This document shows positions 1 to 64,000 of a stretch of DNA of 64,000 nucleotides, in pieces. This DNA is from Saprospirales bacterium GYS_P2D. GTDB taxonomy: Bacteria > Bacteroidota > Bacteroidia > Chitinophagales > Saprospiraceae. A program made the translations under genes and the position numbers. The notes beneath the pieces are model-generated. The model was given only the letters and a program-made list of their open reading frames with translations, did no database searches and had not been told where the DNA came from. The number at the start of each line of letters is the position of its first letter. The first letter of the stretch is position 1. The DNA lies in the NCBI GenBank assembly GCA_009833045.1, contig WUUP01000001.1:179586-243585 (forward strand), read 5' to 3'.

Positions 1-2
1 TC

Positions 3-398
3 CGATGACCGATAAGATGCTTTTTACTCGACTCTCGATACTCGGCACTCAACACTCGGATTCTGAACCCTCCGCCTTCGGCACCTCCCTTAAAAGGGAG
101 GACTGATTTTATGCTTACTTTATATGATTGCGGGAATAGTCTCAATTGAAAACGTAAAGTACCATCCTTCTCTTTCAAGAGAAGAACAGGAGGATGAGTT
201 CGATGACCGATAAGATGCTTTTTACTCGACTCTCGATACTCGGCACTCAACACTCGGATTCTGAACCCTCCGCCTTCGGCACCTCCCTTAAAAGGGAGGA
301 CTGATTTTATGCTTACTTTATATGATTGCGGGAATAGTCTCAATTGAAAACGTAAAGTAACATCCTTCTTTTTCAAGAGAAGGACGGGAGGATGAGTT
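3..398. repeat. Two tandem copies of a 198-bp intergenic repeat
   Basis: Copy 1 is 3-200 and copy 2 is 201-398, both beginning with CGATGACCGATAAGATGC. About the first 150 bases are identical; the few substitutions lie near the right end of each unit. Each unit holds a low-complexity ACTC/CTCG stretch, then the hairpin CCTCCCTT-AA-AAGGGAGG (84-101 and 282-299), then an AT-rich part, then a second hairpin (CTTCTCTT-TC-AAGAGAAG at 167-184, slightly changed in copy 2). No reading frame of note crosses the units. The hairpins resemble REP-like intergenic palindromes common in Bacteroidota. The near identity points to a recent duplication or an actively homogenised array that may continue left of the window. 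Confidence 0.92.
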
Positions 399-578
399 CG
401 ATGACCGATAATTAGCGCTCGCTACTCACTTCTCGACTCTCGATACTCTCGCCAACAGGAGGGTGAGTTCCGATGACCGATAGAGCGTAATAGACGAAAA
501 ACAGAATTTTGCGAAACACTACGACGTAGATCATTCTGACTTCGAACAGAGTCTCAATTGAAAAACATAATGTACCAT
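399..578. repeat. Degenerate, truncated third repeat copy
   Basis: A third start of the unit (CGATGACCGATA) occurs at 399 but diverges after about 12 bases into ACTC/CTCG low-complexity sequence. The start recurs at 471, and the internal segment GTCTCAATTGAAAA recurs at 551. These look like decayed or recombined copies of the 198-bp unit. From 579 to 673 nothing further was recognised before the hemG-like gene. Confidence 0.7.
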
Positions 579-673
579 GGGGCTAAGGATGACGCAAATC
601 AGTCTGCATACTGCTATCGGACATGGCGGGTCTGTTTTAAGATACTACATATTAGTAACAAAACAAACCAACT

Positions 674-1201
674 ATGAAAATTCTAATCATCTATGCTACT
701 ACTGAAGGTCAAACTCGCAAAATCGCCAGATTCATGGAGGATGTACTCCAAGAATCTGGTCATCAAGTGATGATAGCGGACGCCACTGACGAGCCACCCA
801 GTCCAGCTGGGTACGACATGGCCATCATAGGCGCATCGATTCATATGCAGCGCTATCAGAATGCTATCAAGCACTATATCGCAGAGCATGTAGAGCTCCT
901 CAATGCCATGCCCTCAGCCTTTTACTCTGTCTGTCTGGCGATAGTATCAGATATAGAAGACAATCGAGAAGAGGCAGAAGAAATCGCAGAAGACTTCATA
1001 GAATATCTCAGATGGCAACCTATCGCTATCGAGCACATAGCAGGTGCTCTTCAATACTCTAAGTATGACTACTTCAAAAAATTAGTAATGCGTATGATCG
1101 CTAAGAAACAGAATAGAGATACGGATACTTCGCAAGATTATGAGTATACAGATTGGGCAGCGGTAAGGGATTTCGTAGTCGATTTGGTCGAGGAAGAATA
1201 G
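674..1201 (+). CDS. hemG: Flavodoxin-domain protein, HemG-type protoporphyrinogen IX dehydrogenase
   Basis: 175-residue flavodoxin-fold protein. The N-terminus MKILIIYATTEGQTRKIA is the FMN phosphate-binding loop (TxEGxT type). The middle segment IIGASIHMQRYQNAI is the characteristic HemG second flavin loop, where HemG proteins read GASI followed by aromatic or basic residues. Length matches HemG (about 170-180). HemG oxidises protoporphyrinogen IX to protoporphyrin IX and passes electrons to the quinone pool at the inner face of the membrane. The window also holds hemC, hemD and a menaquinone operon, which fits this role. It stands alone, 33 bases upstream of a DUF1835 gene. A different flavodoxin-like quinone reductase cannot be excluded. 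Confidence 0.8.
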   Translation: MKILIIYATTEGQTRKIARFMEDVLQESGHQVMIADATDEPPSPAGYDMAIIGASIHMQRYQNAIKHYIAEHVELLNAMPSAFYSVCLAIVSDIEDNREEAEEIAEDFIEYLRWQPIAIEHIAGALQYSKYDYFKKLVMRMIAKKQNRDTDTSQDYEYTDWAAVRDFVVDLVEEE

Positions 1202-1233
1202 CATATCTGTGCTAAATCATCTATCATTGGTAG

Positions 1234-1974
1234 ATGACACAGCCTATCTATCACATACTGAATGGGGACGCACTGGCGGAGCGATTTCCGAGTGCGCTAC
1301 CTGGCCAGCGGATCATCTGTCGAGAGTGTCTGATCGATGGCCCAGTGAGTGCTCCAGATCGAGAGACCTTCTACCAGCAGCGAGCGCAGTATCTCATCGA
1401 TATCGATGGCATCAGCCTACCGCAGGAATATCTCGACTATGCCACTCCTGAGCTCGATCGCATTTACGATATTGACCATGGATCGGAGGTGTATCTATGG
1501 TTTGAGGATGATCTATTCTGCCAGGTGAATATGTGGTATATCGTCCACGAGCTGCCAGTAGATGTCTCGCTATATGTGGTGCGGCCCGATGAGCGATCTC
1601 CATACGGCTATCATCGATATGATGAGGCCCAGTTGATACAGCTCTATCAGGATAGAGAGGCACTGACTAATGTAGAACTGATCAGTGAGCTTTGGGAGGC
1701 TTTCGCCGAAAGGCAACATGATAAAATACTAAAGCTACGGGAGCGACTATCTTCATCATCACAAGACTACATCAAATCAGCCATCGATCTACATATGACT
1801 CGTACCTCTTATCAAAATGAAGAAAGCCTCCTTCATACTCGTATCAAGAGTCTCTTACACCAAAATGAGAATAATAGTTTTAAAGGATTATTTCGAGCTT
1901 TTTGTGCTCAGTATCCTGCCTACGGTTATGGAGATCTCCAGTTTCGTGTACTTTATGATCAACTAAAAAAATAG
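1234..1974 (+). CDS. DUF1835 domain-containing protein
   Basis: 246 residues. The N-terminus (IYHILNGDALAERFP, then IICRECLIDGPV) matches the DUF1835 signature as I recall it, in which HxLNGD and RECLxxGP are conserved. The next part has WFEDDLFCQVNMWYIV, also typical of the family, and the C-terminus is helical and probably a DUF3658-like domain. No signal peptide or membrane segment is seen, so it is likely cytoplasmic. Biochemical function is unknown. The ATG at 1234 was chosen because the domain starts directly after it; it is 33 bases from the end of the hemG-like gene and could be co-transcribed. Confidence 0.8.
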   Translation: MTQPIYHILNGDALAERFPSALPGQRIICRECLIDGPVSAPDRETFYQQRAQYLIDIDGISLPQEYLDYATPELDRIYDIDHGSEVYLWFEDDLFCQVNMWYIVHELPVDVSLYVVRPDERSPYGYHRYDEAQLIQLYQDREALTNVELISELWEAFAERQHDKILKLRERLSSSSQDYIKSAIDLHMTRTSYQNEESLLHTRIKSLLHQNENNSFKGLFRAFCAQYPAYGYGDLQFRVLYDQLKK

Positions 1975-2061
1975 TCTAAAAAACTAAGGGGATAAGACGA
2001 ACTATTCTCCCAATTTATTCGTCATGACAAGATACTTTACTACTAAATAGTATCATCGTAC

Positions 2062-3591
2062 ATGAATCCAGAAAACATAGATAAGATAGAGCTACTACAG
2101 CTGGCCTATGACGACTATGCCGAGCTCAAAAAAGCAATGGTCGCTGCCTACTCATCAATGCCCGACTCTTATTGGAGCGAAGAGCACATCCGGACCTTAA
2201 TCAATAAATTTCCTGAGGGTCAGGCGGTCATCAAGATCAATGATGAACTCGCAGGCTGTGCGCTATCTATCATCGTCGACTATGATAAATATAGCGATGG
2301 TCATACCTATCGTCAGATCACAGGAGACTACACTTTTTTCTCTCATGATCCTGAAGGTGATATGCTCTATGGGATTGATATATTCATCGTAGAAAAATAT
2401 AGAGGACTACGTCTCGGTCGACGACTCTATGACTATCGAAAGGAGCTCTGCGAATCACTTAACCTCAAGGGCATAGCCTTTGGCGGGCGTATACCCAACT
2501 ATCACAAGTATCTCGATACTCTCAGTCCAAAAGAATATATCAATAAGGTACGTCGTCGTGAGATCCATGATCCCGTGCTGAATTTTCAACTGTCCAATGA
2601 CTTTCACCCAGCAAAAGTCATCAAAGGATATCTCGAGGGTGACGAAGCCTCTAATGAATATGCAGTCCTGCTCGAGTGGGACAATATCTACTATGAAAAA
2701 CCTGTACAACTCACTTATAGTCAAAAGAAAATAGTTCGTCTCGGTCTCATCCAATGGCAGATGAGGCCCTATGCTGATATCGAGCAGCTCCTGCAGCAGG
2801 CAGAGTTTTTTGTCGATGCGGTATCCGGATATAGGAGTGATTTTGCGCTGTTTCCAGAGTTCTTTAATGCTCCACTTATGGCCAAGGATAATCACCTCGC
2901 TGAGTCTCAGGCGATCCGTAAGCTGGCAGAGCACACCGACTCTATCGTAGAGAAATTTTCTGGTCTGGCAGTCTCCTACAATATCAATATCATCACTGGC
3001 AGCATGCCTGAGATCAAGGACGATCGCCTGCTCAATGTCGGCTATCTCTGTCATCGAGATGGTCGTATCGAGCGCTATGAGAAGATACACGTCACACCTG
3101 ACGAAGCGAAAGTCTGGGGTATGCAGGGCGGCCATAAGCTACAGACATTTGACACAGACTGTGGACGCATAGGTATACTGATCTGCTATGATGTAGAGTT
3201 CCCCGAGCTGTCACGCCTACTGGCTGAAGAGGGCATGAATATCCTTTTTGTCCCATTCCTCACGGATACACAAAATGGCTACTCTCGAGTGCGCAACTGT
3301 GCTCAGGCCAGATCTATAGAAAATGAGTGCTACGTCGCCATCGCTGGTAGCGTGGGCAATCTACCTAAGGTGCACAATATGGATATCCAATATGCGCAGT
3401 CGATGGTATTCACGCCATGTGATTTCGCCTTTCCATCTAATGGAATCAAGGCTGAAGCCACGCCTAATGCAGAGATGATCCTGATCGCTGACGTAGATAT
3501 CGACCTGCTCCGACAACTACATCAACATGGAAGTGTCAAAAATCTAAAAGATCGCAGAACAGATATCTATACGCTCAAAAGAAATCAATAA
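2062..3591 (+). CDS. GNAT acetyltransferase / nitrilase-family amidohydrolase fusion
   Basis: 509 residues, two domains. Residues about 10-200 are a GNAT acyltransferase with the acetyl-CoA loop YRGLRLGRRLYD (113-124). Residues about 224-505 are a carbon-nitrogen hydrolase with the full catalytic triad: Glu266 (FPEFF), Lys341 (RYEKIH) and Cys375 (LICYDVEFPE). This bifunctional arrangement is a known but functionally unassigned family. By family knowledge the C-terminal domain cleaves a non-peptide C-N bond (amide, nitrile or omega-amide) and the N-terminal domain may acylate the same or a related amine. The gene is monocistronic, with 87 bases upstream and 90 downstream. The substrate cannot be read from the sequence. 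Confidence 0.9.
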   Translation: MNPENIDKIELLQLAYDDYAELKKAMVAAYSSMPDSYWSEEHIRTLINKFPEGQAVIKINDELAGCALSIIVDYDKYSDGHTYRQITGDYTFFSHDPEGDMLYGIDIFIVEKYRGLRLGRRLYDYRKELCESLNLKGIAFGGRIPNYHKYLDTLSPKEYINKVRRREIHDPVLNFQLSNDFHPAKVIKGYLEGDEASNEYAVLLEWDNIYYEKPVQLTYSQKKIVRLGLIQWQMRPYADIEQLLQQAEFFVDAVSGYRSDFALFPEFFNAPLMAKDNHLAESQAIRKLAEHTDSIVEKFSGLAVSYNINIITGSMPEIKDDRLLNVGYLCHRDGRIERYEKIHVTPDEAKVWGMQGGHKLQTFDTDCGRIGILICYDVEFPELSRLLAEEGMNILFVPFLTDTQNGYSRVRNCAQARSIENECYVAIAGSVGNLPKVHNMDIQYAQSMVFTPCDFAFPSNGIKAEATPNAEMILIADVDIDLLRQLHQHGSVKNLKDRRTDIYTLKRNQ

Positions 3592-3649
3592 GTCACCGAT
3601 ACGGCTAAGTGATCATAGGATATGGCGCAGTGCTGATCTTATTGGGTAC

Positions 3650-3657
3650 TTAATTTT
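3650..3657 (+). promoter_or_regulatory. Putative -7 box (TAATTTTG) of SDR/AraC operon
   Basis: TAATTTTG matches the Bacteroidota -7 consensus TAnnTTTG and lies 24 bases upstream of the SDR start codon. No TTG -33 element at the right spacing was found, so the assignment is tentative. Confidence 0.35.
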
Positions 3658-3681
3658 GTCTAAACAATAAAAGATAAGCAC

Positions 3682-4443
3682 ATGAATCAGCAAAGAGTCA
3701 GTCTCGTCACAGGTGGTAGCCGAGGCATAGGTAGAGATATAGCCATCAATCTGGCGAGTACAGGACATGACGTCATCATCAGCTATCATACTAATCGATC
3801 AGCCGCTGATGAGGTGATAAGTATTATATCTGACCTCGGCCAGAGCGCACATGCTATCCATCTGGATGTCAGTGACTTATCGAGCAGAAACACCTTTGTC
3901 ACTGAGCTGAGATCGCTACTCTCTGATCAGTACGATAGTGATCGTATAGACTATCTCATCAATAATGCTGGTACAGGGCTCAGCAAGCCCATCGCTGATA
4001 TCTCAGAGGCAGACTTTGATGAGATGCTCGGTGTCCACTTCAAAGGAGTCTACTTTCTGACACAGGCGATGATACCTATGCTCGCAGATGGTGGCGGTAT
4101 AGTGAATATTTCTTCTGGATTGACTCGATTTTCATTCCAGGGAATGTCCGCTTATGCCTGTATGAAAGGGGCCATAGAGGTATTCACTCGATACTGTGCT
4201 AAGGAGCTCGCAGACCGTCACATCAGAGCTAACACCATAGCACCAGGAGCGGTAGCTACAGACTTCGGCGGTGGAGCCAATCGTGACAATGAAAAAAAGC
4301 GTCAGATCATATCTAACATCACAGCTCTCGGGAGAGTCGGCGAGGTCGACGATATCGGAGGCGTAGTAGCTTTCCTCTGTAGTGATCAGGCAGGCTGGAT
4401 CAATGGTCAGCACATAGAGATATCGGGAGGAATGTTACTTTAG
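3682..4443 (+). CDS. Short-chain dehydrogenase/reductase
   Basis: 253 residues, classical SDR. The cofactor loop TGGSRGIG lies at residues 10-17, the NNAGT motif is near residue 95, the catalytic Ser is at 144/145, and Tyr158-x3-Lys162 forms the YxxxK pair. The C-terminal GGxxx substrate-side segment (ISGGMLL) is intact. NADP(H) preference is suggested by the basic residue after the glycine loop. It is followed 7 bases later by an AraC regulator, probably in one transcript. SDR plus AraC pairs of this kind are common, and the regulator usually controls the SDR. Substrate unknown. Confidence 0.9.
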   Translation: MNQQRVSLVTGGSRGIGRDIAINLASTGHDVIISYHTNRSAADEVISIISDLGQSAHAIHLDVSDLSSRNTFVTELRSLLSDQYDSDRIDYLINNAGTGLSKPIADISEADFDEMLGVHFKGVYFLTQAMIPMLADGGGIVNISSGLTRFSFQGMSAYACMKGAIEVFTRYCAKELADRHIRANTIAPGAVATDFGGGANRDNEKKRQIISNITALGRVGEVDDIGGVVAFLCSDQAGWINGQHIEISGGMLL

Positions 4444-4450
4444 TACAGAT

Positions 4451-5341
4451 ATGAAAGTCCTCAAGTCCATATCAGCATATCACACACTACGTGCTCTCCC
4501 TTCGCCCAGTCATCCACTGATCAGTGTGATCGACTATGGAGCGAGTTCATATCCGGATGAGCTCTATGGCGAGCAGCTATCACTGCCCTACTATAGTATA
4601 GGGCTGAAGCGGGACGTCGGCACTGTCAGATACGGTCAGCAGGAGTATGATTTTGACAATGGGGTGATGTCTTTCATAGCTCCGGGACAGCTCATCACCA
4701 TCCAGAAAAATCAAAAATCAGAGCGGCCGCCATCTGGCTGGCTGCTGCTGATACATCCAGACTTCCTATGGGGATCGGCATTGTCTCAGGCTATCCGCTC
4801 ACATGAATTCTTCAGCTATGACATTAGCGAGGCATTATTCTTATCAGAGCGAGAGGAGCAGATGATCGAGCGTATCATCATAGCGATCAGAGATGAGATC
4901 GACAGTACTATCGACGCACACAGCCAGAGCATCGTACATACGCAGATCGAGCTACTCCTGCAGTATGCTGAGCGCTACTATGCTCGACAGTTCATCACTC
5001 GCCAAAAGTCCAATCATCAGATACTTCAGCAGCTGAATACGCTGATCGACCAGTCTATCCTCGATCAGCATGAGCTACCGACAGTCACTCAGCTGGCCGC
5101 TGGGCTACATCTTTCGCCAGGATATCTGAGCAGCCTACTGCGATCGCTCACAGGACTCAATACGCAGCAGCATATCCATGAGCGACTGATCGCTATAGCG
5201 AAAGAGAAACTCAGTTCTGAGCCCAGTTCTATCAGTGAAATCGCTTATTCTCTGGGCTTTGAGCATCCACAGTCATTCACTAAGTTATTCAAAAACAAAA
5301 CCCAACTATCACCATCAGCATTCAGACGTTCGCTCAATTAA
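4451..5341 (+). CDS. AraC-family transcriptional regulator
   Basis: 296 residues. The C-terminal part (about 205-296) is a double HTH AraC domain: LPTVTQLAAGLHLSPGYLSS is the first helix-turn-helix, and ISEIAYSLGFEHPQSFTKLF is the second, with the usual LGF-x5-FxxxFK pattern. The N-terminal 200 residues look like a cupin-type sensing domain (short beta strands such as VRYGQQEYDFDNGVMSFIAPGQ). It starts 7 bases after the SDR gene and most likely controls that gene. Inducer unknown. Confidence 0.93.
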   Translation: MKVLKSISAYHTLRALPSPSHPLISVIDYGASSYPDELYGEQLSLPYYSIGLKRDVGTVRYGQQEYDFDNGVMSFIAPGQLITIQKNQKSERPPSGWLLLIHPDFLWGSALSQAIRSHEFFSYDISEALFLSEREEQMIERIIIAIRDEIDSTIDAHSQSIVHTQIELLLQYAERYYARQFITRQKSNHQILQQLNTLIDQSILDQHELPTVTQLAAGLHLSPGYLSSLLRSLTGLNTQQHIHERLIAIAKEKLSSEPSSISEIAYSLGFEHPQSFTKLFKNKTQLSPSAFRRSLN

Positions 5342-5395
5342 ATCACATACATAAAATACAGATAATCAATATCTTAGTGATCCATAAATCACAGC

Positions 5396-6178
5396 ATGAA
5401 CCATCGACTCATCTCCTATAGGTCTATCCTATATCGTCTCAGCCACCTACCTCGACTATCTCATAAGAAGGTAGACTTCATCATCACAGGTGTCCAAAAA
5501 GCAGGAACCTCCGCCCTCCGAGAGTACCTACTCCGACACCCACAGATTAACATGTCCTACTCTAAGGAAGCACACTTTTTCAGCCGGCCCAACTTCAGCC
5601 ATAGCCGCATATCCCATTGGTGGTATGAGAAGGATTTTGACCAATCAGATCATGATAAAACATTCGGAGAGGTGACTCCAATGATCAGTTACTTCATACC
5701 AAGCATATCACGGATCGCATCCTACCATCCTGATATGAAGCTCATCACTATCCTCAGAAATCCCATCGAGCGGGCCTACTCTCACTGGAATATGGAAGTA
5801 GATCGAGGCAATGAAAGAGCGACATTTAGCGAAGCAATCCGTAGAACCAAGGTCGAACAAGATATGTATAAATCCTATGTAGATCGAGGCTACTATATGC
5901 CTCAGATCTTGAGACAACTGAAGCACTTCCCGTCTGATCAGCTCCTATTCATCAAGTATGAAGACTATCGAGATGACCAAGAAACGACGATCAGGGAGAT
6001 CCTACGATTTTTAGCGTTATCTCAGGGTCAGTATCAGCATCGTAAAATCATAAGTCACCAAAGGCCCTACCCTTGTCAGCTTCTGCCGCAAGATCGAGAG
6101 TATCTCAAGCAGCTCTATAAGACTGATATCCATCAAGTAGAAAAACAATTGGGCTGGGACTGCAGTGACTGGCTATAA
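5396..6178 (+). CDS. Sulfotransferase domain protein
   Basis: 260 residues. FIITGVQKAGTSALREYL (about residues 28-46) is the 5'-phosphosulfate loop, and ITILRNPIERAYSHWNME (about 117-134) is the 3'-phosphate loop of PAPS-dependent sulfotransferases. Such enzymes transfer sulfate from PAPS to hydroxyls or amines of sugars, lipids or small metabolites. There is no signal peptide, so it should be cytosolic. No PAPS-synthesis or polysaccharide genes are nearby, so the acceptor cannot be inferred. Its last six bases overlap the 3' end of the convergent oxidoreductase gene. Confidence 0.9.
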   Translation: MNHRLISYRSILYRLSHLPRLSHKKVDFIITGVQKAGTSALREYLLRHPQINMSYSKEAHFFSRPNFSHSRISHWWYEKDFDQSDHDKTFGEVTPMISYFIPSISRIASYHPDMKLITILRNPIERAYSHWNMEVDRGNERATFSEAIRRTKVEQDMYKSYVDRGYYMPQILRQLKHFPSDQLLFIKYEDYRDDQETTIREILRFLALSQGQYQHRKIISHQRPYPCQLLPQDREYLKQLYKTDIHQVEKQLGWDCSDWL

Positions 6179-7228
6179 AGTGATCCACTCTCCATCAGCG
6201 GCGGCACTCTGATAGATGGCATTGATCAAGGTGACGGCCTTTTTCGCTTCTACTCCAGATATCGAGGGCACCTCACCCGACTCTATAGATTTGATCACAT
6301 CTTCAAAGTTTCGCTGATGCGTCACAAAGTCTATCGCATTAGGATCATTAGCGCCGACTCCGATAGCACCATCAGTCATCAGCGTAGCTCTGATATGCTC
6401 ATCTTCTGCTGTATTTTGACGAAAGTCCCATACTCTGAATCGATCATCTCTCAGGATCACAGTGCCATCACTACCACATAGCTGTATCTCTGCAGGATTA
6501 CCATCTGTAGACCAGCAGGAGGTCGCTCCCTGTATCGTCCCGAGAGCACCATTTTCAAACTCTATAATCGCCACAGCCGTATCCTCTACTTCGATACGCT
6601 CATGAGTCAAGAGGGCGACTGATGCCGAAACTCGTCTGACTGGAGATCCGACTAAGTACAAGAATAGATCTATGGTGTGGCTGCCTTGATTCATCATCGC
6701 ACCACCTCCATCAAGTGCACGTGTGCCTCTCCACTTAGCGCTATCATAGTAGGCCTGTGTGCGATACCACTTGAAGTGCGCATCACAGAGTGTGAGCCTA
6801 CCAAATCGGCCAGCTTCTACAGCTTTTTTAAGGGCTGTCACAGCAGGATTAAATCTCCGATTGAAGATACCAGAGAGTATCACACCCTCTGACTGAGCGA
6901 CGTCTATCATCTTTTGGCATCGCTCTGGAGTGACCTCGAGCGGTTTTTCGCAGATGATGTGTTTGCCTGCCCGAGCAGCAGCGATCGCTGGCTCCAGATG
7001 TGCTCCAGATGGTGTAGCTATCGTCACGATAGTGATCTCAGAATCCGCCAGCATCTCATCGAGATCACTATAGCCTACACAGCCGAACTCTTCAGCTAAA
7101 GCTGCTGCCTTAGTTGGATCTCGGGCATAGATAGCCCCGAGTCTCACATCGCCCCCGATAGCCTGTATCGCCTGCGCATGATAGCGAGCTACCATACCTC
7201 CTCCTATGATCCCAAATACATGCTTCAC
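6173..7228 (-). CDS. Gfo/Idh/MocA-family oxidoreductase
   Basis: 351 residues. The N-terminal Rossmann fold has GIIGGGMVARYHAQAI (about 6-21) and the family hallmark CEKPLEVT (about 95), whose Lys is the conserved EKP lysine. The C-terminal alpha/beta domain has GGGAMMNQGSHTIDLFLYL, with the usual GxHxxD catalytic region. These enzymes oxidise or reduce hydroxyls of sugars or cyclitols using NAD(P). It is the last gene of a three-gene operon: its ATG overlaps the end of the propeller lipoprotein gene by four bases. Confidence 0.92.
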   Translation of the reverse strand: MKHVFGIIGGGMVARYHAQAIQAIGGDVRLGAIYARDPTKAAALAEEFGCVGYSDLDEMLADSEITIVTIATPSGAHLEPAIAAARAGKHIICEKPLEVTPERCQKMIDVAQSEGVILSGIFNRRFNPAVTALKKAVEAGRFGRLTLCDAHFKWYRTQAYYDSAKWRGTRALDGGGAMMNQGSHTIDLFLYLVGSPVRRVSASVALLTHERIEVEDTAVAIIEFENGALGTIQGATSCWSTDGNPAEIQLCGSDGTVILRDDRFRVWDFRQNTAEDEHIRATLMTDGAIGVGANDPNAIDFVTHQRNFEDVIKSIESGEVPSISGVEAKKAVTLINAIYQSAAADGEWITL

Positions 7229-8130
7229 TTATTTTGAGTTTTAGTCCCCTTGATTCTGTAGCACATGACTTTATTGCCAAAGAAAGTAGGCACCAGCAAT
7301 AGATCATCTCCCATCAACTCTATATCAGCAGCATTCAGGCCCGCCTCTCGGGTATCCAGTAGCTCAGTCATTTTAGCCGACTCAGCGTCAACATGAAATA
7401 TTTGTCCCTGCCAACTCGAGATGATAAAACTCCCGTCCGAAAGTCTCACAATACCATCGCCCTGACCAATACCCTCAGCTATGACACGAGCCTCTCCTGA
7501 GTGTCGCTCATATATCCCAAACTGGCTACTACCTGAGGTAGCATAGTAGATCCCTTCGTCATCATGGTACAGCCCATTTAGCCTACCAAAATCAGTAGCA
7601 ATCAATGTATCTATCACTCCATCACTCAAGGCATAGATAGTATTGGAGCTGGAACCAGAGAAATACACGGTGCCATCAGGACCTGTGGTAATATCATTGA
7701 GAGCAGGATCACCGTCTATGGTATACCGCTGAGTGATCGACTGAGTAGCTATATCGATCTCTACCAGCTGATCAATGTCGGTGACATAGAGCATACCATT
7801 TACGATGCCCATGCCTTTTGGTGCACTCAGGCCTTCGACCCATTTATTAGTGAGTATTTTCCCAGATTTATCCATAGTAGAGATGAATCCATTGTCATCT
7901 TTGACCCAAGGCCCTTCATTGATATTAGAGACATAGAGGACCTCTGCATCGCTATCATAGAGTACTGACTCACATGTAGAAAAGAGTGTGTCTGTCTCCC
8001 ATAGCAGCTGTAGACTTACCGCTTCGATATTGCTTTCTTGGACTTCTGTGGCATGAGAGGCATCAGACTTACAGGCACCAAGAGATAGCATACCATAGAT
8101 GCAGAATATTTGAAGGATGAGATATTTCAT
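7225..8130 (-). CDS. SMP-30/gluconolactonase-like beta-propeller lipoprotein
   Basis: 301 residues. The N-terminal signal ends in the lipobox LGAC (Cys about 20), so the mature protein is a lipoprotein. The rest consists of repeated strand pairs of six-bladed propeller type, such as APKGMGIVNGMLYVTDIDQL, LNDITTGPDGTVYFSG and DGIVRLSDGSFIISSW, which resemble SMP-30/gluconolactonase and NHL propellers. Such proteins hydrolyse lactones or bind ligands. Catalytic metal ligands were not assigned. Two bases separate it from the upstream SRPBCC gene and it overlaps the downstream oxidoreductase by four, so the three are one operon. Confidence 0.8.
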   Translation of the reverse strand: MKYLILQIFCIYGMLSLGACKSDASHATEVQESNIEAVSLQLLWETDTLFSTCESVLYDSDAEVLYVSNINEGPWVKDDNGFISTMDKSGKILTNKWVEGLSAPKGMGIVNGMLYVTDIDQLVEIDIATQSITQRYTIDGDPALNDITTGPDGTVYFSGSSSNTIYALSDGVIDTLIATDFGRLNGLYHDDEGIYYATSGSSQFGIYERHSGEARVIAEGIGQGDGIVRLSDGSFIISSWQGQIFHVDAESAKMTELLDTREAGLNAADIELMGDDLLLVPTFFGNKVMCYRIKGTKTQNK

Positions 8131-8132
8131 GA

Positions 8133-9056
8133 TTAGTCTTTTACGGCAAAGTTTATCTGAGTAATAAGATCATTCGGATCCGTATCTCCAGGATTATTGA
8201 CATAGGTCTCATAGGGATGAATTCCTTTTTTGACTTTGATTTCTTTAGCACGGATCATGGACTGGAGTGTGGACCAAGCATTACCCAGATGCTCGTAGGG
8301 CCCGACATGCTCGAGTGTATACACCTTAGTAGCTGGTATAGATCCTGATATCATATCTGCTGGCAGATCAGTAGGTACTTCCTCCACTTCTACAGCCACT
8401 GTGTATTCGACTTTATCCTTAACCATATCAAATTTGTGATAGATCGACATAGACTTAGACATGTCACTACCATATTTAGGCGCTTGCTCACGGATCTTAT
8501 CAAAATCCGCCGCCATATCTGGCCCGACTCCAGCACTGGTCGTCTTTCGGTGATAGCCGATATATTTTTTAGCTGCTTGTAGGCTATAGCCAACGAAATT
8601 AAGCTGAGAATGTACCTGCCCATCCTCTACGTAGTCTTTGAGTAATCTGAGCCCTCGTTCAAAGTCCATACCCACATATGCCTCCATGGACTTCTTCATG
8701 AAGAATAGGAAAAAAGGTAAGCTACTGTCCATATGCCATGAGGTCTGAGTCGTCCCATCTTTTTCATCCAGAACAAATTTGACCTTGGCAGTGGACTTCC
8801 AGGGCTTTAGAAAATTCAGCTCATAGTCCACCGACTGATTTTCATCGGCGGATAGCACTTTCATATTGCCAGATCCAGTACGAGGACCATCCCAAGAGTA
8901 AGATTTCTTATCAGTTGCTACATCGACTTTGGCAGCAGGATCCATGATCAGCCAGGGAGACCATTTAGCCCATTGGCTCATATCATGTATGACACTGAAT
9001 ACTTGGCTGGCAGGCGCATTGATTTGCTCAGATCGGATGACATTCATTTTAGGCAT
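8133..9056 (-). CDS. SRPBCC domain plus GyrI-like effector-binding domain protein
   Basis: 307 residues. Residues about 5-145 form a SRPBCC/polyketide-cyclase-like ligand-binding domain (EQINAPASQVFSVIHDMSQW, KWSPW, FERGLRLLKDYVE). Residues about 195-307 form a GyrI-like (AraC effector-binding) domain, including IPATKVYTLEHVGPYEHLG and NPGDTDPNDLITQINFAV. Both are small-molecule-binding folds and no DNA-binding domain is present. It is the first gene of the operon with the lipoprotein and the Gfo/Idh/MocA enzyme. Start at 9056, with a second ATG at codon 4. Function unknown; a soluble ligand carrier or sensor is possible. Confidence 0.85.
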   Translation of the reverse strand: MPKMNVIRSEQINAPASQVFSVIHDMSQWAKWSPWLIMDPAAKVDVATDKKSYSWDGPRTGSGNMKVLSADENQSVDYELNFLKPWKSTAKVKFVLDEKDGTTQTSWHMDSSLPFFLFFMKKSMEAYVGMDFERGLRLLKDYVEDGQVHSQLNFVGYSLQAAKKYIGYHRKTTSAGVGPDMAADFDKIREQAPKYGSDMSKSMSIYHKFDMVKDKVEYTVAVEVEEVPTDLPADMISGSIPATKVYTLEHVGPYEHLGNAWSTLQSMIRAKEIKVKKGIHPYETYVNNPGDTDPNDLITQINFAVKD

Positions 9057-9143
9057 GATAGAGAAAATTTAATAGTTAGGTGATAGCACCAAGTTACCCA
9101 TTCTCTCTAATTGAAAAAAATTCGATGTTTCGCCAAATGAACC

Positions 9144-11318
9144 TTAGATACTCAACCAATAATTCAGCTTTAGCACGACGCTACGATTTTTATGTCCCCA
9201 GTGGTCTGCCACGGTATAATTGTCTGTATAGACAAAAAACAAATCTGACATCGGAGCAAATCGCCACTGTAGTCGGCTATTGACATTGAAGTTTTCTGCC
9301 TGCGTATTGTACTGTAGATAGGTGGACCAAAAGAGTGAGGTAGAAAAATTAATCTCTGCCCTACCAGTCAAGGCAGTGATATTGAGATCGCCATAGGGCT
9401 GTGGCATGTTGATATCATTGTACTCGAGACCCAGCTCAAAGGATGCCCACGGTTGAAATCGATAGCTAATGCTCGATAGCAATGTGAGCTTCGTTCCTTC
9501 ATAAAATTCGCCATAGACCACATAGAGATTAGGTATGAAGAGCTTTCGCTGATCGCCTCGGAGATCTACGTTAAACTCAGTCATGTTATAACTTTTGGCT
9601 GGTAGTGGAGTCTCTGTGAGCGCAAATGGATAAATCAGATCCACATAGTGATTATTGAGCCTAAATCTCACCTGGCTACTATTCTTAAAGAAAATGAAAT
9701 GGCGTAGCCGGGTGTACCACTCTGTCAGCCCATAGCCTTCATTCGCCCAGACGAAATTTTCTATACCTGACCAATGAAAATTGACCTTGTCGCTATCTGG
9801 ATAGATGTAGTAATTGGCCATACTCCCTATCTGGGTGAATCCCAGTCGGACGATCTCTCGATTGATCGGATCAAAATTTTCTACACGAGAGTTAAATCCC
9901 ATATCGGTGTAGTAGTTGCGACCGAGATCTTTCGCCTCGATATAGGCTCTAAATCGTGTCCCATTGTAATATACGCCACCGAGCAGCATCCGATTGTCAC
10001 TGTCGATGCCCTCTCTATAGGACTGTAGATATCCAGCCTCTGCCTGCCAGCGACCATCATTAGTGCTGAGTAGGGTCTGTAGAGCGATATTGCGACCATA
10101 GTCGCCAGAGATCGACTCACTTCCGTCATAGGCCTGTCGATTGAGAAATAGCCCTTTGATGATAGATCGCTGACCGATCCGCTGATGAGCCGCCAGCGCT
10201 GTATAGTTTTGACCTACTGACTGATCAGTGGTCTTGCTATGCATATTGAGCATGCCGATACGCAGGTCTTTAGTAGCATTGCCTGTGAGGCGTGCACCAT
10301 AGCTGATCGGTACCGTGCGACCTGCTCTATCCAGCCCGATCCGCCGAGAGTAAAAAGGCCCATCAGCTCCCTGTCCAAACTGAGCAAAGACATCACCATT
10401 CTCTATAAAAAACTGTCGCTTTTCTGGGAAGAAAATATTGAATCGTGTGAGATTAGTCACTTGATCGTCTACCTCTACTTGTGAGAAGTCGGGATTGACC
10501 GTCAGATCGAGATTGAGTGAAGAGCTGAGTGCTACTTTAGCATCTCCACCTATATTTACTTTGGTCTCATCTGCAGCATTTGCATCCTGATCATGTCGTA
10601 TAGAAGCGTAGGGAATGAGGCCGATATTAGCTCCTTGATTTTCTGGCAGACGGTCCCATCTCAAGTCTCCAAAATATCCTAAATCATACTCATCAAACTG
10701 CCGTGGCACGGGATTCCACACATGGATTTCATTAGCCGACGGGTCAAAGCGAGTGAAGTTAATCCTCCATTGATCCTCTCCTGTATTAAATCGTAAAGTC
10801 TTATAAGGTATAGCCATCTCGACCGTCCAGCGATCCTCGTATATCTGGGTAGCAGAGTACCACTTATTGTCCCATGACTCATCTCCATCTCCCTGAAATA
10901 CCAATGCCTCCATCTGTGCTCCCTCCGCATTGACTCCGAATGCAAAACCATTCGTCTTTTGACCTACAGGATCTATCAACACCACAAAATCATCTGACTC
11001 ACCAAATCGATCTCGCTTCAGAGTAGTGATCACATATTCATTTTCATCAAACAGTGTAGCGGCGACGTATAGATAGTTATCATCATAGGCCATCCGAACT
11101 TCAGATTTGGCTGCAGCCAACTCACCATCGATCGGATCCTGTAGCCAAAAGTCACCTGTCACCGGTGCATCGGCCCATGTCTGCTCATCCAAGACCCCAT
11201 CGATCTGGATATCTGAACTCTTCTCAGTGACAGTGTAGGATCTCGTAGTGATGTCTTCTTGACTAAATAATGCAGTACTACAGAGGAAATAAACAAAAGG
11301 AAGTATAATAAGCTTCAT
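9144..11318 (-). CDS. CBM9-like / DUF5916 outer-membrane protein
   Basis: 724 residues with an N-terminal signal peptide (MKLIILPFVYFLCSTALFS). Residues about 25-200 form a carbohydrate-binding-family-9-like domain (IQIDGVLDEQTWADAP, MAYDDNYLYVAATLFD, DDFVVLIDP). The remainder is DUF5916: FFPEKRQFFIENGDVF and PFYSRRIGLDRAGR are typical, followed by many amphipathic strands that fit an outer-membrane barrel. The last residues include a terminal aromatic strand (VVLKLNYWLSI), as expected for BAM-assembled barrels. The family is widespread in Bacteroidota, with unproven function. Monocistronic. Confidence 0.88.
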   Translation of the reverse strand: MKLIILPFVYFLCSTALFSQEDITTRSYTVTEKSSDIQIDGVLDEQTWADAPVTGDFWLQDPIDGELAAAKSEVRMAYDDNYLYVAATLFDENEYVITTLKRDRFGESDDFVVLIDPVGQKTNGFAFGVNAEGAQMEALVFQGDGDESWDNKWYSATQIYEDRWTVEMAIPYKTLRFNTGEDQWRINFTRFDPSANEIHVWNPVPRQFDEYDLGYFGDLRWDRLPENQGANIGLIPYASIRHDQDANAADETKVNIGGDAKVALSSSLNLDLTVNPDFSQVEVDDQVTNLTRFNIFFPEKRQFFIENGDVFAQFGQGADGPFYSRRIGLDRAGRTVPISYGARLTGNATKDLRIGMLNMHSKTTDQSVGQNYTALAAHQRIGQRSIIKGLFLNRQAYDGSESISGDYGRNIALQTLLSTNDGRWQAEAGYLQSYREGIDSDNRMLLGGVYYNGTRFRAYIEAKDLGRNYYTDMGFNSRVENFDPINREIVRLGFTQIGSMANYYIYPDSDKVNFHWSGIENFVWANEGYGLTEWYTRLRHFIFFKNSSQVRFRLNNHYVDLIYPFALTETPLPAKSYNMTEFNVDLRGDQRKLFIPNLYVVYGEFYEGTKLTLLSSISYRFQPWASFELGLEYNDINMPQPYGDLNITALTGRAEINFSTSLFWSTYLQYNTQAENFNVNSRLQWRFAPMSDLFFVYTDNYTVADHWGHKNRSVVLKLNYWLSI

Positions 11319-11363
11319 ATCACAGTGAATCTCATGACAATGTACAGAATAGTGTATAACTGT

Positions 11364-11735
11364 TTAACACACATTGTCTTTCTTCTCCGCTAGTTCAAAG
11401 AAGGTATCTGATTTGTCCTCAGTTGCTCTACCGAGACATGGGAAGTCTTTTTCGATGAGTAGGTCGAGCGTCTCACCACTCTCCCATATGATGCTATGTG
11501 ATATGCCTACCTGATCTGTATTGATCCATTGAGTAGCAACATCACGAGGCACGGATATTGTCAGCTGTCCCGCCTCTATAGTAGCACCGTAGGACTCGCT
11601 CTGCGCTAATACATAGACAAAGCGCTGTACTCCGAGGGAGACGGATTCGGATACTTTACTCGCTGAGGCGAATGTCTGAAGATCGGACTTTCGCAGTCGG
11701 AGTCGTATGCTATTCTCTTGACATCTGATTTTCAT
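11364..11735 (-). CDS. Small conserved protein (DUF7009-like)
   Basis: 123 residues from ATG 11735. An in-frame upstream ATG at 11798 exists, but the protein clearly begins MKIRCQENSIRLRLRKSDL, matching a small Bacteroidota family that starts MKIR-x4-S-x-R-x-RL (DUF7009 from memory). The C-terminus has FPCLGRATEDKSDTFFELA, with two Cys in the last third (one in FPCL, one terminal). Cytoplasmic, function unknown. It is divergent from the DEAD-box helicase gene with 141 bases between start codons. Confidence 0.75.
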   Translation of the reverse strand: MKIRCQENSIRLRLRKSDLQTFASASKVSESVSLGVQRFVYVLAQSESYGATIEAGQLTISVPRDVATQWINTDQVGISHSIIWESGETLDLLIEKDFPCLGRATEDKSDTFFELAEKKDNVC

Positions 11736-11800
11736 AACTGCTAATATAACGACTATAAGATCGCTCCGATAGCCCTTAAATCTATTATCGATGAGCAAGG

Positions 11801-11808
11801 CAAAAATA
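11801..11808 (-). promoter_or_regulatory. Putative -7 box (TATTTTTG) of DUF7009-like gene
   Basis: On the minus strand TATTTTTG matches TAnnTTTG and would start transcription about 60 bases upstream of ATG 11735. This also argues against the longer in-frame start at 11798, which would lie at or upstream of the start site. No clear -33 TTG was found. Confidence 0.35.
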
Positions 11809-11847
11809 CATAGGCATGTCTACCTCGACTCATACTATAAAAGCCCG

Positions 11848-11855
11848 TACCTTTG
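11848..11855 (+). promoter_or_regulatory. Putative -7 box (TACCTTTG) of helicase gene
   Basis: TACCTTTG fits TAnnTTTG and lies 22 bases upstream of ATG 11877. It overlaps the TTG (11853) that could otherwise begin the frame, so the ATG is the better start. Confidence 0.5.
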
Positions 11856-11876
11856 CCAGCTCAATATTTTGACGCT

Positions 11877-13181
11877 ATGGATATCACATTCGATGATTTT
11901 AATCTGAATAAGGGCTTAGAAAATGCACTCTTGGATCGGGGATTTCATACTCCTACACATATCCAGGCGGCCTCCTACTCTACTATCATGTCAGGTCGTG
12001 ATGTCATCGGCATCGCTCAGACAGGTACGGGTAAGACCATGGCCTATCTCCTACCATTGCTACGGATGTGGAAATTTACCAAAGAGCGTCACCCACAGAT
12101 CCTGATCGTCGTACCTACTCGAGAGCTCGTCACTCAGGTCGTCGAAGAGACTAAGCTACTCACCACCTACATGAATGTCCAGACCGTCGGTGTATTCGGT
12201 GGAGTGAATATCAAGCGTCAGATCGAGGAAGTCCAAGCAGGACTCGATGTGCTCGTAGGTACGCCAGGCCGTCTACTTGATCTCTGTCTCAAGGGAGCGC
12301 TAAAACTGAAAAATGTCAAGAAATTTGTCATAGATGAAGTAGATGAAATGCTCAATCTGGGATTCAGACATCAGCTCCTACATCTCTTTGACCTACTCCC
12401 GAGTAAGCGTCAAAATCTATTATTCTCAGCGACGATGATCGAGGAGGTAGAGGATCTCATAGAGACCTTCTTTAATGGACCAGTAGTCGTGGAGGCAGCC
12501 CCCTCAGGAACACCGCTGGAGAATATCAATCAGTACGGCTATGAGATCCCTAACTTCAAAAGCAAGGTGGATCTCCTACATACACTTCTGTCTAATGATG
12601 AGTCTATGAGCAAGGTTTTGATATTCGTCGAGACTAAAAAGCTGGCAGATATCCTACACACGGAGATCGAGCAGCAGTATCATGAGCAGATAGGAGTCAT
12701 CCACTCTAATAAGTCACAGAACTATCGATTTAATGCCGTGAATAGCTTCAAAGATGGGAGCTATCGCATACTCATCGCTACAGATATCATCGCCAGAGGT
12801 ATCGATATTTCAGATGTGACCCATGTGATCAATTTTGATCTACCTGACACTCCAGAGAAGTATGTGCACCGTATCGGACGTACAGGACGGGCAGATGCTC
12901 AAGGCGAAGCAATAAGCTTCATCGGTCAGCAAGACCTCGAGCATCAGATCAATATCGAGTCCCTCATGGACATGGTCATCCCGATCAAGCCGCTACCAGA
13001 AGGAGTCGAGATCATAGATGAGATGATAGACTACGAGCGACCGCAGCTATTCATGCGAAACAACCTAACTAAAGGACCTAAGATCGAAGTGGGCAAAGCA
13101 TTCGAAGCTAAGAAAAAAGTGCTCACACCACTCAGTCGCCGCCAGAAAGAAGCTCGCAAAAAACACAAAAAGAAAAAGTAA
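11877..13181 (+). CDS. DEAD-box RNA helicase
   Basis: 434 residues from ATG 11877. All helicase motifs are in order: Q motif region (GFHTPTHIQ), motif I AQTGTGKT, Ia PTRELV, Ib TPGRLLD, motif II DEVD in VIDEVDEMLN, III SAT, then ATDIIARGID and HRIGRTGR in the second RecA domain. Motif II has Val where the family name has Ala, a variant I believe occurs in other Bacteroidota helicases and is compatible with activity. A lysine/arginine-rich tail (RRQKEARKKHKKKK) probably adds RNA affinity. Expected role: ATP-driven RNA remodelling, for example in ribosome assembly or cold growth. Ends 23 bases before the convergent DUF4153 gene. Confidence 0.95.
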   Translation: MDITFDDFNLNKGLENALLDRGFHTPTHIQAASYSTIMSGRDVIGIAQTGTGKTMAYLLPLLRMWKFTKERHPQILIVVPTRELVTQVVEETKLLTTYMNVQTVGVFGGVNIKRQIEEVQAGLDVLVGTPGRLLDLCLKGALKLKNVKKFVIDEVDEMLNLGFRHQLLHLFDLLPSKRQNLLFSATMIEEVEDLIETFFNGPVVVEAAPSGTPLENINQYGYEIPNFKSKVDLLHTLLSNDESMSKVLIFVETKKLADILHTEIEQQYHEQIGVIHSNKSQNYRFNAVNSFKDGSYRILIATDIIARGIDISDVTHVINFDLPDTPEKYVHRIGRTGRADAQGEAISFIGQQDLEHQINIESLMDMVIPIKPLPEGVEIIDEMIDYERPQLFMRNNLTKGPKIEVGKAFEAKKKVLTPLSRRQKEARKKHKKKK

Positions 13182-13204
13182 ACACTTTCGGCTGCAGCCA
13201 AAAA

Positions 13205-14947
13205 TCACTGATACCGGATCAGCGCAAACCCTCCGATATCGTCTATCATATAACCACCATGGCTATATCGATGACCATTGAGCTGTGTGATGTGCAGCTG
13301 TAGCTGAATGTCTCCCAGCTCACGGAGTATAGGCGGCATAGGACGATCGTGCGATATGCCTTTCGTCCATTCAGATACTTCGTACCGTAGATCAATGAGT
13401 ATCGCCTGATCATCGGATCTATAGTAGAGCAGACCCTCCTCGAGATAGATAGCTTCAGTTTTCTTGGGTACATTGCTGTATTGATTATCCTTGATCACTA
13501 TCAGATCGTCAAACCCCTGAATATCGATGGATAGACCATGATCGCCGTAATAATTAAAATACTGTCGATCATCATAGCGATGCTGTGAGTCGAGCCCAAA
13601 ATGATCAGCTATGATCTGGAGGTTAGTAGTACTCATCGTATCTGACTCATCCTCCAGTACAATCGGTGCATCGAGCCAAGCATTGATAAACTGTAGATCA
13701 GATCGGCGATCCATAAAGCGTAGCTGATCATAGATCACAGAGTGGGAGATCGTATCGCTGATCCCTCTATCTGACAGTAGACCTGACTCGTCCAGCAATG
13801 CCTTCAGCCGATCCTGCTGACTCCTTAGTGTACAGCCAAACATACTCAGCGGCCCTCCAAAAAGCCCGACAAAAGCAAAAAGTGAAAGAGAAAGAGGCAG
13901 CCACTTGAGCGATCGCCATCTCATTATCCCATAGAGCAGTATCATCAAGACGATCCATGATGTGATCATCGCCAAGATATATCGCTCCTCAGTCACTCCG
14001 TACTCAGAGATACGTCTCGATAGACTCACGACTAAGAGAATCGCAGGCACTATCAATATCAACCAAAAGTACTTAATGAACAAGCGAACGAAGGTCTTCT
14101 CTCCAAATCGAGGATTGAGATAATTGAGCAAATATGTGAAGACGCCTATGACTGAAAACCACAAAGACAGATTGCCAATCCAACCTCTCGGTAATTCCCA
14201 CTCTATGAGCACCTTCGCTCCATAGGCGTAGAGTATCAGCATGTAGATCGCTGTGACGGGGATCAGTATATACTGCGAAAAGACTAAGAATGCACTGAGC
14301 GGCCGCTCTACTTCATCATCATACTCTAAGACCGGATACTTACTTAGAAAATACCAACTGTGAAAAATCCCAAAGAGACTCACCGCTAAGTATCCATAGG
14401 TCCTCCCATCAATATCTACTTTAAACAGCTCTCTCAGTGCTACGATCGCTAATGACAGGGCCAAAAACAAGACACCAGAGAAAAATGCCGACTCTACAAA
14501 TCGGACAAAGGTCTTCCTATTGTACTCCCAGAAATCTCCATCACTACCTCGTGTCAAAAATGGTACATAGGCAATCATCAAATGCAGTATCAACGCTAAG
14601 CCCAGTAGATAATAAGGCAGACGAAATAAACCCGTATTGCGCAAATCAAAGTCATGTGGCAACAAGAAATATCCAATCGTACAGAGTACCGCCGTCTTAG
14701 CTATACCAAACCACTCGATGCGCCGAGACTCCCGAGCCTCGCCAACCAGCCGAGATATGATCGCCCCTAAAAATCCATAGTAGAATACTATCAGCAACCT
14801 CAGCACGGTAGCCATCTCAGTACCCGCATCCCCATCATAAGCGATCAGTATGATAGCACAGGCCGTAGCCAATACCGCTATACCCGCTGGCAAAGGAAAT
14901 CGCCTAAAGCTATCTGCCAAATCTATCTGCTGAAAGAATCTACGCAT
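13205..14947 (-). CDS. DUF4153 integral membrane protein
   Basis: 580 residues. The first 370 residues contain about ten hydrophobic segments (for example AVLATACAIILIAY-like and YYLLGLALILHLMIAYV), and the last 200 are soluble with strand-rich sequence. The membrane part matches DUF4153, with its YNRKTFVRFVESAFFSGVL and YPVLEYDDE segments typical of the Bacteroidota members. Location: inner membrane. Function unknown. It is monocistronic, and 64 bases separate it from the TIGR01777 gene upstream on the same strand. Confidence 0.82.
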   Translation of the reverse strand: MRRFFQQIDLADSFRRFPLPAGIAVLATACAIILIAYDGDAGTEMATVLRLLIVFYYGFLGAIISRLVGEARESRRIEWFGIAKTAVLCTIGYFLLPHDFDLRNTGLFRLPYYLLGLALILHLMIAYVPFLTRGSDGDFWEYNRKTFVRFVESAFFSGVLFLALSLAIVALRELFKVDIDGRTYGYLAVSLFGIFHSWYFLSKYPVLEYDDEVERPLSAFLVFSQYILIPVTAIYMLILYAYGAKVLIEWELPRGWIGNLSLWFSVIGVFTYLLNYLNPRFGEKTFVRLFIKYFWLILIVPAILLVVSLSRRISEYGVTEERYILAMITSWIVLMILLYGIMRWRSLKWLPLSLSLFAFVGLFGGPLSMFGCTLRSQQDRLKALLDESGLLSDRGISDTISHSVIYDQLRFMDRRSDLQFINAWLDAPIVLEDESDTMSTTNLQIIADHFGLDSQHRYDDRQYFNYYGDHGLSIDIQGFDDLIVIKDNQYSNVPKKTEAIYLEEGLLYYRSDDQAILIDLRYEVSEWTKGISHDRPMPPILRELGDIQLQLHITQLNGHRYSHGGYMIDDIGGFALIRYQ

Positions 14948-15011
14948 ATCGAGCTATTAATCAGAGTGATAAAGGAATGTCAGGTAAGATAACGAAAAGA
15001 GAATAGGAAAC

Positions 15012-15926
15012 TTATGAGGGTGTGGAGAGATCCAGAAGAGCCCCCTCGATATCTGGATATAAGAACTCATATCCATCACTCAATAATCGCTTTGGCAGTA
15101 CGTATCTACTCTTTAGTAACAGCTCTGTCTCTGTCCCCATGAGCATAGCACCTATTTCTAATAGCCATTTGGGCTGCCCAAGGCCAAATGGGAAACGGAG
15201 TGACTTCCTTAGTGCCTTCATGAATTCTGCATTTCTGATAGGTCCTTGTGCAGTAACATTGATAGGACCGCTCAATGTTGATGAATTCAAAATGTATTCT
15301 ACAGCTCTACAAAAGTCATCGATATGGATCCAACTGACCATTTGAGTGCCTCTCCCTTGTGCACCTCCCATACCTAATCTCGTGATCCATTTCAGCTTTT
15401 GGTATGCAGATCCTCGACCCAGTACGATACTGGTCCTCAGAGCGATTTTACGGATAGGCATATCCTTAGGATCTGGATAATTGAAGAAAGTACTTTCCCA
15501 ATCTTTGCACACATTCATAGAGAAATCATCCCCTATGACTCCAGTATCTTCTGTCATGGGCATTGTCTCAGCATGATGGTAGATAGTGGCACTGCTGGCA
15601 TTGATCCAGATCGGTGGAGCTTTCTGACCGCAGGCATTGATTGCCTCACCGATGACCTTAGTGCTGTTTACTCTTGATCTTCTGATCAGCTTTCTATTCT
15701 TCTCGGTATAGCGGCAGTCTACACTCTTACCTGCGAGATTGATGATAGCATGGGCCTTTTTGATCGACTCTATCCATGGTCCGATGGTGACACCATCCCA
15801 TAGCTTATGATTTGGCCTGTTGGGATGTCTTGTGAGGATGATGATCTCATACTGAGACTCAAGATAGCGAGCTAATGCATCTCCTAAAAAACCACTTCCT
15901 CCGGCGATGACTATTCTCTTTTTCAT
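15012..15926 (-). CDS. TIGR01777/YfcH-like NAD(P)-dependent oxidoreductase
   Basis: 304 residues, extended SDR/epimerase fold. The N-terminus KKRIVIAGGSGFLGDALARYL carries the GGxGFxG cofactor loop. HAIINLAGKSVDCRYTEKNRK is the signature of the TIGR01777 (SDR39U1, YfcH) group, and INASSATIY and the C-terminal RLLSDGYEFLYPD are also typical. Substrate unproven. The start overlaps the stop of the upstream membrane-protein gene by four bases, so the two form one operon, which probably answers to the GbsR-type regulator next door through the shared operator described at 16227-16244. Confidence 0.9.
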   Translation of the reverse strand: MKKRIVIAGGSGFLGDALARYLESQYEIIILTRHPNRPNHKLWDGVTIGPWIESIKKAHAIINLAGKSVDCRYTEKNRKLIRRSRVNSTKVIGEAINACGQKAPPIWINASSATIYHHAETMPMTEDTGVIGDDFSMNVCKDWESTFFNYPDPKDMPIRKIALRTSIVLGRGSAYQKLKWITRLGMGGAQGRGTQMVSWIHIDDFCRAVEYILNSSTLSGPINVTAQGPIRNAEFMKALRKSLRFPFGLGQPKWLLEIGAMLMGTETELLLKSRYVLPKRLLSDGYEFLYPDIEGALLDLSTPS

Positions 15927-16216
15927 AGTTCATCGATTTTCAGATCATCATATCGACTGTATACGATATACCAGTAGTACACCGCCATACAGGTCGGAAT
16001 GAATAAAATAAATGTAAAAGTGGCAAAATCATACCTCCATACATCAAGCATGTGAAATCCTAAAAATGCTACACCATAGATCAGGAGCAGCTTGCCATAC
16101 TTCTGGAGATTTTGTTGGTAGGTCGCAGACCTTTGAGTCAAGATAAAGTACCTGATAAAAAAGCCAAGAACTTGGGTAATCCCAATCAAGGGTAAAATAT
16201 AAAGCAGGAGTATCAT
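15923..16216 (-). CDS. Small three-helix membrane protein
   Basis: 97 residues with three hydrophobic helices (MILLLYILPLIGITQVLGFF, then LLLIYGVAFLGFHML, then FTFILFIPTCMAVYYWYIVY). No family recognised. First gene of the operon with the TIGR01777 oxidoreductase; an 18-bp dyad lies just upstream of its start. It is 44 bases downstream of the end of the GbsR-type regulator gene. Confidence 0.75.
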   Translation of the reverse strand: MILLLYILPLIGITQVLGFFIRYFILTQRSATYQQNLQKYGKLLLIYGVAFLGFHMLDVWRYDFATFTFILFIPTCMAVYYWYIVYSRYDDLKIDEL

Positions 16217-16226
16217 ATTATTATAT

Positions 16227-16244
16227 TTTCAGTAATTATTGAAA
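16227..16244. promoter_or_regulatory. Dyad operator upstream of membrane protein/TIGR01777 operon
   Basis: TTTCAGTAATTATTGAAA, an 18-bp dyad with 8 of 9 half-site positions matching. It lies 11 bases upstream of the start codon at 16216. The same motif (16 of 18 positions comparable after strand reversal), with the same flanking ACTAAA on the minus strand, occurs upstream of the GbsR-type regulator gene. The most likely ligand is that regulator. Confidence 0.65.
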
Positions 16245-16260
16245 GTTTTAGTCAAAAAAA

Positions 16261-16770
16261 CTAACTGAGTAGTTTTATCATTCTTTTGAATACCATATTC
16301 GAGTTCATCTTCACCAATAAGTCAGATAGCTGATCTAAAAGCGATACGAATTCATCTAAATCCTTAATCATCTGAGTAAAATGTGATCTCTCCTCGTCGG
16401 TCCCTCCGGTGATATCAGTGTTTTTCAGCTGAATCAGCAAGGACTGCACAGGAAGAAATTCTTTTTTCTTTCTTTGGTCTAATATAGCCTGCGCCATTTC
16501 GGTGATATCATGCTTCGCTTTATAAAAATCCTTTCGCTCACCAAGCTTGCTTACCTTGTCTATAAGTCTCCAATTGATGAGCTCTCGGAGATTAGTATTG
16601 ACGTTGCCACGAGATAGCATCAGCGTCTCCATAACCTCCTCAGTACTCACTCCATCAGGCCTCATCATGAGATAGGCATGTATCTGTGCCATAGAGCGAG
16701 GGATACCCCATGCAGTGCCTAAGTTGCCCCAAGTCTGTACGAATTCTAATCTTGCCTTCTCTAAATCCAT
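16261..16770 (-). CDS. GbsR/MarR-family transcriptional regulator
   Basis: 169 residues. WGIPRSMAQIHAYLMMRPDGVSTEEVMETL and LSRGNVNTNLRELINWRLI form a winged helix-turn-helix of the GbsR type (about residues 18-75), followed by a wing (KLGERKDFYKA) and a helical dimerisation tail. Such regulators bind palindromes as dimers and are released by a ligand. It lies directly upstream of the membrane protein/TIGR01777 operon on the same strand. A matching dyad overlaps its own promoter, so autoregulation is likely. Confidence 0.9.
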   Translation of the reverse strand: MDLEKARLEFVQTWGNLGTAWGIPRSMAQIHAYLMMRPDGVSTEEVMETLMLSRGNVNTNLRELINWRLIDKVSKLGERKDFYKAKHDITEMAQAILDQRKKKEFLPVQSLLIQLKNTDITGGTDEERSHFTQMIKDLDEFVSLLDQLSDLLVKMNSNMVFKRMIKLLS

Positions 16771-16774
16771 GATA

Positions 16775-16805
16775 CAAAGTTAAATCAATATGATTTTATT
16801 TTCAA
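16775..16805 (-). promoter_or_regulatory. Bacteroidota-type promoter of the GbsR-like gene
   Basis: On the minus strand: TTG (16805-16803), 20 bases, then TAACTTTG (16782-16775). This is a near-consensus TTG-N19-TAnnTTTG promoter. The box ends only four bases before ATG 16770, so the transcript should be leaderless or nearly so. The TTG lies inside the 16800-16817 dyad. Confidence 0.7.
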
Positions 16806-16817
16806 TAATTTCTGAAA
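16800..16817. promoter_or_regulatory. Dyad operator overlapping the GbsR-like promoter
   Basis: TTTCAATAATTTCTGAAA, an 18-bp dyad with 7 of 9 half-site matches. It covers the -33 TTG of the regulator's promoter, so bound protein would block RNA polymerase. It is the partner of the dyad at 16227-16244. Confidence 0.65.
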
Positions 16818-16868
16818 CTTTAGTTTAAAAAAGATAAAACACCCTAAAAACATAACATTCATAGGTTA

Positions 16869-16900
16869 TAATCCAAAATAGTTATAACTATTTTGGATTA
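16869..16900. repeat. 32-bp perfect palindrome
   Basis: A perfect dyad of two 16-base halves meeting at GTTA|TAAC (outer sequence TAATCCAAAATA). It lies between the macro-domain gene terminator and the GbsR-like promoter, about 100 bases upstream of the regulator's start. No poly-T tract follows on either strand, so it is not a standard terminator. It could be an operator or a cruciform-forming site. Confidence 0.85.
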
Positions 16901-16913
16901 CGATCCAGAAATG

Positions 16914-16950
16914 TCATAAAAAAGGAGTCGAAGACACCTCTCCGACTCCC
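16914..16950 (-). terminator. Rho-independent terminator of the macro-domain gene
   Basis: On the minus strand the stem GGAGTCG ... CGACTCC (16948-16942 with 16929-16923) is followed by TTTTTT. It lies 38 bases after the macro-domain stop codon. Confidence 0.8.
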
Positions 16951-16988
16951 ACCAAAAACACAAAACTTTTATTACCCAGAGGTGACTA

Positions 16989-17501
16989 TTACACCTCAGT
17001 GAGGAGACCTTCATCTGCCTTGACATCGGCAGTGTAGGTCGAGTATACGATGACAGGGATATCCAATTCACCCAGATATTCATTGATCAGTGGCTGTACG
17101 TCAGCCCAGTCGAGCCCTCCTACTCCGGTAGCCACTCTTGGGAGTGCTATGCTGGATATTTTATCCTTCTTTACTTTCTTCGCCAGATCCTTGAGAGCAT
17201 GGCGGACATTAGATAGTGTCGCAGGACCAGGATGACTGTTGTGCCCCACTGCTTCTTCTTGCGCCATGAGATTATAGATCTTCACATGGGTCGCATTCTC
17301 TCCAAGACCTTCCCATCTCCATACGCTACCAGCTTTTGGGTGGTGTAGCTTACAGTAGTGACGGAAGTCTTTGTAGAGCGAAGGGTACAACTTGCGAATA
17401 CTCAGCGCCAATCCTGAATCAAAGTGATCCATCGGTGCTACGCTATGCACGATCGCTTCTGTCTCTGATAGTAGTATATCTCCTGTTACTTCTTTTATCA
17501 T
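16989..17501 (-). CDS. Macro-domain protein (ADP-ribose binding/hydrolase)
   Basis: 170 residues, a single macro domain. The N-terminal MIKEVTGDILLSETEAIVHSV is the GDI/adenine-binding strand, where many macro proteins have N in place of H at the AIVN position. The ribose/phosphate loop is PRVATGVGGLDWADV (about 120-134), with the usual GxGGL. The family binds ADP-ribose and removes it from proteins or nucleic acids. Monocistronic with its own terminator. AVGHNSHPGPAT in the middle is a family-typical loop of the Bacteroidota type. Target unknown. Confidence 0.88.
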   Translation of the reverse strand: MIKEVTGDILLSETEAIVHSVAPMDHFDSGLALSIRKLYPSLYKDFRHYCKLHHPKAGSVWRWEGLGENATHVKIYNLMAQEEAVGHNSHPGPATLSNVRHALKDLAKKVKKDKISSIALPRVATGVGGLDWADVQPLINEYLGELDIPVIVYSTYTADVKADEGLLTEV

Positions 17502-17578
17502 CTTTCTATATTTTGACCATAAGGTATAGCAGATCTATAGCCGATGAGATGATCTGCAGCAGTATGATAGATGATGTA

Positions 17579-17628
17579 GATCAGCACCTCTCCTCGTCAC
17601 TCGACACTCACTACTCGATACTATTAGC
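17579..17628. repeat. Low-complexity ACTCG-type repeat
   Basis: The stretch CGTCACTCGACACTCACTAC followed by TCGATACTATTAGCG is a degenerate run of ACTC(G/A) units. The same type of sequence, including ATTAGCG and CTCGA(T/C)ACTC pieces, occurs in the left-edge repeat at about 409-450. It sits between the DUF58 gene end and the macro-domain gene start. Confidence 0.5.
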
Positions 17629-18949
17629 GTACCCTCCTCGCTTTCAACTCGAGATACTTATTGATGACATGGATATTTAGCTCTTCGGGTAGTGTGGTGA
17701 TGACTTTGATGCCGTGCGCCATGAGTTCTTGAGCGATTTTCTCTTTCTCGACAACCATATTCATGGCGAGAGTACTACGATAGATGTCATTATACTCAGT
17801 CGTACTAGAGCTACCCAGCTCCATGAGCTCTCGATTAGTAAAAAGGATGACCACCAGTACGTGTAGTCGGCTCAGTTGGCGTAGATATGGCAGCGCCCGT
17901 CGCATGTCATATCGATGCTCAAAATTAGTATAGAGAAACAGTAAACTACGCCTCGACACTCGCTGACGGATCAGATAGTAGAGGTACTCCATATCCGTCT
18001 CTCCATAGTCTGTCTGCTGAGCATATAGTGCATCACTAATGCGCATGAGCTGTGAGCCACTATTGTGATCTTTGATCATGGTATCTACCTCCTGTCCGAG
18101 CGTGAGTAGGCCCATACGATCATATTTCTTCAGGACGATATTGGAGAGGACCAGTGCACTATTGATGGCATAGTCCAGGAGAGTGAGACCATCAAAAGGC
18201 ATTTTCATGGTACGCCCCTTATCAATAATGGCATAGATTGACTGCGACTGGGTGTCTTGATATTGATTGACCATGAGCTCATTGCGACGTGCGCTGGCTT
18301 TCCAGTTGATCATCTTAACATCATCCCCTGCGGTATAATGCTTGATATGCTCAAATTCATCATTCTGTCCGAGTCGTCGGACTTTGCGGACTCCCTGACT
18401 GAGTGGTGATCTACCGAACACCTCTAGATCAAATTTCTTCATCTGGATAAAGGAAGGGACCACGGCTACACTCCCAGAAAGATCATGACTCACTCTCAGC
18501 TGCACCATACTCCACATGACTCGCTCGATAAATAGATGTACCTGTCCAAATCGATACTCTCCCCTCCTCGTCGGCCGGATCGTATAGCTCATCTGCTGGC
18601 GATCATAGGGCTCCATTTTCAGCTCCAGCTGCATATCTCTGACCTGCAGCTGATAGGGCAGCTCATCGATGATACGTAGCCGGATCGGCTGACTCGACTC
18701 ACTGATCAGCTCGTAGGCTATCTCCTGCTCATCTCCGAGGGCATATCGCTGCGACAGCGGACGATCTATCTGCAGCTCCTCTCTGATACCTCTCAGGACC
18801 CAGATCTCATAGATCACATACAGCAGTAGCAATGCCAGAGCGATGAGCGATACCGTCATGAGTGGCGCCCATACTATGGACAGAGCCATGATCATGATGA
18901 TCACGCCCATCGTGATATAAAATCGATCCTGTACGAAGATATGCTTCAT
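17624..18949 (-). CDS. DUF58 domain protein
   Basis: 441 residues. Two N-terminal transmembrane helices (ITMGVIIMIMALSIVWAPLM region and VSLIALALLLLYVIYEIWV) precede a soluble domain with the DUF58 hallmark DDVKMINWKASARRNELMV (about 213-231), then a vWA-like fold beginning IYAIIDKGRTM. DUF58 proteins work with MoxR ATPases, whose gene lies seven bases upstream. Last gene of the five-gene operon. Function probably envelope or large-complex maturation, by analogy only. Confidence 0.92.
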   Translation of the reverse strand: MKHIFVQDRFYITMGVIIMIMALSIVWAPLMTVSLIALALLLLYVIYEIWVLRGIREELQIDRPLSQRYALGDEQEIAYELISESSQPIRLRIIDELPYQLQVRDMQLELKMEPYDRQQMSYTIRPTRRGEYRFGQVHLFIERVMWSMVQLRVSHDLSGSVAVVPSFIQMKKFDLEVFGRSPLSQGVRKVRRLGQNDEFEHIKHYTAGDDVKMINWKASARRNELMVNQYQDTQSQSIYAIIDKGRTMKMPFDGLTLLDYAINSALVLSNIVLKKYDRMGLLTLGQEVDTMIKDHNSGSQLMRISDALYAQQTDYGETDMEYLYYLIRQRVSRRSLLFLYTNFEHRYDMRRALPYLRQLSRLHVLVVILFTNRELMELGSSSTTEYNDIYRSTLAMNMVVEKEKIAQELMAHGIKVITTLPEELNIHVINKYLELKARRVR

Positions 18950-18956
18950 CTGCGGG

Positions 18957-19982
18957 CTATCGAGGGAGCTCTACGATGTCTATGATCTCCTGGATGACTG
19001 CCTTTGTGCTCTCTCCCTGCATCTCGGTTTCTGGGGTGAGGATGATCCTATGATTGAGCACATGCGGCGCCATGGCCTGTACATCATCTGGCAATACGAA
19101 GTCCCGACCTCGGATCGCCGCCAATGCTCTCGAGGTACTCAATAGCGCCAGTGAGGCCCTCGGTGAGGCTCCGAAGTATACCTTGACATTTTGTCGAGTC
19201 TCCTGTATGAGATCGACAATATACTGAAGTATCTGAGGCTCTACATGGATCTCATTCAGTAGGATCTGCATCTTCTTGAGTGCTTTGGGTTTGAGGACCT
19301 TATTTATGATCGACAGGTCCCGATCCTTGACATTATTCTTATATCTATTTAGGATTTCGAGCTCTTCGGTAGGATTGGGATATTGGAGTTTGATTTTCAT
19401 CAAAAAACGATCGAGCTGCGCTTCTGGCAGTCGGTAGGTGCCCTCTTGCTCGATAGGATTTTGTGTAGCGATCACAAAAAACGGAAACTCCATCTCATAG
19501 CGCACTCCATCAAAGGATACTTGATGCTCCTCCATTACCTCAAATAAGGCGGCTTGTGTCTTAGCGGGTGCTCTATTGATCTCGTCGATCAGTACAATAT
19601 TAGAAAATATCGGTCCCTGCTGAAACTCAAATGCCGAGCTTTGCTGACTGAAGATCGAGGTACCGATGATATCACTTGGCATCAGATCTGGGGTAAACTG
19701 TATACGGGTGAAATCCGCCTGTAGGGTACGTGCCATGACCTTAGCGCTGAGTGTCTTGGCCAATCCTGGCACACCCTCGAGCAGCACATGCCCCTGACAT
19801 AGCAGCGAGGCATACAGGAGCTCCACCAGATGCTCATTGCCTATCAGCACCTTGCTAAACTCTTGTTTGATCCGCTCAGTGTACTCAGCGAACTCTGTCA
19901 AGTCCACTCTGGGAGTAGAAGACTCTGCTATCTGCTCTGAGCCAAGCTCTTGTGGAGCCGTATTTTCTTCGTGATCTATCAT
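18957..19982 (-). CDS. MoxR-family AAA+ ATPase
   Basis: 341 residues. Walker A is GVPGLAKT (about 74-81), Walker B is IVLIDEINRAP (about 131-141), and sensor 1/arginine-finger region is ATQNPIEQEGTYRLPEAQLD. The C-terminal lid includes FGASPRASLALL. MoxR ATPases act as chaperone-like activators, usually with vWA or DUF58 partners. Here the DUF58 gene follows directly, and its start overlaps the end of the DUF4350 gene by four bases. Confidence 0.95.
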   Translation of the reverse strand: MIDHEENTAPQELGSEQIAESSTPRVDLTEFAEYTERIKQEFSKVLIGNEHLVELLYASLLCQGHVLLEGVPGLAKTLSAKVMARTLQADFTRIQFTPDLMPSDIIGTSIFSQQSSAFEFQQGPIFSNIVLIDEINRAPAKTQAALFEVMEEHQVSFDGVRYEMEFPFFVIATQNPIEQEGTYRLPEAQLDRFLMKIKLQYPNPTEELEILNRYKNNVKDRDLSIINKVLKPKALKKMQILLNEIHVEPQILQYIVDLIQETRQNVKVYFGASPRASLALLSTSRALAAIRGRDFVLPDDVQAMAPHVLNHRIILTPETEMQGESTKAVIQEIIDIVELPR

Positions 19983-21172
19983 TTACTTTGGGTATAAAAT
20001 TCTTCTAATCGCTTATGTAGATTTACTAATTGTTCTTCTCTGAATCGAGGGTTATCCTTCGCCGACTCAAGCTTCTTGATGAGCAATGCGATTTGCTCTG
20101 CGGGCACTCGAGATTTGCTCGCCACTCGATCGACAAAATGCTCTACCTGCCGATCAATGAAGTAGCGTCTACGGATGTATTGATAGAGATTGTCCTCGAG
20201 ATGCTGGACCAGATTATTCGGTTGGTTTTGCATACGATACAGGTCACTGAGTGTATCCACGAATGCTAAAGATCCATTTTCACTAGCCGGTAGTGTGGCG
20301 ATGTATCGCTGCCGCCGCTTGCCCGTGAAGTAGATATAGCTCAGCGCCGTCAGTAGTAGCAGCAGATAGGCCCACTTCAGACCAGGATTTTCAAATATGA
20401 AGGCCAATGGATTAAAGCTCGAGTAGTTATTATTGCGATACTGATTATACGCAGTGTCAAAATATACAGTATCCACATCCAGCTGCTCCAGTATATAGTT
20501 GAGATGGGCTACCCCATCACCATGCTTGAGCGTGACATTAGTATACATCTCTGGTAGTGTATGTAGGATCAGTCGCCCACTATCCATCGGGTAGATCGCT
20601 GATAGGAGGATGCTATCTTCTGCCATGAGCAGCGTATCGCATTCTCTGACGGTCGAGTCTTGAGTCAGGCCATAGACATAGGTCCAGGCTGTGCTATCGG
20701 TACCTTCTTGTAGATTTTCGTAGTAGTACTCCACCTCATTCCCGCTAAGGGTGATCGCCTCTATAGAATCGATCATCATATCAGGATATATCCCTGCGGG
20801 CATACCATCCCACCACTCAAAGTACTCCGCCAAGATGAGCGCATCACCACCCGCTCTCACGAATTCACTCAGCTCTACATCCTGCAGAGAGTCGGGGTAG
20901 TAGTTTTCTGAGATATAGATGTAGGCGACGCCCGTAGCACTACTATCAGGCAGACCACATGCTCCTCGGCAGCTGATCACTCGGTCCTCGCCATAGTAGC
21001 GATCTAATAGTCCTCTGAACACACTGACATCATACGCTCCCTCCCCATCTGGGCGATACTGCTTTCTCCAGTCAGCACTATTGACCTGTACAGGCTTGAA
21101 TAGAGCAGCGACTGTCGCTACTCCGATCAGGATCATGAGTCCCGCTATCCATGTGCTGCGTGATACATTCAT
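19979..21172 (-). CDS. DUF4350 domain membrane protein
   Basis: 397 residues. One N-terminal helix (WIAGLMILIGVATVAALF) and a second at about 270-290 (WAYLLLLLTALSYIYFTG) bracket an extracytoplasmic domain with the DUF4350 pattern (GAYDVSVFRGLLDRYY, EFVRAGGDALILAEYF). A cytoplasmic helical tail follows. Part of the SpoIIM-DUF4129-DUF4350-MoxR-DUF58 operon, with four-base overlaps on both sides. Confidence 0.88.
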   Translation of the reverse strand: MNVSRSTWIAGLMILIGVATVAALFKPVQVNSADWRKQYRPDGEGAYDVSVFRGLLDRYYGEDRVISCRGACGLPDSSATGVAYIYISENYYPDSLQDVELSEFVRAGGDALILAEYFEWWDGMPAGIYPDMMIDSIEAITLSGNEVEYYYENLQEGTDSTAWTYVYGLTQDSTVRECDTLLMAEDSILLSAIYPMDSGRLILHTLPEMYTNVTLKHGDGVAHLNYILEQLDVDTVYFDTAYNQYRNNNYSSFNPLAFIFENPGLKWAYLLLLLTALSYIYFTGKRRQRYIATLPASENGSLAFVDTLSDLYRMQNQPNNLVQHLEDNLYQYIRRRYFIDRQVEHFVDRVASKSRVPAEQIALLIKKLESAKDNPRFREEQLVNLHKRLEEFYTQSK

Positions 21173-21849
21173 CGGGTCGGGAGATCTGAGATGAGCGAAT
21201 CAAACTGTGGAGCATAGTACTCATACTCATCACGACCTATGGTATACTGCCCAAACCAAGTGCGCTCATAGCGAGCCGTCAGCGCTGTAGCCAGCGTAGT
21301 ATCCATATGCGCATTGAGCTCTTTGAGGTATTCGACATTAGTCTTGTCAGGGCGCCAGTCGATGAGCCTCCGCTCACTACAGGTCTTGAGCAGCTCGATG
21401 AATCTCAATCTCATAGCGAGGCGATAGTCGCCATCGGCTATGGCCTGCGGTAGTAGTGGCAGCGGATCGATATCTTCGATGTGCTCTCCCTCCTCGATAT
21501 CCGTCCCAGTGCTTTCCCGCAGCTCAGTATCTCGATCAGCCCTATCCGCCATGAAGAAGTACACAAAACCTAATAGGACCAATATGATCACCCCTAACAC
21601 TAATATATACTGCAGCACCTGTCCGACAGTGCCAACTTCGAGATTAGGAGTGCTTTCTGGGTCGGCCTTTTTATTTAGTTCTGGCTTATGTCGTGGTGTC
21701 AGGGTCCATCGCTGCTGATCATAGTCTATGTCCTGAGTGAGCTCTTCGACATCTGCTCTCGTGAGTTCTGAGGTAGAGCTGGCTTGCGCCGAAAGTAACG
21801 TCACACCTACGATTAATAGGCAAGTCCATATGATGATCAGTCGTCTCAT
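21169..21849 (-). CDS. DUF4129 domain protein
   Basis: 226 residues from ATG 21849. The longer frame back to 21939 lies inside the preceding gene, whereas starting at 21849 gives a clean signal (MRRLIIIWTCLLIVGVTLLS) and the four-base overlap seen elsewhere in this operon. A transmembrane helix follows at about residues 80-102 (LQYILVLGVIILVLLGFVYF), then a cytoplasmic DUF4129 region (AMRLRFIELLKTC, YERTWFGQY). Function unknown; membrane partner in the MoxR/DUF58 system. Confidence 0.88.
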   Translation of the reverse strand: MRRLIIIWTCLLIVGVTLLSAQASSTSELTRADVEELTQDIDYDQQRWTLTPRHKPELNKKADPESTPNLEVGTVGQVLQYILVLGVIILVLLGFVYFFMADRADRDTELRESTGTDIEEGEHIEDIDPLPLLPQAIADGDYRLAMRLRFIELLKTCSERRLIDWRPDKTNVEYLKELNAHMDTTLATALTARYERTWFGQYTIGRDEYEYYAPQFDSLISDLPTR

Positions 21850-23666
21850 GAGTCGACATTTTCGAGCTGATCTAATCGGATATGGAGATCGATCGACTCC
21901 TGCTGACACTGGATAGCATGATAGACCATCACTGTCCACATATACAGTAGTACATAGGCTACTACGACGATCATGAGCAAGACTACATGCTCCAGTAGGA
22001 TGCTATTGACCCAGTAAGACCCAAAAAACTCATGCCACAGAATGTAATCAGTAATAAAACTACCCAGGGGAGAACTGAATCCGATGAATAAAAAGGCACC
22101 CAAAAGAGGTACGACTATATTGGGAAGTAAGAACTTGAACCATTTGCGATAAGCAAATCGCTGAGCTCCTGATAGCAGCTCTGATAGTGGGCGATCGATC
22201 TCTTGACTCGTCAGATATGATCCCAACACCAAGAAATGAGGCGTCAGCAATAAATAGTACAGATATACCCATGCTCGAGGCACAAAATAAACTCCCGAAA
22301 CCCATACGACTGCAAATAGCAATATAGGCAACCATCGACGTCGCAAAAGCGCCATCATACCAGACCCACTCCATGAGCCATGAGCCATCAGACTCCCCAT
22401 GCCTATCTGTAGATAGCTAAACATCAATACGTAAATAGCATAAAACAATGCACCTCCCTGCTCATGGTACATATAGCCTCCGAGATCATAGTAGCCATCT
22501 CCATGCAGCTGCCCGATATAGCCCATATAGAGTCGATATATCAAGATAGACGAGATGAGCACAGGGAGAATAATATACTTAGTCAATGCACCGAGGTGGA
22601 TCTTAAAATATCGGATAGCCGCAGAAAAACTGTCAGCGGCAGAGCGAGGCTCTATGAGCGCAACTTCACTCTCATCATCATAGATCATATCCTGCAAATC
22701 CGCAGCATTCATATCGATCTCATGACGATGTAGCCATGGATAGATCACATAGATATAGAGGATGAGACTGGCTGAGGCCAATATGATCATAGCTTTGACG
22801 AAAGTCGGCCACTCGGTCATACGAGTCACGAAACCCTCCAAAAAGCCTGCAATAACGAAAAGTGGCAAAGTAGACAGTAAGATATTGAGCGACTGCCGTG
22901 CCTTGATCCTGAATGAAGTACTGCGTCTCAGCGTGCCCGGCATCAGAGCGCCCTGCCCAATGATCAGACCCGCAGCACCGGCCACGATGATCGCCGATAT
23001 CTCGATCGTCCCATGTATCCAGATGGTCATGAACGAGGTCAAAAACAATCCCTCGGCATAAAAGAAATACTGAAATGCGCCGAGCATCACCCCATTGAAT
23101 ATCATGATCACTACTGTCCCCACTGAGGCGAATAATCCCATCACAAATGCCGTCATCGCCACTCGGATATTATTCACCGTGATACCGAGAAACATGTCCA
23201 CTTGGTTTGCTTTTTTGTAGACGGCCATGGGATCTCCCTTGTTGATATTATCCTTAGTCATCTCGACATAGCCATCGCCAAGGATAGAGCGTAGAAAATC
23301 AGGATTCTCCCGAGTAGATAGCACTCCTATCACCACCGCCAAAATGAATACGCTCAAGGACACATAGAAAGCCCAACGGTTTCTGAGTATCTCTCGTGGT
23401 AAGGTGTAGCGATAAAATCCAGTGATATCTGAATAAGACAGCTTGTTTTTCTTTTTATTGATCTTAGAAAATACTCGCTGCGTCAGCTGATTGAGATAGA
23501 CACGGACGGTACGATTAGGAAAATAGGTGCGAGCATAGGCAAAATCGCTGGACACCTTGACAAATAGATCATGCAGCCGCTGCGGACTACCATCCCCTCT
23601 CTCGAGTAACTCCTCGAGCTCCTGCCATTGATCCAAATTTTGCTTTATGAAGCTCGATTCATTCAT
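21846..23666 (-). CDS. SpoIIM/DUF95 family membrane protein
   Basis: 606 residues, about ten transmembrane segments. The N-terminal 300 residues match the stage II sporulation protein M family (FAYARTYFPNRTVRVYLNQL; FMTIWIHGTIEISAIIVAG, where the HGxxE motif is characteristic). The second half adds more membrane helices. The organism type does not sporulate; SpoIIM homologues in this cluster are standard in Bacteroidota. First gene of the five-gene operon reading left. A 16-bp palindrome lies in the divergent region upstream. Confidence 0.88.
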   Translation of the reverse strand: MNESSFIKQNLDQWQELEELLERGDGSPQRLHDLFVKVSSDFAYARTYFPNRTVRVYLNQLTQRVFSKINKKKNKLSYSDITGFYRYTLPREILRNRWAFYVSLSVFILAVVIGVLSTRENPDFLRSILGDGYVEMTKDNINKGDPMAVYKKANQVDMFLGITVNNIRVAMTAFVMGLFASVGTVVIMIFNGVMLGAFQYFFYAEGLFLTSFMTIWIHGTIEISAIIVAGAAGLIIGQGALMPGTLRRSTSFRIKARQSLNILLSTLPLFVIAGFLEGFVTRMTEWPTFVKAMIILASASLILYIYVIYPWLHRHEIDMNAADLQDMIYDDESEVALIEPRSAADSFSAAIRYFKIHLGALTKYIILPVLISSILIYRLYMGYIGQLHGDGYYDLGGYMYHEQGGALFYAIYVLMFSYLQIGMGSLMAHGSWSGSGMMALLRRRWLPILLFAVVWVSGVYFVPRAWVYLYYLLLTPHFLVLGSYLTSQEIDRPLSELLSGAQRFAYRKWFKFLLPNIVVPLLGAFLFIGFSSPLGSFITDYILWHEFFGSYWVNSILLEHVVLLMIVVVAYVLLYMWTVMVYHAIQCQQESIDLHIRLDQLENVDS

Positions 23667-23808
23667 CTACCGAAAAACGCATTAGAGAAAACCAAAATAT
23701 GAAGAAATATCCAAACCAAAAGCATATAAGCACTTAAACGATAATAATCCAATAAAAACTCAGACAAAATCTACATCGACTTAATTAATTTTAAAGAGAT
23801 AAATCCTA

Positions 23809-23824
23809 TATTGAGCACTCAATA
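23809..23824. promoter_or_regulatory. 16-bp palindrome in the SpoIIM/RDD divergent region
   Basis: TATTGAGCACTCAATA is a dyad with perfect 7-base arms and a 2-base centre. It lies 49 bases upstream of the RDD start and 143 bases from the SpoIIM start. Its position between two divergent, functionally linked transcripts makes an operator plausible, but no cognate regulator is visible. Confidence 0.5.
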
Positions 23825-23872
23825 AGGGAGAATCAACACTAAACACTACAAGGAAACAATGAGCTGCTACTC

Positions 23873-24586
23873 ATGAAAACAATAGATATCACGACTACCC
23901 ACAATGTGGTGATCCGCTACCCATTAGCCAGTATCATGGATCGCTTTTTAGCTTTCATCATAGATGGTATCATCACTATGATATCGATAGGTCTGTTGAC
24001 TTGGTTTTTGAGTATTTTCTTGGGAGTGACGGTAGCAGCGACTATAGCTTTCGTGGTGATGGGACTCTATCACTTTCTGATGGAGACCTATAACAAAGGA
24101 CAGTCTATCGGCAAAAAAGCCATGAATGTCTCGGTCATCAATCTACAAGGTCAGAATCCAAGTATGTATGAAGCATTCTTGAGATGGATATTCAGGATGG
24201 TCGATATCACGCTGAGTATCGGCACACTGGGGATATTCAGCGCTATGTCCTCTGATAAAAATCAGCGCATCGGTGATGTGTTTGCCCATACGGCTGTCAT
24301 CAAAAATACCGCTGAAAAGAGCATCTCTCTGGAGAAGGTACTACAGATCGATCAGCGAGATAGAGAGGTACTCTATCCACAGGTAGCGCAGCGACCAGAG
24401 TCAGAGATCCTCCTCATCAAGGAGGTACTGCAGCGCTATACCCAATATCCCACGGAGGCTAATCGCACTACCCTGCTCCGCACAGCGAAAATCATGGCAC
24501 AAAAACTCAATATCACACATAGTACTGAGCACAGCAAAGAGCTACTGACCGAGCTCATCATCGACTATGTGTATCTGACGAGGTAA
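23873..24586 (+). CDS. RDD-family membrane protein
   Basis: 237 residues. An RDD domain covers about residues 15-145: PLASIMDRFLAFIIDGIITM has the R and D residues that name the family, followed by three helices and GQSIGKKAMNVSVI and LRWIFRMVD. The C-terminal 90 residues are soluble and helical. RDD genes commonly sit divergent from SpoIIM/MoxR/DUF58 genes, as here. Probable inner-membrane protein; function unknown. Confidence 0.9.
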   Translation: MKTIDITTTHNVVIRYPLASIMDRFLAFIIDGIITMISIGLLTWFLSIFLGVTVAATIAFVVMGLYHFLMETYNKGQSIGKKAMNVSVINLQGQNPSMYEAFLRWIFRMVDITLSIGTLGIFSAMSSDKNQRIGDVFAHTAVIKNTAEKSISLEKVLQIDQRDREVLYPQVAQRPESEILLIKEVLQRYTQYPTEANRTTLLRTAKIMAQKLNITHSTEHSKELLTELIIDYVYLTR

Positions 24587-24618
24587 GATATCAAATCACA
24601 AAATCAAATACTAACTAA

Positions 24619-25071
24619 ATGGACACTTTAGACCACAACTACTCAGCGAGCTTAGCACTGGAAGATCAAGCTCGATCACACCTCCTCGAGATGGCTAAAT
24701 GGGGAAAAATATTGGCTATAGTCGGATTCGTCATGATAGGGCTTATGGTGCTCGGAGGAATATCCATGCTGACTTTTGCCAGTGCTTTTGATGCTGCAGG
24801 TATGGGCGTATTAGGCGGAGCCAGCTTCTTCTTTATATACCTTGTGTTAGCGGGCCTTTACGTTTACCCGACGCTGCGCCTCTATCAGTTCAGCACGACG
24901 ACTAAGCGTGCCATCCCCAATATGGACTCCGCTGAGCTCACAGTAGGCCTCGGCAAGCTCAAGTCTGTATTCAAATTCATGGGTATGCTGACCGTGATCA
25001 TTATTGGATTTTATGTACTGATGATAGTCATTAGTCTATTAGTTGGTGGATTGGGGATGCTGGCGATGTAA
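24619..25071 (+). CDS. DUF5362-like four-helix membrane protein
   Basis: 150 residues with four hydrophobic helices: about 32-55 (IVGFVMIGLMVLGGISML), 65-90 (SFFFIYLVLAGLYVYPTLRL) and two closely placed at 122-148. LYQFSTTTKRAI and LTVGLGKLKSVFKFMG match the DUF5362 family as I know it. Starts 32 bases after the RDD gene and is likely in the same transcript. Function unknown. Confidence 0.8.
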   Translation: MDTLDHNYSASLALEDQARSHLLEMAKWGKILAIVGFVMIGLMVLGGISMLTFASAFDAAGMGVLGGASFFFIYLVLAGLYVYPTLRLYQFSTTTKRAIPNMDSAELTVGLGKLKSVFKFMGMLTVIIIGFYVLMIVISLLVGGLGMLAM

Positions 25072-25086
25072 GGGAGCCATCCGGCA

Positions 25087-25182
25087 GGACTACGTCCTAC
25101 CTTAAAAAAGACTACATCCCTTCGGGATTACACCTTCAAGTCCCGAAGGGACGGTACGTCTTAGGGTTGGATGATAACCCTA
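25087..25182. repeat. Cluster of three intergenic hairpins
   Basis: Left: GGAC-TAC-GTCC (25087-25097). Middle: TCCCTTCGGGA (25117-25127) against TCCCGAAGGGA (25141-25151), extended by AAGAC/GTCTT on the outside. Right: TAGGGTT/AACCCTA (25162-25168, 25176-25182). They fill the space after the RDD/DUF5362 transcript, possibly ending it, although no T-run follows. The rest of 25072-25325 shows no gene; the longer frame from 25167 is upstream extension of the next ORF. Confidence 0.75.
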
Positions 25183-25325
25183 CCCTCTTTATGGATTTAA
25201 TGAATCAGAAAGAGAAGAGATTCACCCATCACATTCCACCCAAAAAAAACTATCCCGATCCCTTACCTCCTTCAGGAGACATGTCAGTATCTTACTCGCT
25301 ACTACTTTCACACAACGATTCTGAT

Positions 25326-28322
25326 ATGATCCGCTCTGTACTCTTAGCTCTTTTATGCATTATTATTTTCGGCGAAAGCCAAGCACAAATCGATGCTCTC
25401 CAATACCGAGAGCTTGGCCCTTACCGGGGTGGTCGAGTGACGGCGGTAGCTGGTATGACCAGTGAGCCAGGCACCTTCTACATGGGAGCTACCGGCGGTG
25501 GAGTGTGGAAGACCACCGACTATGGTGTCTCTTGGCAAAATGTCTCTGACGGATACTTTGAGACGCCATCGATAGGATCTATCGAGGTCGCTCAAAATGA
25601 TCCTAACATCATCTATGTGGGCACGGGTACTGATGGTCTCCGAAGTAATATTATAGCGGGTAAGGGTGTCTACAAATCCATAGATGCCGGTGAGAGCTGG
25701 ACTCATATAGGACTCGACGACGTAGGACAGATCGGAGCGGTACGCATCCACCCGACTAATCATAACATCGTCTACGTAGCGGCCATAGGCCAAGCTTTTC
25801 AAGCTAATGAAGAGCGAGGTCTCTACAAAACTACTGATGGTGGTCGATCATGGGAAAAAGTGCTCTATATCTCCGATGAGACGGGAATCTCCGATGTCGA
25901 GATGATGCCTACTAATCCAGAGATCCTCTATGCCGCAGCATGGAAGGCTGAGCGAAAGCCATGGACAATCATCAGTGGTGGTGCACTCTCAGAGGGCGGT
26001 ATGTATCGCTCGCTTGACGGTGGCGCTACTTGGGATACTATGAATGAGGGTATCCCTCAAGATCTCGTCGGTAAAATTGATATCGCTGTGAGCCCTGCTG
26101 ACTCTCGGATCGTATACGCACTCATAGAGGCTCCGCTCAAAGAAGGTGGCCTCTACCGATCTACTGATCAAGGCGCATCATTCACTCAGATGTCGGATCA
26201 TAGTGGCATCAGAAATCGCCCATTTTACTACACTAATATCAAGGTCGATCCGACTGATGCGGATATCATCTACTCGATGGCTGGCCCCTATGATAAGTCT
26301 ACCGATGGTGGCAAAACCTGGAAGCGCATCTCCTCGCCTCATGGTGACAATCATGACATGTGGATCAATCCTGAAAACCCAGATATATTTATCCAGTCTA
26401 ATGATGGTGGAGCGAATGTCACTACTAATGGTGGTAAGACTTGGTCTACTCAGCTCAATCAACCTACCGCTGAGATCTATCAGATCGCCGTCGATGATCA
26501 GCATCCCTACTGGGTATATGGAGGTCAGCAGGACAACTACTCGACGATCTCTGTACCGACGATGGCTCCATATGGCATACAGCAGCCTGGCCTCGGCTAT
26601 ATCATGAATACTGGTGGATGTGAGACAGGCCCTGCCATCCCTAAGCCCGGTGATCCTAATATTGTCTACTCTAACTGTAAAGGCCGATTTGGCGTATACG
26701 ACAAGTCAACCGGTACCGAGAAAGCTTACTACGTAGGAGCGTCCAATATGTATGGGCACAATCCTAAGGATCTGAAATATAGATTTCAGCGAGTATCTCC
26801 GATACATGTATCACCTCACGATCCGAGCATGATCTATCACTGCTCTCAGTATGTCCATCTCACCACTGATGAGGGTAAGACATGGACCACTATATCTCCA
26901 GATTTGACGGCTTTTGAGGCTGATAAGCAGGTGATCTCAGGCAGTCCCATCACTCGAGATATCACAGGAGAGGAGTTTTATAGTACGATATATGCCATCC
27001 AAGAGTCTCCGATCCAACGGGGACTCATCTGGGTCGGCGCCAATGATGGCCCCATCCATGTCACTAAAGACGGTGGCGCTAACTGGTCGGATGTCACTCC
27101 TAAAGGCCTACCAAAAGGTGGCAGAGTCGATGCCATCCAGCCATCTCATCATGACCCTGCTAAGGCCTATGCGGCCATACTTCGCTATCAGCTCGGAGAC
27201 TGGCGCCCATACATCTATCGCACCGCTGACTTTGGCAAAAACTGGACTCTCATCACCGATGGTATCCCATCTGACTATCCGTGTCGTGTCATCCGAGAAA
27301 ATCCCGATCGAGAGGGACATCTATTCGCTGGTACGGAGTATGGCATCTATATGTCCATGGATGATGGCGATAGCTGGACCTCCATCCAGCACAATCTCCC
27401 GATCACTCCGATCACAGATATGCAGATACACAGAGGCGATCTGGTCATGTCGACCATGGGACGCTCATTTTGGATATTGGACAATATCACTACGCTGAGC
27501 CAAATGCCCAGCACGAATATCACAAATACCGCTCTCTATAAGCCAAGAGATACTTACCGATATAAGTATCCATCTGGGGCACGCAGTAGTCAGATGCCAA
27601 GATATCCGAGGCCATCAGTGATCATCGACTATGCCATAGCAGACTCTGTATCTGGACCTATCGTATTAGAGATCATCGATGCAGCAGGGACCGTAGTCAA
27701 TACTTTTTATAGTAGCGAAGGCCCTAAGGCAACACCCGAAGTCACTGAAGATATGTCTATGAATCGGGTGGAATATATCATCGACAACAGTCTCTCTACT
27801 GATATCGGGCTCAATCGATATCACTGGTCTATGACAGAGTCAGGACCTTGGGATAAAAACGAAAAAAGAAGATATAAGAATGGCCCTCCAGCTGCACCTG
27901 GCATGTACACAGCACGACTCACTGTAGATAGTATGGTGATGGAGCAGGAGTTTGAGCTCCTCATAGATCCACGACTCGCCAAGCACGTCACTACCGATGA
28001 GATCATTGCACAGCTGGAGCTACATCGTCAAGTCAAAGATCTCCTCAGTGAGGCCAAACGAAAACTGGATACTCTCGAAAAAGAGAAAAAGAAACTGAAT
28101 AAGAATGCAGATCAAACAGATGAGGATATAGAGCGCTTAGCGCAAATAGACGCTATAATCTCCCAACTCAAAACTAAAGAAGGTATCTATGAACTACCAC
28201 TGCTCATAGATCAGATCTCCTATCTCTATTACATGCTCGGCGATACAGATCAGACACCTGGTCAGGATGCCTATGAGCGATATACGGAGCTGAAGGAAAT
28301 ATTTGATGGATTGGGAGAGTAA
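25326..28322 (+). CDS. Secreted sortilin/BNR-repeat propeller protein
   Basis: 998 residues from ATG 25326, chosen because it opens a signal peptide (MIRSVLLALLCIIIFGESQAQ) directly before the mature start; the earlier in-frame ATG would add 53 unconserved residues encoded in the hairpin region. The body has many Asp-box turns (S/T-x-D-G-G-x-T/S-W: KTTDGGRSW, KSIDAGESW, STDGGKTW, TKDGGANW), as in BNR/VPS10-like propellers; two propellers are likely. The start LQYRELGPYRGGRVTAV is typical of this Bacteroidota family. The C-terminus (about 900-960) is a coiled coil rich in K/E. Exported, probably periplasmic or surface; enzymatic role not established. Confidence 0.9.
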   Translation: MIRSVLLALLCIIIFGESQAQIDALQYRELGPYRGGRVTAVAGMTSEPGTFYMGATGGGVWKTTDYGVSWQNVSDGYFETPSIGSIEVAQNDPNIIYVGTGTDGLRSNIIAGKGVYKSIDAGESWTHIGLDDVGQIGAVRIHPTNHNIVYVAAIGQAFQANEERGLYKTTDGGRSWEKVLYISDETGISDVEMMPTNPEILYAAAWKAERKPWTIISGGALSEGGMYRSLDGGATWDTMNEGIPQDLVGKIDIAVSPADSRIVYALIEAPLKEGGLYRSTDQGASFTQMSDHSGIRNRPFYYTNIKVDPTDADIIYSMAGPYDKSTDGGKTWKRISSPHGDNHDMWINPENPDIFIQSNDGGANVTTNGGKTWSTQLNQPTAEIYQIAVDDQHPYWVYGGQQDNYSTISVPTMAPYGIQQPGLGYIMNTGGCETGPAIPKPGDPNIVYSNCKGRFGVYDKSTGTEKAYYVGASNMYGHNPKDLKYRFQRVSPIHVSPHDPSMIYHCSQYVHLTTDEGKTWTTISPDLTAFEADKQVISGSPITRDITGEEFYSTIYAIQESPIQRGLIWVGANDGPIHVTKDGGANWSDVTPKGLPKGGRVDAIQPSHHDPAKAYAAILRYQLGDWRPYIYRTADFGKNWTLITDGIPSDYPCRVIRENPDREGHLFAGTEYGIYMSMDDGDSWTSIQHNLPITPITDMQIHRGDLVMSTMGRSFWILDNITTLSQMPSTNITNTALYKPRDTYRYKYPSGARSSQMPRYPRPSVIIDYAIADSVSGPIVLEIIDAAGTVVNTFYSSEGPKATPEVTEDMSMNRVEYIIDNSLSTDIGLNRYHWSMTESGPWDKNEKRRYKNGPPAAPGMYTARLTVDSMVMEQEFELLIDPRLAKHVTTDEIIAQLELHRQVKDLLSEAKRKLDTLEKEKKKLNKNADQTDEDIERLAQIDAIISQLKTKEGIYELPLLIDQISYLYYMLGDTDQTPGQDAYERYTELKEIFDGLGE

Positions 28323-28378
28323 AAATGACATGGATAAATAAACCCATACATTTTTCCATATGTATCGCCCAAAAACAA

Positions 28379-28425
28379 ATGACACAATTTATATGACATA
28401 ATTTATGTCATATAAATTGTGTCAT
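28379..28425. repeat. 47-bp near-perfect inverted repeat (23-1-23)
   Basis: Arms of 23 bases are perfectly complementary around one central base; the left arm starts ATGACACAATTTATATGACA. No T-run follows on either strand. It lies 57 bases after the BNR-protein stop and 129 bases before hemC. It could end the upstream transcript by a factor-assisted route, protect its 3' end, or be an operator for the haem genes. The rest of 28323-28553 shows nothing else. Confidence 0.9.
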
Positions 28426-28553
28426 GACAACCAAGTTCTACTTACATTTATCTCACGAATATGACTGACCCCCATCTAAAAAAACGAAATAGCTCACCAC
28501 CATTTCCATATCCCCACAAAAAGCGTGACCTTCGTGAGCCATAATAAAATGAC

Positions 28554-29441
28554 ATGCTGAAAATAGGTACTCGAGGTAGCAAGCTGGCACTCTGGCAGGC
28601 CCATGATCTCCAAGCTCAACTGGCTAATATCGGAATCAACTCTGAGCTGGTGATCATCAAAACAAAAGGCGATCAAATACAAAATCTAAGTTTTGATAAG
28701 ATAGAGGGCAAGGGCTTTTTCACGAAGGAGATAGAGGATGCGCTACTCGCTCGAGAGATCAATATCGCAGTGCACTCCATGAAGGATTTACCGACAGAGA
28801 TGGTACCAGGTCTCGTGATCGGCGGCCTATCAAAGCGTGCTAATCCTGCAGACCTACTCATCATCAAGAAAGATTCCACTGATCTCAGCAGACCACTCAA
28901 AGTGAAAGAAGGTGCTATCGTCGGCACGTCGAGCATCCGTCGAAAGGTACAACTCAGGCATTTTGACGAGTCGATAGAGCTACGAGATGTGAGAGGCAAT
29001 GTCCCTACTCGCATCCAAAAAATGGTCAATGGAGACTATGACGCCATAGTCCTCGCTGCGGCAGGAGTGGAGCGTCTCGAGATTGACCTGAGCGATCATC
29101 ATGTGGTCGAGTTTCAACCAACAGAATTCGTCTCAGCGCCAGCGCAGGGAGTAGTCGCCTATCAATGTCATAAAGAAGACACCAACACACGTAAAATACT
29201 AAAGGCCATACATCAGTCCGACACAGCTAAATGCACCAATGTAGAGCGAAAAGTGCTCAACATCATGGACGGTGGCTGTCAACTACCGCTGGGTGCTTAC
29301 TGCTATCGAGATGCCAATGGCTACTATCACTGCTATGCTGCCTACACCTCTGATATCGCTGCTCCGCTGCGCCATGCACAGGTATCGCAGAGTACATTTG
29401 AGGGTATCGCAGAGGAGATTGTTTCACAGTTAACTGCTTAG
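28554..29441 (+). CDS. hemC: Hydroxymethylbilane synthase (porphobilinogen deaminase)
   Basis: 295 residues. Condenses four porphobilinogens to hydroxymethylbilane, the third step of haem synthesis from 5-aminolevulinate. Start LKIGTRGSKLALWQA is the family N-terminus. HSMKDLP (74-80), TSSIRRKVQL (125-134) and LRDVRGNVPTRIQKM (143-157) are the substrate/cofactor-binding segments. Cys242 in MDGGCQLPLG carries the dipyrromethane cofactor. The length is normal. It is followed three bases later by an exonuclease-like gene and then hemD, so one transcript is likely. Confidence 0.97.
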   Translation: MLKIGTRGSKLALWQAHDLQAQLANIGINSELVIIKTKGDQIQNLSFDKIEGKGFFTKEIEDALLAREINIAVHSMKDLPTEMVPGLVIGGLSKRANPADLLIIKKDSTDLSRPLKVKEGAIVGTSSIRRKVQLRHFDESIELRDVRGNVPTRIQKMVNGDYDAIVLAAAGVERLEIDLSDHHVVEFQPTEFVSAPAQGVVAYQCHKEDTNTRKILKAIHQSDTAKCTNVERKVLNIMDGGCQLPLGAYCYRDANGYYHCYAAYTSDIAAPLRHAQVSQSTFEGIAEEIVSQLTA

Positions 29442-29444
29442 TCT

Positions 29445-30041
29445 ATGTATCTCATTTTTGACAGCTCTGCTAATGGCAAACCAAAGTCCTATAAGGCGCC
29501 ACTCGATGATTTATTCAATTGGCCACGCCTGATCCACTTGAGTTGGATCGTACTTGATGCAGATCTCAAGCCTAAGCATGACTTCAATTTTCTCATCAAG
29601 CCAGAGGGATTCAGCGTCACTGATGCAGCGAAAAAACAACATCACTTGCTGGAGGAAAACTTTGAGGAAAATGGTGAGAAGCTAAAGACAGTCTTAGAAA
29701 AATTCAGCGAAGACGTTAAGGCCTGTGACTATGTATTTTCACATAATCTCAACTACAATGAAGGGATCGTCGGATCAGAGTTTTATCGCTGTTCGATGTC
29801 CAGTCCGCTGATCGCTGCGGATAAGTATTGTCTCATGCATGAAGGCACCTACTACTGTAAAATACCTGGCAAGAGAGGCTACAAGTGGCCTACCCTACAG
29901 GAGATGCACAGTCGAGTATTTCAGCAGGGCTTCACTCCGGCGAATAATGCTCGAGCTGATGTCATCGCTGCTACTCGATGCTTTATAGCACTCAAGCGTG
30001 CTCGAGCATTTGAGGATATCTTCTTTGATGATGAAGACTAA
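29445..30041 (+). CDS. DEDD exonuclease-like protein with substituted active site
   Basis: 198 residues, clearly in the DnaQ-like 3'-5' exonuclease family by overall pattern: LIFDSSANGKP (Exo I), VFSHNLNYNEGIVGSEF (Exo II), WPTLQEMHSRVF and NNARADVIAATRCF (Exo III). Compared with the Bacteroidota family form I know (FDTETTG, HNIDFD, HNAxADVxAT), three catalytic positions are changed: Glu to Ser8, Asp to Asn105 and His to Asn167. Asp6 and Asp172 remain. It is therefore probably inactive as a nuclease, or uses a different chemistry. The gene is sandwiched between hemC (3 bases) and hemD (11-base overlap), so co-transcription is near certain. Confidence 0.75.
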   Translation: MYLIFDSSANGKPKSYKAPLDDLFNWPRLIHLSWIVLDADLKPKHDFNFLIKPEGFSVTDAAKKQHHLLEENFEENGEKLKTVLEKFSEDVKACDYVFSHNLNYNEGIVGSEFYRCSMSSPLIAADKYCLMHEGTYYCKIPGKRGYKWPTLQEMHSRVFQQGFTPANNARADVIAATRCFIALKRARAFEDIFFDDED

Positions 30042-30720
30042 GGTATTCGTATCGAGATACTTAGCAGAGGAGAGTCCTCTTTTGGCCTATTTACGTAGTG
30101 AGCAGATAGAGTTCCAGGCCGAGTCATTGATAGCATTTACAGATGTTTCGTTTGATCTTCCATTGACAGATTGGCTATTCTTTTATAGTAAGAAAGGGGT
30201 TCAACATTTCTTGAATCAAGCTGCGCTAAAAGATCTCGAGTCATATCATATCGCTTGCTATGGAGGAGGCACGTCACGCTACTTTGAGTCTGTCACAGAT
30301 CGCACTGCGGATTTCGTAGGTACAGGTATCAGTGATACGACCTTAGCCCCTCTACTTGATGCTATCGGCGATGACTCCATCGCATTCGTACATGGTCAGC
30401 GCTCAGTCCGAGCTGTAGAAAAGAAACTTCCTAATCACATCAATCACTCCAGCGTTGTGGTTTATGACAATCAGCAGCGCACTGATGTAGCCCTCTCACA
30501 CTATGACATAGCCCTCATGACCAGCCCGATGAACTATCGAGCCTTCATCGCTAATGGTGGCAGCACAGATCACATCATCGCCATCGGGCCTACTACCGCA
30601 GCAGCTATAGAGCAGCACAACCTTCAAAAAAGTATTGAAATCAAATCGCTGCACAGCGCCCATTCGCCCTCCGAGGCGGCGATGCTGAATCTACTGAAGT
30701 CCTTGATATGGCAGACTTAG
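30031..30720 (+). CDS. hemD: Uroporphyrinogen-III synthase
   Basis: 229 residues from ATG 30031 (an ATG at 30028 is equally possible; a GTG at 29998 lies inside the preceding gene). Cyclises hydroxymethylbilane to uroporphyrinogen III with inversion of ring D. The family is weakly conserved; recognition rests on KVFVSRYLAEESPLLAYL at the start, LFFYSKKGVQHFL (S/T-K-x-G/A-V motif), and ALMTSPMNYRAFI and IIAIGPTTAAAIEQ in the second lobe, plus position next to hemC. It ends overlapping the 3' end of the convergent 4-hydroxybutyryl-CoA dehydratase gene by four bases. Confidence 0.88.
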   Translation: MKTKVFVSRYLAEESPLLAYLRSEQIEFQAESLIAFTDVSFDLPLTDWLFFYSKKGVQHFLNQAALKDLESYHIACYGGGTSRYFESVTDRTADFVGTGISDTTLAPLLDAIGDDSIAFVHGQRSVRAVEKKLPNHINHSSVVVYDNQQRTDVALSHYDIALMTSPMNYRAFIANGGSTDHIIAIGPTTAAAIEQHNLQKSIEIKSLHSAHSPSEAAMLNLLKSLIWQT

Positions 30721-32228
30721 GCTTCTGGCACTCTGAATACTCGCTCAAAATATCCTGTCAGTTCATCTATGGTCTCACGCTCATCGATCGAGTCAATACC
30801 TGCGAGCACTCTTGATAGTCTTTTCTTGTACTCGAGCTGCATAGCCCGTCCGATCTGTATACGCTGCGCCTGAGGAGATCCAGCTCCATGCATGCTCTCC
30901 GTAAGATAGCCTACGGCATTGCGCCCCAGCGTCATATTCTCGATGAGACGCAGCATACGCATACGATCTTCGACAGGGACCGACTCTTTAGCTTTGAGGT
31001 ACTTCTTGATGAGCGCTCCGATCTCAGGATGATTGAGATCTGCCTCTGATGGCATAGTCACCATCATACCTCCGGCCAGATCCTGAGCAAGCCGAGCGAT
31101 CTCGTAGGGCAGCTTAGTCACGTGATGTTTGCAGACATTAGCGATCATGTCATCGCAGAGATAGCAGCCTGACTTGGTGGCATAGCCCTGATAGCTCGCA
31201 GCTATACCTGTCGCATAGATCGTCTCATTGAGATGAGTCATCTCGACCAGTTTATCCTTGATGTGAGAGGCTTTGGGCACACCATTCATTTCGGCGATAT
31301 TGGCTGCAGCCCCAATGAGCACATCCCCTACTCCACTTTTGCACACATAGCTACGGCGATGATAGGCAGTGAATCGCTCAACGAGCAAAGCTGCATAGTC
31401 ATACTCCCCATCCATGAAGATCCGCTCATGAGGTATGAAGACCTCATCGAAAATCACCATCGCCTCTTGGCCTCCATAGAGATTATTGCCAGTATCTATA
31501 GAGCCACCCTCCATCGCTCTCATATCACAGCTCTGACGACCATAGATATAGGTGATACCCTCTGCATCGACAGGCACCGCTCCGATGATAGCATAGTCTC
31601 GATCGGCCTCACTGAGGCGCATCGTCGGCATGACGAGCATCCAGTGACTATTGACACAGCCCGTCTGATGTGCCTTAGCTCCAGAGATATAGACACCTTG
31701 GTCATCTCGACGTACTACTCTGACAAACATGTCAGGATCAGCCTGCTGATGTGGAGCCAGACTACGATCTCCTTTGACATCAGTCATGGCACCGCCCACT
31801 ACATAGTTGTGCCGATGCATATCTGTCAAGAAGGTCTTAAATCGATCGTGATAGGCTGTACCATGAGCCTCGTCCATCTCGTAGGTGGTAGAGTACAGCG
31901 CATTTGACGCATCCATCCCTACGCACCGCTGAAAGCAGGTACCTGTATTCTGTCCAAGCTTTCGCTGCATTTTGTTTTGCAAGACCAGATCACGAGTGCT
32001 CGTACAGATATTGAGAAATCGACTGACCCGCTCTCCAGTGAATGGCGAAATAACAGTCGCCAGCTCAGGAGCACGCACACCCAGATCATAGGTCTCCGCC
32101 ACCGCATTGATAGAAGGGCGCATGATCGGATGATCTACAGGCTCCTCTACCCGCTCTCCAAAAAGATATACTTTTAGATTTCGACCTCTGAGAGAGTCGA
32201 TGTACTGATCGCCTGTTTCGATTTTCAT
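30717..32228 (-). CDS. abfD: 4-hydroxybutyryl-CoA dehydratase / vinylacetyl-CoA isomerase
   Basis: 503 residues from ATG 32228, which opens MKIETGDQYIDSLRGRNLKV; an earlier frame would overlap the crotonase gene. By family knowledge this FAD and [4Fe-4S] enzyme converts 4-hydroxybutyryl-CoA to crotonyl-CoA and isomerises vinylacetyl-CoA. Cluster ligands C98 and C102 (TCFQRC) are present, as are T189, E255 and the C-terminal TESMHGAGSPQAQR. The third and fourth ligands are H290 and C296 in HRRSYVC, so the spacing is one residue shorter than the clostridial H292/C299 pair. KASHIKDKLVEMTHLNETIY and the C-terminal third match the clostridial enzyme closely, which separates it from the related HpaB hydroxylases. 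It follows the crotonase gene by 10 bases in one operon. Confidence 0.88.
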   Translation of the reverse strand: MKIETGDQYIDSLRGRNLKVYLFGERVEEPVDHPIMRPSINAVAETYDLGVRAPELATVISPFTGERVSRFLNICTSTRDLVLQNKMQRKLGQNTGTCFQRCVGMDASNALYSTTYEMDEAHGTAYHDRFKTFLTDMHRHNYVVGGAMTDVKGDRSLAPHQQADPDMFVRVVRRDDQGVYISGAKAHQTGCVNSHWMLVMPTMRLSEADRDYAIIGAVPVDAEGITYIYGRQSCDMRAMEGGSIDTGNNLYGGQEAMVIFDEVFIPHERIFMDGEYDYAALLVERFTAYHRRSYVCKSGVGDVLIGAAANIAEMNGVPKASHIKDKLVEMTHLNETIYATGIAASYQGYATKSGCYLCDDMIANVCKHHVTKLPYEIARLAQDLAGGMMVTMPSEADLNHPEIGALIKKYLKAKESVPVEDRMRMLRLIENMTLGRNAVGYLTESMHGAGSPQAQRIQIGRAMQLEYKKRLSRVLAGIDSIDERETIDELTGYFERVFRVPEA

Positions 32229-32238
32229 TTTTGTAACT

Positions 32239-33036
32239 TTATTTCCCTTCAAATTTTGGTTTTCGCTTTTGGATGAATGCCATTACGCCTTCACTAAAGT
32301 CCTTGCTTACGAGACATTTAGCTTGATTTTCAGCTTCATAGATAGTGTTTTCATACAGAGAATGAGATACCGCATGATGGAGATCTCGCTTAGTGATGGC
32401 CATTGCTATCGGTGCTTTTTGAGCGAGCTGTTCGGCCCACTTTTGTGCTTCCTCCATGATAGATGCTGGCGGTGCTATACGATTACACAGTCCGAGACGG
32501 TGACATTCTTGAGCAGAGATCTTATCACCACTGGTGACGATCTCATAGGCCTTACTATATCCTACTGCTCTCACTATGAGCCAGCCTGCGCCACCGTCGG
32601 GTCCAAGCCCAATATTGATAAAAGGATATCTCAGTACTGCATCCTCTGCCATGATACGCAGATCACAGGCTAAGGCAAAAGCCAATGACACACCCGACAC
32701 CGCACCATGTATCGCAGCGATGACAGGCACATCGAGATGCATGATCTTTTTGACGATAGATCCATAGTACATCGGTATATACTCCACCACCTCCGCAGCG
32801 GACTGTATATTCATGCTTTTCAGGTCTGCCCCTGCACTAAATCCTGGGTCTGCTCCTCGGAGCACTACTGCCCGTACAGAGCTGTCAAATTTAGCATTGT
32901 CTAATCCCTGTAGTAGTCCGAGCGTTAAGTCATGATTGACACTATTGTACCGATCGGGACGATTGAGGGTGATGTAAGCGACATTGTTTTCTGTATGATA
33001 GAGTACCGATTCGTTGGGCATGTGTGATTCACTCAT
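32239..33036 (-). CDS. Enoyl-CoA hydratase/isomerase family protein, PaaG-like
   Basis: 265 residues, crotonase fold: LNRPDRYNSV, SAGADLKSM (oxyanion loop) and ALACDLRIMAEDAV. The two catalytic Glu of true hydratases are replaced (Ser117 and Phe139 at the matching positions), while Asp147 in GLGPDGGAGW is kept, as in PaaG-type isomerases. An isomerase activity is therefore more likely than hydration. Start at 33036, with a second ATG at codon 6. It is the first gene of a two-gene operon with 4-hydroxybutyryl-CoA dehydratase. The other phenylacetate (paa) genes are absent here. Confidence 0.88.
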   Translation of the reverse strand: MSESHMPNESVLYHTENNVAYITLNRPDRYNSVNHDLTLGLLQGLDNAKFDSSVRAVVLRGADPGFSAGADLKSMNIQSAAEVVEYIPMYYGSIVKKIMHLDVPVIAAIHGAVSGVSLAFALACDLRIMAEDAVLRYPFINIGLGPDGGAGWLIVRAVGYSKAYEIVTSGDKISAQECHRLGLCNRIAPPASIMEEAQKWAEQLAQKAPIAMAITKRDLHHAVSHSLYENTIYEAENQAKCLVSKDFSEGVMAFIQKRKPKFEGK

Positions 33037-33112
33037 TAGTCAGGTAGTATGATAAGACTAAATGTAAGGAAGGTATGTGAATGAATCGTGGATAATAATT
33101 GACGAAAGGCCA

Positions 33113-33156
33113 TAAAAAAAGTGAGCGGCTCTGAAGGTTACATCACAAAGCCGCTC
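33113..33156 (-). terminator. Strong rho-independent terminator with no assigned gene
   Basis: On the minus strand GAGCGGCT ... AGCCGCTC (33156-33149 with 33130-33123) is followed after two bases by TTTTTTT. It faces a transcript coming from the right, where the only annotated gene (the giant kinase, from 33443) runs the other way. The transcript it ends must therefore begin within about 33160-33440. Confidence 0.8.
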
Positions 33157-33165
33157 TCCAATTGA

Positions 33166-33231
33166 TTACATATATCGTGGATCTAAGTCGAATTTTAATT
33201 TGAAGTCTGTTAAGGTCTTGTTGACTTTCAT
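33166..33231 (-). CDS. Possible 21-residue peptide before the orphan terminator
   Basis: ATG 33231 to TAA 33166, peptide beginning MKVNKTLTDFKLKF and ending DPRYM, just ahead of the orphan terminator. No ribosome-binding site is expected in this phylum, and no TAnnTTTG box was found upstream. A competing 73-codon frame overlaps it and runs into the terminator stem. It may be a real short gene, or the transcript may be a non-coding RNA. Confidence 0.2.
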   Translation of the reverse strand: MKVNKTLTDFKLKFDLDPRYM

Positions 33232-33269
33232 ACATAAGACGATCATATAAACCAGTGTCACATGTGGCT

Positions 33270-33301
33270 TGTAGAGTTTTTGTAGTATAATGTAGAGTTT
33301 T
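33270..33301. promoter_or_regulatory. 11-bp direct repeats spaced 21 bp
   Basis: TGTAGAGTTTT occurs at 33270-33280 and again at 33291-33301. The 21-bp centre spacing equals two helical turns, as in many response-regulator and LytTR-type sites. It lies in the 406-bp divergent region between the crotonase operon and the giant kinase gene. Confidence 0.5.
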
Positions 33302-33384
33302 GATAGATAGCCGACACATAAGTGTATGTGATGTGTATTGTGTCTGTATAGTATGGGACATCACCAGCGCAAAGCCAATAGCTG

Positions 33385-33392
33385 TAACTTTG
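33385..33392 (+). promoter_or_regulatory. Putative -7 box (TAACTTTG) of giant kinase gene
   Basis: TAACTTTG fits TAnnTTTG exactly and lies 51 bases upstream of ATG 33443. It is inside the longer open frame that begins at 33338, which supports the downstream start. The -33 element is not clear. Confidence 0.5.
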
Positions 33393-33442
33393 TATCACTG
33401 ACATCCCATCACAATGCATTTAACCAAACAAACACCCAGCAA

Positions 33443-36400
33443 ATGAACACTACTGAGAACCATGAAGAGTGGGATATAGAGCGGCTACAGACCAGACTCC
33501 GCAGAAAACTCTTCAGTATCGATGTACTGGCCAATGTCATCTTAGGACTCATCATCCTTTTCTGCTTTACTATATTCTTTGATCTCAATTGGGAGGCATA
33601 TGCGATCATGTTGAGCCTCAACGCCATCTATATGAGCTTTTTTATTCTCGAGCGCTTCACCAAAGTAGATATATTCCAATACTCCAAGTTCATATTTCTA
33701 TACTTCCCGACCTTGGCTATTGTGTTCACCTCTATTATATTACCCCAAGTTCATTTTGAGGCGGTATTCTTTTTGCCATTGGTGATGGCGGTATTCATCT
33801 ACGAGATAGAGCTGAATAAAGCTAAATGGATCATCATGGCCCTCCTATGTATCGGAATGATCATCCAGCTCACAGAGCACATGAACAATCCCTATGATGG
33901 CTCTCAGTCGATCCAAATGCAGCTGCTCTATGCCGTCATCATACTAAGTACGCTATATAGTATGATCAGGCTATATCTAATATCTGAATGGATATATTTT
34001 CATAACCAGCAAATCACCTATGCTCATAAGCGTGTAGAAGAAAAACGTCAAGAGCTACAAAGCTTCATGAGTGATATCCCAAGTGGCTATAGCGTATTCA
34101 CTGCAGCTGCCCAGCGTCTATACTGTAGCCAAGAATCAGCGAATATTTTTGGATATGAGACAGTAGCGGAGCTCCAGAGTGTAGCACTACCAAAACTCTT
34201 TGCTGATGAAGAATCTATTGCTAAGATGGAAAAGCTCATAGCTGATACACAGTCTGGCCACTATCATCAGGAAGGACTCGAGCTCAATGCTCTCCACAAG
34301 TCAGGAAGAGAAATGGTACTCAAATGTCGAGCCAGCATAAAAAAAATAAACAATCAGAACCGCCTCTCCATAGTCTATCAAGACCAAACAGAAGAAATAA
34401 AGAGGAACAAAGAAATCCAAGCCAACGAAAGACTACTACAGTCAATCATCAATACTACTCAAGATGGCCTCATGGTCATCGATAGAGATCATACCATAGT
34501 CCACGCCAATCAAGTATCTCTAAATGACCTAAAAATTAATGAAACTCCAGAGACCATAGCAGGACAAAACCTATTAGATTTTGTCCCACAAGAAAATCAA
34601 GAGCGAGTCTTGCCATTAATGCAAGAAGCTTTTGACGGAGTCAACAAAAGAATCCAAATAGCATCTAAACTGATCCCAGGGAAATATTTGGACATGAGCT
34701 ATCATCCTATCCATAATGGCTCACAGGGTGTAGACAAAATACTCGCTTCATACAGAGATATCAGTGATATCAAGAGTAAAGAAAAGGAACTCAAAGAAAC
34801 TACCCATAAACTCCAAACCATCATAGATACCATACCAGGAGGTATAGCTATCATAGGACTCGACGCTAAGCTCAAGTATATATCAAAGGAGATCGTAGAA
34901 GAATTTGACTATGCTACTGAGGAGCTCATCGGCACCAGCATACTGGACTACTACGACGACGAAGGAAAAGACAGACTCCTAAAATATACTCAGTATCTGC
35001 TCGAAGGTAAGACACCTAAAATGCTAAAGCTCAGAGCATTCAGAAAGGATGGTAGTAGTATCTATATGAATGGGACAGGGCGACTCATGTACGACAGTGA
35101 ATACGACGAGACGGTGATCATAGCTGTATTCATGAACACTACTGATATGGCAAAAGTGGAAGAGGAAAAAGAAAAAACTCAAGCGACGCTCAATGCCATA
35201 TTCAATAGTACATCAGACTCTATCATCGCCTATGATACTGACTACAATATCTTAGCCTACAATCCTAAGTGGCTCGAAAACTATCACAAAGTATCGGACA
35301 GATCTATAGATGGACATAAAAATCTCAAAAGTATCCTACCATCAGAAGTATTCACATTCCTCAGTCAGAATACAGAGAAAGCAATGAGCGAAGGATACTA
35401 TGAGATAAAAAAAGCACATGATCTGGTACCAGGAGAGACCAATCATATCCGAGTAGTACCGCTCATAGATCATCGCAATCGTACCATTGGCGTATTAGAG
35501 GTCATGACCGATATATCTGAGTCGATCAAAAAAGAAAAGGAACTAAATAAATCCCGACGCATATTTGACGATGTATTTAGACATTCTCCCAATGGTATCA
35601 TCAGAATACGAGATCATAAGATAGCAGATGCTAATCCTGCCTTCTGCAGTATGCTCGGATATGACAAATCCGACATTGTGGGTCACCATCCTCGAGCATT
35701 CTCTACTGGAGAAGGTATGGATAGGATCGAAAAAGAAATAAGGGACTCCATAGCCCAAAGAAAAAAAGGGACCACCGTCCATCACCTAATGGAGACCAAA
35801 CAAGGTAACACCAAAAATGTAGTCGTCAATGTCATACATGAATATGAAGACGAGCAACTGATAGAGTCTATATGTACGATCACAGATGTCACTCCGATCA
35901 TAGAAGCGGAGAAAGAGGTCCTAAAATCACGAGAAAAATATAAATCGCTTTTTGAGCTCTCATTGACTGGCAAATATGTAGCCACGAGTCATGTGATCGA
36001 ACAAGTCAATCCTGCACTCAGCGGCCTGATCGGATATCCTGAGGCGGAGATCATCGACAAGAGTATACTCAACTTCACCATCCCAGAAGATCGTCAGCTC
36101 ATAGAATATAAGATAAACAATGATCGAGTAAATGGCAACTCCAATACTGATGTGGTCACTAAGCTGGTACATAAAGATGGATCTGAGATAGATGTGATAC
36201 TACGCATCGCCTATATCTATGATGCCGATGGGAGATATGTGTCCGAATTTGGAAATATCATCGACCTCACTACTTTAGTGTTCACGGAGAGAGCTCTGTC
36301 GGAGAGTGAGAAGTCCTATCAGCGACTGATCGAGCTACTCCCTGGGGGCGTAGTCGAGACTGATCTTAATGGTATCGTCCTCTCTGCGTCTAATAACGCC

Positions 36401-37771
36401 TGTGACATCCTCAACATTAGCCGAGACAAGCTCATCGGGCAAAACTCCTTTACTATCATAGACAAGGCAGGTGAAGAAGAAATCATCAAACAACTGGAGT
36501 ATCTCAAGGGCAAAAACACCACCACGAAAGTAAGGATCAAGACTCAGCATAAAGACAAGGCTCCAATGTATCTCGATGTACTACTCAAGGTCATAAAACC
36601 ACCTGAGCAAAAATCTAAGGTTTTCGCCATATTCATAGAGGTATCAGATGAGGTCAAGGCACAAGAGGACCTCAATAGACAGACCATTACTCTGGATACT
36701 ATCCTGGAAAGTAGCCCAGACTGTGTATGTGCCATCGACCAAAGGTACAACATGTTCATGGCGAATAACAACATGAAGAAAAAATTAAAAACCATCTACA
36801 ATGTGGACTATCACCCTGGTATGAATGTCCGTGAAGTATTCCCCAAAGAAGCCTTTGAGCATATAAATAAAAACTACTTCCAGCCTACCTTTGAAGGAGA
36901 TGAAATCATAGATGTAGTGCCTGTCAGCATAGGTGATAATACGTTTATCTACAAGGATAGCTTTGCACCGCTCAAAATCAATGATGACGTCACAGCTTGT
37001 GTCATCTACTCACACGATATCACCGAGGAAGTGAATAATCAAAAAATCATCGAAAAGCAGGTGGTCGAAATGGAGAAATATATCGAATCAAATCTCCAGT
37101 TGGAGAACTTTGCCTACATCGCCTCTCATGACCTCAAAGCTCCACTGAGGACAGTGAATAGCTTTGCCTTCTTGCTCAAGAACAGTGTCTATAAAGACCT
37201 CAACGAGCGTCAGAAAGAATTCATGGATATCATACTTGACAGCTCCAAAAAAATGCAAATACTGATAGATGATCTACTGACTTTCTCACGTATCAATACA
37301 CAGAAGACTAAGATCGAGAAAACTAACTTCAGAGATATACTTGATCAGGTCATAGGACAGCTGGATGTAGATATCCATACGTATGGCACCGAGGTCATCA
37401 TCCAAGATCTCCCAGAAGATATATGGGCAGACAGTGTAAAAATGAGTCAACTCTTGCTCAATCTCATCAGCAATGGTATCAAGTTTAGCAAGAATCAGGA
37501 GAAGCCAAAAATCACCATATCTGGCTATGAGTCGGACAGCTACTGGTACTACTCCATAGCTGACAATGGTATAGGTATCAAAGAAGATAACCAAAAAGTC
37601 ATATTCGAGATATTCAAAAAGCTACATAGCAATGATGTATTCGAAGGGACAGGTCTGGGACTCACGATATGTAGTAAGATCATCGATCAGCATGGCGGAC
37701 AGATCTGGGTAGAGTCTACCTATGGAGAGGGCAGTACATTCCACTTCTCCATAGCCAAACAAAATCAGTAA
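33443..37771 (+). CDS. Membrane-bound histidine kinase with eight PAS domains
   Basis: 1442 residues from ATG 33443; the frame is open to 33338, but those codons lie upstream of the likely promoter and do not resemble protein. Residues about 27-180 are a six-helix membrane module with LPQVHFEAVFFLPLVMAVFI. Eight PAS domains follow (starts visible at SDIPSGYSV, NTTQDGLMV, DTIPGGIAI, NSTSDSIIA, RHSPNGIIR, ELSLTGKYV, ELLPGGVVE and ESSPDCVCA). His1229 in ASHDLKAPLRT is the phosphorylated residue, and the HATPase part ends with DNGIGI, GTGLGL and GGQIWVES. There is no receiver in the protein; a CheY-like receiver gene follows 103 bases later. Signals sensed are unknown. Confidence 0.93.
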   Translation: MNTTENHEEWDIERLQTRLRRKLFSIDVLANVILGLIILFCFTIFFDLNWEAYAIMLSLNAIYMSFFILERFTKVDIFQYSKFIFLYFPTLAIVFTSIILPQVHFEAVFFLPLVMAVFIYEIELNKAKWIIMALLCIGMIIQLTEHMNNPYDGSQSIQMQLLYAVIILSTLYSMIRLYLISEWIYFHNQQITYAHKRVEEKRQELQSFMSDIPSGYSVFTAAAQRLYCSQESANIFGYETVAELQSVALPKLFADEESIAKMEKLIADTQSGHYHQEGLELNALHKSGREMVLKCRASIKKINNQNRLSIVYQDQTEEIKRNKEIQANERLLQSIINTTQDGLMVIDRDHTIVHANQVSLNDLKINETPETIAGQNLLDFVPQENQERVLPLMQEAFDGVNKRIQIASKLIPGKYLDMSYHPIHNGSQGVDKILASYRDISDIKSKEKELKETTHKLQTIIDTIPGGIAIIGLDAKLKYISKEIVEEFDYATEELIGTSILDYYDDEGKDRLLKYTQYLLEGKTPKMLKLRAFRKDGSSIYMNGTGRLMYDSEYDETVIIAVFMNTTDMAKVEEEKEKTQATLNAIFNSTSDSIIAYDTDYNILAYNPKWLENYHKVSDRSIDGHKNLKSILPSEVFTFLSQNTEKAMSEGYYEIKKAHDLVPGETNHIRVVPLIDHRNRTIGVLEVMTDISESIKKEKELNKSRRIFDDVFRHSPNGIIRIRDHKIADANPAFCSMLGYDKSDIVGHHPRAFSTGEGMDRIEKEIRDSIAQRKKGTTVHHLMETKQGNTKNVVVNVIHEYEDEQLIESICTITDVTPIIEAEKEVLKSREKYKSLFELSLTGKYVATSHVIEQVNPALSGLIGYPEAEIIDKSILNFTIPEDRQLIEYKINNDRVNGNSNTDVVTKLVHKDGSEIDVILRIAYIYDADGRYVSEFGNIIDLTTLVFTERALSESEKSYQRLIELLPGGVVETDLNGIVLSASNNACDILNISRDKLIGQNSFTIIDKAGEEEIIKQLEYLKGKNTTTKVRIKTQHKDKAPMYLDVLLKVIKPPEQKSKVFAIFIEVSDEVKAQEDLNRQTITLDTILESSPDCVCAIDQRYNMFMANNNMKKKLKTIYNVDYHPGMNVREVFPKEAFEHINKNYFQPTFEGDEIIDVVPVSIGDNTFIYKDSFAPLKINDDVTACVIYSHDITEEVNNQKIIEKQVVEMEKYIESNLQLENFAYIASHDLKAPLRTVNSFAFLLKNSVYKDLNERQKEFMDIILDSSKKMQILIDDLLTFSRINTQKTKIEKTNFRDILDQVIGQLDVDIHTYGTEVIIQDLPEDIWADSVKMSQLLLNLISNGIKFSKNQEKPKITISGYESDSYWYYSIADNGIGIKEDNQKVIFEIFKKLHSNDVFEGTGLGLTICSKIIDQHGGQIWVESTYGEGSTFHFSIAKQNQ

Positions 37772-37874
37772 TATGACTTATGTCGAAAAACCGATGAAAC
37801 TTGTAGATTATTTGTGGTTTAAATTATGATTATATTTAGCGTTATTTGCCCGAAATCTCAGTAACACACCCTAA

Positions 37875-38345
37875 ATGAATTGTAACTTCAGCTCAAAGAA
37901 GATCCTCCTGATCGAGGATAATATAGGCGATGTAAAACTCATCGAAGAAGCTATCAATGCTAATGATCTCAACGTAGAGCTCATAGTATTAGACGATGGA
38001 GAGAAAGCTAAGAAATACTACAACCAATGCGTAGAAGATCAATACACTGACCTACCAGATCTTATCATATGTGATCTCAATCTACCTCGATTTAAGGGAG
38101 ATGAAATCATAAAGCTCATCAAAAAGGATCCTATCATGAAGGTGATCCCTCTGATCGTGCTCACTACCTCTAATCTCGATCTGGATATACATAAGTGCTA
38201 CGAGCTTGGCGCTAATGCTTATTTGATCAAACCATTAGATGTATTGGAGTTTTTTGATATGATCCTTCAGGTGCACAATTTTTGGTTTAAACTCGCTCTA
38301 CCTGCTCCCATCGTAACAGAAGACAAAAAAATAGGAGATATCTGA
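37875..38345 (+). CDS. CheY-like single-domain response regulator
   Basis: 156 residues, receiver only. Acidic pair EDN (14-16), phospho-acceptor Asp67 in IICDLNLPRFKG, Thr/Ser in VLTTSN and Lys in LIKPLD are all present. Such Rcp1-like receivers pair with PAS-rich kinases; the giant kinase lies directly upstream on the same strand. Output is probably by protein interaction. The stop codon sits in the loop of a terminator hairpin. Confidence 0.93.
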   Translation: MNCNFSSKKILLIEDNIGDVKLIEEAINANDLNVELIVLDDGEKAKKYYNQCVEDQYTDLPDLIICDLNLPRFKGDEIIKLIKKDPIMKVIPLIVLTTSNLDLDIHKCYELGANAYLIKPLDVLEFFDMILQVHNFWFKLALPAPIVTEDKKIGDI

Positions 38346-38370
38346 TTTGATATCTCCCATTTTCATTTAG
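38334..38370. terminator. Bidirectional terminator overlapping the receiver stop codon
   Basis: GGAGATATC (38334-38342) pairs with GATATCTCC (38349-38357) across the loop TGATTT, which includes the TGA stop. On the plus strand it is followed by CATTTTCATTT. On the minus strand it is followed by TATTTTTTT, which is stronger, and would end the convergent REC-HTH gene 41 bases after its stop. Confidence 0.75.
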
Positions 38371-38397
38371 TCTCTTTCGAAGTACTCGATTCTTCGA

Positions 38398-39360
38398 TCA
38401 GACAGTATGTATATACTCTCTGAGTGACATTTCACTATCGATTTTGAGCTTTTTCTTGAGCCTATATCTCGTCATCTGGATACTTTTCATTTCCACACCG
38501 AGGATATTAGCTAGTTCATAGTTGTCTATATTCATCTTGATATACGCACAGTGCTTTAGATCCAGCGCCGTCAGCTTAGGATTGGTCTTGAGTAACTCTC
38601 CAAAAAAGTCAGGATGTGTGGACTCAAATATCTTCTTAAACTCAGACCAATTATCTTCTTCGTGACTGAGGCTATTGAGATTTTTCTCCAGCTTTTTGAG
38701 ATTTTTTATCACCTCACTTTCTGGATTCTCTGACTTAAGTATTTTGAGATTATGCTGGATCTCTTTTACGATATGGTCGATATTTTTATCCAGCTTTGAA
38801 GACTCGACCTCCATGGTCATGAGCTTTCGCTTTTTATCGTCCAGCTCTCGCTCCAGTTCCAGTCTTTTTAACTCAGCGAGCTCTTCTTTGATCTTAAGAG
38901 ATGCTTTGAGCTCATCTTTTTGTACGGTGATGATCTCATTCAGTTCTTCGAGTTGTTCTTTTTGCTTTCGCAAAGACTCCTGAGCTCTGAATAGTCGGAG
39001 TGCACTCTCTACTCGAGATACCAGCTCTATCTTCTTGACGGGCTTCTGCAGGAAGTCTACTCCTCCATACTCAAACGCCTGCTCAAGTACTCTATCCTCT
39101 TCTAATCCCGTAATGATAATCACAGGGAGATTAGCATGCTTTGGATTCGCTTTGATGAGCTTGAGCGCATCAAGTCCTCCCACAATGGGCATTTGCCAGT
39201 CTAAGAGTATGAGATCTACATGATTATTGTCAAGAAACTCCATGACTTTTTCGCCGTCATCGAGCTCGGAGAAATCATAAGTGTCATGGCCCAGATACTC
39301 CATGTACAATATACGATCTACCCTCCTGTCATCTACCGTTAGTATTTTTGTTTTGGCCAT
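38398..39360 (-). CDS. Response regulator with coiled coil and C-terminal HTH
   Basis: 320 residues. Residues 4-112 are a receiver with Asp54 (LLDWQMP) and Lys106 (QKPVKK). Residues about 115-235 are a long charged coiled coil (for example KRLELERELDDKKRKLMTME). The last 70 residues (NPKLTALDLKHCAYIKMNID, then YELANILGVEMKSIQMTRYR) form a LuxR/GerE-like helix-turn-helix that in this phylum usually ends large Y_Y_Y or tetratricopeptide sensors. A receiver joined through a coiled coil to this HTH suggests a phosphorylation-controlled DNA-binding dimer. It is convergent with the kinase/receiver pair and probably answers to it. Confidence 0.88.
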   Translation of the reverse strand: MAKTKILTVDDRRVDRILYMEYLGHDTYDFSELDDGEKVMEFLDNNHVDLILLDWQMPIVGGLDALKLIKANPKHANLPVIIITGLEEDRVLEQAFEYGGVDFLQKPVKKIELVSRVESALRLFRAQESLRKQKEQLEELNEIITVQKDELKASLKIKEELAELKRLELERELDDKKRKLMTMEVESSKLDKNIDHIVKEIQHNLKILKSENPESEVIKNLKKLEKNLNSLSHEEDNWSEFKKIFESTHPDFFGELLKTNPKLTALDLKHCAYIKMNIDNYELANILGVEMKSIQMTRYRLKKKLKIDSEMSLREYIHTV

Positions 39361-39384
39361 AGTGTTGTTTCATTTCAGCGCTAT

Positions 39385-39392
39385 CAAAAATA
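39385..39392 (-). promoter_or_regulatory. Putative -7 box (TATTTTTG) of REC-HTH gene
   Basis: On the minus strand TATTTTTG fits TAnnTTTG, 24 bases upstream of the start codon. No TTG at the right distance. Confidence 0.35.
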
Positions 39393-39404
39393 CAAAACCC
39401 TAAA

Positions 39405-40547
39405 CTAAACCACGACCTCTACAGGAGTATATCCGCCTATTACTTGCTCAATCGGCGTATATTCTAGGTCAAAAGCACTGGCCACCCCTTCATACACGAC
39501 CTTGCCCCGTATGATATTGAGTCCAGAGCGTAGAGCTGCATTGTTTTTACACGCTTTTTCCCAGCCAAAATTTGCTAATTGAATCGCATACTGTAGTGTA
39601 GCGTTGGTCAAGGCTGCAGTCGATGTCATAGGCACGGCTCCAGGCATATTCGCCACACAGTAGTGCAGTACATCATCTATGACATAGGTAGGGTTTTCGT
39701 GAGTAGTAGGCTTACACGTTTCGATACATCCGCCTTGATCCACAGCGACATCGACTAATACCGTACCCGGCTGCATATCAGAGAGCATCTCTCTACTCAC
39801 GAGTTTTGGCGCCTTAGCTCCAGGGATCAATACCGCCCCTACGATCAGATCAGCTGTAGGAAGCATAGATCGGATATTTTGCTCTGTAGAGAAAAGTGTA
39901 TCCACATTCGCTGGCATGACATCACTGAGGTATCTTAGACGATCAAGATTGATATCCAATATGGTCACATGAGCTCCCAGGCCTGCCGCCATTTTAGCAG
40001 CATGGGTACCTACTATCCCACCTCCGAGTATCATGACATTGGCAGGCTTTACCCCTGGGACACCTCCGAGCAGTATACCTTTTCCACCTGAAGGCTTTTC
40101 GAGGTATTTAGCGCCTTCTTGGATAGACATACGACCAGCGATCTCCGACATCGGGACCAGTAGTGGCAGACTGTGATCTGGCAGCTCTACGGTCTCGTAT
40201 GCGAGACATATAGCTCCACTGTCGATCATCGCTCGAGTCAGTGGCTCATGAGATGCAAAGTGGAAATAAGTGAATACCAACTGATTTTCTCTGATCAATT
40301 CATATTCTGCTTCTATTGGCTCTTTCACTTTCATGATCATCTCGGCTACAGAGTATACGGCCTCGATAGTAGGCAATATTTTAGCTCCGACCATTTGGTA
40401 TTCCTCATCTGAGATCCCGCTACCGATACCTGCTGTCCGCTGGACATATACGGTATGACCTTGCTTGATCAACGCCTGTGCACCTGCTGGTGTGAGCGCT
40501 ACTCGATTCTCATTATTCTTTATCTCCTTAGGAACACCAATAATCAT
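39405..40547 (-). CDS. ald: Alanine dehydrogenase
   Basis: 380 residues, typical length. IIGVPKEIKNNENRVALTPAG is the family N-terminus; MIMKVKEP and TYFHFASHEPLT contain the catalytic Lys and His (VKEP and HFASH); VMILGGGIVGTHAAKMAAGLGA is the NAD-binding fold; and HYCVANMPGAVPMTSTAAL is a conserved C-terminal segment. It interconverts L-alanine and pyruvate plus ammonia using NAD. Monocistronic; the men operon upstream is on the same strand but 191 bases away. Confidence 0.97.
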   Translation of the reverse strand: MIIGVPKEIKNNENRVALTPAGAQALIKQGHTVYVQRTAGIGSGISDEEYQMVGAKILPTIEAVYSVAEMIMKVKEPIEAEYELIRENQLVFTYFHFASHEPLTRAMIDSGAICLAYETVELPDHSLPLLVPMSEIAGRMSIQEGAKYLEKPSGGKGILLGGVPGVKPANVMILGGGIVGTHAAKMAAGLGAHVTILDINLDRLRYLSDVMPANVDTLFSTEQNIRSMLPTADLIVGAVLIPGAKAPKLVSREMLSDMQPGTVLVDVAVDQGGCIETCKPTTHENPTYVIDDVLHYCVANMPGAVPMTSTAALTNATLQYAIQLANFGWEKACKNNAALRSGLNIIRGKVVYEGVASAFDLEYTPIEQVIGGYTPVEVVV

Positions 40548-40585
40548 AAAATTAAATTTGATTTTAGACCGATGAATATCACGTC

Positions 40586-40593
40586 AAATATAA
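40586..40593 (-). promoter_or_regulatory. Putative -7 box (TATATTTG) of ald
   Basis: On the minus strand TATATTTG fits TAnnTTTG, 38 bases upstream of the ald start. The -33 element was not identified. Confidence 0.35.
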
Positions 40594-40738
40594 ATGACAT
40601 TTCAATTCAAAAGTTAATTTAATTATTCGATTATCGGAAAAAGTCAGAATAAAACTTCACAATAAAGTAACAGGTAGTCTAAGCTATTTAGGGAGTGAAA
40701 GTTTGTTTTGAGTCTTTACTACCCTTTAGATCATGATA

Positions 40739-42436
40739 TCAAGCTATCAGAAAGTCAAAATAAGCTTTGAGGATCTTATCATTTTCTTCTCGAGGAGTGA
40801 ATACTTCTATCAAGCCAGGACGCACATCATCAGCTATCACACTATTCATAGCCGAGACCAGAGACTCTGTACTATCTGCTGCCATATAGCTCACACCATG
40901 CATTTCACACAGATGCTGAGCAGAAGTGCGATGGTGTGCCTCAAAATGCCTTGCAAGATGCTCGGTACTCCCTGGCCCGGGTATAAATCTGAAGATGTTT
41001 CCACCTTGATTATTCAGCAAAATAACCTTGAGATTAGGTCTGAGCTGCTGGTGCCAAAAGGCATTACTATCATAAAAGAAAGCTACATCTCCAGTGATCA
41101 AAACATTGAGATCGTCAGACTGATAGCTATATCCTACCGCAGTAGAAGTACAGCCATCGATACCACTCACTCCACGATTACAGTGATAGCTCCATGCCCC
41201 TTCTGTGTCAAAAAGCTGAATATATCGTATGGATGTGCTATTAGCTAAGTGCAGTTGTACACCTACTTTTGGTAGCGCCTTGACGACCTGGGCGATAGCC
41301 TGTAGATCTGACCATGGGGCTAATGTCAAAAAGCTCTCATGTCGCTCTCTGCGGTGTACAGCGAGATCCATCCACCACTTATTATACTGATCCGATTTCT
41401 CGGCAGAGATCACAGGTGCTATCACATCAACTAAGGTGGATATACTGAGCTGTATCTGATCGGTGAGCTGCTGGTAGGTATCTATCGTACCATCCTCAGC
41501 TGACACATGCCAGTGCTCTTGGATATTCATCTCTCTGAGCAAAAATCGTATCTTCTTTGAGACAATGGAGCCACCACAGCTGATGAGCAGTGTAGGTGTA
41601 CCCGCAGCCTTGTCCTCTGACGACCATCCATGAATCGTACGATCGATACAGGGTATTATAGCCTCATCTGCAAGATTAGAGCTTGATTCACTAAGTACTA
41701 GTACTCGACTATCTTGGGCAATGGTTTTGATAGCCTTTGTCCATGTTTCATCTTTTGGATGCTGACCACAAAGGATTAAAATCCGATCATGAGCATCAAA
41801 TCTCAATCGCAGCTCTTCGGCTACCTCATCTCCTACACTGAGCACAGGGGCAGTGAGATTTATAATCTTAGGAGATACGACCGTAGATTGGTCGATCTGA
41901 TCATAGAGCGGTTCTTTGAGCGGTAGATTGATGTGTACCGGACCTACAGGACCTGAGCGAGCGGTATTGATAGCTTCATTCACGATGCGGTCATTATACC
42001 AGAGATGATCATCGACCTCGGCCTCCTCCAGGAGTTGATAGCTTTTCTTGATGTAGTTGTTGTAGACATTGTTTTGCCTCATGGTCTGGCCGGCTCGCTG
42101 GTCGATCCACTCCACTGGCCGATCTGCCGTGAGTACGATCAGGGGCACTCGCTGATAGTAGGCCTCTGATACAGCTGGAGCATAGTTGAGAGCAGCACTC
42201 CCAGAAGTACAGCAGATGGCTACTGGCTCTCCGCACTGCTGTGCCCAGCCTAATGCAAAAAACGCTGCCGTGCGCTCATCCGGGATATTCACACAGTGAA
42301 AAGCTGGATCATTCGCAAAAGCTATTACCAAGGGCGCATTTCTCGATCCAGGACTGAACACTATTCGGTGAACCCCTTTAGCTCTACAGATGAGTGCTAA
42401 TCGTGCTATAGATTTTTTAGACGTAGTCCTAATCAT
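40739..42436 (-). CDS. menD: 2-succinyl-5-enolpyruvyl-6-hydroxy-3-cyclohexene-1-carboxylate synthase
   Basis: 565 residues from ATG 42436, chosen for the four-base overlap with menF and because the protein starts MIRTTSKKSIARLALICRAK. ThDP-dependent enzyme adding a succinate semialdehyde unit from 2-oxoglutarate to isochorismate. FSPGSRNAPL, the ThDP-activating Glu in DERTAAFFALG, and TSGSAALNYAPAVSEAYY, VPLIVLTADRP and ITGDVAFFYDSNAF are all MenD signatures. It is the last gene of the operon menC-menE-menF-menD. Confidence 0.96.
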   Translation of the reverse strand: MIRTTSKKSIARLALICRAKGVHRIVFSPGSRNAPLVIAFANDPAFHCVNIPDERTAAFFALGWAQQCGEPVAICCTSGSAALNYAPAVSEAYYQRVPLIVLTADRPVEWIDQRAGQTMRQNNVYNNYIKKSYQLLEEAEVDDHLWYNDRIVNEAINTARSGPVGPVHINLPLKEPLYDQIDQSTVVSPKIINLTAPVLSVGDEVAEELRLRFDAHDRILILCGQHPKDETWTKAIKTIAQDSRVLVLSESSSNLADEAIIPCIDRTIHGWSSEDKAAGTPTLLISCGGSIVSKKIRFLLREMNIQEHWHVSAEDGTIDTYQQLTDQIQLSISTLVDVIAPVISAEKSDQYNKWWMDLAVHRRERHESFLTLAPWSDLQAIAQVVKALPKVGVQLHLANSTSIRYIQLFDTEGAWSYHCNRGVSGIDGCTSTAVGYSYQSDDLNVLITGDVAFFYDSNAFWHQQLRPNLKVILLNNQGGNIFRFIPGPGSTEHLARHFEAHHRTSAQHLCEMHGVSYMAADSTESLVSAMNSVIADDVRPGLIEVFTPREENDKILKAYFDFLIA

Positions 42437-43512
42437 GAGTTCGCAGGGCAATGTTGTAAGATAGATAGGAGCGTCGAGGCTTTATCTTCTGTCTCTTCCC
42501 ATTCTGCAGCGGGATCGCTATCAGCGGTGATACCACCTCCCAAATATAAGATAGCCGCATCACGACTCAGCTGCATGCTTCTGAGATTGATGAATAGTCG
42601 CTGAGCTCCATTTATTCCTACTGGACCCAGATAGCCCGTATAGTCTTGACGATCATGACGCTCGTACTTTTTAATTTTTTTCATCGCCGCTCCCTGAGGC
42701 ATACCGCTAATCGCCGGACCAGGATGAAGTAGCTGAGCCAATCTCATGAAGTCGACACCATCGGTAGAGATGTGATAGTCAGTGGCTATGTGTCTGACAG
42801 GACCAGCTACCAGCGTATAGTCCTCTGACTCTTCATAGGAGAGATTGGCTATAGCCAACTTGTTTTTCACAAAATCTTTCAGAAATGCTTGTTCAGCAAT
42901 CTCCTTCTCTCCCCAAACGGTCTGGCTGACTGGTACTCCGCTATCATACTGAGTCCCGGCCAGAGCCATGGTATGATAATATCCATCTCCTTTGCTCAGC
43001 AATACCTCGGGAGTAGCCCCCATCCATAATCCACTACCAGGTATGTGATAGCAGAATACAAAAGCACTCATGCGAGAAGTCAATAACTGCTCAAACAAGG
43101 CGAAAATATCAGTTCGCTCTTGAGCTACTTTTTTGATCTTAGAGTAAACTAACTTATCATACTCTCCTGATCGGATATCAGAGATGATCTTAGTGACATC
43201 AGACATGTAGTCGCTGTAGGAGGTAGATGATATATCTATTGACTCAGTCAGCTCAAACTGAAAAGGAGTATTCTGCATAACATGATCTGCTCGGATAGCT
43301 CTCAGACTATCAGTAGTCTTACTAAAAGAATCTACCACAAAAGCGGATGACTGCCCGTCAAATAAAGTTGTATAAGCACGATCGTCTTGAAAAACTAAGT
43401 AGTAGTCACTTTCACCCGGCAGACTATAAGCTACAAAAGCTTCTGTCGCTCGAAAAATGCGTTTTATCTCATTGCTTTCATCCTCCATATCATAGATATA
43501 AACAGGCATCAA
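42433..43512 (-). CDS. menF: Isochorismate synthase
   Basis: 359 residues, chorismate-binding fold. VTKIISDIRSGEYDKLVYSKI, PGSGLWMGATPEVLL, MALAGTQ and ISGMPQGAAMKKIKKYERHDR with YTGYLGPVG are typical of the isochorismate synthase/anthranilate synthase family. Its position among men genes assigns it to menaquinone rather than siderophore synthesis. Two tandem ATGs begin the gene; the second overlaps the menE end as well. Converts chorismate to isochorismate. Confidence 0.94.
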   Translation of the reverse strand: MMPVYIYDMEDESNEIKRIFRATEAFVAYSLPGESDYYLVFQDDRAYTTLFDGQSSAFVVDSFSKTTDSLRAIRADHVMQNTPFQFELTESIDISSTSYSDYMSDVTKIISDIRSGEYDKLVYSKIKKVAQERTDIFALFEQLLTSRMSAFVFCYHIPGSGLWMGATPEVLLSKGDGYYHTMALAGTQYDSGVPVSQTVWGEKEIAEQAFLKDFVKNKLAIANLSYEESEDYTLVAGPVRHIATDYHISTDGVDFMRLAQLLHPGPAISGMPQGAAMKKIKKYERHDRQDYTGYLGPVGINGAQRLFINLRSMQLSRDAAILYLGGGITADSDPAAEWEETEDKASTLLSILQHCPANS

Positions 43513-44561
43513 TCACTTAAGTTCAGCCCATCAGCCAGTGCATATCGCTCCACCTGACGGATTACTTTTCCTGTCGGTGTTTCTTCAAATTTGGCCACAA
43601 AATAAATCAATTTTGGTCGCTCATATTTAGTCAATCTGATCCTGATTCCATTCCGGAGTTTATTTAGGTCAGTTGAATCTTTATTTCCTTCTATGATCAT
43701 GATCAGCTTTTCTCCGAGGAGAGGATCTGCTACAGAAGCGATAAAAAAGCGATGAGTTATTGAGGAACTTAGATTTCGTTCGACTTCTTCAGGGTGAATC
43801 TTCACACCACCAGAGTTGATCACATGATCATACCTACCTCTCCATCTAAAGGAATGCTCATCTACCAGATCCACTATATCATTAGTCAGTAGCGAATCAT
43901 CTAATAAATGTGGAGCAGTAATAATCAAACGAGACTCCCCATCTACCTCAAAGCTCACCCCGCCCACCGCCTCGAAGGGCGCTAAGCCTCCATCCGATAA
44001 GGGCCTAACAGCCACGTGAGTGATCGTCTCTGTCATGCCGTACGTATGATAAAATCTTGTATCTCCACTATAGCCATCTATCTCTGCCTGTAGCTCCGCT
44101 GACACAGGGCCTCCTCCCAAAATAATCTGCCTACAAAGTCCTATCTGCTGAGGACAATCTCTAAAAGCTAAAAGCAGCTGCATAGGAGTCATCGCTACAA
44201 AATCAACAGCTGTCTCTAATTGCACAAGAGGATTGCTCTGGGGCTCTATCAACACTATATCCATCTGACCAATGATAGCTCTCACCACCATCATCTTGCC
44301 AGCGATATACTTCACAGGTAGACAGAGTAATGCTCGATCTTCTTTGTCCAAATTGAAATACTCTATGGTCCGCTCTGCACTGGCTATCATCCTGTTTTTT
44401 GAGAGTGATATTACTTTGGGAGTACCCGTGGAGCCACTCGTCTTGATATGATAGGTAGTAGCATTATCCCAGTCTCTGAGGAGCTGCAGCACTTCCTCCA
44501 CCCATGGAGCGTCATGCTGCCAATTGATATTTATGTCTTGACCATTGAGATATACCTTCAT
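43509..44561 (-). CDS. menE: O-succinylbenzoate-CoA ligase, short form
   Basis: 350 residues, AMP-forming acyl-CoA synthetase. The phosphate loop KTSGSTGTPKVISLSK is already at residue about 40, so the N-terminal subdomain of longer MenE proteins (about 450 residues or more) is missing. Later motifs are intact: TYGMTETITHVAVR, the adenylate Asp in RWRGRYDHVINSGGVKIHPEEVE, and the C-terminal catalytic Lys in TPTGKVIRQ. Short MenE proteins are known in Bacteroidota. It follows menC by 6 bases and overlaps menF by four. Confidence 0.92.
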   Translation of the reverse strand: MKVYLNGQDININWQHDAPWVEEVLQLLRDWDNATTYHIKTSGSTGTPKVISLSKNRMIASAERTIEYFNLDKEDRALLCLPVKYIAGKMMVVRAIIGQMDIVLIEPQSNPLVQLETAVDFVAMTPMQLLLAFRDCPQQIGLCRQIILGGGPVSAELQAEIDGYSGDTRFYHTYGMTETITHVAVRPLSDGGLAPFEAVGGVSFEVDGESRLIITAPHLLDDSLLTNDIVDLVDEHSFRWRGRYDHVINSGGVKIHPEEVERNLSSSITHRFFIASVADPLLGEKLIMIIEGNKDSTDLNKLRNGIRIRLTKYERPKLIYFVAKFEETPTGKVIRQVERYALADGLNLSD

Positions 44562-44567
44562 GATAAT

Positions 44568-45590
44568 CTACTTCTGGATATTGATATCCCAAGACAGCTC
44601 CGGATCATACCAGATCGCTGCATCTTTGATATATAGCGGAGATGGGATATTATTCTCATAGAGCTGTCCTGTCCCAAGGCCTTGCGGCATGTCTGTATCC
44701 TTACTGGAGATCCATTGAGAGATAGCATTCAGACCAATATTCCCCTCGAGGGCAGATGTCGCCCACCAGCCGATGCCATAGTCTTCTGCCAGACTGATCC
44801 ACTCCTCGGCTGCATCCCAGCCTCCGATCAGAGATGGCTTGAGGATGATATACTGAGGCCTGATGGTATTAAGGATATGCTCTTTCTCCTTCAGACTACG
44901 TACACCTATGAGCTCCTCATCCAGTGCTATAGAGATAGGTGTAGTCTCACACAGCGCTGACATTTCTTCATACTGTTTGGGCTTGATAGGTTGCTCTATG
45001 GAGTGGATATCATACTCACTCAGCCGACGCAGCTTAGTGAGAGCCGTCCTCGGATGAAAAGCTCCATTAGCATCTACTCTTAGCTCCACATCATCAGCCG
45101 AAAACTGACTACGGACATATTTGATGAGCGAGATCTCTTCTTCAAAATCAATAGCTCCTATTTTCAATTTCAGACAGTGAAACCCTTCAGCTAATTTTTG
45201 CTTGATCTGTTGATACATATACTCTCGATCACCCATCCATATCAATCCATTGATAGGTATCCCTTCATTTCCTCTACTGAATGAAGTGTCCCACAGCGAA
45301 AACGGATCATCTGCAGCCCGACTAAGATCCAATATCTCCATCGCAAATCTCACAGCAGGAAAATCACTAAGGTCTCGATCCGGCCAGTCAGCAGTAGCTA
45401 ATAGCAGATCGATAGTATCTCGTGTCTCTACACTGAGCCCCTCTATGATAGATATCTCTGAGGCCGCTGACAGCCGATCATCTTCAGATAGAGTAAGTAG
45501 CCATGAGTCCTTAGTCTTGAGTATACCTCGTGATGTACCACTGGGCCGCTTAAAGATCAACTGATGATATTGAGATACGATATGCTGCAT
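44568..45590 (-). CDS. menC: O-succinylbenzoate synthase
   Basis: 340 residues, enolase superfamily. The acid/base Lys pair is in CLKLKIG, metal ligands are in RVDANGAF (Asp), SIEQPI (Glu) and IALDEEL (Asp), and the second Lys is in YIILKPSLIGG. It dehydrates the MenD/MenH product to o-succinylbenzoate. First gene of the men operon; a terminator separates it from the upstream alpha-oxoamine synthase gene. menB, menA and menH are not in the window. Confidence 0.95.
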   Translation of the reverse strand: MQHIVSQYHQLIFKRPSGTSRGILKTKDSWLLTLSEDDRLSAASEISIIEGLSVETRDTIDLLLATADWPDRDLSDFPAVRFAMEILDLSRAADDPFSLWDTSFSRGNEGIPINGLIWMGDREYMYQQIKQKLAEGFHCLKLKIGAIDFEEEISLIKYVRSQFSADDVELRVDANGAFHPRTALTKLRRLSEYDIHSIEQPIKPKQYEEMSALCETTPISIALDEELIGVRSLKEKEHILNTIRPQYIILKPSLIGGWDAAEEWISLAEDYGIGWWATSALEGNIGLNAISQWISSKDTDMPQGLGTGQLYENNIPSPLYIKDAAIWYDPELSWDINIQK

Positions 45591-45624
45591 AGATAGAAGC
45601 TGTGAAATTAGCGTATCTTATTCT

Positions 45625-45672
45625 AATAAAAAGGCTGACCTTTATGTTCGCACATATCAGTCAGCCTTTTGA
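45625..45672 (-). terminator. Terminator of the alpha-oxoamine synthase gene
   Basis: GGCTGAC (45633-45639) pairs with GTCAGCC (45660-45666), flanked by AAAAA on the left and TTTT on the right. On the minus strand the stem is followed by TTTTTATT, 18 bases after the stop of the upstream gene. It can also act on the plus strand. Confidence 0.85.
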
Positions 45673-45689
45673 CATATCAATCAGAGTAT

Positions 45690-47000
45690 TTAAACGCTTA
45701 CTCCTTTAGCAGATTTCATCCAGCTGAAATCCGTCATTTTTCTGAATCCTCTATACACGTCCTCCATTGTACGACCTTCATCCTCCAGAGCCTTTGGGAT
45801 ATGATGAGCTAATAGTCTGACAAAACGCTCAATATCCTCAAGATCTAAGTGATTATTAATCGTGAATCGTACCCCTGTACAGTTTTCTGGCACGGCAGGA
45901 TAGATAGCCAGATTGACCATATAGCCTTCCTGTCTTAGGATACGGTGGATGAGATTGTACCCAGTCCTTGGCAGTCCTAATCCTACAAAGAAAATCGGTG
46001 AAATATCATCAGAGACTACTGGCAGGCCATGCTCTTTTAAGAGGTGCTGCGTATAGTTGAGCTTTGTGTAAAACTCTCGCTGTAGATGGGTCAATTCATC
46101 GGATAAATGCACCTTAGCACTCCCTACTATTGCTCCAAGAGATCCAATCTGCAGAGGTCCAGAAAACATCAGATGCCCTCCGTACATCTTTGTCTTATGG
46201 CACCACTCGGCATTGGGAAATAAAATCACTCCACCTCCTGCAGCGAAGCTCTTATTGAGCGAAGTAGCGATGATCATACGCTCATGCTGTGACACTTGGG
46301 ATAACGCATAGCCTCTACCATGCTTTCCTGTCCAGCTCATCCCATGAGCATCATCACAGTAGACATGTAGCTGATCATACTTATACAGTAGTAGCTCAAT
46401 ATCCTTCATAGGAGCGAGATCACCGTACATAGAGTATACGCCATCCATGACATACCAGATCTTGTCGTAGCGCTCTTGTGCTGTCTGTATTTTTTCTTCG
46501 AGAGCGCCAAGATCACTGTGTCTGACTAAGCTGATATCAGTCCCCTGACCTTCGAGCACCTTCATAGCATACTGCATACTATAGTGGGCCTGATGATCTA
46601 CTATGACTAAATCCCGAGGCCCTACCATGAGTGGGAGTACCACTAAGTGCCCCATAGATGTAGAGGGCGTGATGATCAGATTTTTATTTTCGAAAATCTG
46701 ACTGAGTAAGCTCTCCGCCTCGGCATATAGCCCTGTGCTGATGTAGCTCCTACTACTGCTAAACTGAGTGCCAAAATTATTAATAGCCTCTATAGCCGCC
46801 AGCCGAACAGCCGGACTAAGCTCTAATCCCAGATAGGAGCAAGAGCCCAAATGGGTCTTTCTTTCGCCATTGATCGTGAGATTTTTACCATTGTACTTGG
46901 AGTCTTCTGTGTACAAAAAAGCGATACCGTCATCATGGGAGCGCTGAGATATAGCCACTACCCTGTCCACGGCTTTTTGAAAATGTGTTTTCGATTGCAT
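45690..47000 (-). CDS. Alpha-oxoamine synthase family PLP enzyme
   Basis: 436 residues, fold type I PLP enzyme. GSCSYLGLELSP is the family N-terminal motif, and FGTQFSSSRSYISTGLYAEAE is the substrate-side loop; YCDDAHGMSW contains the PLP-pyridine Asp and HGxS-like segment, and the Schiff-base Lys is in ATSLNKSFAAGGG. The family comprises 8-amino-7-oxononanoate synthase, 2-amino-3-ketobutyrate-CoA ligase and serine palmitoyltransferase, all joining an amino acid and an acyl-CoA. The C-terminal 40 residues extend beyond BioF. Neither bio nor tdh genes are nearby. Exact substrate open. Monocistronic, with a terminator. Confidence 0.87.
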   Translation of the reverse strand: MQSKTHFQKAVDRVVAISQRSHDDGIAFLYTEDSKYNGKNLTINGERKTHLGSCSYLGLELSPAVRLAAIEAINNFGTQFSSSRSYISTGLYAEAESLLSQIFENKNLIITPSTSMGHLVVLPLMVGPRDLVIVDHQAHYSMQYAMKVLEGQGTDISLVRHSDLGALEEKIQTAQERYDKIWYVMDGVYSMYGDLAPMKDIELLLYKYDQLHVYCDDAHGMSWTGKHGRGYALSQVSQHERMIIATSLNKSFAAGGGVILFPNAEWCHKTKMYGGHLMFSGPLQIGSLGAIVGSAKVHLSDELTHLQREFYTKLNYTQHLLKEHGLPVVSDDISPIFFVGLGLPRTGYNLIHRILRQEGYMVNLAIYPAVPENCTGVRFTINNHLDLEDIERFVRLLAHHIPKALEDEGRTMEDVYRGFRKMTDFSWMKSAKGVSV

Positions 47001-47145
47001 AAATACTATAATTGAAATACCGTTAAATAATCGAGGGATTATTCAATCGAAAACTTTCATACCCACTATGCTTCAGCGCATAGGCGGCCCACATGGACCT
47101 ATGTCTCTCAGGATGTCGCCTACTTTACATTTAGACACTCGAATA

Positions 47146-49656
47146 TTATGCCATTTCAGAAAAAGACCTAAGCAGTACGGGATTTTTTTGGAGATGTATA
47201 GTAAATGTAGAGCCTTTTCCCAGCTCAGAGTCTACGGTGATTTCACCACCATGTAGCTTGATGATTTTGCCACAGATCGCCAGCCCCACACCGGATCCTT
47301 CGTACTTTTCTTGAGCATGCAGCTTTTTGAATATTTTGAAAATATTCTCTTGTTGATTTTTGGGTATCCCAATACCATTGTCTGATACAGAGATATGCCA
47401 TTTATCGCTGGTAGATTTTGATTCGATTGTCACTTTCGGCGTCTCTCCTTCTTTCACAAATTTTATCGCATTCCTGATCAGATTGAGAAAGACTTGATAA
47501 AGTTTAATTTCATCACCTTTGATCAATAGTGGCAAATCTCCAATAATCACATCAGCACCTGCTTTATCAATATCAAAGTGAATATCCTTCAGTACATTTC
47601 TGATCAACATTTCAAGATTTATCTCATCAAACTTGATCTCGTCTCGATCTACTCTCGAGAAAGTCATTAGGTCATCCAGTAGTATACTCATATTGGATGT
47701 ACTCGACAGGATGATATCGAGCGATTCTCGACTTTTTGGTGATAGTACAGATCTTTCTTTGGTATTGATCAGCTGAGCAAAGCCACGTACAGTCCGCAGC
47801 GGACTTTTCAGATCGTGTGATGCCGTAGCTGCAAAGTTTTCGAGATTCATATTAGACTCGATATATCGCTCCAGTTCGGCGTTTTTATTAATTATTTCTT
47901 GTTCCTGTTGCTTTTCTTTAGTCACATCATCAAATACCATCATCACAATAGTCTTAGCACTCACATGGATCTTATACACTGTGATATTGATGATACGCTC
48001 TTCCCCTTTGACTAAGAATAAAGTCTGATACTCACAGGCATCCTCGGTTATTACTTTTGAGAGTAATTTATTAAATGTCTCTTTCCTTTCGATATGCTCG
48101 GCATCGGAGGCGGCTGGAGGGATCAGTTTCTCAAAGCTTTCGTAACTTAAGAAGACCTCAGCATTGTCGCCTACGAGTTTTTTCATAGCCTCATTTCGCA
48201 GGAGTAACGATCCATTTATTTGGCGACAGCCGTCCGTATTCTCTAATTCGATAATATCTATACCTTCAAAAGAATTTTGGAATAGAGTCTGGAAGACCTT
48301 AGCATTTTCAACCAGCTTTTGCTGCGAATCTCGCAGCTCAGTGACATCTGTATAGGTGAGTATTAGACCTGTTTTTTCTCCCTTTCCATTTTTTATATAA
48401 TTAGCCGTAGTCTGTACAAACAATGGCTTTTGATCTGCCTGAAAAGCCTCTACAATACGTGTCGTATCGAGTCCCTGATCTATGACTCGTCTGATAGCAG
48501 CAGTACCCTGCTTTTTGGTCAGTGTAGCTCCTGGATGTACTATATCCATCAAGTGCATTCCTATCATCTCCTGATAGGATATACCATGCATATCCGCAGA
48601 TGACTGAGACGCAAATGTCACATAACCTTCAAGATCGGTCTCTAGTATGCCTTGTACCGAACTATTAATCAGATTCAACAATTTTGCTTCCGAATCTGCC
48701 TTATCTTGATATGCTCTGACTCGCTGTGATATGTCACTTAGGCTGATAGATATTTGACCATTGGGCAAATCAAATGGTACAATAGTCCCCGATAGGTAAT
48801 GTACCATATCTGGATCGTATGTCGGCTTAAACTCTATATCAATACTCCTTGGTATATTCTCAAATATGACATACTGAATAAGTGTATTCATCTGCGACAC
48901 CTGAGCTGGTGCGAAATAATGGCTCAATTTTGACATTTCTTGACAGTCCGAGCCCATGATCTTTTTGAATGCAGGATTGCAATCCACAATCTGCTTATGC
49001 TCAAAATCATAGATGAATACAGCCTCAGTAGCACTTTTGAAAAGCTGCTCGTATCGATGTCTTTGGTCAGTCAAGTTTTGGCGTAGGGATACCAGTTTAG
49101 GAATATAGTGACTCGGCGAATTCATCAGATTGTGAATATTGCCCGCAGTAAAAAACAGGGTCACTATTAATAAGGAAAGGGAGGCAATTCTGTATTGCTC
49201 ATGAAAATGATAATACCATCCATTTTGGTAATCCAAAAACAAAGCAACTACTAAACCTGTCAGCATGCAGCCCAAGGCAATTTTCACGGCCTTCGATCGC
49301 TTGAGATATATGAATAGATCTATAGTGACGGGAATAAACAATAGTCCTTCAAACTTCAAGTGTGGGAATAATAGACTAAATGAAAAAATGACAATACTAC
49401 TAACTATGAAATAGATCGCAATACTGATCGATAAGCCAAGTTTTTCTTGATTCAGAAAAGCATAAAAGTAAGTGACCGACACAATAGTCACCAAAAGAAT
49501 AATAGCGACATTATGACTACCAGCTATCAGCATCCCCACTGCTAATAGTGCCGTAAACAAGGAAGACAGCTTGAGATCATGGCTCAGCTTTATCCTATTG
49601 GTCTGTTCGACCATTTTTTCAGTTATCCTATCTCTATGCCCTGTAGCACTATTCAT
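47146..49656 (-). CDS. Membrane-bound histidine kinase with three PAS domains
   Basis: 836 residues from ATG 49656 (the open frame extends to 49728, and ATG 49614 is another option). The N-terminal 180 residues are a multi-helix membrane module that includes FPHLKFEGLLFIPVTIDLFI at about 97-116, matching the giant kinase at the same relative place. Three PAS domains follow (KSATEAVFIYD, NSSVQGILETD, QNSFEGIDIIE). His614 in ASHDLKSPLRT is the phosphorylated residue; ATP-binding motifs DNGIGIP, GSGVGLAI and HGGEITVDS complete the kinase. No receiver gene lies next to it. Confidence 0.92.
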   Translation of the reverse strand: MNSATGHRDRITEKMVEQTNRIKLSHDLKLSSLFTALLAVGMLIAGSHNVAIILLVTIVSVTYFYAFLNQEKLGLSISIAIYFIVSSIVIFSFSLLFPHLKFEGLLFIPVTIDLFIYLKRSKAVKIALGCMLTGLVVALFLDYQNGWYYHFHEQYRIASLSLLIVTLFFTAGNIHNLMNSPSHYIPKLVSLRQNLTDQRHRYEQLFKSATEAVFIYDFEHKQIVDCNPAFKKIMGSDCQEMSKLSHYFAPAQVSQMNTLIQYVIFENIPRSIDIEFKPTYDPDMVHYLSGTIVPFDLPNGQISISLSDISQRVRAYQDKADSEAKLLNLINSSVQGILETDLEGYVTFASQSSADMHGISYQEMIGMHLMDIVHPGATLTKKQGTAAIRRVIDQGLDTTRIVEAFQADQKPLFVQTTANYIKNGKGEKTGLILTYTDVTELRDSQQKLVENAKVFQTLFQNSFEGIDIIELENTDGCRQINGSLLLRNEAMKKLVGDNAEVFLSYESFEKLIPPAASDAEHIERKETFNKLLSKVITEDACEYQTLFLVKGEERIINITVYKIHVSAKTIVMMVFDDVTKEKQQEQEIINKNAELERYIESNMNLENFAATASHDLKSPLRTVRGFAQLINTKERSVLSPKSRESLDIILSSTSNMSILLDDLMTFSRVDRDEIKFDEINLEMLIRNVLKDIHFDIDKAGADVIIGDLPLLIKGDEIKLYQVFLNLIRNAIKFVKEGETPKVTIESKSTSDKWHISVSDNGIGIPKNQQENIFKIFKKLHAQEKYEGSGVGLAICGKIIKLHGGEITVDSELGKGSTFTIHLQKNPVLLRSFSEMA

Positions 49657-49827
49657 TTCGCAATGTAGTTTCACGGTTGATGTGGGTCGATCTTTGTAAA
49701 GGGCGTGGTGTAAATAAAAAGGCACCAAAAAACGCTCATGCCCCTATCAAAAACTATACAAATAGCCTACTTATCGAAAAATACAAATTAATTACCCATT
49801 TTCACCCCCATGAAAACAGGTAGAACA

Positions 49828-51234
49828 ATGTCTAAGTATAACTATCAACAGCTATATAGCCAATACCACTTAAACGAGAAAAATCAGCAGCTACAGCAAC
49901 AGCTGGGTAGCTACCTCAGTCAATCTACTGAGGAATCTCGACCTGTGATTGATTTTACTGAGCCCGACGTAGAATATCAGTACTGGAAAGAGGCTTCTGT
50001 AACTGACTTTGCTGATTTTCAGCAGCAGCTCATCGAGCGATCTATCGCTCTACATCACCCCAAGTATATGGGCCATCAAGTGGCAGTGCCGTTACCAGAT
50101 ATAGCACTACTGGGCGCCACCTCTGATCTGCTCAATAATGGTATGGGCATCTATGAAATGGGCGCTGCTGGCACCGCTATGGAGAGAGTGTGCATAGATT
50201 ACTTTGCAGCAGCGATCGGGTATAGTGATGGAGCCTCTGGATTTTTGACATCAGGTGGTACTCTGGGTAATCTCACTGCGCTACTGGCTGCTCGTGCCAA
50301 AGCTAAAAGTAGACATCCTAAACAAGAAAAATGGGCGCTGATGGTATCCGAGCAGGCTCACTTTTGTGTAGAGCGGGCAGGCATCACTATGGGACTCTCC
50401 AATGATGATATCATCAAGGTAAAAACCATGCCCAACTATCAGATGGACATGTCAGATCTCAAAAAAAGATATAAACGGGCACTATCAGATGGATACCAGA
50501 TCATCGCTGTCATAGCCAGTGAGTGTAGCACCTCCACTGGCACCTATGATCAGCTGGATGAGATAGTTGACTTTTGTCAAAATAATGACCTGTGGCTGCA
50601 TGTAGACGGCGCCCATGGTGGAGCGGCGATATTCTCAGACAAGCTCAAGGCCAAGCTACTCCCATCGGTCGAGCTGGCAGACTCGATAGTCATCGATGCT
50701 CACAAGATGATGCTCGTACCGGCATTGGCTACAGCCGTAGTCTTCAAAAATGGAGATGATAGCTATAATAGCTTTAAACAGAAGGCTGACTACCTATTTG
50801 GTAAAAACCTCAAAGACCCTCATAATCTCGCAAAACGCACCTACGAGACAACAAAATACCTGATGAGTATCAAGGTATACTATCTACTGAAAAAATACGG
50901 GCCTCAGATAGTCGCTGACTATGTCGAGCGCCAGTATGGCTTAGCACATCAGATGTGGGACTATCTCGGACGAGAATCCGACTATGAGTGTGCTCACGAA
51001 CCGATGAGCAATATCCTCTGCTTCAGATATATCCCAAAAAATGAAGATATTAATACCATCAATCAACAAATCAGAGAACAAATCCTAAATGAAGGTGAAT
51101 ACTATATCGTATCAACAGTACTCCGAGGTGAGTACTATCTACGTGTGACTCTCATGAATCCTCTCACAGAATGGCAGCATATCCTGTCACTCATCCAGAC
51201 CATACGAGAGAAAGGTGCTAATCTATCCTCCTAA
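49828..51234 (+). CDS. Group II PLP-dependent amino-acid decarboxylase
   Basis: 468 residues from ATG 49828 (ATG 49810 is also possible). HPKYMGHQVAVPLPDIALLG, GFLTSGGTLGNLTALLAAR and HVDGAHGGAAIFS are conserved substrate and PLP contacts; the Schiff-base Lys is in IDAHKMMLVP. The family includes 2,4-diaminobutyrate, glutamate and aromatic amino-acid decarboxylases; the sequence looks closest to the diaminobutyrate/tyrosine-like group, but the substrate is not determined. Monocistronic; its last four bases overlap the convergent kinase-like gene. Confidence 0.9.
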   Translation: MSKYNYQQLYSQYHLNEKNQQLQQQLGSYLSQSTEESRPVIDFTEPDVEYQYWKEASVTDFADFQQQLIERSIALHHPKYMGHQVAVPLPDIALLGATSDLLNNGMGIYEMGAAGTAMERVCIDYFAAAIGYSDGASGFLTSGGTLGNLTALLAARAKAKSRHPKQEKWALMVSEQAHFCVERAGITMGLSNDDIIKVKTMPNYQMDMSDLKKRYKRALSDGYQIIAVIASECSTSTGTYDQLDEIVDFCQNNDLWLHVDGAHGGAAIFSDKLKAKLLPSVELADSIVIDAHKMMLVPALATAVVFKNGDDSYNSFKQKADYLFGKNLKDPHNLAKRTYETTKYLMSIKVYYLLKKYGPQIVADYVERQYGLAHQMWDYLGRESDYECAHEPMSNILCFRYIPKNEDINTINQQIREQILNEGEYYIVSTVLRGEYYLRVTLMNPLTEWQHILSLIQTIREKGANLSS

Positions 51235-52307
51235 GAGAATAGATTAGTCACTCTATTTTTTTCGATAGCTCGCAGTGCCTTAAAACAGAATCCTTCTGCT
51301 GCTTTGCCCAATGCGGCGAATCGCTTGTCCTGAGTGTAGCCGTGATGATAGCGATAGTAGATCTGCTGTACGATCACAGCTGTCTTGAATAGGCCATAGA
51401 CATAGTAATAAATAACATTGCTGACATCTCGACCTGATCGCTCAGCATACATATCTATGAGTTGGGCTTTGTTGGGATTGCCCGCCTGATAAGTGGGTAG
51501 TGAGATCAGCTCTCCGAATACGGCCAGATCTTCCTCCTCACTCCAATATGCCAAAGTAGTACCAAAATCCATTAATGGATCTCCCAATGTCGCCATCTCC
51601 CAGTCCAAAATCGCCACGATCTTAGTCCAGTCATCCTGAGCAAACATGACATTATCATACTTATAGTCATTGTGTATCAAGGTATGATCTGACTCTGTAG
51701 GGATGCTACTATTGAGCCACTCCATCACCTTTTCGATGACTTTGACATCGTCGGTCTTTGCCTTCAGATAGCGCTTCGTCCAGCCCTTGACCTGTCGCTC
51801 GTTAAATCCTTCAGGCTTACCCAGATCGCCGAGTCCCGCCTGCTCATAGTCCACCTCATGGAGCTCCACAAATGTATCGAGCCATGCCTGAGACATGATC
51901 GGATAGATCTCTTCACCGCCTTCTGTGAGCCCTTTGCCCCGTACGATGACTCCTTGGACTCGATCCATGACATAAAACTCACTACCAATGACACTATCAT
52001 CAGTACAGTGCCCATAGACCTCAGGTACTTTGTCAAATACTGGCTTGAGCAGATTTTGCACCTTGTACTCACGGCCCATGTCGTGTCCACTCTTGACATT
52101 AGCTCCAAATGGCGGACGTCGCAGGACGAGCTCCTTGTTTCCGACCTTCAAGAAGTAAGTCAGATTAGAGTATCCACCTGGAAATTGCTTCACCTCGATA
52201 GGAGCATCCCAGTCAGGGTTGAGACCTTGAAGATACTGGCTCAGCTGAGTCGTGTCGAGCTCCTCTCCTGCCCGGACCTTGATGGGTTGATCTATTTGTT
52301 TAGCCAT
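51231..52307 (-). CDS. APH-family phosphotransferase (ACAD10/11- and LvaA-like)
   Basis: 358 residues. PGGYSNLTYFLKV and LVLRRPPFG form the ATP loop and Lys/Arg region; the catalytic segment is IHNDYKYDNVMF (Asp214, Asn219), and Asp235 in AILDWEMATLGDPLMDFG is the metal ligand. This subgroup resembles the kinase domain of ACAD10/ACAD11 and LvaA of Pseudomonas, which phosphorylate the 4-hydroxyl of 4-hydroxyacyl-CoA. It starts two bases after the SDR gene and is the last gene of a three-gene group with a lactonase-like propeller. Aminoglycoside resistance is very unlikely given the motif set. Confidence 0.88.
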   Translation of the reverse strand: MAKQIDQPIKVRAGEELDTTQLSQYLQGLNPDWDAPIEVKQFPGGYSNLTYFLKVGNKELVLRRPPFGANVKSGHDMGREYKVQNLLKPVFDKVPEVYGHCTDDSVIGSEFYVMDRVQGVIVRGKGLTEGGEEIYPIMSQAWLDTFVELHEVDYEQAGLGDLGKPEGFNERQVKGWTKRYLKAKTDDVKVIEKVMEWLNSSIPTESDHTLIHNDYKYDNVMFAQDDWTKIVAILDWEMATLGDPLMDFGTTLAYWSEEEDLAVFGELISLPTYQAGNPNKAQLIDMYAERSGRDVSNVIYYYVYGLFKTAVIVQQIYYRYHHGYTQDKRFAALGKAAEGFCFKALRAIEKNRVTNLFS

Positions 52308-52309
52308 GA

Positions 52310-53047
52310 TTATCTAGAGTATCCTCCATCAATAGGTAGGCATATACCAGAGACAAATCTCGACTCCTCAGATGCCAGATATAGATATCCATAGGCTATA
52401 TCGATCGGATCTGCTAAGAATCCTACTGGGATCGTCATGAGCGCCATTTGTTTGACATTGTCAGGGATAGCATCTGTCATCGGCGTCTTAGTATATCCTG
52501 GAGCTATAGCATTAGCAGTGATACCGTATTTGCCAAATTCTACTGCCCATGTCTTTGTCATACCGATCACACCCGCCTTAGTGGCAGCATAGTTAGTCTG
52601 TCCATAGTTGCCACGAAGTCCTGTAGTGCTGGCAGCACTCACGATACGTCCATAGCCGTTTTCTTTCATGATTTTCACTACTGCTCGGGTAGCATAGAAT
52701 ATACCTGTTAGATTGACAGCGATCACAGCATCCCACTCTTCGTCAGACATTTTGAGCATAGTCTTGTCTCGAGTGATACCTGCGTTATTGATGAGGATAT
52801 CGATGCGTCCATACTTTTCAGCTGCGGCCGCTACTGCTGATTCTACAGCTGCTTTATCTGTGATCGATACTTTGACGAATTCTGCGGTGCCACCATTCGC
52901 ATTGATATCTGCAGCTACCTGCTCGCCTTCATCGAGTAGATCCCAGATGAGGACTTTAGCGCCTTCTTGGGCGAATAGTTCTGCTGTCGCTTGGCCGATA
53001 CCTCGAGCTCCTCCAGTGACTATCGCTACTTTATCTTTTAGTCTCAT
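52310..53047 (-). CDS. SDR, 3-oxoacyl-ACP/CoA reductase type (FabG-like)
   Basis: 245 residues, classical SDR. TGGARGIG is at 11-18, NNAG at 87-90, catalytic Ser140, Tyr153 and Lys157 (NYAATKAG), with VNAIAPGYTKTPMT-like product segment. Best family match is FabG/PhaB, reducing 3-oxoacyl thioesters with NAD(P)H. No fatty-acid synthesis genes surround it; instead it sits between a lactonase-like gene (31 bases upstream) and an acyl-CoA-kinase-like gene (2 bases downstream), which suggests a catabolic acyl-CoA role. Confidence 0.92.
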   Translation of the reverse strand: MRLKDKVAIVTGGARGIGQATAELFAQEGAKVLIWDLLDEGEQVAADINANGGTAEFVKVSITDKAAVESAVAAAAEKYGRIDILINNAGITRDKTMLKMSDEEWDAVIAVNLTGIFYATRAVVKIMKENGYGRIVSAASTTGLRGNYGQTNYAATKAGVIGMTKTWAVEFGKYGITANAIAPGYTKTPMTDAIPDNVKQMALMTIPVGFLADPIDIAYGYLYLASEESRFVSGICLPIDGGYSR

Positions 53048-53078
53048 ATTTTGATGTATTATACTGATTATTAATTGA

Positions 53079-54140
53079 TTATATTTTTGATATTTTCATT
53101 TTTCCGATTCCATTATCCTTTAGCGATCCGACGTAGATATGATCTCCGTACTGCTGTATCGAGGTGATCTCATATACGGGAGGATGATCGGATTGATAGT
53201 TTTCTAAGATATTTCCATCGCCATCTATGCGCATGATATGACCGTAGTGACCATTCATATCAGTAGGTAGGATAGAGGGTACTTTCATGAGTTGTTTTCG
53301 CAGCCACTTATTACGCATCATATCGTCCGTCGAGGTACTGCGTGGAGATACCAGTGTGAGCCAATATGTCCCATCTCCAGCAGAGCTAACATTGTCGGGA
53401 TATCCTGGGAGATTATCCATGATCAGCTCATCTGTTCCTTTTTTGGGACCACTTAGGTGGAATTTTCTTACTTGCTGAGAGCCTGTCTCATTGACTAATA
53501 CATAGCTGGTATCCTGCGCCACTGCTACACCATTTGCAAATTGTAATCCGTCTAATAGCATCTCTGTCTCACGAGTCTCAGGGTCATAAACCAGGAGCCG
53601 ACCATGCCCTCCATGCTCGACGATGTCCAGCATCGTCTGGTGAAACTGATATTTGCTCGATGCATCGCTGAAGTAATAACGGCCATCTGGGCCTACCTCT
53701 ATATCATCAGCGAATCGAAATGGTAATCCATCTGCCTCAGTAGATAGCACCTCGACATCTCCATCTGGAGACATCTGGATGAGTCCGGCGTAGGCATCTG
53801 CTATGATCAGCCGATCACCATCAAAATCCAATCCCAAGGGCCTACCACCTGTATTAGCAATGGTACTAACCTCATCTCCATCCATGCGGATGATGTCACC
53901 ATTTTCTTGGCCTCCATAGAGTACTCCCTGTGTATCGATAGCGACATCCTCACAGCGCACACATTGATTCTCGTATATTTTTTCGAGCTTATCCAGTCTA
54001 TCATTGCGTTCATAGGGGCCTGCGAGAGCTGGTATTGGCTGTGGATCACAGTCCTGAGGATCGATAGGGCTGGGCCATATCAAAAATCCCACGACCAAAA
54101 TCAATAAAGCCAGTAATAGATAGAATAGCATTTTTTTCAT
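53079..54140 (-). CDS. Membrane-anchored SMP-30/strictosidine-synthase-like lactonase
   Basis: 353 residues from ATG 54140 (MKKMLFYLLLALLILVVGFL), giving a single N-terminal membrane anchor with the rest outside the cytoplasm. The body is a six-bladed propeller: CEDVAIDTQGVLYGG, FADDIEVGPDGRYYFSDAS, FANGVAVAQDTSYVLVNETG and YPDNVSSAGDGTYWLTLVS contain the Glu, Asp/Asn and Asp residues that bind calcium in SMP-30, paraoxonase-like and strictosidine-synthase-like enzymes. Known members hydrolyse lactones or organophosphates. First gene of the group with the SDR and the APH-family kinase. Confidence 0.82.
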   Translation of the reverse strand: MKKMLFYLLLALLILVVGFLIWPSPIDPQDCDPQPIPALAGPYERNDRLDKLEKIYENQCVRCEDVAIDTQGVLYGGQENGDIIRMDGDEVSTIANTGGRPLGLDFDGDRLIIADAYAGLIQMSPDGDVEVLSTEADGLPFRFADDIEVGPDGRYYFSDASSKYQFHQTMLDIVEHGGHGRLLVYDPETRETEMLLDGLQFANGVAVAQDTSYVLVNETGSQQVRKFHLSGPKKGTDELIMDNLPGYPDNVSSAGDGTYWLTLVSPRSTSTDDMMRNKWLRKQLMKVPSILPTDMNGHYGHIMRIDGDGNILENYQSDHPPVYEITSIQQYGDHIYVGSLKDNGIGKMKISKI

Positions 54141-54209
54141 CACTCCCAATGTAAGGAGATCTCTACTCTATCACTTGATTCAAAATTGGCAAATAGCCAA
54201 ATGAACCTG

Positions 54210-56738
54210 CTATCCGATTTCCTTGCGCAGTATTTCTAAAGGTGACTTTTGGACTACCTCTCGGCTATTGAATAATCCGATGAGCACAGTCAAGCCTACG
54301 ACGACGATATATACCATCAAGATCGGCCACCATCGTAAGTCAAAATCCAACTCTAATTGATATTTGGCTAAAAGATAGCTACCTATCAGCGCTATGAATA
54401 TACCCGTAAGGGCACTAAGTGACCCGAGCATAAAGTATTCGGTGAAATTGATCCGCATGATCTGTCGCCGGTGAGCTCCCAGTGTACGTAGCAGCACACT
54501 CTCTCTGATCCGCTGATACTTACTCAAGAATAAGGAACTGATCAAGACAATCAAACCTGTCAAAATACTGAAGCCTGCCATGAACTGTATTATATAGCTG
54601 ACCTTACTCAGGATATCATTGAGGGTACTCAGGATCATACCGAGGTCGATCACCGATACATTCGGGAATGCCTTGACTACAGCGCTACGATAGGCAGCTG
54701 TCGTCTCTGTATCTGGCGATTTAGTCACTAATACCTGAAACTGTGGCGCCCGCTCCAAGACTCCATTGGGGAAGAGGATAAAGAAGCGAGTCTGCATACT
54801 GCGAAAATTAATCTCTCGGATGCTACCTACATAGGTCTTGATGAGTGCTCCTTGGACATTCCACACGAGCTCATCTCCGAGATCGACATCGAGCGCCTCG
54901 GCAAATCGCTCCGCCAAACTCACAAATATCGAATCTCCAGGCTCCACATATCCAGTAAACTCACCTTTGATGAGTGTTTCGTCAGGATTGAGCGTATCTC
55001 TGAATGTCACTCTGGCTTCCCGATTGATCGCCCAGCGACTGGCCGTCCGAGTAGTATCGGCAAACCATTCATCCTTGGTTTTGCCCTGCCAAGCTGCCAG
55101 ACGCATAGTAACGATCGGCACCTGCTGTATCACCGGGAGCTCATACTCTCGAGTCAGCTCTGCCAGCTCCTCGCTCTGGTCTCGCTCGATACCGAATAGG
55201 ATCATATTGGGCTGATTGCCCGCATCCATAGAGCCTACATTCTGCAAAAGCAATCCCTGTATGATGAATAAGGTGGTCAATATCGCTGTGCCCAGTCCTA
55301 TAGCGACTACCAGTGTCTGTGTCTGATTATTAGGTCGATAAAGATTAGATAGTCCCTGTCTGAGAACAAAAGAGCTGCGCCTTGGAAAGAATCGTCGCAC
55401 CGCCCAAATAATCACTCTCGCCACTCCATAGAGAACGCCAAAAGCAATCAATAATCCGACAGTAAATATCGCTCCATCGATCACGCTACCCGTAAGCGTC
55501 CAAAGGAATCCTGCAATGGCGATCACAATCAGCACATATAGCAGCCACTTGAGGTAGTCTCGACCGCCCTCTATATCATCGACAGAAGCTCTAAGAGTCC
55601 TGAGCGGGCTCACTCGACGTACATCCATCAGCGGCACGAGCGCAAAAAGTGAAGTGATCACCGCTCCGATCACTATGCCCTCTCCTATCGCACGCCATGA
55701 TAGATCCATCTCAACCGCATACGGCAAGAAGTCTCTCAATATCACAGGCAACAGCATCTGTATCGTACTACCCATAACAGCCCCGATGACCACACTGATC
55801 AAGCCTAATAGGATGATCTGGACAAAATAGATCATGAGCGCTTCGCTCCCTTTCATCCCAAGACATCGAAATATAGCTATCGAACTGATTTTATTTTTGA
55901 CATAGATCATGACGCTACTCGCTACACCGATACATCCCAAAAGCAGGGATACAAGAGCGACGAGATTCAGGAAATAATTGAGCGACGAGAATGCTTCATC
56001 GAGATCTTCTTTTTGATCTTCGATGGTCTGGATCCGCATGCTTTCATTTCTGAAGTCTTCCCGCACCATATCCTCCCAATCGTCAGCGCCAAAATCATCT
56101 CCAGACTTATAGTAATAGCTATAGTCCACCATACTACCAGGCTGTACGAGCTGACTCTGATCCAGTAGATCTGGTGTAATATAGACCAATGGCGCAAAGC
56201 TCGACCCTGCACCAATACTCCCAAAAGCGCTCATCAGTCGTCCTCCGATCAGCATAGGTACACCTCCTATACGTACACTATCACCGACCTCGAGACCATA
56301 CTGTAGCATCATGCCATCATCCACGAGGATCTGCTGTCTACTCTGGTACTGAGTCCCGGCGTCAGCTGGTTCAGTCTTGAGCACACCGTAAAACGGAAAG
56401 GCTCCCTCTATCGCTTTGATACGGACGAACTGGCTATCATCGGTCTTGGGCAGGTAGGCCATAGTGAATAGCTCTACCTCTGAGGCCCTATCTCCGGGGA
56501 TAGTATCCGTCAGCGCAGCGATCTGCTCCGTCATGGGATGATTGCCCGAGATGACGATATCTGCACCAAGCAGCGACTTAGCCTGCTCATCGATATCCTT
56601 GACCAGATTATAGTTAAATGAATTAATCGCTACGAGTGCAGCGATACCGAGCACGATAGAGCTCATGAATAGGATCAGCTTGGATCTATCCTTTCGACTA
56701 TCTCGATAGGCCGTTTTTAGTATAAATGGCCAATTCAT
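54210..56738 (-). CDS. FtsX-like ABC transporter permease (YbbP type)
   Basis: 842 residues. One helix at the N-terminus, an extracytoplasmic MacB-like domain (about 50-250), two FtsX helix blocks (about 258-420 and 715-835) and extra helices near 430-500, the YbbP architecture. ISIAIFRCLGMKGSEALMIY and SVLLRTLGAHRRQIMRINF are the coupling segments of the two FtsX units. It overlaps the ATPase gene by four bases. Together with the ATPase it probably moves lipids or other hydrophobic substrates out of the inner membrane; the substrate of YbbAP itself is unsettled. Confidence 0.92.
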   Translation of the reverse strand: MNWPFILKTAYRDSRKDRSKLILFMSSIVLGIAALVAINSFNYNLVKDIDEQAKSLLGADIVISGNHPMTEQIAALTDTIPGDRASEVELFTMAYLPKTDDSQFVRIKAIEGAFPFYGVLKTEPADAGTQYQSRQQILVDDGMMLQYGLEVGDSVRIGGVPMLIGGRLMSAFGSIGAGSSFAPLVYITPDLLDQSQLVQPGSMVDYSYYYKSGDDFGADDWEDMVREDFRNESMRIQTIEDQKEDLDEAFSSLNYFLNLVALVSLLLGCIGVASSVMIYVKNKISSIAIFRCLGMKGSEALMIYFVQIILLGLISVVIGAVMGSTIQMLLPVILRDFLPYAVEMDLSWRAIGEGIVIGAVITSLFALVPLMDVRRVSPLRTLRASVDDIEGGRDYLKWLLYVLIVIAIAGFLWTLTGSVIDGAIFTVGLLIAFGVLYGVARVIIWAVRRFFPRRSSFVLRQGLSNLYRPNNQTQTLVVAIGLGTAILTTLFIIQGLLLQNVGSMDAGNQPNMILFGIERDQSEELAELTREYELPVIQQVPIVTMRLAAWQGKTKDEWFADTTRTASRWAINREARVTFRDTLNPDETLIKGEFTGYVEPGDSIFVSLAERFAEALDVDLGDELVWNVQGALIKTYVGSIREINFRSMQTRFFILFPNGVLERAPQFQVLVTKSPDTETTAAYRSAVVKAFPNVSVIDLGMILSTLNDILSKVSYIIQFMAGFSILTGLIVLISSLFLSKYQRIRESVLLRTLGAHRRQIMRINFTEYFMLGSLSALTGIFIALIGSYLLAKYQLELDFDLRWWPILMVYIVVVGLTVLIGLFNSREVVQKSPLEILRKEIG

Positions 56739-57433
56739 CGAGCTACTTTTTCATTGAGTACATCAGATACGACTTTTCCGCCTTTGAGGCGAATGACTCT
56801 GTCCGTCTTAGCTGCAAGATCAGGATTGTGCGTTACTATGATCAGCGTCGTTCCTTGCTCCTTGTTGAGATCAAAGAGAAGCTGCTCTACCACATGTCCA
56901 GTATCTTCATCGAGATTGCCCGTAGGCTCATCGGCGAATAGCACTTTAGGACTATTGCTAAACGCTCTGGCCAGCGATACTCGCTGCTGCTCACCGCCAG
57001 ATAGCTGCATCGGATAGTGATCGTGGCGATCTCCAAGTCCTACTCGATCGAGTAGATCTTTTGCGATAGCTGCGGCACCTTTGGCTTTACCTTGCAGTTC
57101 GAGAGGTATCATGACATTTTCGAGAGCCGTAAGCGTAGGTAGGAGTTGAAAATTTTGGAATATGAACCCCACATTTTCATTGCGTACTTGAGCCTTGTCA
57201 TCTTCTGATAGCTGACTGATATCACGCCCTGTGAGTACCACCTGTCCACTGGATGGTGCATCGAGCCCCGCACAGAGACCGAGTAAGGTGGTCTTGCCAC
57301 TACCCGATGGACCGACGATAGATACTACTTCGCCTCGAGCGATATCAAAACTCACATGATCTAATACTGTCAACTCTCGATTGACTCCTTGATATATTTT
57401 TGTCAGTTCTCGGACTGATAGGATGTGCTGCAT
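56735..57433 (-). CDS. ABC transporter ATPase (YbbA/LolD type)
   Basis: 232 residues. Walker A is GPSGSGKTTLL (40-50), Q-loop is GFIFQNFQLL, signature is LSGGEQQRVSLARAF, Walker B is KVLFADEPTGNLD and the H-loop is VTHN. Partner of the FtsX-like permease encoded immediately downstream. Divergent from tesA, as ybbA is in E. coli. Confidence 0.95.
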   Translation of the reverse strand: MQHILSVRELTKIYQGVNRELTVLDHVSFDIARGEVVSIVGPSGSGKTTLLGLCAGLDAPSSGQVVLTGRDISQLSEDDKAQVRNENVGFIFQNFQLLPTLTALENVMIPLELQGKAKGAAAIAKDLLDRVGLGDRHDHYPMQLSGGEQQRVSLARAFSNSPKVLFADEPTGNLDEDTGHVVEQLLFDLNKEQGTTLIIVTHNPDLAAKTDRVIRLKGGKVVSDVLNEKVAR

Positions 57434-57535
57434 GTTCTATAGTTACGTTAATAAGATCTCGATCAGAAAACTATGATCTGACATAGACCGTTTATTATGT
57501 CGATGGTTTGTATAGAGATCACTTACTTTGACACT

Positions 57536-58237
57536 ATGAATAAATTAATCCGCAGTATATCTATCGTGACACTCTTGCTACTCGCTGGCTGCGACAATAG
57601 TAATGATAAACCCGCAGAAGCCCAACAAGTTGAAATCGAAGCCGCTAAAGAGACAACTAAATCGACAGATATGGAGACTAAATCGGATAAAGCTACCATA
57701 CTATTCTACGGAGATAGTCTCACCGCTGGCTATGGGCTATCTGAAGAGGAGTCATTTCCGTCATTGGTGCAGCGGCGCATTGACTCTCTCGGGCTGGACT
57801 ATCAAGTAGTAAATGCTGGACTCTCAGGCGAGACGACCTCTGGTGGGGTGTCTCGGATCGAATGGGTACTACAGCAGCCGGTAGATATATTCGTCCTCGA
57901 GCTGGGAGCTAATGATATGCTGCGGGGGCTAGACATCTCAGCTACTCGGGACAATCTCGAGAAAATCATCAATACGGTAAATACACAATATCCAGATGCA
58001 GAGCTCATCATCGCAGGTATGCAGTCACCACCTAATATGGGCCCAGAGTACACGAGTCAGTTCAATAGTCTTTTTGGAGAGCTATCCCAAAAGTATGACG
58101 CAGGGTTTATCCCATTCTTGCTGGATGGCGTCGCTGGTATCGAGTCACTCAATCTACCTGACGGCAAACATCCTAATGCTACTGGACAAAAAATAGTAGT
58201 CGAAAATGTCTGGAAGGTTCTGAAAGATTATCTCTAA
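57536..58237 (+). CDS. tesA: SGNH-hydrolase lipoprotein, TesA-like arylesterase/thioesterase
   Basis: 233 residues from ATG 57536, chosen because it opens a lipoprotein signal (MNKLIRSISIVTLLLLAGC; lipobox LAGC). The longer frame to 57497 adds an unrelated N-terminus. Catalytic blocks: Ser in FYGDSLTAGYGL, Gly in GLSGETTSGG, Asn in ELGANDMLRG, Asp-His in DGKHPNATGQ. E. coli TesA is a periplasmic thioesterase/lysophospholipase encoded divergently from ybbAP; the same arrangement occurs here. Confidence 0.93.
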   Translation: MNKLIRSISIVTLLLLAGCDNSNDKPAEAQQVEIEAAKETTKSTDMETKSDKATILFYGDSLTAGYGLSEEESFPSLVQRRIDSLGLDYQVVNAGLSGETTSGGVSRIEWVLQQPVDIFVLELGANDMLRGLDISATRDNLEKIINTVNTQYPDAELIIAGMQSPPNMGPEYTSQFNSLFGELSQKYDAGFIPFLLDGVAGIESLNLPDGKHPNATGQKIVVENVWKVLKDYL

Positions 58238-58313
58238 ACAGTCAAAAGTGCTAAAGGAAAGTTCTTAATTTGTGTTTTTGACGCAATAGCTCGTCATCAA
58301 GAACCCTTTACCA

Positions 58314-59615
58314 TTGAATCCAGTGCTTACAACCATAAACCACTATTGGAATAAGCTAATAAACCTCGGCATACCTCCTGAGCTCAACTCGAGGTATCAG
58401 ATTTCTATTTGGCGTATTTTCAATTTCATATTATACATTGCCTCTGGTATTCTCGCTGTGGTCATAGCAGATGAGATCATTTCAGGAGATGTTGAGGGTC
58501 TCATTTCTGCATCGTTGTTTGCTGTATTTACTTTTCACCTGTTGTATTTGAGTTCGCAGGGACATTATGATACTGGCTCCCTACTATTCAACACTGGATT
58601 TAGCATAGGTTTATTAGTCATCAGTGTGACCTATGTGGAGGTACCTAATATTGAGCTGTGCTTCTTGATTTTAGCCTTTACGGCGATAATGCTCACTAAG
58701 ATCGACTGGCTGAAAATTTTCTTATTTTTCTTTAATACACTGTGCTATCTCGGTATTCATTTTGCTGAGCGCAATTTTGATTTGGGAGAGCGACTCTTAC
58801 TCAATAACTCGAGTAACATATCCATCTTTGCAGTATGTCTCATAGGGCTGGGTATGATGACACTATTCATCACTCGTGATCTACAAAAGAATGATGAAGA
58901 GATTTCAAAATTAGTAGCTGACCTCAAGGAACAAAATCGGCTCCTCGAATCCTCTAACGAAGAGCTCCAGCGATTCACCTATCTCGCATCGCACGATCTA
59001 AAGGCACCTATACGGTCGATCATTTCATTCATAGGGTTAGCAGAGAATAAACTGCAGGATCTCCAGCGAGAGGATATCAATACCTACTTTAAATATGCTA
59101 AGGATAGTGCTCTGCAGATGAATAATCTCATCAATGACAGCCTCGAATACAGCAAAGTCAATCACGATAAAGTAGCGAATAGCGAAGTCGATCTCAACCT
59201 GCTCGTAGATAAAATAAAACAAGGCCTCTCTGTAGAATATCCTAAGGGAGAAATCATATATGACAAGCTCCCCATCATCAAGTCCAATGAATCACTCCTC
59301 TACAAGCTACTCCAAAATATCATAGAAAATGGACTAAAATATAACGACAAAGAAGAGAAGCTAATAAAGCTCTTGGTGACTCAAGAACAAGATCAAATAA
59401 GCATTAGTATATCCGATAATGGCATAGGCATAGATCAACAGTTTTATGAGGAGATATTCACAATCTATCGCCGCCTCCACAACAATCAAGAGTATAAAGG
59501 TACAGGACTGGGCCTGGCGATCTGTCGCAAAATAGTAGAACAGCTCAAAGGCCAGATAACGGTAGACTCCCAGCTGGGATCTGGCACTACCTTCCATATT
59601 CATCTACCCGTCTGA
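58314..59615 (+). CDS. Membrane histidine kinase without PAS domains
   Basis: 433 residues. The only in-frame starts before the first helix are TTG 58314 and GTG 58323; an in-frame stop precedes them, so a non-ATG start is likely. Six hydrophobic helices (about 25-185), then a short coiled coil (DLKEQNRLLESSNEELQ), phospho-acceptor His227 in ASHDLKAPIRS, and ATP-site motifs NIIENGLKYN, DNGIGID, GTGLGLAI and TVDSQLGSGTTF. The core closely resembles the other two kinases in the window. No receiver domain and no adjacent response regulator. Confidence 0.9.
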   Translation: MNPVLTTINHYWNKLINLGIPPELNSRYQISIWRIFNFILYIASGILAVVIADEIISGDVEGLISASLFAVFTFHLLYLSSQGHYDTGSLLFNTGFSIGLLVISVTYVEVPNIELCFLILAFTAIMLTKIDWLKIFLFFFNTLCYLGIHFAERNFDLGERLLLNNSSNISIFAVCLIGLGMMTLFITRDLQKNDEEISKLVADLKEQNRLLESSNEELQRFTYLASHDLKAPIRSIISFIGLAENKLQDLQREDINTYFKYAKDSALQMNNLINDSLEYSKVNHDKVANSEVDLNLLVDKIKQGLSVEYPKGEIIYDKLPIIKSNESLLYKLLQNIIENGLKYNDKEEKLIKLLVTQEQDQISISISDNGIGIDQQFYEEIFTIYRRLHNNQEYKGTGLGLAICRKIVEQLKGQITVDSQLGSGTTFHIHLPV

Positions 59616-59694
59616 TCACTGCTCAAACAATCTGGCCTACAGACCTGTTGGCTATTCATTATATTGTGACCTACAGATTTATTTTGTCAATAAA

Positions 59695-61065
59695 ATGCCT
59701 ATCATGATCCGTACTTTAATTTTCTTAATCTGCTCCAGCATCATACTGCATCCTCTCATGTCACAGACTCCTCCAGCGTCAGATGACCGCATATATGATA
59801 TCATCGATGTAGTCAGTGCGGAGCGTATCGAGGCAGATATTACGACTTTAGTCAATTTTGGTACTCGCCACACCCTGTCTGATACCGTATCTGATACTCG
59901 AGGTATCGGAGCCGCCAGACGATGGATCAAAAGTGAATTTGATCGTATCAGTGCTGACTGTGACGGATGTCTGGAGGTGAGCTATATGCGGGGTTTGGTC
60001 GAGGCTGGAGAGAGCCGACGTATACCCGATGATACTTGGATCGTCAATGTGCTCGCTGTCAAACGAGGCACCAAGTATCCCAATCGGTATATCATCATGT
60101 CAGGTGATATTGACAGTCGAATCTCAGATCCCCTCAATGGCAAAGATGACTCTCCCGGGGCCAATGACAATGCCTCAGGCATGGCAGGAGTCCTCGAGGC
60201 CGCAAGAGTGCTGTCAGCATATGATTTTGAGAGTAGCATCATATTCGTCGGACTATCTGGGGAGGAGCAAGGGCTCTATGGAGGTAAAATCATGGCTGCA
60301 AAAGCTAAAGAAGCAGGCTGGGATATCATAGGTATTCTCAATAACGATATGATAGGTAATATCAAAGGAATCGATGGAGTCATAGACAATCGGACATTCC
60401 GCATATTCTCAGAGGCAGCCCCTCCTGACGAAAATGAGCAAAAGAGAATCTGGAAACGATTTTATGGAGGCGAGGTCGATGGTATCTCTCGTCAGCTCGC
60501 CAGATATGTACATCGCATGACATCGACCTACATGCCTATGATGAATCCGAAGATGATCTATAGGCTCGACAGATTTGGACGTGGTGGACATCATCGTCCA
60601 TTCAATGATGAAGGATTTGCAGGAGTGCGTATCATGGAGGCTCACGAAAACTATGATCAGCAGCATCAAGATATCCGTACAGAGGATGGCATAGAGTATG
60701 GTGACAAGCTGGAGTATGTCAATTTTGACTATGCCGCCAAGCTCACTGCCGTCAATGCTATCAATCTCGCAGCTATAGCCTGGGCACCACCAGCACCATC
60801 AGGCCTCATGATCGGTGGAGCAGTGAAGCCCTACACTCGACTCAAGTGGGACGCTGTCGAAGATGAGCATATCGCTGGCTATAAGATCTACTGGAGAGAG
60901 ACCACCGAGGCACAGTGGCAGTACTCCCGCTATGTAGGTGATGTGACAGAGTTTACGCTGGATGGAGTAGTTATTGACAATTACCTATTCGGAGTAGCTA
61001 CGGTGAGTCCCTCAGGCCACGAGAGTGTGATCGCCTACCCGACGACACTGATACCGAGGAGGTAA
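59695..61065 (+). CDS. Secreted M28-family metallopeptidase
   Basis: 456 residues; a signal peptide ends near ALMSQ-like HPLMSQ (about 23). Metal site: Asp138 (SGDIDSR, where other M28 enzymes have His), Asp158 bridging (PGANDNASG), Glu190/191 (SGEEQG), Asp218 (NNDMIGN) and His300 (GGHHRPFNDEGF). The Asp at 138 and the GGHHRPF segment match, to my recollection, a Bacteroidota/gammaproteobacterial M28 subgroup, so they are not decay. The C-terminal 100 residues form a fibronectin-III-like domain (PSGLMIGGAV ... YKIYWRETTE). Aminopeptidase-type activity outside the cytoplasm expected. Confidence 0.9.
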   Translation: MPIMIRTLIFLICSSIILHPLMSQTPPASDDRIYDIIDVVSAERIEADITTLVNFGTRHTLSDTVSDTRGIGAARRWIKSEFDRISADCDGCLEVSYMRGLVEAGESRRIPDDTWIVNVLAVKRGTKYPNRYIIMSGDIDSRISDPLNGKDDSPGANDNASGMAGVLEAARVLSAYDFESSIIFVGLSGEEQGLYGGKIMAAKAKEAGWDIIGILNNDMIGNIKGIDGVIDNRTFRIFSEAAPPDENEQKRIWKRFYGGEVDGISRQLARYVHRMTSTYMPMMNPKMIYRLDRFGRGGHHRPFNDEGFAGVRIMEAHENYDQQHQDIRTEDGIEYGDKLEYVNFDYAAKLTAVNAINLAAIAWAPPAPSGLMIGGAVKPYTRLKWDAVEDEHIAGYKIYWRETTEAQWQYSRYVGDVTEFTLDGVVIDNYLFGVATVSPSGHESVIAYPTTLIPRR

Positions 61066-61068
61066 TCG

Positions 61069-61461
61069 CTACTTCAATACATCAAACCATAGACTACTGG
61101 CAGGCCTAAGCCCACCACCTGTATAGTCAAAACAGATTTCCGCTCCTGCCTCGATGTCAGAGACTGCGTGAAACTTGATACGACTATCCACGTAGTCAAA
61201 GGTGAATTCTGCATTTGGAGTAGAGCTATGATTGTAGATGCTCCCATATCCTAATGCGATACAACCCTTATATCCAGGCTCCTCCCAGAGAAAGTAGTAA
61301 TCATGCAGCCGAGTCTCATCGATCAGCGGTAGATGGTCATGAGGAATCTTGATAATCGGACAACTCTCGATGATATCACCAGGACTCAGCTCATCAGCGC
61401 AAAACATTCCTCGCCCCTTGCCGGGCACTTCCGCTATATATAGTCCCGGCACATGCATCAT
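61069..61461 (-). CDS. Single-domain SET methyltransferase-like protein
   Basis: 130 residues, a minimal SET domain: GKGRGMFCADELSPGDII (SAM-binding start), YGSIYNHSSTPNAEF (the NHSxxPN motif) and IEAGAEICFDYT (the GExxxDY end). No pre- or post-SET domains. Bacterial SET proteins methylate lysines in ribosomal or other proteins; the target here is unknown. Convergent with the M28 gene, separated by three bases. Two ATGs start the gene; the second is also possible. Confidence 0.88.
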   Translation of the reverse strand: MMHVPGLYIAEVPGKGRGMFCADELSPGDIIESCPIIKIPHDHLPLIDETRLHDYYFLWEEPGYKGCIALGYGSIYNHSSTPNAEFTFDYVDSRIKFHAVSDIEAGAEICFDYTGGGLRPASSLWFDVLK

Positions 61462-61569
61462 CTTTTTTTAGTTTTTATTCATATTTAAAACCCATTGAGA
61501 ATCAGATTATTATAATCAACGCCCACAGATGGCTATATCCATTCGTTCTTTATCCTGTATTTTTAAGAT

Positions 61570-62448
61570 ATGATCCGATGCAAAAATATCCGCCTTTCAA
61601 CCATACTATGCATATGTATGACTATGTGTATATCGATCAGTCTCTATGCCCAAAAAGTGAACGAAAGTGTCCTAGTCACACTACAGGATAGCTCTATCAT
61701 CGCAGGTCAGGTCATAGCCATAGATGATAGTACTATCACCCTCAATAGTGAGGCTATCAAAGAACTCAAGATATCCCGAGACGACATCATATCCATAAGA
61801 AAACAAAAGCAGCAATCCATCCAAGCCACTCAGGAATGGTACGAGTCGCCGATATACTCTATCAATTATCTGACAGAATCTGCTATCCCTCTCAGCGCTG
61901 GCGAAATGTACTACCAAAACATCCTGCTCTACGGACAAAAAGTGGGGATAGGCCTATCTGATCACTTCTCGATCAATGCAGGTTTAGAGCTCTATTCGCC
62001 ACTACACCAGAATGAATGGCCCGGACTTTTAATAGCTCCGAAATATTCTTTCACTAATCAGGAAAGCGACTTTCATTTTGGTATTGGGGGCAATTTATTG
62101 GTACTCCCCAATGGATCTCGTCGTGAGTTGGCAGGGACTCTGTATGGCCTGACTACACTGGGCGATAAGGAGACGAATCTGACGATAGGCATCGGTACCG
62201 CTTTTTACCAAGGAGATCTCGCAGACCTCCCAGTTATGCAACTTAGTGGTCAAGCCAGAGTGGCCCGTAGAATAGGGTTGATACTTGATAGCATTTCTCT
62301 ATTTGATGGTAATAATGTCGATCATGTAGCATCATTTTTCATCAGATATACGCACCCCAAGTTCATATTTGACCTCGGAAGCGTTTTCGAAGTAGGATTC
62401 GATTACGGTATCCCTATGGTCAATTTTGCCATGAAGATTCAGGAATAG
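61570..62448 (+). CDS. Exported protein with Sm-like start and beta-barrel-like body
   Basis: 292 residues with a signal peptide (MIRCKNIRLSTILCICMTMC ... YAQ). Mature residues about 30-75 (VTLQDSSIIAGQVIAIDDST ... ISRDDIISI) look like a small LSM/SH3-like beta fold, often found at the start of Bacteroidota periplasmic proteins. The remainder is alternating strands that fit a small outer-membrane barrel (YSINYLTESAIPL, FHFGIGGNLLVLPNGS, ATFFIRYTHP-like). No family assigned. Upstream of the Lrp regulator by 51 bases. Confidence 0.7.
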   Translation: MIRCKNIRLSTILCICMTMCISISLYAQKVNESVLVTLQDSSIIAGQVIAIDDSTITLNSEAIKELKISRDDIISIRKQKQQSIQATQEWYESPIYSINYLTESAIPLSAGEMYYQNILLYGQKVGIGLSDHFSINAGLELYSPLHQNEWPGLLIAPKYSFTNQESDFHFGIGGNLLVLPNGSRRELAGTLYGLTTLGDKETNLTIGIGTAFYQGDLADLPVMQLSGQARVARRIGLILDSISLFDGNNVDHVASFFIRYTHPKFIFDLGSVFEVGFDYGIPMVNFAMKIQE

Positions 62449-62499
62449 CTTAGGATTTTTTAAAGCTTTGACTAAATTTAGGTTTAGAAAAAGGTAGTC

Positions 62500-62973
62500 A
62501 TGGTAGAAAGGTTGCAATTAGACGAATACGATAAAAAGATATTAAAAGAGCTCGAGGCAGATGGGAAAAAGCCCTTTTCTCAGATCGCTATAGATCTTGA
62601 TATCTCTAATACGATGGTCCATCAACGGATCACTCGGATGAAAAAAGCGGGAATCCTAAAGCGTCACAGTATCGAGCTCGATGAAAAGAGATTGGGCTTT
62701 GAGTGGGGCGCATTCACGGGTATCACTCTTCACGACGGTAGTGATACCTACAAGGTCATCGAAGAGCTTAAAAAAATACCCGAAGTCACAGAATGTTATC
62801 ATATCTCAGGTGTATATGCTCTCTACGTCCGTGTCGTCGCTAAGGACAATGAGCACATGAGAGACATCCTCTACACTAAGATCGAAGATATCGATGCCGT
62901 CAGATCGACAGAGAGCTTAGTAGACTTTGGATGTGCATTCAAGCGTAACGCTCCGTTTTTTGAGATTGATTAA
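62500..62973 (+). CDS. Lrp/AsnC-family transcriptional regulator
   Basis: 157 residues. The N-terminal HTH is LDEYDKKILKELEADGKKPF plus IAIDLDISNTMVHQRITRMK (about 4-45). The C-terminal RAM/ligand-binding domain (GAFTGITLHDGSDTYKVIEEL, EVTECYHISGVYALYVRV) is complete. Lrp proteins form octamers or dimers of dimers and respond to amino acids. Possible autoregulation or control of the adjacent M20 peptidase gene; no operator was identified. Confidence 0.94.
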   Translation: MVERLQLDEYDKKILKELEADGKKPFSQIAIDLDISNTMVHQRITRMKKAGILKRHSIELDEKRLGFEWGAFTGITLHDGSDTYKVIEELKKIPEVTECYHISGVYALYVRVVAKDNEHMRDILYTKIEDIDAVRSTESLVDFGCAFKRNAPFFEID

Positions 62974-63006
62974 CCAAACTCTAATTAAGGCAGTTAAGAT
63001 TTGCTC

Positions 63007-63026
63007 CAATGGGTTTCAACCCATTG
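63007..63026. repeat. Hairpin between convergent genes
   Basis: CAATGGGTT-TC-AACCCATTG, nine-base arms with a two-base loop. It lies between the ends of the convergent Lrp and M20 genes and may stop transcription from both sides, although no T-run follows. The TTTCAA core matches that of the second hairpin in the left-edge repeat. Confidence 0.65.
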
Positions 63027-63038
63027 TCCCGATCACTT

Positions 63039-64000
63039 TTACTCCATCACTGGAGTAGTCAGGATATAGTACATAGTCTTAAGGCCATCGATATAGTTGC
63101 CCAATCGTAGGTTTTCATTGGGGCTGTGCTGATTGTTATCCTTATTAGCCATCGGGACTACGACGGCTGGCACTTCGAGTGTCTTGACGAATGGAGATAT
63201 CGGTATGGAGCCTCCCATAGTACGATTTCTCACAGGAGTCTGCCCAAAGGCATCCGTTAAAGCTCCTGTAAGCCACAGCCCAATCTCACTATCAAAATCC
63301 GTCCGAAAAGCATCATACCCTGGACGTCCATTGACACGACATATACGAGGATACATCTGTCGCTCTCTCTGAGTAGGCTTATCGGTCACTATATGATATC
63401 CCTGAGCTCTGATGTGATCTTCGATCAGTCTACGCATACGAGCTGGTGGAGTCTCCTTGACTAATCGGATATCGATCTCTGCTACGGCCTGAGAGGGCAC
63501 GATCGTACGAGCTTCTGCCCCTACCCATCCAGCGGAGAGTCCACGGACATTGAGCGATGGATACTGCAGTGCCTCTTGATAGTAGCTACCTACCGAGTCT
63601 ATATCAGCTACTCCGAGCTTAGCTTGGATAGTCTGCTCATCATCTGGCACTGCGGCTAAAATCGCAGCTACCTCCTCGTTGATCTCTATCCCATCATAAT
63701 ATCCAGGGATGACGACTCGACCCTGATCATCCTTCATACTGGCTAATAGCTGAGCAAGACGCATCGCAGGATTAGGAGCATAGTTGCCATAGTGTCCACT
63801 GTGCTGAGGGAAGACAGGTCCATATACGGTCAGGGATACGGTAGCGATGCCTCTCGCCCCAAATGAAAGTGTAGGCTGATTAGTGGTATGCTTAGGTCCA
63901 TCATAGATCACCAGCATGTCACAGCTTAGCGCCTCCTGATGATCGATCACTGCCTGTGGTAGACTCGGAGATCCTTTTTCTTCTTCAAAATCCAAAATCA
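63039..64000 (-). CDS. M20-family dipeptidase (N-terminus outside the window)
   Basis: About 320 C-terminal residues; the frame runs off the right edge as ILDFEEEKGSPSLP, which corresponds to the EGEEExGS metal-site segment of M20 peptidases. Later conserved parts are GARGIATVSLTVYGP, HSGHYGNYAPNPAMRLAQLL (dimer-lid and His region), VPSQAVAEIDIRLV, and MANKDNNQHSPNENLR, which contains the last metal His. Cytoplasmic or exported cannot be judged without the start. Confidence 0.92.
   Translation of the reverse strand, partial: ILDFEEEKGSPSLPQAVIDHQEALSCDMLVIYDGPKHTTNQPTLSFGARGIATVSLTVYGPVFPQHSGHYGNYAPNPAMRLAQLLASMKDDQGRVVIPGYYDGIEINEEVAAILAAVPDDEQTIQAKLGVADIDSVGSYYQEALQYPSLNVRGLSAGWVGAEARTIVPSQAVAEIDIRLVKETPPARMRRLIEDHIRAQGYHIVTDKPTQRERQMYPRICRVNGRPGYDAFRTDFDSEIGLWLTGALTDAFGQTPVRNRTMGGSIPISPFVKTLEVPAVVVPMANKDNNQHSPNENLRLGNYIDGLKTMYYILTTPVME

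Follow-up and report, generated by a model that had tools for sequence, protein, structure and literature searches.

The dehydration carried out by 4-hydroxybutyryl-CoA dehydratase (4HBD) follows a ketyl-radical mechanism, and the roles of its cluster ligands and catalytic residues are known from the clostridial enzyme; 4HBD also isomerises vinylacetyl-CoA by itself. Two solved structures were compared here: 1u8v, which we take to be 4HBD of Clostridium aminobutyricum, and 6vjr, presumably Nmar_0207 of Nitrosopumilus maritimus, whose deposited name is vinylacetyl-CoA Delta-isomerase. A Cetobacterium relative of 1u8v is encoded in an operon with a CoA-transferase and a 4-hydroxybutyrate dehydrogenase. 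In four thaumarchaeal loci, the upstream neighbor of 4HBD encodes a protein of ~710 aa, and the one such neighbor scanned (L068) contained ADP-forming CoA-ligase domains.

According to one paper, 4HBD is usually viewed as a key enzyme of archaeal autotrophic carbon fixation and has been used to propose autotrophy in bacteria (PMC9802188). The 4HBDs of SBR1093, Bradyrhizobiaceae and Luminiphilus are, like the protein studied here, bacterial and from outside the fermentative clostridia, and they have been assigned to a proposed HP/HB cycle (PMC4195664; PMC9802188). For PaaG isomerase, Asp136 is described as catalytic and Tyr80 as a lid (PMC7497051). Papers on ACAD10/ACAD11 and bacterial LvaA/LvaC describe a route from 4-hydroxyacyl-CoA to 2-enoyl-CoA (PMC11342911, PMC12440821). 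Among the open-licence papers searched, we found none that joined 4HBD with Saprospir*, and none that joined it with steroid and acyl-CoA dehydrogenase.

The dehydratase and its ligand spacing

The window (the whole 64-kb stretch of DNA that was analyzed) produced 0 matches in an Rfam scan and contains the following gene pair.

30717..32228, minus strand: P0001, 4HBD-like dehydratase of 503 aa, counted from ATG 32228 as the probable start; cluster ligand positions C98, C102, H290 and C296
31338..31361, minus strand: HRRSYVCK motif of P0001, H290 to K297 (H-x5-C), computed from ATG 32228
32239..33036, minus strand: P0002, PaaG-like crotonase, 265 aa; A119 and F139 replace the hydratase Glu pair, and D147 and Y91 align with PaaG Asp136 and Tyr80

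Both open reading frames were found where the earlier note had placed them. The crotonase gene lies upstream on the same strand, with 10 bases between its stop and the dehydratase ATG, and it stands in place of the ~710 aa neighbor of the thaumarchaeal loci. The first codon of the P0001 open frame is a TTG at 32252; homology favored ATG 32228 as the probable start, which yields the numbering H290 and C296 used before. The crotonase-4HBD pair was present in all three searched genomes of the genus, with crotonases that were 66% identical.

Results showed that P0001 was 68.0% identical to 6vjr (497 positions) and 56.6% identical to 1u8v (475 positions). In a search of solved chains the 4HBD structures scored 794 and 590 bits, whereas hydroxylases scored at most 102. 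All four cluster ligand positions (three Cys, one His) were kept, and 11 of the 12 positions examined were identical between P0001 and 1u8v (C99, Q101, C103, T190, E257, H292, Y296, C299, K300, E455 and A460 in 1u8v numbering). The sole mismatch, position 298 (V in P0001, G in 1u8v), adjoins a one-residue indel. The same catalytic positions were shared with 6vjr. The structure model of P0001 was poor around the cluster (pLDDT < 50 at 293–333 and 417–465). We concluded from sequence that P0001 is probably a genuine [4Fe-4S]/FAD 4-hydroxyacyl-CoA dehydratase, in the 4HBD branch that includes the thaumarchaeal enzymes, which agrees with the identity first proposed for it. Of the candidate substrates, 4-hydroxybutyryl-CoA is the one most likely to be accepted, although in nature the enzyme may act on a larger 4-hydroxyacyl-CoA.

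It had been claimed that the His-to-Cys ligand spacing is one residue shorter than in the clostridial enzyme, and alignment against 1u8v confirmed that the difference is real (H-x5-C in P0001, H-x6-C in 1u8v). A survey of homologues for the short HRRSYVC spacing, suggested in the earlier note, found H-x5-C in 75 of 78 aligned sequences, or 66 of 69 once nine duplicates were removed. Structure 6vjr was among them, and a quick tree placed it in a thaumarchaeal clade (support 98). We rejected the idea that the short spacing signals a new substrate, as it is the rule in the branch that holds 6vjr. That is, because the short form is usual in this branch and the checked catalytic positions are intact, the spacing points to no different substrate.

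The adjoining crotonase

P0002 (Pfam ECH_1, 4.8e-58) lacks the enoyl-CoA hydratase Glu pair, which we take to be Glu144/Glu164 in rat numbering; a paralogue from the same genome (L112) has E, E and G at columns 119, 139 and 147 of P0002. The description of a partner without both hydratase glutamates but with Asp147 was thus borne out, and its PaaG-like, non-hydratase character holds by sequence. We defined the P0002 subfamily as relatives of at least 42% identity (12 genomes), a cut chosen after seeing a gap between 43–44% and 38%; D147, Y91 and F139 were kept in 12 of 12 members. At the search's own threshold (E 1e-45), the crotonase matched 75 of 199 genomes.

By alignment, P0002 resembles PaaG (3hrx, 6sl9) in the positions of the catalytic Asp and lid Tyr and in having no Glu pair, and the two share ~35% identity and the same fold. 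Unlike PaaG, it scored 187 bits against the PaaG equivalog TIGR02280, below the cut-off of 345, and it lies beside 4HBD in this genus and among MaoC/ACAD genes in several relatives. No NCBIfam family reached its cut-off among the 25 of 71 matches listed. The top sequence match among solved chains was 5zai, a 3-hydroxypropionyl-CoA dehydratase; the folds nearest to the P0002 model include PaaG isomerases, yet the model was about equally close to hydratases. P0002 is probably a Delta3,Delta2-enoyl-CoA isomerase-type crotonase, judging from these aligned residues.

Among the loci examined, the P0002 subfamily adjoins 4HBD in this genus only. Locus L003 has another crotonase just upstream of 4HBD, 24% identical, with E, H and K at columns 119, 139 and 147 and no lid Tyr; an isomerase of the P0002 kind is therefore not a general 4HBD partner. 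Collapsing the genus left a modest association between the crotonase and 4HBD (p = 0.005 for genomes, 0.019 for genera).

Genes accompanying 4HBD and the proposed route

We surveyed 199 genomes of Saprospiraceae, 29 of which contained 4HBD, using cut-offs fixed before the results (E 1e-110 for ACAD, 1e-35 for MaoC, 1e-30 for the kinase, 1e-90 for AbfT). The tallies ignore phylogeny except in their collapsed-genus and genus-level versions, and the genomes are mostly drafts, so absences are soft. In these tallies, which do not control for genome size except in that AbfT shows no such association, 4HBD occurred in 21 of the 25 genomes with a PimC-like ACAD, the large subunit of a two-subunit acyl-CoA dehydrogenase (p = 3.7e-18, 199 genomes). 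At genus level the two coincided in 15 of 17 genera (p = 1.2e-12, 112 genera). 4HBD was likewise present in 21 of 36 MaoC hydratase genomes, and in 8 of the 29 genomes with 4HBD the two genes were neighbors, 18 to 266 bases apart. Loci L205 and L211 carry the gene run SDR-MaoC-4HBD-ACAD-ACAD, and in L106 one open frame holds both MaoC and a P0002-related crotonase; the source genome carries its MaoC gene and its ACAD pair on contigs other than that of the window. Pfam scans near 4HBD covered selected proteins on both sides rather than all neighbors (20, and 10 more from pathway loci), and the identified ones among these chosen neighbors in Saprospiraceae were mostly beta-oxidation genes. In contrast, 4HBD was found in 2 of 43 genomes with an AbfT-type 4-hydroxybutyrate CoA-transferase, where ~6 were expected (p for depletion = 0.025 by genome, 0.059 by genus), and neither of the two other genomes searched in the genus had AbfT.

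Our preferred explanation, with a probability of roughly 0.6, is that the pair comprises a genuine 4HBD and a Delta3,Delta2-enoyl-CoA isomerase that send 4-hydroxyacyl-CoAs into beta-oxidation. P0001 would remove the 4-hydroxyl group through ketyl-radical chemistry, its cluster being held by C98, C102, H290 and C296. Asp147 of P0002 would then shuttle a proton between C2 and C4, turning any 3-enoyl-CoA into the 2-enoyl-CoA, and a hydratase (MaoC type in relatives), a dehydrogenase and a thiolase would complete beta-oxidation. The layout, sequence identity, intact catalytic positions and gene co-occurrence are the observed part of this explanation; the genes are probably co-transcribed, and their products probably have both activities and act in that order. 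Because 4HBD already isomerises vinylacetyl-CoA, a C4 substrate would leave the second isomerase without an explanation. Genome context lends some support, and the ligand spacing none, to the earlier idea that the pair may handle 4-hydroxyacyl-CoAs in addition to, or instead of, 4-hydroxybutyryl-CoA. A link between 4HBD and acyl-CoA dehydrogenase and hydratase genes in Bacteroidota would caution against equating a 4HBD gene with autotrophy, and it makes testable whether the difficult radical dehydration extends past C4 substrates.

Ranked second on the presence pattern, and in our view unlikely, is plain breakdown of 4-hydroxybutyrate, GABA or succinate semialdehyde, in which an AbfT-type transferase would form 4-hydroxybutyryl-CoA, 4HBD would yield crotonyl-CoA, standard enzymes would follow and the crotonase would be an incidental neighbor. 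The catalytic positions of P0001 agree with the clostridial enzyme, and a single AbfT-like transferase is encoded in the source genome. The five closest solved relatives of this transferase all bear the name 4-hydroxybutyrate CoA-transferase, and it shares 45% identity with its counterpart in the Cetobacterium 4HBD operon. However, AbfT and 4HBD do not travel together, 4HBD tracks ACAD and MaoC instead, and a search of the source genome for this one enzyme class found no Fe-type alcohol dehydrogenase, with 13 of 14 controls positive. It is doubtful that P0002 performs some other crotonase-fold reaction on the 4HBD product, e.g., hydrolysis or retro-aldol cleavage. The missed NCBIfam and PaaG cut-offs and the top match to 5zai would suit such a role, whereas the isomerase-type Asp and lid Tyr throughout the subfamily and the PaaG isomerases among the nearest folds argue against it.

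Relatedness of P0001 to thaumarchaeal 4HBD raises the idea that the pair supplies the 4-hydroxybutyrate half of the autotrophic HP/HB cycle. On genomic grounds this cycle has been suggested for some bacteria (PMC4195664; PMC9802188), and in the Anaerolineae locus L061 a carboxyltransferase-domain gene that could be part of an acetyl/propionyl-CoA carboxylase directly follows 4HBD. We consider this very improbable here, as the chosen neighbors that were identified in the scanned Saprospiraceae loci belong mostly to beta-oxidation. P0001 differs from the 4HBDs of SBR1093, Bradyrhizobiaceae and Luminiphilus, assigned to that cycle, in being tied by co-occurrence to the ACAD/MaoC set. Least credible of all is a mislabelled flavin-dependent hydroxylase of the HpaB type. 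The Pfam domains of P0001 (HpaB_N, 1.4e-90; HpaB, 1.1e-70) derive their names from HpaB, but its scores against HpaB equivalogs (148.5 and 85.7) fell below the cut-offs (480.2 and 885.2), and the solved-chain scores and four kept ligand positions already contradict this identity.

The kinase region and the ACAD10/ACAD11 route

A kinase encoded 18 kb from the crotonase-4HBD pair is a possible member of the same pathway.

51231..52307, minus strand: APH-fold kinase; its closest solved structures are, in order, 9o56 (deposited as an aminoglycoside phosphotransferase), 3dxp and the ACAD11 kinase domain
52310..53047, minus strand: FabG-like short-chain dehydrogenase; its gene adjoins the kinase gene on the upstream side
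53079..54149, minus strand: strictosidine-synthase/SMP-30-like protein, lactonase-like by family only

The ACAD11 kinase domain was the third match of the kinase (E 5.3e-46), which places it with the ACAD11-type kinases; no ACAD11-type dehydrogenase was found within the 64-kb window. Two P0002 relatives (L103, L104) lie beside an ACAD11-like dehydrogenase and kinase. The kinase occurred in all 12 crotonase-subfamily genomes and in 26 of 29 4HBD genomes, vs 113 of 199 overall. We considered whether 4HBD has displaced the kinase route in this genus and abandoned the idea, as the source genome and most 4HBD genomes keep the kinase; the kinase route and 4HBD are therefore not mutually exclusive.

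ACAD10/ACAD11 and LvaA/LvaC resemble the proposed route in leading from 4-hydroxyacyl-CoA to 2-enoyl-CoA, and differ in using phosphorylation followed by elimination rather than radical dehydration. Since their reported product is already the 2-enoyl-CoA, an isomerase would be unneeded on that route. Quite tentatively, Saprospiraceae and some other bacteria could have recruited the radical 4HBD alongside or instead of this kinase route, as an enzyme that tolerates air and needs no ATP. It would serve larger 4-hydroxyacyl-CoAs, perhaps from lactones or from bulky ring-bearing acids handled by the two-subunit acyl-CoA dehydrogenase, with one isomerase subfamily common to both routes. The SMP-30-like protein of the window was 35% identical to one encoded in the 4HBD cluster of L205.

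The two-gene pair and its dehydratase

The best-supported reading, to which we assign a probability of roughly 0.60, is that a true 4-hydroxybutyryl-CoA dehydratase (4HBD) and an isomerase-type crotonase would feed a 4-hydroxyacyl-CoA into beta-oxidation. The genome (4.95 Mb, 28 contigs, 99.35% complete) carries the two genes as a compact pair on the same strand, and they are probably co-expressed:

33036–32239, minus strand: crotonase P0002, open reading frame
from a probable ATG at 32228, minus strand: dehydratase P0001, beginning ten bases past the crotonase stop

Downstream, a convergent uroporphyrinogen-III-synthase-like gene overlaps the end of the dehydratase by four bases. On the upstream side, 33338–38345 is taken up by a divergently oriented histidine kinase (1477 aa, many PAS domains) and a response-regulator gene. 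Elsewhere in the window, consecutive chorismate-binding, AMP-binding and enolase-superfamily genes (42433–45590) form a row that we take to resemble menaquinone synthesis.

The dehydratase is single-copy in its own genome (search at E 0.001) and patchy in distribution, occurring in 29 of 199 genomes of the family versus 3 of 395 drawn across the phylum (own genome counted in both). Bacterial 4HBDs are already in print (PMC4195664 and PMC9802188), and thus the enzyme itself is not new; the open-licence literature searched yielded no prior report of the crotonase–4HBD pairing or of the pathway link.

Pfam and NCBIfam both placed P0001 in the HpaB superfamily, far under the hydroxylase equivalog cut-offs. 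Its best solved relatives were the 4HBDs 6vjr (794 bits) and 1u8v, the clostridial reference (590 bits), with hydroxylases scoring at most 102 bits. In a 78-sequence alignment, from which four loci with merely partial 4HBD frames were excluded, P0001 was identical to the clostridial enzyme at 11 of 12 examined positions, which have catalytic or ligand roles in that enzyme; the sole mismatch adjoins a one-residue indel. Judged by these aligned residues, the conserved active site fits 4-hydroxybutyryl-CoA.

The earlier note was right that the His-to-Cys spacing of P0001 is one residue shorter than the clostridial one (H-x5-C versus H-x6-C in 1u8v), but the survey of homologues that it proposed showed this to be no oddity. 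H-x5-C was found in 75 of the 78 aligned sequences (66 of 69 without nine duplicates), and is therefore the ordinary state of the branch; H-x6-C was confined to 1u8v and Cetobacterium. A distant Rhodococcus paralogue in the alignment had no cysteines at the aligned places. The 4HBD annotation of a Rhodococcus opacus plasmid gene (L079:6013–7419; ~31% identical, cluster cysteines missing at the aligned places) appears doubtful.

A quick tree of 69 4HBD sequences, in which several forks were weak and long branches were flagged, joined P0001 to its two congeners (support 100) within Saprospiraceae; the surrounding bacterial group takes in Gammaproteobacteria too. The solved protein 6vjr grouped with thaumarchaeal sequences (support 98). 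A second 4HBD type (60–63% identical to P0001, motif YHRASYVC) was seen in one family genome that also has the usual type (L032, G484:C201:23260–24696) and on a Sphingomonas plasmid (L077), and these two clustered together in the tree.

The crotonase and its neighbours

Among solved chains, P0002 best matched 5zai (3-hydroxypropionyl-CoA dehydratase), 2ej5 and PaaG-type proteins. The nearest folds to its model (mean pLDDT 88.5; loop 69–75 below 50) were 2ej5, PaaG (6slb, 3hrx) and 5zai, at ~35% identity. Alignment bore out the earlier observation that both hydratase glutamates are absent (A119, F139) and that Asp147 is present. D147 aligned with PaaG Asp136 and Y91 with Tyr80, residues whose roles are described in PMC7497051; D147, Y91 and F139 were conserved in all 12 subfamily members. 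In L112, a paralogue from the same genome, positions 91, 119, 139 and 147 read G, E, E and G. P0002 fell under the PaaG equivalog cut-off, from which we judge that it is not PaaG, and that it may work like PaaG.

The crotonase adjoins 4HBD in all three searched genomes of the genus (the set holds two besides this one), and this subfamily was beside 4HBD in none of the other loci examined, many of which have short flanks. Another genome of the class has, immediately upstream of its 4HBD, a crotonase from a different subfamily (L003:548–1318; 24% identical to P0002; residues 119, 139 and 147 being E, H and K), and because of it we lowered our confidence in the favoured reading from 0.62 to 0.60.

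Twelve of the 199 family genomes carry the subfamily, seven of them with 4HBD and all twelve with an APH-fold, ACAD11-like kinase. Two loci (L103, L104) have the order crotonase, acyl-CoA dehydrogenase (ACAD), kinase, the L103 ACAD best matching 4hr3 (putative acyl-CoA dehydrogenase) and then ACAD11; a third (L107) runs thiolase, MaoC, crotonase, histidine phosphatase, kinase, ACAD, ACAD. L106:518–1945, from a draft contig of 5.9 kb, is a single stop-free frame that encodes a MaoC hydratase domain as well as a crotonase domain, apparently a natural fusion. At L102 and L110 the crotonase lacked neighbours of these kinds. According to PMC11342911 and PMC12440821, ACAD10/11 and LvaA/LvaC convert 4-hydroxyacyl-CoAs to 2-enoyl-CoAs via phosphorylation and elimination. 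Thus, with 4HBD or an ACAD11-like dehydrogenase and kinase as neighbours, the subfamily accompanies two different chemistries for one net step.

Genes that travel with 4HBD and the possible substrate

A PimC-like ACAD large subunit occurred in 25 of the 199 family genomes, 21 of them with 4HBD (p = 3.7e-18); by genus, the figure was 15 of 17 (p = 1.2e-12). Eight 4HBD genomes had no such ACAD, and four ACAD genomes had no 4HBD. MaoC was found in 36 family genomes, 21 with 4HBD; in 8 of the 29 genomes with 4HBD, the two genes are separated by 18 to 266 bases. The run SDR-MaoC-4HBD-ACAD-ACAD occurred at L205 and L211, the former with an AMP-ligase, a hydrolase, a tandem ACAD, a strictosidine-synthase-like protein and a TonB receptor. 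The same run without 4HBD occurred at L207 and L215 (genomes without a 4HBD match) and at L216 (4HBD elsewhere in the genome). In the actinomycetotal locus L071, kinase (best match 9o56, then ACAD11), MaoC, thiolase, 4HBD and a zinc-type dehydrogenase form a single run. The window's own genome has its ACAD pair on a different contig, the large subunit nearest 4x28_A and 6wy9/6wy8 and the small nearest 6wy8_A; these structures are heterotetrameric steroid side-chain enzymes. The window itself holds a further run:

51231–54149: kinase, SDR and strictosidine-synthase-like genes

No MaoC or ACAD pair of this kind at strong identity was found in the compared named gammaproteobacterial, Chloroflexi and thaumarchaeal 4HBD loci, and thus the link is clear for Saprospiraceae plus L071 only. 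An ACAD with 32% identity is present at L060, a Salinisphaeraceae locus.

Plain 4-hydroxybutyrate breakdown via the CoA-transferase AbfT would suit the conserved active site; however, only 2 of the 43 family genomes with AbfT also have 4HBD, one being the window's own. Because this link is poor and two-subunit ACADs keep company with 4HBD, a natural substrate larger than C4 is suggested for the dehydratase. Autotrophy by the HP/HB cycle, considered through gene neighbours, is improbable; in one Anaerolineae locus a carboxyltransferase-domain gene directly follows 4HBD (L061:11495–13177). In two Chloroflexi genomes, the gene just downstream of 4HBD belongs to the MTTB family (trimethylamine methyltransferase-like; L058:12034–13590, L074:11525–13027), hinting at betaine or butyrobetaine metabolism.
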